Shown piece by piece: positions 1-21,392 of a DNA stretch of 21,392 bases. The stretch covers positions 1-21,392 of the forward strand of contig JAQMWT010000299.1 of assembly GCA_029834535.1 (NCBI GenBank). The letters run 5' to 3'. Both the position numbers and the translations under genes were made by a program. The notes under the pieces were generated by a model, which was given only the letters and a program-made list of their open reading frames with translations, searched no databases and was not told the DNA's origin. Every line of letters starts with the position of its first letter. The first letter of the stretch is position 1. The stretch is from Chrysophaeum taylorii (taxonomy: Eukaryota > Sar > Pelagophyceae > Pelagomonadales > Pelagomonadaceae).

Positions 1-1263
1 GGTCATCTACGAAGCAGGACTGTTCTTCCTCGCCTTAAACCGGGGTACACCGCGCAAGCAGTTCGTGCCGATGTGCAGAAGGCGCTGTCGTCGAATGACG
101 CGATGAGGGAGTACCTGCAGCCACACCGGATCCGCCCACTTCGCCGTGCCGCGGGTGTGTTACGCGAAGGGGGATCTGGGGGCGAGGGCCTGTCTTCTTG
201 ACCTCCAGTTAGTAGTGGAGGTCGCACACTGGGCGGATGTTCAGTGAAGCGGAACTCGACTTCCCGCCACCCAAGGGCTTTCGGCGGCTCGGCGACGGCG
301 CAGCCGGACGGCACGCTGCAGGTCAGCCCCGTCGGCTACGCTACAACACGAGACCAAGACGATCGACATCAACGGCTACGAATGGCGAAGAGCAAGAAGT
401 TCCGGAAGTGGCGCGAACAGCAGGGGCACCCCCCAGGCCGCGTTCGTGGTGGACGACATGCCTTCACAGGGACCCGCCGAGGATCCGATGCTCGAGATCC
501 GCGCCGGGCCGAGGCGCTGACCGGCGCACGCACGGCGTACGGGCATTTCAAGACGGCAGCGGTGATCCGGATCCATCCCCTCGCGGACCATCAGCCTCGG
601 TTCGACGACCGGACCACGACCCGCTCGATCCGTTCCGCACAACCGGGAGTCTGCACCCTCGGATGCCGGGAAAGGCCATCGAGAACGGCCCTTTACCGGC
701 ACATCGCGACGGTTGCCGAAACCGGTAGCTCCCGAGCCCGGCCCACGGCGAACACCACCGCGGTCCACGTCCCCGGTCGCCGCCACGGCGGGATGGAAGA
801 GCCAGGTGATCACCAGCTGCGCGCCTCCGTGCTCGCGGGGTGGCCCAGACCACGTACGACACGATGAACACAGCAGCGGCAACGTTCACACGAACGCGCC
901 GCCGAACAGCACCGCGGCGATCCGGAGAGACGAGAAGCCCGCCCGCGTTCCGCACGATGATCTCCACCGGACCCGCCCGCTCCCACAGCCGCCGGCAGCG
1001 TCGACGCGGCGACGCCGAGGCCGCCGATCAGCAGAGATGCAGGACGCGGCGAGTCGCCCAGCGGATCGCGGTCGGTCGGTCATACGAGTCGAAAACGATG
1101 TCAGCTGAGGCGATCCGCGTCCCGTTCTCCCACGTCAAGGCCAAGCCCGACAAGGAACCGACACCCCCCGATTCGGCGACTACCACCCGGACGGCCAGCG
1201 CGTCCGACGCTTGGATCGAGTGGGTCATCGGTTATCTCCACACTGTCGTCGTCGTCGGACTCG
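1..1263 (+). other. Region with scattered coding traces, no confident gene
   Basis: No complete gene can be defined here. An open frame without a visible start runs from the window edge to a TGA at 199-201 (66 codons, Arg/Ala-rich tail) and could be the end of an upstream gene. Between about 340 and 530 short peptides that look like real protein appear in different frames: TIDINGYEW, then KSKKFRKWREQQG, then FVVDDMPSQGPAEDPMLEIR. They suggest one coding sequence broken by small indels, possibly the amino-terminal part of the gene that follows. From 540 to 1263 all frames are Arg/Pro/Ala-rich and nothing is recognisable. The many long open frames on both strands are what GC-rich DNA gives by chance. 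Confidence 0.3.
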
Positions 1264-2818
1264 GTGCGGATCTCGGAGCTCGAGAAGGAGGTGTCGAAAC
1301 TCCGGAGCACGGTCGACAAGCTCACGGCGGCCAAGACGGCTCAGCACTCTCGCTCTGTCACCGCCGAACGCGAGACGAAAGAAGCCCACGCCGACGCCTT
1401 CGCCGCGGAAATGGCGGCCGCCAGGCAGACGCGGCGCGTCTCGAGGCCAAGTGGAACGACGAGGTCCGGGATGCCGCACGTCGGGAGGCACGGCTCCAGG
1501 TCCGCATCGAACGCCACCAGGCCTCCAATGAGAAGCAGCGCGACCGCGATGCCGCGAGGCTGCAGCGAGCCATCGACGAGCTCAACGCGACCAAGGCCCA
1601 GTCGAACGAGGCGGCGAGACAGGCTGCGGCGGCGGCCGAGTTTCGGGAGAGGAACCGCTGAAGAAATCGGACCCTCGGGCCATGCGACAACTCAAGAACA
1701 ATTACGCCGCCCTCAACCAGGAAGCGAAGCAAATGGAGATAAAGCTCGCGGCTGCCGAGGACCGCGTCCAGGCCCGGGAGGAGGAGATCGAGCGGCTGCG
1801 CGGAGCGGGTCGCGGTCCTCGAGAAGCAGAACGCCGAAGTGTGGGTACCGCGGAAGCCGTCCGGCAAGGGATCCGGCAAGGGCACTCCGTGGGACTCGAA
1901 GCTCAGGGTGCTGTGTATGAAACTGCTCGCCTCGCGGGTGCGCCTGCGGAAATCCCCGAGGTCCTGGTCTCGGTCGTCGAGGCGGTCGTTGGCCGGAGCG
2001 AGTGCGCGACATGGAGCTCCCGTCCGCACGCTTCATTCGCGACCTGCGCTCCGAGATGGGTGTCCTTCACGAGGCCGCCGTCGCCCTCGCCGTGGGATAC
2101 GGTGACGTCGTCGACGCGGCGACGGACGCGTCGCCGCTCGACGGCAAGGAGATCGCGACTACCCAACTTCGCGTCACACGCGGCGGCGTGATGGAGAACT
2201 GGACGCTGGGCGCGAGCGAGATCTCCGACCAGAGCGCGCCTGGCGAGGCCAAGGCGATCAACGATCGGTTTGGTGACCTGAATCGAGCGCTCCAGCTCGT
2301 TAATCAAGTTTACCAGGAGCTCTACGGAGCCGACGCTGCTGCGGAGGCGCTCCCGGCCGGGCAGCCGCCGGCGTGCAGAATCTCGCCGCCGGGCCATCGT
2401 TACCGACAACGCCTCCGCCGCCATCGCATCGGTCCGCGAGCTCCAGGAGCATGTCCTCGCGGCGGTGCAGAAGGAGATCGGGGAAGAGCTGTGGAATTTG
2501 ATGACGCAAGACGAGCGCGACGCGAAGACTCGTGTCTTTCACGGGAACTGCCAGCGACATCTCGGTACGTCGTGCCGTCCCACCAGCAATTTGTTGAGCA
2601 GGCAACACATGGCTCGACGGCGGCGCCGCCGAGGAGGCCAAGATGCTCGACACGCTGCTGAAGGATAGCATCGAGAGCTCGGAGGCGAAGCACCTGCGCC
2701 TCACCGGCGAGTTGAACAAGGTCATTCATGCCTTGTCCAAGTGTACGGCGAGGGCGTGGATCGCTACGGGAAGGGCTTCGGGACCCCTCTCCGGGCATTC
2801 CTCGAGGAGAAGCACCGT
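1264..2818 (+). pseudogene. Frame-broken 5' part of a transposase-like gene (coiled coil plus N-terminal half)
   Basis: Continuous protein-like sequence can be followed only by hopping frames. A charged coiled coil begins at 1264 (RISELEKEVSKLRSTVDKL), changes frame near 1430 (LEAKWNDEVRDAARREARLQ), again near 1661 (RQLKNNYAALNQEAKQMEIK), and again near 1803 (VAVLEKQNAEV). Then come WDSKLRVLCMKLLASRV, a stretch EIPEVLVSVVEAVV near 1945, and a longer block from 1990 to 2345 (ELPSARFIRDLRSEMGVLHE). The block AIVTDNASAAIASVRELQEH begins at 2393 and runs to FHGNCQRHLGT. The blocks at 2620-2735 and 2738-2818 bring the reading to the intact frame downstream. TDN followed by an E in the downstream frame is typical of DDE-type transposases, but the family is not identified. 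Either it is a pseudogene or the sequence here has uncorrected indels. Confidence 0.5.
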
Positions 2819-4731
2819 CGGAGCTCTACCTCACGCTCGGCCGCACGGACAAGGGGACGCGGCAGGACGCGTGCACCAACGCGGCCTGGGTCATCTTCCA
2901 CAACCTCCCGTTTCTCGTCGAGTTCCTCGAGAACGCGAGCTACGCGCCGCAGAACATCCTCAGGAACAACCTCTTCTCGACCTTGTCCTCGCAGGAGGTC
3001 GCCGGAGCCATTCGAGCCCGAGCGATCATCGACGACAAGCTCACGGTGCCTTTCCGATTTTTCGCCGCATCGGACGCCCTCGAGGGTTGGTCGGTTCTCG
3101 ACATGGCGGGCGTTCTCGAGCGAGTGCATGCCTTCTTCCAAGTCTGCCAGGATAATCCACAACTCGTTGCGACCGCCGGTTACGAGGCCTTCGACACTGA
3201 GATCGCCACCTACGCCCAGTTCCTCGAGACGCGGGCCGGGTCGGCGAAGCTGTCCGTCGACGGCCAGTCCACGATCCGCGACGTCGCGGCCGTTCGGGCG
3301 CGGCTCCACACTCCGACTGACACCAATGATCCAGAGGCCAAGACCATGCTCGACGCGCTCCGGGCCTGGGGCCGCGGCATGCGCCGCACGTTCGAGGGGG
3401 GGCAGTCTATGCGCTACGTCGGCGACGGCGACCTCGCGGCGGTCAACCAGACGTCGGAGCTCCGGAGGGCCTTCGACGGCGCGCGGCGGAACTCGAACGA
3501 GGTCGAAGGCGAGTTTGGCGTATTGAAGTATTACAACGCCTCCTCCGTCAACATGAGCGTCGTGAACTGCGTCGGGGTCGTCGCGTGCCAACGGGACCAC
3601 ATGTTCGACCGGGCCGCCACGAGTTTTACGACCAAGCGCCGGCGACGCGTCGCCGACGAGGTCGCTGGTCGAACGACGACGAAGGCTCGAATGCGCGATC
3701 GAGTTGGTGGAGGACGTCTCGCCACGCTCGGCGACGACTTTCGAGGAGTGTTGATGGAGGCGGCTCGTCGTGGTCGGCAGAACCACAAGGAGCAGGCTGC
3801 CGCGCGCGCGGAGGCGGCGAAGGAGCACCATCGCCGTCGCGCCGCCGCGTTCGTCGAGAAGGCCCTCGAGCGCCAGGTGAACGACTACGCCAAGGCCCAG
3901 GAGGCCATGAAAGTCAAGCCTGTCGTCGACGAGCAGGCCCTCGTCGGGAGGACCCTGCTCTCGACGGTCAAGAAGCGACTTGATGCGGCACTTAAGCAGA
4001 TCTCGAGCGACGCTGCGCGGTCGAAGGTCCTCAAGGAGAACATCGACAGGTACGTCGTCGGCATGGGCATGGGCGACCTCAAACCCAAGTCCTACACCTC
4101 GGGCAAGGACCCGACGATCGGCTCGGCCGGTTCCAAGGCCAACATCGAATTCCTCACCGCGCACCTCGAGTACGTCTACGAGCAGATCAAGACCAACTCC
4201 CGCGAGTTGGTCGCCGAGGCGGTAGTCCCGGGCGAGCGCCGACGGCAGCTGCCAGTGCTCGGGACCGCGACGGCCCAGCGTCTCGAACTCGACGCGAGGC
4301 GGCACTTGAGCGTTGACGAGCTCAAGGCCAAGGTTGAGGAGTGCCGCGCCTTTCGCCATCCGAGGAAGCGGACGCGGACAACGAGTGGCCGCTCGAAGCT
4401 ACCGACGATTGACGAGGCGTTGGTCGGGTCACGCGTCGAGGTTCTCTGGGAGTTGTCGGGGCACCCGGGCTGCTACTGGATGCCCGGCACCATCGAGGCG
4501 GTATCCGACGAGAACTCCAAGGACGGTCGCAAGAAACTCGGGCTGGGTTGGATCTTCGTTTCCTATGACGACGGTTTCATCGGGTGGCTCCTCGCGAACC
4601 GCCCCACCTTCTTCAACGGCTCCAAGCCGGCTTCCTGGCGCTTCGTGTCCGAGGACAACGAATACGACGACGACGACGACGAGGAGGAGGAGGAGGACGC
4701 GATGGACGTCGACGACGACGACTACGCATAG
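2728..4731 (+). CDS. Transposase-like protein with C-terminal Tudor-like domain and acidic tail (3' part)
   Basis: The frame is open from an ATG at 2728 to TAG at 4729-4731, but genuine coding probably starts near 2819 (SELYLTLGRTDKGTRQDACT), because the preceding protein continues in other frames. The middle part includes NEVEGEFGVLKYYNASSVNM, which resembles the region around the third acidic residue of DDE transposases. A basic, Arg/Ala-rich helical stretch lies around residues 290-390. Residues about 560-640 look like a Tudor/PWWP-type barrel: LVGSRVEVLWEL, then GCYWMPGTIEAVS, then IFVSYDDGFIGWL. The last about 20 residues are almost all Asp/Glu, encoded by GAC and GAG runs at 4664-4725. 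No frameshift is needed over 1.9 kb, and third codon positions are strongly G/C. Function is inferred: a transposase, or a domesticated derivative that could bind chromatin. The exact family is not recognised. Confidence 0.6.
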   Translation: MPCPSVRRGRGSLREGLRDPSPGIPRGEAPSELYLTLGRTDKGTRQDACTNAAWVIFHNLPFLVEFLENASYAPQNILRNNLFSTLSSQEVAGAIRARAIIDDKLTVPFRFFAASDALEGWSVLDMAGVLERVHAFFQVCQDNPQLVATAGYEAFDTEIATYAQFLETRAGSAKLSVDGQSTIRDVAAVRARLHTPTDTNDPEAKTMLDALRAWGRGMRRTFEGGQSMRYVGDGDLAAVNQTSELRRAFDGARRNSNEVEGEFGVLKYYNASSVNMSVVNCVGVVACQRDHMFDRAATSFTTKRRRRVADEVAGRTTTKARMRDRVGGGRLATLGDDFRGVLMEAARRGRQNHKEQAAARAEAAKEHHRRRAAAFVEKALERQVNDYAKAQEAMKVKPVVDEQALVGRTLLSTVKKRLDAALKQISSDAARSKVLKENIDRYVVGMGMGDLKPKSYTSGKDPTIGSAGSKANIEFLTAHLEYVYEQIKTNSRELVAEAVVPGERRRQLPVLGTATAQRLELDARRHLSVDELKAKVEECRAFRHPRKRTRTTSGRSKLPTIDEALVGSRVEVLWELSGHPGCYWMPGTIEAVSDENSKDGRKKLGLGWIFVSYDDGFIGWLLANRPTFFNGSKPASWRFVSEDNEYDDDDDEEEEEDAMDVDDDDYA

Positions 4732-5109
4732 CTGCGTTCGCGGGCCCCGACGCCGGTCTCCCGAGGACGCCCGGAAAGACGAGGACACTAGAACTGGCCC
4801 CAGCGAACAAAAGGCGCCGTCTAAACGCCCACACGACCCTCATTGGGCCTACGGACATTCCCGATGCGCCGGTTGTTGTATTTGGAGCCGATGGCGTCGT
4901 GCAGAGTAGAGCCACCTAGGCCCCCGCCTCCACCGCGGCGCCAAAATACCTCACTCCCAAGTAGATTCGCCAAATCGGCAGCTACGGACTTCGTTCCAAG
5001 ATAAAATCGGCACCATTTTGGGTCAACTTGGCGACGGACAAAAAAGCCCGCCAATCCTTGGGGATTTTCGGCCCCGGCGCGGGACCCCCGAGTTCCTTAT
5101 CCGACCCTA
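4732..5109. other. Intergenic stretch, no gene
   Basis: No coding sequence is supported here. The end of the stretch, CTTATCCGACCCTA at 5096-5109, is identical to the right end of the MITE at 18942-19194. It abuts the TTTAAA that begins the palindromic element, so it could be the relic of another copy of that MITE. Nothing else was recognised. Confidence 0.4.
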
Positions 5110-5126
5110 TTTAAAGGTCGACAAGT

Positions 5127-5510
5127 GCAGGCCAGTAAGTTCACCTAGTCCCAATCTCTAACCCCAGTAAGTTCACCTAATCCTAGTAAGTTTCATATAA
5201 GTTCACACTGGTCAGTAAGTTCACCTAGTCCAAATCTCTAACCCCAGTAAGTTCACCTGGTCCAGTAAGTTTCATATAAGTTCACCTGGTCAGTAAGTTC
5301 ACCTAGCTCACACCCACTCCTTCGAGCTCGTCGCTCTCGCCTCCGCCAATCTAAGGCGCTTCGATCCGCACACGCCGCTAACCTTTGAGTTTACTCTAAA
5401 ACCCCCAGTAAGTTCACCTGGTCCCAGAAAGTTCACCTGGTCACTCAGTTCACCTAGTCCCAATCTCAAACCCCAGTAAGTTCACCTGGCCCAGCAAGTT
5501 AACCTATATT
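5127..5510. repeat. Minisatellite of left arm, copy A
   Basis: Irregular tandem array with consensus CAGTAAGTTCACCTGGTCC, with variants CACCTAGTCC and AAGTTTCATATAAGTTCAC. About nine GTAAGT motifs lie on the + strand. A non-repeat block of about 90 bp (5310-5400, starting at CTCACACCCACTCC) sits inside the array. The same array recurs in inverted orientation in the right arm and in copies B and C. Confidence 0.85.
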
Positions 5511-5535
5511 GCGCGTGTAGACGCCGGGAGGGGGC

Positions 5536-6091
5536 TTATAGGTATTGCGCAGCACGTGTGGGGTAGGGTGGAGTCGTCGACTCAGAAGAGCATATCCTCC
5601 GGGTTGCCAATCGACAGAGAGCCACGTAGAGCTGGACGTGGCAGAAGACGGGCTTGGGCAAGAGGACGCCGACATTGCGGGGCGTCTGCCTCTGGCTCTT
5701 GTTGATCGTTTGGCGTCGGTGGGGCTTGAGGGATACAGGTTGGAGGAGCCTCGGTGACACGACACGATCGATCATGTATCTGGTACCGTTGCAGTGGCCG
5801 TGCGACGGGTCGAGGTTGCGAAGACTTTAAGCTCGCGATCAAAGTCAGCATGCCGTTGATTGTCAGGGAGTTGAAAACTCGACTGTAAAGAGCGAGGCGT
5901 CGGCTTCCGCCCCAACCTAGTCAGCCGAAAGAACTCCGACGCCTCGTCTTCGGGAAAAAAAGGCCGCGGTCATGCGCGCGTTGTCAGCATCGACAACATC
6001 GTTTCGACGGGGCGTGAGAATGGCGCGCTGAAAGAGCCGCCGCGGGTCGTGGAAATAGTCTGCGAGGTCGCGTAGACGGCTTGGAGGATCA
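5536..6091 (-). pseudogene. PIF1/Helitron helicase C-terminal fragment, left arm
   Basis: Read on the minus strand, this arm encodes the end of a superfamily 1 PIF1-type helicase as found in Helitron Rep-Hel proteins. Clear signs are QTINKSQRQTP (helicase motif V region), then VGVLLPKPVFCHVQLYVALC (motif VI region). Further upstream in the reading direction, after a frame change, is AILTPRRND, typical of the segment before motif V. There is no start, the N-terminal ATPase motifs are absent and frames change, so it is a relic. The typical Gly of the SQGQT motif is replaced by Arg in this arm but kept in the right arm. Confidence 0.7.
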
Positions 6092-6128
6092 ATGCCTGGC
6101 TCGCGGGCCTACCTGATCCTTACCCTAA

Positions 6129-6344
6129 CTCGGGGGACAAACAGGACGTCACCCTTCGTTGCACATACGTCCGGCGGCAGCATGCGTACGACCTACGGGC
6201 GGGGCCCGTCCTCTCTTCGCCTGCCCCACGCCTCGGCGATGACCCCGACTAGGTCCCGCGTACTTATCTCCGCCCGTCAGGCACATCCCTCATACCCCAC
6301 AAACCTACCCACATCCTTCATGCTCCCCACACACACCCCCCCTC
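6129..6344. other. Unique centre of palindromic element A
   Basis: This single-copy spacer separates the two arms. Its first part, up to about 6187 (GGGGGACAAACAGGACGTC onward), is also present in copy B up to the retrotransposon insertion point, so it belongs to the left-arm type. The rest is C-rich (ACACACACCCCCCCTC near 6330) and contains no recognisable gene. Confidence 0.6.
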
Positions 6345-6409
6345 TTAGGGTAAGGATCAGGATCAGGTAGGCGCGAGAGTAAGGATCAGGTAGGCGCGAG
6401 AGCCAGACA

Positions 6410-6969
6410 GTGATCCTCCAAGCCGTCTACGGCGACCTCGCAGACTATTTCCACGACCCGCGGCGGCTCTTTCAGCGCGCCATTCTCACGCCCCGTCGAA
6501 ACGATGCTGTCGATGCTGACAACGCGCGCATGACCGCGGCCTTTTTTTCCCGGAGACGAGGCGTCGGAGTTCTTTTCGGCTGACTAGGCTGGGTCGGAAG
6601 ACGACGCCTCGCTCTTTACAGTAGAGTTTTCAACTCCCTGACAACCAACGGGATGCTGACTTTGAGCGCGAGCTTAAGGTCTTCGAAACCTCGACCCGTC
6701 GCACGGCCACTGCAACGGTACCAGATACATGATCGATCTTGTCGTTGTCACCGAGGCTCCTCCAACCTGTATCCCTTAAGGCCCGCCTACGCCAAACGAT
6801 CAACAAGAGCCAGGGCCAGACGCCCCGCGAGGTCGGCGTCCTCTTGCCCAAGCCCGTCTTCTGCCACGTCCAGCTCTACGTGGCTCTCTGTCGATCGGCA
6901 ACCCCGAGGATATGCTCTTCTGAGTCGACGACCCCACCCTACCCCACACGTGCTGCGCAATACCGATAA
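6410..6969 (+). pseudogene. PIF1/Helitron helicase C-terminal fragment, right arm
   Basis: The inverted partner of the left-arm fragment reads outward on the plus strand. The block at 6410-6580 gives LQAVYGDLADYFHDPRRLFQ followed by RAILTPRRNDAVDADNARM, which matches the Helitron helicase segment containing 'ILTPRN..VD..N'. It stops at a TGA near 6582. After a frame change, 6739-6969 gives RQTINKSQGQTPREVGVLLP and then KPVFCHVQLYVALCRSATP, i.e. motifs V and VI. These motifs make the family assignment firm. The stop, the frame change and the missing N-terminal half make it non-functional. Confidence 0.72.
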
Positions 6970-7004
6970 GCCCCCTCCCGGCGTCTACACGCGCAATATA
7001 GGTT

Positions 7005-7300
7005 AACTTACTGGGCCAGGTGAACTTACTGGGGTTTGAGATTGGGACTAGGTGAACTGAGTGACCAGGTGAACTTACTGGGACCAGGTGAACTTACTGG
7101 GGGTTTTAGAGTAAACTCAAAGGTTGGCGGCGCGTGCGGATCAAAGCAGCTTAGATTGGCGGAGGCGAGAGCGACGAGCTCAAAGGAGTTGGTGTGAGCT
7201 AGGTGAACTTACTGACCAGGTGAACTTATATGAAACTTACTGGGACCAGGTGAACTTACTGGGGCTAGAGATTGGGAGTAGGTGAACTTACTGGCCTGCA
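7005..7300. repeat. Minisatellite of right arm, copy A (inverted)
   Basis: Array of CCAGGTGAACTTACTGGG units, the reverse complement of the left-arm minisatellite, including the TGAACTTATATGAAACTTAC variant and the same internal non-repeat block (about 7105-7200). Confidence 0.85.
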
Positions 7301-7338
7301 CTTGTTTAAAGACAAACAGACAGACAGACAAACAGACT

Positions 7339-8178
7339 CCACGTGACCTGAGCGATTTGCGCTCTGCGATCGACGAGGGCTCCATCAAAGACCTCATTAT
7401 ATCGCCGTGCTCGTGCATTCGCACCATTCCCGCCCAATTCCGCGAGGCATGGGCATGTGCAATGGCCGAGGTGTGTTCGTGGTTTGAAGACGCCACTTCC
7501 GATCACGCTCGTGACCGTGCCCTCCTTTGGTACATGAGCCTTCACAGCCTACTTCTTCGGCGAGCACCACGAGGCGGCGCCCGTCGGCCCGACGTGCTCA
7601 CTGACCGCTTTGCAGCCTTCGCCGCTGGGCGTTACGACCTCCTCATTGACGGCTACCTCCAAGACGTGACTCGCGTGCGCTCCCATGTACGCTCACGGGC
7701 AGCCCCCGACGATGACGCGGACGCACTTCGTGCATTGCGACTCGCTGAATCTGGCGACCTCTCTCGGGCATGCCGTATTCTCACCAGCCTGGGCATCGCC
7801 GAACCATGCCACCCAGATGTCATGCGCCAACTCGTGTCCCAACATCCTGCTCGCAAGGAGGACCTTCACACTTTCCCCAACCACCCGCAAGGGCTCGCCA
7901 CACTCTCGGTCGCCCTGCGTGAAACTTACCGCACGCTCCGGCCGAAGGCTGGTGTGGGCCCCGACCAGTGCCGCAGTGAATTCCTCTCCGTTTTCGCTCA
8001 GCCCTTCCCGAGCAACGTCAAGGCACGCTCGGCGATGGACAAAATCGACAACCTTGAAACCTTGTTCGTTCGTGGAGCTCTTCCTGGTAGAGAACCGAAA
8101 CGTAAAGTGGGCCAAATAAGCTGCCCTTACTATTCGGCCAACTTCCACTTTGGTAATCCGGTAGAGAACGAGTCTTAG
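7339..8178 (+). pseudogene. Fragment of a reverse-transcriptase protein, region upstream of the RT core
   Basis: An open frame runs to TAG at 8176-8178. The recognisable part begins after the GACA-rich tract, around 7339. Residues read LLLRRAPRGGARRPDVLTDR, then LSRACRILTSLGIAEPCHPD, then LVSQHPARKED and VGPDQCRSEFLSVFAQPF. This order (RGG..R, G.LSRA...L.S.GIA, QHP.RK, then G.GPD..R.E.L) is typical of the segment just before the RT palm in non-LTR-type retroelement proteins of protists and algae. The frame ends about 50 codons later without the F.DD palm motif. There is no in-frame ATG before the similarity starts, so it is a fragment truncated at both ends. Its left end lies against the palindromic element's terminus. 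The tail from about 8020 is not recognised. Confidence 0.5.
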
Positions 8179-8208
8179 CAAATTTTGCAACTTTGGTGGA
8201 GAATTAGT

Positions 8209-8964
8209 CTAGGGCCCCGCCGCTGTCGAAGTCGACGAGCCCTCCAGTTTCGACACGCGCGCGTCCATGGCGCTCATGGAGGCGTTGATGTCTTCGAGGA
8301 GGGCCACGATGTTCTGGGGGTTGACGTCAGAGGCAACTGGCAAGGTCTCCGGGGGTGTCCCAGTGGGGTCGGAGGGGGGAGTGCGCTGCCCATTACTGGT
8401 GGCCGATGGAATAGGTGGAGCTGAAGAGCCCGAGGACGCGGCTGTGTAGTCGGCAGCTCCAAACACAGTCGGGCTCGCGCCCAACTGGACGAGCCCGAGC
8501 TTCATCATGTTGAGCTCGTTCTCGACCTTGTCGAGACGGTTGTCGACCTTGTCGAGACCTTGCTTGAGCTCGTTCTCGACCTTGTCGAGACGGTTGTCGA
8601 CCTTGTCGAGACCTTGCTTGAGATCGTTCTTGAGCTCGTTCTCGACCTTGTCGAGACGGTTGTCGACCTTGTCGAGACCTCGCTTGAGATCGTTCTTGAG
8701 CTCGTTCTCGACCTTGTCGAGACGGTTGTCGACCTTGTCGAGACCTTGCTTGAGATCGTTCTTGAGCTCCTTGTAAGCGGCGAAACCAGCACCTATGGTG
8801 CCGATCACAGTTGTTGCGCCTAGTGTAGCGACATCCCAGTTGACAGCCGCGCGTTTTGGGGCCGATATAGGCCCTGGCGCGGACGTCGACGCCAGCTTGA
8901 AGTCCTGCTTCACAAAGCTTCGAACAACGACGAGCGTTCTGGTCGCGCTGAGGAGGGAGCGCAT
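8209..8964 (-). CDS. Membrane-anchored coiled-coil protein with 22-residue tandem repeats
   Basis: Intact 251-residue frame from ATG (8964) to a stop at 8209-8211. The N-terminus (MRSLLSATRTLVVVRSFVKQ) is rich in Arg/Ser/Leu and free of acidic residues until position 21, so a mitochondrial-type targeting peptide is possible. One hydrophobic segment at residues 45-64 (VATLGATTVIGTIGAGFAAY) could span a membrane. It is followed directly by four repeats of ELKNDLKQGLDKVDNRLDKV-type sequence (residues 66-149), three of 22 and one of 18 residues, which should form a long coiled coil. A Pro/Ser/Thr-rich linker (about 175-212) leads to a second short amphipathic helix (NIVALLEDINASMSAMDARV). The family is not recognised; the architecture would suit a membrane-tethered structural or oligomerising protein. 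Copy B ends 29 bp upstream of the start codon, so the original promoter has probably been displaced. Confidence 0.7.
   Translation of the reverse strand: MRSLLSATRTLVVVRSFVKQDFKLASTSAPGPISAPKRAAVNWDVATLGATTVIGTIGAGFAAYKELKNDLKQGLDKVDNRLDKVENELKNDLKRGLDKVDNRLDKVENELKNDLKQGLDKVDNRLDKVENELKQGLDKVDNRLDKVENELNMMKLGLVQLGASPTVFGAADYTAASSGSSAPPIPSATSNGQRTPPSDPTGTPPETLPVASDVNPQNIVALLEDINASMSAMDARVSKLEGSSTSTAAGP
8518..8769 (-). repeat. 66-bp in-frame tandem repeats in the coiled-coil gene
   Basis: Three 66-bp units and one 54-bp unit encode the coiled coil. The units are nearly identical in bases as well as residues (recurring GACCTTGTCGAGACGG). One unit differs by Arg for Gln (KRGLD). Near-identity in silent positions points to recent expansion or gene conversion. 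Confidence 0.9.
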
Positions 8965-9010
8965 CTCGTCTACCGAACCTAAAAAGCCGGTCTTTAAAGG
9001 TCGACAAGTG

Positions 9011-9390
9011 CAGGCCAGTTAGTTCACCTAGTCCCAATCTCTAACCCCAGTAAGTTCACCTAATCCTAGTAAGTTTCATATAAGTTCACCTGGTCAGTAA
9101 GTTCACCTAGTCCAAATCTCTAACCCCAGTAAGTTCACCTGGTCCAGTAAGTTTCATATAAGTTCACCTGGTCAGTAAGTTCACCTAGCTCACACCCACT
9201 CCTTTAAGCTCGTCGCTCTCGCCTCCGCCAATCTAAGGCGCTTCGATCCGCACACGCCGCTAACCTTTGAGTTTACTTTAAAACCCCCAGTAAGTTCACC
9301 TGGTCCCAGTAAGTTCACCTGGTCACTCAGATCACCTAGTCCTAATCTCAAACCCCAGTAAGTTCACCTGGCCCAGTAAGTTAACCTATA
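9011..9390. repeat. Minisatellite of copy B
   Basis: Same array as at 5127-5510, with CAGTAAGTTCACCTGG units in the same order and with the same internal non-repeat block. It matches the copy A left arm almost base for base. Confidence 0.85.
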
Positions 9391-9417
9391 GTGCGTGTGT
9401 AGACGCCGGGAGGGGGC

Positions 9418-9973
9418 TTATAGGTATTGCGCAGCACGTGTGGGGTAGGGTGGAGTCGTCGACTCAGAAGAGCATATCCTCCGGGTTGCCGATCGACAGA
9501 GAGCCACGTAGAGCTGGACGTGGCAGAAGACGGGCTTGGGCAAGAGGACGCCGACATTGCGGGGCGTCTGCCTCTGGCTCTTGTTGATCGTTTGGCGTCG
9601 GTGGGGCTTGAGGGATACAGGTTGGAGGAGCCTCGGTGACACGACACGATCGATCATGTATCTGGTACCGTTGCAGTGGCCGTGCGACGGGTCGAGGTTG
9701 CGAAGACTTTAAGCTCGCGATCAAAGTCAGCATGCCGTTGATTGTCAGGGAGTTGAAAACTCGACTGTAAAGAGCGAGGCGTCGGCTTCCGCCCCAACCT
9801 AGTCAGCCGAAAGAACTCCGACGCCTCGTCTTCGGGAAAAAAAGGCCGCGGTCATGCGCGCGTTGTCAGCATCGACAACATCGTTTCGACGGGGCGTGAG
9901 AATGGCGCGCTGAAAGAGCCGCCGCGGGTCGTGGAAATAGTCTGCGAGGTCGCGTAGACGGCTTGGAGGATCA
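9418..9973 (-). pseudogene. PIF1/Helitron helicase C-terminal fragment, copy B
   Basis: The minus strand reads QTINKSQRQTP then VGVLLPKPVFCHVQLYVALC, as in the left arm of copy A, including the same Arg in place of Gly in the motif V region. The sharing of this change places copy B and the copy A left arm in one subfamily, apart from the right-arm type. There is no N-terminal half and no start codon. Confidence 0.68.
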
Positions 9974-10059
9974 ATGCCTGGCTCGCGGGCCTACCTGATC
10001 CTTACCCTAACTCGGGGGACAAACAGGACGTCACCCTTCGTTGCACATACGTCCAGCGG

Positions 10060-10417
10060 TGTGGCGGTAATAACCATTCCCCCCCCCACTTATGTGCCTG
10101 TTACCTGCCTGTTACCTTGAATTTGGCGGTGTCATGCTTGACAGCCACACCTGCTTCTCCAAGGATACTCCTGTACCGAGAACCTGTGTTGCTCTTGCCG
10201 ATCTAGCATATCTTGCTGGATCACCCATTGGAATCTATCGATTCTTGTTGTTTCCTTGAAATTACCCTCAATTAAATGTTCGACAGCATGGCGGGAGCGG
10301 AGTGTGAGCGCTTGGTTGGACGTGTGGTGGAACCACCCGTGGTTCAGGACCGTTGAGCGGTCACGTTGTGACCGACGGTTAGGCGAAGAGGGGCGGGTGA
10401 GCTGAGTTTCCACCACA
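10060..10417 (+). repeat. 5' LTR of unit 1
   Basis: The boundary is set by the TGTGGCGG start shared with 16824 and the CCACCACA end, which is the inverted complement of the start at seven of eight positions. A primer-binding site follows two bases later. The LTR contains two hairpins: GAACCACCCGTGGTTC (10330-10345), and GGTCACGTTGTGACC (10359-10373) nested in ACCGT...ACGGT. Both are kept in the other LTR. Confidence 0.8.
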
Positions 10418-10419
10418 GG

Positions 10420-10437
10420 TGGTCTCAGAAACGGGAA
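10420..10437 (+). promoter_or_regulatory. Probable tRNA primer-binding site
   Basis: TGGTCTCAGAAACGGGAA lies two bases after the LTR, the normal place, and begins with the TGG that pairs with a tRNA CCA end. It resembles the plant initiator-Met site TGGTATCAGAGC but with mismatches, so the primer tRNA is not identified. The same sequence follows the second LTR at 17184. Confidence 0.55.
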
Positions 10438-10910
10438 CTGATAGTTTCCGGGGTTGTTGTTACGCGAATCCCGGACTGTCAGTCTCCCGCGCCCGGCGGC
10501 GAATCGGTGTTCAGGCTTTGAGCGAGTGTAGAGCCGACGTGTTTGTGGGTGCGGTTCCGGCGAATCGAGGGTGTCACTCCGATACGCGAAGCGGAACAAG
10601 CGTTCGGCGTGTTCGAACGTGAGCGGACGTTGTCGTGAGTCTCGAAAAAAAAAACAATCGCCTGGGGAGCGGGGAGTAAGCCATCGCTCCCAGAACGGCA
10701 GACCGGGGAGGACAACCATATCCTCAAAACAACCGAGAAAAAAAAAAAAGAGTTCGCCTGGGGGAAACAGCCATCTCCCAGAACAGGTAGTTCGGGGAGG
10801 ACGACCATATCCTCTAGCCAACCGGCTCAAGCGCGCAGTCAAGCAGTAGCCGGCAAATTGCTGCTTTGACGACAAAAAAAAAAAAAAAAAAAAAAAAAAA
10901 ACAAAATTAG
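10438..10910 (+). other. Retrotransposon leader with duplicated stem-loop block and A-tracts
   Basis: This is a non-coding leader between the primer-binding site and gag. Two imperfect tandem blocks (about 10644-10735 and 10738-10825) each consist of an A-tract, a CGCCTGGGG...CTCCCAGAAC hairpin, CGGGGAGGAC and CCATATCCTC. A third, pure run of 28 A (10874-10901) ends nine bases before the gag ATG. The corresponding run in unit 2 has 15 A. The blocks are candidates for RNA packaging, dimerisation or internal initiation, by analogy only. Confidence 0.6.
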
Positions 10911-11410
10911 ATGACGGCTCCGTGGTTTCGGGACGCCCAGGCACGCCTGCGGCGAGTCATCACCCCAGTGATGGAGTCATCCCTCCGAAGACGGCTAGAT
11001 GTCGGGACGGGTGGCGAACGAGTGGAGATACCAGTGGAGAGTGCGGCGGATACGGCTGTCCGGCCAGAAGTGCGCACTCCAGAAAGTGAAGAAGTGGGGA
11101 CCATGACAGCCCCAGAACCTATGCCTGCAACGGTAGTCTGGGGCGAGCCAACGCCTATGCCCGTGCACGTACGAGAAGACGAGACGATCCGTACGGAACG
11201 ACTACGGTCCGACCCAGAAACTCCAGCTGCAATCCGGGAGCCGGTGACTCGAGCACCGCCGGCCCCACCTTACTCTGCGATTGCTGGAGAATAAAAGATA
11301 GAGGGGGATCCCGCGCTTATGCGCACCCTCCTCGAAAAAGTTGAAGAATATCGCTCTAAGATCCACTATCTCGAAGGGACGATGGAATACGAGCGATAAG
11401 AGTCTCGGAT
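10911..11410 (+). pseudogene. gag: gag remnant of unit 1
   Basis: The ATG at 10911 opens a Pro/Glu/Thr-rich, probably disordered amino-terminal region (MTAPWFRDAQARLRRVITPV). The frame is stopped by TAA at 11292-11294, where unit 2 has GAA, and continues in the same frame as a charged helix (LLEKVEEYRSKIHYLEGTME) to a second TAA at 11397-11399, again GAA in the second unit. About 870 bp present in unit 2 (19460-20326) are missing after position 11404, so most of the capsid-like part is gone. The same frame then runs into the methyltransferase, so gag and pol were one frame. Confidence 0.65.
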
Positions 11411-11411
11411 C

Positions 11412-11960
11412 TTGGCCCCGGACCAAACGCTAGACCAGACGTTCCAACTTGCCTTGCAATTGGACGCGATGCCAGAGGTGGGGACGTCCAGCGACAAGCA
11501 TGAAGATCCAAAAAAGACCAAAGTCCCAAAAGACAAGCCCCACCGTACGCGTAAGGAATGCCATCCTTATGTGCTGGAGCTTGTCTGTGACGCGCCACTG
11601 ATGAGAGGTCAGGCCTACCGCCCTTATCGCTCGCTCTACCCTGATTTGCGTGTGATACCAAACTCTTTGTCGTCATATTGCTTCCACGAGCCGAACGAAG
11701 TTTACGTGGCTGTGGAGCATGTTGGCACAGGACCTATTGGACTCGACCCTGAGGTACCCATGATCGAGGGAGAGATCATACCACATAAAGGTTGCGTCAA
11801 AGTACAGCTGGAAGCCGCTGAAGAGGATACAAGAGTCTGTTTTGCGACTGCTTCAGCTGACGAAGACGAGACGGAAGTCGAGGAGGAGGTCTTAGCTGTG
11901 AGACCCCCTCCTGAACCTCCTCCAGAAGAAGGAACAAAAAAAATGTCGAAGGAAGAAGCC
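11412..11960 (+). pseudogene. Protease-like segment without the D-S/T-G motif
   Basis: This is in frame with gag and the methyltransferase. It has no ATG of its own at the frame opening; the first is at 11469. The stretch PYRSLYPDLRVIPNSLSSYC followed by VYVAVEHVGTG and GEIIPHKGCVKVQLE has the spacing and strand pattern of a retropepsin. The expected active-site Asp-Thr/Ser-Gly before VIP is not present. The same change is seen in unit 2 near 20540. An acidic and proline-rich linker (ADEDETEVEEEVLAVRPPPE) leads into the methyltransferase. The protease reading is tentative; the segment could simply be the end of Gag. Confidence 0.35.
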
Positions 11961-11989
11961 ACGACTCAGGAGCTGATTGATAGGCGTGC

Positions 11990-12870
11990 TTCTTTGGTTT
12001 GGATTCCAATCACCTATATCAGCGTCGTCGTTTATTTCGCCGGCGCTGGTGGATCGAGTTTGGGGATCCAACGATGCAATGAGATCTATGGAACCTCTTT
12101 TCGCATTGTGTTGGCTTTGGACTCATGTCCACAAGCGCGAGCTGTTTTCCAGCTCAACTTTCCTAAGATCCCGTACGTGCTTCATGACCTGGGGAAATCT
12201 CATCGTCGTACGTACGATGTGGTCTTGTCATACCTACATAAGGATCATTGGAGACATTCGTACTTCCACGCCAGTCCTCCTTGTATTTATGGCTCGACCG
12301 CGAACCTGCACTACAGGGACGCGCGCAAGGGTGCTGCCATCACTTCGTGGGTTCTGCGTCATTTCCGCAATGCACCTCACGTGATTGGACGATGGACGTT
12401 AGAGCAGGAGCCATCCGTGATTCCTTTATCCATCACAAGTTCTACATTCCGCGTGTGGTTGACTTTTACAGTATCACCCCGGAATTGCTGTGTTCGCGCA
12501 CGCGCCTACTTGGCAGCAATGTGCGCTTGTCATTGCCACTACTGACGCGAGTGCCACCCAATTTGCAGGACCGTTTCGGGCCAGCGTTGGGCTTTCCGAG
12601 TGGTCACCCTCTGATTGTGGTGAACAGTTTTTCATCTACGCGACCAGCCATCGGCCCCACTTTCACGGTGACGCGCAATAAGTTGCAGATGGGCCCTCAC
12701 TTTTCCAATGTGCGACCACTGTCCGTGGAAATGCATCAGGAGATCATGACCGTCCCCACGACGTGGAAATGGGGTAGCATTTCGCAATCAGCGGCTATGA
12801 AGATGCTGGGGAGCATGGTACCTCCTGCGACTATGATGCGCATCGCACTCGCAGTGCATAATTCATTTGA
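11990..12870 (+). pseudogene. C5 DNA cytosine methyltransferase domain within the retrotransposon polyprotein
   Basis: This domain would transfer a methyl group from S-adenosylmethionine to cytosine C5 in DNA. Motif I is VVYFAGAGGSSLGI (12026-12069), which binds the cofactor. Motif II is ALDSCPQARAVFQLNFP. Motif IV is HASPPC with the catalytic Cys at 12282-12284. Motif VI is TLEQEP at 12396-12413, with its Glu. After a one-base frame change between 12413 and 12425 the domain continues as SRTRLLGS (motif VIII-like, about 12494), RPLSVEMHQEI (motif IX, about 12712) and KMLGSMVPPATM (motif X, about 12805). All landmarks are in canonical order over about 285 residues, so the fold is complete apart from the frame change. 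It lies between Gag and reverse transcriptase. Related captures are published for dinoflagellate and charophyte retrotransposons. Whether this one is of the same origin needs a tree. Confidence 0.85.
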
Positions 12871-15688
12871 TCCCGTGATTCGCAATCAGGGTCAACTACG
12901 GAATATCACTACCGCGACGATGGCCAATCCCGATTACCGTCTTCTACGGTTTTCGTTTTTTGCTATCGACTCGCGTATTCCCACGCTCGACCCTGACACC
13001 CGATGTGTGTCATGGATCCATCAAGACGACTTCTACTCCAGCCAAACTTCAAACGTCACCGCTGTTCCCACCGCCACCCCACCACCACCGTTCGTTCTAT
13101 CGCCTGGGACGGCTCAATCTTTTTCAGGGGGCACCGTCGCCACTGCTGTGATGCAGAGCAACCAAGTCTCTACGACCGCTGAAGAGGACGGCACATTGAA
13201 GGAGCGACCAGCGTATTTCAAGACGTACGCAGTTCCGTGGGCGGACGCGCCTAACGACGAACATGGTTATCCTGTACCAGTGGTGCCTCCTCATTTAGCT
13301 GATCAAGAGAGCATGCAAGTCATCCCTCCGACCGTCGCGCAGGTCGAAGAGGTGATGGCTGCGCTGGGCATTACAGACCATCCCGCTTTAAATGAGGATG
13401 AAAAACGGATGATGCGACATTTGCTTTCCTACTCGTGGGCATTTTTTGATGACGTGATGAGACCCGTTGATTCGCCTGAGGTCACCCTCCGGTTCAAAGA
13501 GGACAATCCGAACCCGATTAAGTTGTCGCCGTATCGGTTGTCAAAGGAGAAGATCGAGTGCTTGAGACTTCAAATCGAGGAATGGAGTCGAGACGGAGTT
13601 ATCCGTCCCGCACACTCTCCTTGGGGTTTTCCTATCCTGATGCTGCCTAAGAAAGGGGCTGAGCCAGGCACTTCCAACGCTTACAGAGCGGCTGTCGACC
13701 TGCGGCGCCTCAACAAATTGCTCAAGGATGACAGTTGGCCGAGCGTGAGCATGACTGACGCGTTGATGTTTCTCACCGACAAGTTTCGTCGTTCTAGCAT
13801 GGACATCCGATGGGGTTACCACAATTTGCGATTGTCAGCGGAAGCGCAGGATGTAGTGACCTTCACTAGTCCTTTGGGAGCATTCAGTTATATGCGTTTA
13901 CCTTTGGGAGTCAAGCCTGCTGGCAGCCTGTTCTGCAAGCAACTCAACACCGATCTGTCGAAGTGGTTGTACCGTGACCTAGTGGCTTATATCGACGACA
14001 TTTTGGCTGGGCATGCAGACACTAAGAGTCATTTGCAATGCCTTGTTCAAGTCATTCCCCACTTGGCGTCGAGAGGGTATAGCGGCAAGGTTAAGAAGAT
14101 CCACTTCATGAAGGAGGTCATTGAATTCTTGGGGCATTTGTCTACCCCGAATGGACTTCTCCCGTCACCAAGATCGACGGAGGCCATCCGGCATATGCCA
14201 ATCCCTGGTACTTTGTCAGATGCTGATCCCAAAAAGCAAGTCCGCTCCTTCCTTGGGATGGGGAGTTTTTGTCGTCGTTATGTGCGCAATTTCGCGCGAG
14301 TCGCGGAGCCGTTAAGACAGTTGACTTTGCCAGATGTTAAGTTCGAGTGGACGAAAGAGTGTCAAGAGGCCTGGGATGCCATCATCGAAGCTATTGTTAC
14401 TAAGGGCATTTACCATCCGGACTACTCATTGCCGTTCTACATTCGGACAGATGCATCTGCGCATGGATTAGGCGCTTACTTGTTTCAGAAAGTGCCAGTC
14501 GTTGGTGACGATGGAAAAGAACGGGTGGAGGAGAGAGTTATCGAGTACTGGAGTCGAACTGTGCCTAAGTCGATGAGGAAGTATGATCCTCGGCGCTTGG
14601 AACTCCTCGCAGTACTCTCTGCTCTCGAAAATTTCCGATTTTATATCGAAGGTCATCAGACAAAGTTAGAGACGGATCATCGTAACTTAACGTTTCTGCG
14701 GGATTCGAATCATACGTCTGGACAGTTAGCACGATGGGCTAGGCGGCTTGCTGCGTTCGACCGGGAGCTCGGATACAAACCTGGAAGCTCCCCGGGCATG
14801 CGCATCCCTGATTGCCTGTCGCGCAATCCAATCGACAAGTTAATCGAGCAGGACGAAGACGGAGAACCGATCAATGAAGCGTATCTGATCTTCCAGGAGA
14901 TCCCCACCGATGTTCCGGGCACAGCGTGCTTCACCTTCTCATCAGTGACGATGTCTCTGTTGTTAGACAGGGAGTATACTGCAGCTCTAGCAGCAGTTAG
15001 TACGCGTCGGAGCGCGCCGCCGCCTCAATTTGCGTACGAAGCCGATCCGGTAGACCCCGTTGAACGGCTCCCTTTTGCTGATCAAGCTGAGGATGAGATC
15101 ACTCTCGAGGAGATAGCTAAAGAACAGATTGAAGACAAGACTTGCACGCAGATCCGTCAGAGCCTCGATTCGGAGCAGAAGGATCCACGCGATAAGCCAC
15201 CCCTGCCGTACGAGATCGAAGACAACGTCTTGTACAAGGTTGACGAGTCAGAATCTCGACGTCTGATTGTGGTCCCACAGTCGATGCAGGAGCGTGTGAT
15301 CACCATGCACCATCGAGGGCTGTTCGGAGGCCATGTGGGACGAGATTCGACAGCGAGCCAGATTTTGGAGCGATACTGGTGGCCCAACGTCATATCGTCG
15401 GTCACCGACTTCATCAAGGCCTGCATCATCTGTCAGAAAGTTCGATCCACTGTGCCGAAGCGCTATGGCCTCCTTTGCCAACCGAATCGCATTTGTGATT
15501 GCTATGTCCTAGGAATGGATCTCTTTGGACCACTGAGAGGAGCCGACTTGCACACGTATATCCTCGCGATGTACGATGCTGCGTCGCATTTTCTCAAGCT
15601 GGCGTTGATAAATACCAAGCATGACTACGCGATCTTGAATGCATTTGTTGACAAGATTGTCCTCGAGGATGTCTCCCGCGGTGTATAG
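12871..15688 (+). pseudogene. pol: Pol: reverse transcriptase, RNase H and N-terminal part of integrase
   Basis: This is open in one frame from the methyltransferase end to TAG at 15686-15688. A Pro/Thr-rich linker (13058-13150) precedes the reverse transcriptase (about 13350-14160): LEEWSRDGVIRPA-type entry, the first Asp in SSMDIRWGYHNLRL, LPLGVKPAGSLF, and the catalytic YIDDIL at 13988-14005. RNase H follows, with RTDASAHGLGAYLFQK near 14444, the Glu in RLELLAVLSALENF and the Asp in LETDHRNLTFL. The integrase zinc-binding domain is HHRGLFGGH...CIICQK (about 15305-15440). The integrase core opens with its first Asp in MDLFGPL near 15517. The frame is lost ten bases before the second catalytic Asp. 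It has no start codon of its own and would be made as part of the Gag-Pol polyprotein. Confidence 0.88.
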
Positions 15689-16788
15689 TTACGGATAATG
15701 GTAGTGAGTTCGCGAACAAGTTGTTCCGGACGTTCGTTCGTCAATTCAACGTTCGATACCGCACGACCATTCCTTATCACCCACAGAGTAATCATACTGA
15801 GCGAGTCAATCGGTTCATCAAGGCCTTCCTCCGGGCCGCGATGGATGAGCAGCGCCAAACGGACTGGTCTATTTTTGTCCAGTACGTGGCTTTCATGTAC
15901 AACCGGATGTATATCCCCGGAACGAAGATCTCGCCGTTTATGATGCGTACCGGCAAGCAACCCCTGTTACCGCCTGATTACAACATCTTGGGCGAACAGC
16001 GTGGTCTGCCTCAATCGCGTCAACAGATCCTGACGGACTTTAAGCACAAGTTTGAATTTTACAGTCAACTCGTCGCTCGGGCACATCAAAAGGCCCAGGA
16101 GATTCAGAAGATCAACTACGACGCCCATCAGATCGACATCCAGTTCTCTCCTGGCGATTATGTCTTGCGTTTTGTGCCTAAGACGCGTCACAAGTTGCGG
16201 CCTATTTGGCGTGGCCCATATATTGTTACCAAGAAGAAGTCTCCAGTCGTTTACGAAATTAAAGACGTGCACGACGACAATGCCGAACCCGTTGTGGTAT
16301 CCGTGCAGCAGATTGTGCCTTTGAAAGTGCCGATAATCGACACCTCTTCGGCCCCCCTGCACACGCCTTCAGACCGCGACCGCTTTAAGCACGGCAAATT
16401 TGTCATTTTTCGGGTCAAAGCACGAGGTAATGCGTGGAAGAAACGTATCTATGTTGCCGAGGTCTATGAAGACTATGATCACGACAATGATACTGTGGCA
16501 TTACACTATTATACTGATCTAGGTTCACGCGATGACCCCCGTGTTTTCGACCCTACCAAGCCTCTAACTGAGCGACAGCTCAGACCAGAATACAAAGATC
16601 GTGACGGATGCAGTTTCACTCGTTTTCGAGCGAACATGGATGGCTGTGAGCCTTGTGTCAACGATTTCCACCCTGACGAGATCGATACCCTTGTCACTAA
16701 CTTCAGCCTCCACAGCAACAAAGTCCCTACGGACATCGCTGAACGCGCTTATCGTCTCATTCGTGAGCGCGACCTTCGTCACCCTTGA
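15685..16788 (+). pseudogene. pol: Integrase core, GPY/F module and C-terminal extension (frame-shifted continuation of pol)
   Basis: The integrase continues in the frame one base back, from IVTDNGSEF (second catalytic Asp at 15694-15696) through PYHPQSNHTERVNRF (Glu at 15799-15801). This gives 34 residues between them, one fewer than the common 35. The GPY/F module is LRPIWRGPYIVTKKK (about 16195-16240). A further 135 residues follow, beginning FKHGKFVIFRVKARG and YVAEVYEDYDHDNDTVALHY. They have the look of a Tudor/chromo-like barrel and then an unrecognised helical end. The stop is TGA at 16786-16788. The break at 15685 fits a single lost base. No slippery heptamer is seen, so programmed frameshifting is unlikely. 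Confidence 0.82.
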
Positions 16789-16809
16789 AGTCGAGGACGA
16801 CTTCACCTT

Positions 16810-16819
16810 AAGTAGGGGG
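16810..16819 (+). promoter_or_regulatory. Polypurine tract candidate
   Basis: AAGTAGGGGG lies four bases before the 3' LTR, the usual place for the primer of plus-strand synthesis. The intervening CTCC is unusual, so the assignment is tentative. Confidence 0.4.
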
Positions 16820-16823
16820 CTCC

Positions 16824-17181
16824 TGTGGCGGTAATAACCATTTCCCCCCCCACTTATGTGCCTGTTACCTGCCTGTTACCTTGAATTTGGCGGTGTCATG
16901 CTTGACACCCACACCTGCTTCTCCAAGGATACTCCTGTACCGAGAACCTGTGTTGCTCTTGCCGATCTAGCATATCTTGCTGGATCACCCATTGGAATCT
17001 ATCGATTCTTGTTGTTTCCTTGAAATTACCCTCTTTTGAATGTTCGACAGCATGGCGTGAGCGGAGTGTGAGCGCTTGGTTGGACGTGTGGTGGAACCAC
17101 CCGTGGTTCAGGACCGTTGAGCGGTCACGTTGTGACCGACGGTTAGGCGAAGAGGGGCGGGTGAGCTGAGTTTCCACCACA
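16824..17181 (+). repeat. Shared LTR (3' LTR of unit 1, 5' LTR of unit 2)
   Basis: This 358-bp repeat matches 10060-10417, from TGTGGCGG to CCACCACA, with about seven differences. It is followed by a primer-binding site and leader rather than by host sequence, so it serves both units. Confidence 0.82.
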
Positions 17182-17660
17182 GGTGGTCTCAGAAACGGGA
17201 ACTGATAGTTTCCGGGGTTGTTACGCGAATCCCGGACTGTCAGTCTCCCGCGCCCGGCGGCGAATCGGTGTTCAGGCTTTGAGCGAGTGCAGAGCCGACG
17301 TGTTTGTGGGTGCGGTTCCGGCGAATCGAGGGTGTCACTCCGATACGCGAAGCGGAACAAGCGTTCGGCGTGTTCGAACGTGAGCGGACGTTGTCGTGAG
17401 TCTCGAAAAAAAAAACAATCGCCTGGGGAGCTGGGAGTAAGCCATCGCTCCCAGAACGGCAGACCGGGGAGGACAACCATATCCTCAAGACAACCCCACC
17501 CAAAAAAAAAAAGAGTTCGCCTGGGGGAGACAGCCATCTCCCAGAACAGGTAGGCCGGGGAGGACGACCATATCCTCTAGTCAACCGGCTCAAGCGCGCA
17601 GTCAAGCAGTAGCCGGCAAATTGCTGCTTTGACGACAAAAAAAAAAAAAAACAAAATTAG
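17182..17660 (+). other. Primer-binding site and leader of unit 2
   Basis: This is the same leader as 10418-10910: primer-binding site from 17184, the two hairpin blocks with A-tracts, and a run of 15 A (17637-17651) nine bases before the gag ATG. A few small differences are present, such as a missing GTT in the GTTGTTGTT run and CCCCACCC replacing CGAG before the second A-tract. Confidence 0.7.
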
Positions 17661-18098
17661 ATGACGGCTCCGTGGTTTCGGGACGCCCAGGCACGCCTGC
17701 GGCGAGTCATCACCCCAGTGATGGAGTCATCCCTCCAAAGACGGCTAGATGTCGGGACGGGTGGCGAACGAGTGGAGATACCAGTGGAGAGTGCGGCGGA
17801 TACGGCTGTCCGGCCAGAAGTGCGCACTCCAGAAAGTGAAGAAGTGGGGACCAGGACAGCCCCAGATCCATGCCTGCAACGGTAGTCGGGGGCGAGCCAA
17901 CGCCTATGCCCGTGCACGTACGAGAAGACGAGACGATCCGTACGGAACGACTACGGTCCGACCCAGAAACTCCAGCTGCAATCCGGGAGCCGGTGACTCG
18001 AGCACCGCCGGCCCCACCTTACTCTGCGATTGCTGGAGAAGAAAAGATAGAGGGGGATCCCGCGCTTATGCGCACCCTTCTCGAAAAAGTTGAAGAAT
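17661..18098 (+). pseudogene. gag: 5' part of gag, unit 2
   Basis: The ATG at 17661 opens the same Gag start as unit 1. A one-base deletion near 17876 (CCAGATCCATG against CCAGAACCTATG) shifts the frame. Downstream of it the other frame reads EEKIEGDPALMRTLLEKVEE without the stop that unit 1 has. The sequence is interrupted at GTTGAAGAAT (18098) by copy C and resumes at 19412 with CGCTCTAAG, at the position expected from 11352. Confidence 0.7.
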
Positions 18099-18262
18099 CT
18101 TCTTAACTACTAATCGACAGATGCTTGTTTGTTTGTCTGTCTGTTTGTCTGTCTTTAAATGTCGACTGCTAAGAGGGGGGGGTCTGTTTGTCTGTCCCTC
18201 GATTTAGGGTAAGGATCATGTAGGCGCGAGAGTAAGGATCAGGTAGGCGCGCGAGCCAGACA

Positions 18263-18846
18263 GTGATCCTCCAAGCCGTCTACGGCGACCTCGCAGACTA
18301 TTTCCACGACCCGCGGCGGCTCTTTCAGCGCGCCATTCTCACGCCCCGTCGAAACGATGTTGTCGATGCTGACAACGCGCGCATGACCGCGGCCTTTTTT
18401 TCCCGGAGACGAGGCGTCGGAGTTCTTTTCGGCCGACTAGGTTGGGTCGGAAGACGACGCCTCGCTCTTTACAGTAGAGTTTTCAACACCCTGACAACCA
18501 ACGGCATGCTGACTTTGATCGCGAGCTTAATGTCTTCGCAACCTCGACCCGTCGCACGGCCACTGCAACCGTACCAGATACATGATCGATCGTGTCGTTG
18601 TCACCGAGGCTCCTCCAACCTGTATCGCTTAAGGCCCGCCTACGCCAAACGATCAACAAGAGCCAGGCCAGACGCCCCGCGAGGTCGGCGTCCTCTTGGC
18701 GAAGCCCGTCTTCTGCCACGTCCAGCTCTACGTGGCTCTCTGTCGATCGGCAACCCGAGGATATCCTCTTCTGGGTCGACGACTCGCCCTACCCACACGT
18801 GCGCAATACCGATAAGCCCCTCCCCGCGTCTACACGCGCACTATAG
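18263..18846 (+). pseudogene. PIF1/Helitron helicase C-terminal fragment, copy C
   Basis: ILQAVYGDLADYFHDPRRLF and RAILTPRRNDVVDADNARM are read from 18263 with no TGA corresponding to the one at 6582, so the frame stays open longer than in copy A. The motif V region TINKSQ is present in the other frame near 18650 but is followed by a small deletion that removes GQT. The motif VI region is also shifted. There is no N-terminal half, so it is a relic. Confidence 0.65.
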
Positions 18847-19400
18847 GTGAACTTACTGGGACCATGAACTTACTGGGGTTTGAGATTGGGACTAGGTGAA
18901 CTGAGTGACCAGGTGAAACTGGGACCAGGTGAACATACTGGTAGGTGGATAGAAAACGAGACTAGCCCGCGCAACGACGGGTCCTACAACGCGTGGGCTT
19001 TTTCCTTTTTTTGCGTGAGGGGGCGAAAGGATGCCGACTTCACTATGGGGACTAGTTCCATCGCGACGATCTCGCGGCATGGCGGCACATACTGCTTGAG
19101 TACAAATGAACATAGCTCAGCGATCCGTTGAGTATGTCTTAGTACAAACTGAAACATAGTTAACGGCTCGTACTAACTTTCTTATCCGACCCTAATACTG
19201 GGGCTTTTAGAGTGAAGGGTTTTTAGAGTAAACTCAAAGGTTGGCGGCGCGTGCGGATCAAAGCAGCTTAGATTGGCGGAGGCGAGAGCGACGAGCTCAA
19301 GGGTGGGTGAGCTGGTGAACTTACTGACCAGGTGAACATATGAAACTTACTGGGACCAGGTGAACTTGCTGGGGTTAGAATTGGGACTAGGTGAACTGCG
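18845..19400. repeat. Minisatellite of copy C, split by a MITE
   Basis: GGTGAACTTACTGGG-type units at 18845-18941 and 19195-19400, shorter and more mutated than in copies A and B. The shared non-repeat block (GTAAACTCAAAGGTTGGCGG) lies at about 19228-19300. Confidence 0.75.
18942..19194. mobile_element. 253-bp MITE, possibly hAT-like
   Basis: This segment is absent from the minisatellite of the other copies. It is flanked by ATACTGG on both sides (18935-18941 and 19195-19201), a 7-bp direct repeat, 7 of 8 if one base more is counted. Removing the segment with one ATACTGG restores GAACATACTGGGGCTTTTAG, which matches the other copies. Its ends are imperfect inverted repeats: TAGGTGGATAGAAAA on the left, and TAGGGTCGGATAAGAAA as the reverse complement of the right. 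TAGGG-type ends and a duplication near 8 bp suggest hAT. There is no coding capacity. Confidence 0.55.
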
Positions 19401-19411
19401 GCCTGCGCCGC

Positions 19412-20330
19412 CGCTCTAAGATCACTCTCGAAGGGACGATGGAATACGAGCGAGAAGAGTGCCAACGCCAATACCAGGGCGAGCTTCAGCGTCGAACGGT
19501 TCAGCATGAACGAGCCGAGAATGAACGGCTTTCGACGAGAAATCGAAGACACGAGACGAGCCAGAAGAACATCACTATCTCTCGATGCTACCCTCGTCGA
19601 GCAACATCGTCGAGAGGCCAGCGGCACGAGGCCGAAGCGCGGCGTGAGCTCAAAGACCACACGAGTCCGAAACAAGCGACCAACATCACGACGTTGATCG
19701 CGCCAGACCGGAACTAGCGGACGACGCCGCGGCGACTCGTGCAGACGACCCCCGCCTCGAAAGCATCCGAACCAATACGGCGGAGGCCCTGCACCTGACT
19801 TCGATCCTTCTGGCGACGATGATGAGTTCGATGATACCATCAGCATCGATAGGGTCCGACGGGGATGCACAGTTGAACTTCCCGACACTCCAGGGCCCTA
19901 TTGCCAAGACGCGACGAAGTACGGACGTGGTGGACAACTGATGCGGATCATCGAGCTAAGGCTCGACCGTCCTTCATGCGCCATGAACATGATCGGTGGC
20001 GAATATCAACGAACATGACTGTTTAACAAGTGGGAAGACGAGCACAAGCCGCATGGAAAGGATTTACGCGGACGACCGAAGGCGGAAATCGCAAGCGACG
20101 AGGGTGGCGGCCAAAATCGAGGAAGCGCTCTATTGCCCTGCCCTCCTCGAGCTACTACAGAGCAACTGGGTATGGTGGTACACGATGACGCAAGGCAACC
20201 TTCCGCTCTCAAGTATCAACAGGTCAAAAATTTGGACTATGGCGACTACTTTAAGAACCGGTGGAACCAAGCGGCGGATGCAAATCTCCGGACATCGTCT
20301 GACAAGCCGACGGACATTCATCTTGCGCGG
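19412..20330 (+). pseudogene. gag: Remainder of gag, unit 2 (decayed)
   Basis: This resumes with RSKITLEGTMEYEREECQRQ and a long charged helix (HERAENERLSTRNRRHETS) that unit 1 lacks. Further traces in various frames include VELPDTPGPYCQDATKYGRG near 19880 and KYQQVKNLDYGDYFKNRWNQ near 20210, followed by ADANLRTSSDKP. These give the only view of the central Gag of this family. No zinc knuckle was seen. The frame is broken several times by small deletions. Confidence 0.55.
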
Positions 20331-21392
20331 ATCGGCCCCGGACCAAACGCTAGACCAGACGTTCCAACTTGCAATTGGACGCGATGTAGAGTGGGGACGT
20401 CCAGCGACCATGAAGATCAAAAGACAAAAAGTCCCAAAGACAGCCCGACCGTACGGCGAAGGAATGCCATTCTTATGTGCTGGAGCTTGTGTGACGACTG
20501 ATGAGAGGTCAGGCCTACGCCCTTATCGCTCACTCTACCCTGATTTGCGTGTGATACCAAACTCTTTCGTCATCATGCACTGAGCCGAACGGGTTTACGT
20601 GGCTGTGGGTATGTGGCAGAACCTATGGACTTGACCCTGAGGTACCGCATGATCGAGAGATGGCGCCACGCGAAGGTTGCGTCAAGTACGGCTGAAGCCG
20701 CTGAAGTTATGAAGAGTCTGTTTTGCGACTGGCAGCTGACGAAGATGAGACGGAAGTCGGAGGTGTCGGCGTGAGACCCGCCTGAACCTCCTCAGAAGAA
20801 GGAACAAAACAAACGTCGAAACCGTTGCCCCCGCCACCCCACCGTTGGTTGTATCGCCTGGGACGACAATCTTCCGGAACACCGTCGCCACTGCGTGATG
20901 CAGAGCAACAAATTCTTACGACCGCTGAAGGGAAGGCACATTGAAGGAGCGACCAGCGTATTTCAAGGCGTGCAGTTCCGTGGGCGGACGCGCCTAACGA
21001 CGAACATCACGCGCCAGTGATGGCGCCTCATTTAGCTGATAAGAGAGCATGCCGTCTCGTCACTCCGACCGTCGCGCAGGTCGAAGGCGGTGACGACGCT
21101 GGTATCCCGCTTTAAATGAGGATGAAAAACGGATGATACATTTGCAGCTTTCCACTCGTGGGCATTTTGATGACGTGATGAGACCCGTTGATTCGCCTGA
21201 GGTCACCCTCCGGTTCAAAGAGGACAATCCGAACCCGATTAAGTTGTCGCCGTATCGATTTGTCAAAGGAAGATCGAGTGCTTGAGACTTTGCAAATCGA
21301 GGGTGAGTCGAGACGGGTGTCCGTCCACGCACTCTCCTTGGGGTTTTCCTATCCTGATGCTGCCCTGAAAGGGGCGACGGGCACTTCCAACG
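20331..21392 (+). pseudogene. pol: Decayed pol start of unit 2, lacking the methyltransferase
   Basis: It matches unit 1 from 11405 to about 11950, then jumps at AAACGTC (20811-20817) to the equivalent of 13051. The whole methyltransferase segment of about 1.1 kb is therefore absent. It continues to the start of the reverse transcriptase (equivalent of 13690) at the window edge. Compared with unit 1 it has dozens of losses of one to a few bases but relatively few substitutions, so every frame is broken. Confidence 0.7.

What the first reader, a model, noticed from the sequence alone, without database searches (positions are those of the whole stretch)
11990..12870. DNA cytosine methyltransferase inside a Ty3/gypsy polyprotein
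Motifs I, II, IV, VI, VIII-like, IX and X of C5 methyltransferases appear in order between Gag and reverse transcriptase, with the PPC catalytic Cys and the motif VI Glu intact. A retroelement that carries its own DNA-methylating enzyme could mark its own cDNA or change host silencing. Capture of such enzymes by retrotransposons has been reported in dinoflagellates and charophytes (de Mendoza and colleagues, 2018). Whether this is one of those lineages or a separate capture is open.
Basis: partly seen in the sequence, partly recalled or inferred. Interest (0 to 1): 0.92.

Follow-up and report, generated by a model that had tools for sequence, protein, structure and literature searches.

The report
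Algal retrotransposons carrying a DNA methyltransferase
In the genome of an alga, a large group of self-copying DNA elements carries, as a regular part of its own machinery, an enzyme of the kind that chemically marks DNA, which suggests that the elements may mark their own new copies.

Summary
Window 12000-12880 encodes a divergent C5 cytosine methyltransferase (MTase) domain upstream of the RT of a Ty3/gypsy element. This copy is a wreck: motifs I-VI and VIII-X lie in two frames, gag is truncated, the protease is missing. It is not a one-off: the same genome (70.8 Mb, photosynthetic alga) holds at least 297 places encoding the domain, in groups A/B, C and D (36-50% identical between groups). 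Open copies exist; 3 of 4 tested pass the Pfam C5-MTase cut-off. The domain is under purifying selection (pN/pS about 0.15 between families; RT about 0.1). Relatives outside this genome are hardly detectable: one weak database hit and an archaeal family by profile. No DNMT1 or DNMT3 chain is among the PDB hits, so it does not look like the DNMT3 captures of charophytes and dinoflagellates, but my tree had no DNMT3 reference. A second, different C5-MTase sits in Ty1/copia elements of the same genome. The only cellular C5-MTases identified are DNMT2 and DNMT5. Most likely the domain methylates the element's cDNA or insertion, which the host then maintains; that is inferred, and a mutation-footprint test gave no support.

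The parts
10060..11349 (+). 5' repeat unit of the element: LTR (about the first 0.85 kb, end not fixed) running on into the start of gag
   Evidence: 96.8% identical to 16824-18098; a gag-like ORF start lies at 10911 inside the repeat, as in L083
10911..11560 (+). truncated gag-like remnant (N part to 11405, C part 11406-11560, middle missing); the protease-like stretch that follows in other copies is absent
   Evidence: blastn of L083: 335-844 = 10897-11406, 1780-1933 = 11406-11560; L002-L006 and L008 match the window only from 11560 and L007 from 11784. Gag by position and a Cys/His knuckle by eye; no Pfam gag hit
11561..11999 (+). acidic linker between the (deleted) protease and the methyltransferase domain
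   Evidence: 98.8-99.2% identical to open copies L004/L005 over 11560-14370
12000..12880 (+). C5 cytosine methyltransferase domain; motifs I-VI in frame 1, a frameshift just after motif VI, motifs VIII-X in frame 2
   Evidence: open relatives
13646..14137 (+). reverse transcriptase (RVT_1)
   Evidence: PF00078 E 3.9e-13
14348..14758 (+). RNase H (RT_RNaseH, RT_RNaseH_2)
   Evidence: PF17917 E 6.7e-25, PF17919 E 7.8e-22
15272..16275 (+). integrase in two overlapping frames (H2C2; core; p58 C-terminal part); a second frame break near 15650-15690
   Evidence: PF17921 E 4.8e-17; PF00665 E 3e-5 and PF22938 E 3.5e-5, both under their cut-offs, in ORF 15652-16788
16824..18098 (+). right LTR, shared with a second element in tandem, running into that element's gag start
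19412..21392 (+). second, tandem Ty3 copy of the same family: gag piece, linker, junction at about 20820-20827 where the MTase module is missing, then RT start

Best explanation
A Ty3/gypsy lineage in this alga carries a C5 cytosine methyltransferase as a standing domain of its polyprotein, between protease and reverse transcriptase. Shown: the domain, its place, its spread through groups A/B, C and D, its conservation under selection. Inferred: it is packaged with RT in the particle and methylates cytosines of the newly made cDNA or of the fresh insertion; host DNMT5 then keeps the mark. This would either make the incoming DNA look like resident DNA or let the element tone itself down. The domain was probably captured once, from a source other than DNMT3, before groups A/B, C and D split. 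My odds: real C5-MTase domain kept by selection 0.95; DNA is the main substrate 0.65; acts on own cDNA or insertion 0.5; capture separate from the known DNMT3 captures 0.8.
For: At least 297 distinct places: 131 A/B, 143 C (134, 3 more, 6 more) and 23 D, merged. Long open frames through the domain: 2129 and 2115 aa, 3067 and 3063 aa. Open copies pass the PF00145 cut-off in 3 of 4; PHROG_116 in 11 of 11; hhalign of A1 with a mostly archaeal C5-MTase family: 96.9%, E 1.4e-10, 256 columns, motifs in register. pN/pS of the MTase: A-B 0.147, C1-C2 0.149; RT piece 0.102 and 0.090; protease piece A-B 0.229. In 32 open copies D41, N102, R106, D107, E135, Q136, E137, R167, R169 and R226 never vary. 80 of 106 A/B RT rows and 22 of 44 C/D-like RT rows have a listed MTase row 0.9-4 kb away (truncated lists); of the 48 rows without, 6 were fetched and 6 of 6 have an MTase or a large part of one upstream. 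Host: DNMT5 (7r76, E 7.8e-130) and DNMT2 (1g55, E 7.7e-39). Precedent: isolated DNMT domains of SymbioDIRS-Dnmt3 methylate CG in yeast (PMC5890265, section 10).
Against: No activity or methylation data. CpG transitions among rare variants are not clearly raised (CG against CHH: 0.0152 and 0.0131 in B, 0.0093 and 0.0093 in C1, 0.0114 and 0.0086 in A; LTR pair 2 CpG of 12 transitions), and CpG is not depleted in the elements (observed/expected 0.99-1.28; GC-rich window part and two host gene regions 1.26-1.51). Motif VI is E-Q-E in 32 of 32, not E-N-V, so chemistry could be altered. Copies without the MTase and protease exist in family A; two share one junction (L047, L048), so element RNA lacking the module can still be copied, perhaps in trans. 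KnitGypsy-Dnmt3 and SymbioLINE domains gave no methylation in yeast, which the authors call inconclusive (PMC5890265, section 10). Deep placement in the tree is unresolved. The D copy tested has no PF00145 hit.
Confidence: 0.6

Rival explanations
1. The domain is an RNA methyltransferase: it modifies the packaged element RNA or the tRNA primer, as DNMT2 modifies tRNA.
For: DNMT2 chains are among the five weak PDB hits of the profile (9hgm E 1.6, 1g55 E 2). No CpG footprint. de Mendoza et al. raise RNA methylation for SymbioLINE (PMC5890265, section 11).
Against: The two best PDB hits are entries called cytosine-specific methyltransferase (8yf3 E 0.022, 3g7u E 0.11), ahead of DNMT2; the closest family found is mostly archaeal. 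All of these are weak, so substrate is not settled.
Confidence: 0.15
2. The domain has lost catalysis and serves as a nucleic-acid-binding or structural part of the particle.
For: E-Q-E in place of E-N-V in 32 of 32 open copies; very divergent, with one database hit at E up to 0.01 among 8000 scored candidates.
Against: The motif VI Glu and the two Arg of motif VIII, which the copy-collecting pattern did not require, never vary in 32 open copies, and pN/pS is low. Cys, motif I and the motif X prolines are also invariant but were required by the pattern.
Confidence: 0.17
3. It is the same DNMT3 capture as in Klebsormidium (KnitGypsy-Dnmt3) or a relative of it.
For: Same element class and Pol position are reported for KnitGypsy-Dnmt3 (PMC5890265, section 9).
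Against: No DNMT3 chain among the 5 PDB profile hits at E up to 10; motif IV is P-P-C-I/V, not the P-C-N that I recall for DNMT3.
Confidence: 0.07
4. A host gene fragment carried by chance in this single copy.
For: This copy is broken and its tandem neighbour lacks the module.
Against: At least 297 places with the domain and selection across families.
Confidence: 0.01

Closest known systems
KnitGypsy-Dnmt3 of the charophyte Klebsormidium nitens (PMC5890265, section 9 read)
   Same: Cytosine MTase domain inside the Pol of an LTR Gypsy element; several copies; Ka/Ks below 0.2 reported there, pN/pS about 0.15 between families here.
   Different: There DNMT3-type, in a streptophyte, with repeats arranged as in DIRS; here a domain that does not look like DNMT3, E-Q-E motif VI, in an alga whose PsaB and one light-harvesting gene are of the red-plastid kind, at least 297 places, groups down to 36% identity.
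SymbioDIRS-Dnmt3 and SymbioLINE-Dnmt of Symbiodinium (PMC5890265, sections 6, 10, 11 read)
   Same: Hundreds of retroelement-borne C5-MTases; SymbioLINE is an orphan too.
   Different: Other retroelement classes (tyrosine-recombinase DIRS, LINE); the DIRS domains are DNMT3.
C5-MTase family around P0001 (Vulcanisaeta, Thermoproteus and others; A2) and PHROG_116
   Same: Nearest relatives detected by profile.
   Different: About 300 aa proteins with E-N-V; 25% identity; distant, not shown to be the donor.
Orphan DNMTs of eukaryotes (PMC12344493, section 5 and passages read)
   Same: C5-MTases outside the DNMT1/2/3/5/6 clades, some in transposons.
   Different: What I read names SymbioLINEs and giant-virus insertions, and DNMT3 in Copia and DIRS elements; it does not mention elements like these.

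Membership tests
C5 cytosine methyltransferase (PF00145) | curated profile score | tested here: met
   32.7, 33.7, 22.8 bits against cut-off 22 for open copies of A, B, C; not met by the two halves in the window (17.3, 17.1) nor by the D copy L040 (no hit)
C5 cytosine methyltransferase (PF00145) | motif I F-x-G-x-G-G, motif IV P-P-C, motif X prolines (recalled) | tested here: met
   32 of 32 open copies, but copies were collected with a pattern that requires these, so circular; present in the window by eye
C5 cytosine methyltransferase (PF00145) | motif VI E-N-V (recalled) | tested here: inconclusive
   Glu kept, Asn-Val replaced by Gln-Glu in 32 of 32
C5 cytosine methyltransferase (PF00145) | motif VIII R-x-R (recalled) | tested here: met
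   32 of 32, not required by the pattern
C5 cytosine methyltransferase (PF00145) | methyl transfer to cytosine | not testable with these tools
   needs expression
Ty3/gypsy retrotransposon | order RT, RNase H, integrase, with LTRs | tested here: met
   Pfam order in ORF 12242-15688 and 15652-16788; direct repeats
DNMT3 (as in KnitGypsy-Dnmt3, SymbioDIRS-Dnmt3) | closest to DNMT3 by profile or tree | tested here: inconclusive
   no DNMT3 chain among 5 PDB hits at E up to 10; no DNMT3 reference in the tree
DNMT3 (as in KnitGypsy-Dnmt3, SymbioDIRS-Dnmt3) | P-C-N in motif IV (recalled signature) | tested here: not met
   P-P-C-I/V in the 11 copies of A1
KnitGypsy-Dnmt3 | DIRS-like arrangement of repeats | not tested
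   direct LTR repeats seen in the window; split repeats not looked for in open copies

The most novel reading that the evidence does not exclude
The alga has no de novo cytosine methyltransferase of its own: the cell keeps only DNMT5 (maintenance) and DNMT2, and the de novo activity in the genome comes from two sets of LTR retrotransposons, Ty3/gypsy and Ty1/copia, each carrying its own C5-MTase. The elements write, the host copies.
Probability: 0.25. Interest if true: 0.92.

Novelty: new variant of a known kind. Interest (0 to 1): 0.72.

Why it matters
Capture of cytosine MTases by retroelements has been reported for dinoflagellates and charophytes. A further setting, with a different (orphan-like) enzyme that is a core pol domain of a whole Ty3 lineage, and another C5-MTase in Ty1/copia of the same genome, would show that such captures recur and can be stable. 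In a genome where the only identified cellular C5-MTases are DNMT2 and DNMT5, it makes a sharp question testable: can methylation be started by transposons and kept by a maintenance enzyme of the host?

Tried and rejected
Structure: AlphaFold2 of the window's own frame-1 half (11988-12425, unchanged) gave mean pLDDT 35.4; not used, no fold search made. Origin: viral contigs gave no relative for A1 or P0001; the first protein search with an open polyprotein fragment gave none of 2555 candidates; the tree left the deep joins unresolved and flags long branches. PDB search of one copia MTase returned antibody and haemoglobin chance hits only; its profile gave weak C5-MTase hits (8yf3 E 0.019, HhaI E 0.11 and 0.2). 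Organism: not named. Plastid contig C697 of 103.6 kb, PsaB closest to PDB chain 9ygv; the light-harvesting gene next to host DNMT2 is closest to 8zo9 VCPI-6. An Aureococcus-like pelagophyte was suspected, but the one Aureococcus genome paper I read (PMC11237714, part 1 of 2: 49.9 Mb, 70.5% GC) does not match in size; left open. Footprint of CpG deamination: no clear signal. Splicing as the cause of the MTase deletions (shared 3' breakpoint): no splice-like ends seen; rejected, cause unexplained. Ten paper searches (two searches were for the organism): among the titles and abstract openings listed (at most 20 a search, of up to 3437 papers found) I saw no report of C5-MTases in LTR elements of ochrophytes; the library holds open-licence papers only. 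One opinion paper says that DAM- and DCM-encoding Ty3/gypsy and DIRS elements occur in, among others, stramenopiles, without naming a case in the passages seen (PMC6338049). Rows dropped: of 8 archaeal loci found 7 are in A2 and 6 in the tree.

Full report
Observation. The window is one whole contig (C299) of a 70.8 Mb, 697-contig genome. A Ty3/gypsy element runs from about 10060 to the right LTR at 16824. Its pol has RVT_1, RNase H and integrase in the Ty3 order. At 12000-12880 lies a C5 cytosine methyltransferase domain. In this copy the first half (motifs I-VI) is in the frame 11400-12545 and the second half (VIII-X) in the frame 12242-15688. Each half alone gives PF00145 at 17.3 and 17.1 bits, under the cut-off of 22. 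Naturally open copies elsewhere in the genome give 32.7 (A), 33.7 (B) and 22.8 bits (C); the D copy gives no hit. All 11 copies in alignment A1 match PHROG_116 'DNA methyltransferase', best E 2e-12; 10 of 11 match TIGR00675 dcm weakly (best E 3.8e-5; in the one shown 22.6 bits against a cut-off of 100.65). A profile of A1 scores P0001 at 36.1 bits; P0001 had itself been found with A1. Of 12 other C5-MTases given, 8 stand above the best of 980 shuffled sequences, seven of them weakly (6.9-14.1 bits against 3.1); the 3 copia domains and host DNMT5 are not among them. hhalign of A1 with eight aligned C5-MTases (P0001 and 7 archaeal loci) gives 96.9%, E 1.4e-10 over 256 columns with the motifs in register. 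So the domain is real and a member of the superfamily, though far out.

State of this copy. It has a frameshift just after motif VI (also in copy L002), a second frame break in the integrase, an internal deletion in gag and no protease. The right LTR is shared with a second element in tandem whose gag is split by a 1.3 kb insertion (18099-19411) and which lacks the MTase module (junction at about 20820).

Copy number and families. Of the 150 rows listed, 131 belong to A/B (52% identity or more) and 19 to C/D. One search lists 134 C rows. One search lists 134 rows: 23 of D (81% or more) and 111 of C, 3 of them new. Six of the 19 low rows are new too. Merged by position: 131 + 134 + 23 + 3 + 6 = 297 places. 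This is a lower bound, since only 134-150 of 695-1007 candidates were scored; it also includes fragments and, by the look of equal offsets, some near-duplicate contigs (C10 and C297, C25 and C521). Between groups the domain is 36-50% identical. Some copies are open over long stretches (2129, 2115, 3067 and 3063 aa). I pick out none as working.

Is the domain a standing part? 80 of 106 A/B RT rows and 22 of 44 C/D-like RT rows have a listed MTase row within 0.9-4 kb (RT rows, 150 scored of 909). The lists are truncated and the C list held no D rows, so I fetched 6 of the 48 'without' cases: 6 of 6 have an MTase or a large part of one by tblastn. Copies that lack all or most of it, among those read, belong to a sublineage of A without protease, to which the left window copy, which keeps the MTase, belongs as well: the tandem window copy, L047 and L048 lack the module; L049 and L050 keep its first 27 and about 52 codons. 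L047 and L048 share one junction; L049 shares its 3' side; L050 differs. For L047 a gag-like stretch lies upstream (L082). Further rows (C248 and C335:26967, contiguous with the tandem copy; C51, C627, C585, C174, with a gap) look alike but were not read. So loss happens, in copies that already lack the protease.

Selection. On open copies, MTase pN/pS is 0.147 (A-B, 42 pairs), 0.149 (C1-C2, 24 pairs), 0.142 within B and 0.071 within C1; RT piece 0.102 (A-B), 0.090 (C1-C2), 0.182 within B and 0.534 within C1; protease piece 0.229 (A-B); within A the MTase value is 0.864 on very few changes. Synonymous sites between families are near saturation (pS 0.65-0.71). Copies were chosen by an open frame and a motif pattern, which favours conserved ones. 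Residues not required by the pattern (D41, N102, R106, D107, E135, Q136, E137, R167, R169, R226) are invariant in 32 of 32; K110 (27 of 32) and G271 (17 of 32) vary.

Host setting. The two best PF00145 hits (123 of 474 candidates scored) are C634, a DNMT2 (1g55 E 7.7e-39), and C621, a DNMT5 with SNF2 domain (7r76 E 7.8e-130; the PDB name of 7r76 is 'DNA repair protein Rad8', and that it is a fungal Dnmt5 is recalled). Of the other 55 rows, 51 coincide with places found by a Ty1/copia-borne MTase query; 4 stay unassigned. That second MTase lies in L043/L044/L046 after a protease-like stretch (by eye) and before an integrase (PF00665 weak, E 0.0041), followed by RVT_2 (E 5e-39) in L073; one search gives 131 matches at 123 places. 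It keeps E-N-V but has a degenerate motif I. Its profile does not match the Ty3 one (hhalign 0.1%); but with only 3 similar sequences it does not match the archaeal family either (1.0%, E 0.052), and both domains hit the same PHROGs 116 and 363. Two captures are therefore my reading from the differing motifs and element classes, and one shared distant source is not excluded. The genome search reads exons without regard to introns, so a host DNMT1, DNMT3 or DNMT6 split by introns could be missed.

Mechanism. Position inside the polyprotein implies packaging with RT. The simplest use is to methylate the cDNA or the fresh insertion; host DNMT5 could keep the mark (that DNMT5 is a maintenance enzyme is recalled). 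In print, isolated SymbioDIRS-Dnmt3 domains methylate CG in yeast while SymbioLINE and KnitGypsy domains gave an inconclusive negative (PMC5890265, section 10). Against: no CpG depletion and no clear excess of CpG transitions here. Rare variants with nearly equal transitions and transversions may be partly sequencing error, so this test is weak.

Known or new. PMC5890265 (abstract and sections 6, 9, 10, 11 read, passages elsewhere) describes DNMT3 in Gypsy of Klebsormidium and DIRS of Symbiodinium and orphan DNMTs in LINEs. PMC12344493 (section 5 and passages read) has these cases, names Copia and DIRS for DNMT3, and describes an orphan class. PMC9998398 and PMC3145265 (passages read) survey stramenopile DNMTs without reporting elements of this kind in what I saw. 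PMC6338049 (passages read) says in general that MTase-encoding elements occur in stramenopiles among others. I file this as a new variant: same idea, a different enzyme, a different host group, whole-lineage retention, and two LTR superfamilies in one genome.

Noticed in passing
L043:1448-2425, L044:2971-3954 (-), L046:1181-2158; L073 for RT: A second, different C5-MTase domain inside Ty1/copia elements of the same genome (131 matches at 123 places); keeps P-C-Q and E-N-V but has a degenerate motif I.
   Followed up: partly
L045 (C621) and L042 (C634): Host DNMT5 with SNF2 domain and host DNMT2; no other cellular C5-MTase identified, 4 PF00145 rows (C193, C395:19786, C216, C683:59821) unassigned.
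   Followed up: partly
L005, L017, L039: Protease-like stretch before the MTase reads D-G-M-A-D where retropepsins usually have D-S/T-G-A (recalled), with a conserved L-L-G-A-R downstream; possibly an altered protease. No Pfam hit for it in L005.
   Followed up: no
window 20430-21392: The contig end is full of small indels against the left copy (35 gap openings in 616 columns), as if little-corrected long-read sequence; other copies of the family differ from each other by 1-3%.
   Followed up: no
L047, L048, L049, L050 against window 11955-13061: MTase deletions with different 5' ends but, in three, the same 3' end; cause unknown, no splice-like ends.
   Followed up: partly
window 5110-7305, 8993-10059, 18099-19411: Several direct and inverted copies of another repeat with short GGTGAACTTACTGGG-type units, one inserted in the gag of the tandem element.
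   Followed up: no
window 8209-9018 (-): ORF of 269 aa with near-perfect repeats giving a coiled-coil-like KNDLKQGLDKVDNRLDKVENEL unit; only Pfam hits below their cut-offs among the 25 shown.
   Followed up: no
window 2716-4731: GC-rich ORF of 671 aa without any Pfam hit at E up to 0.1.
   Followed up: no
contig pairs C10/C297, C25/C521, C6/C268: Matches at nearly the same offsets on two contigs, so the assembly may hold both haplotypes in places and copy counts may be somewhat inflated.
   Followed up: no
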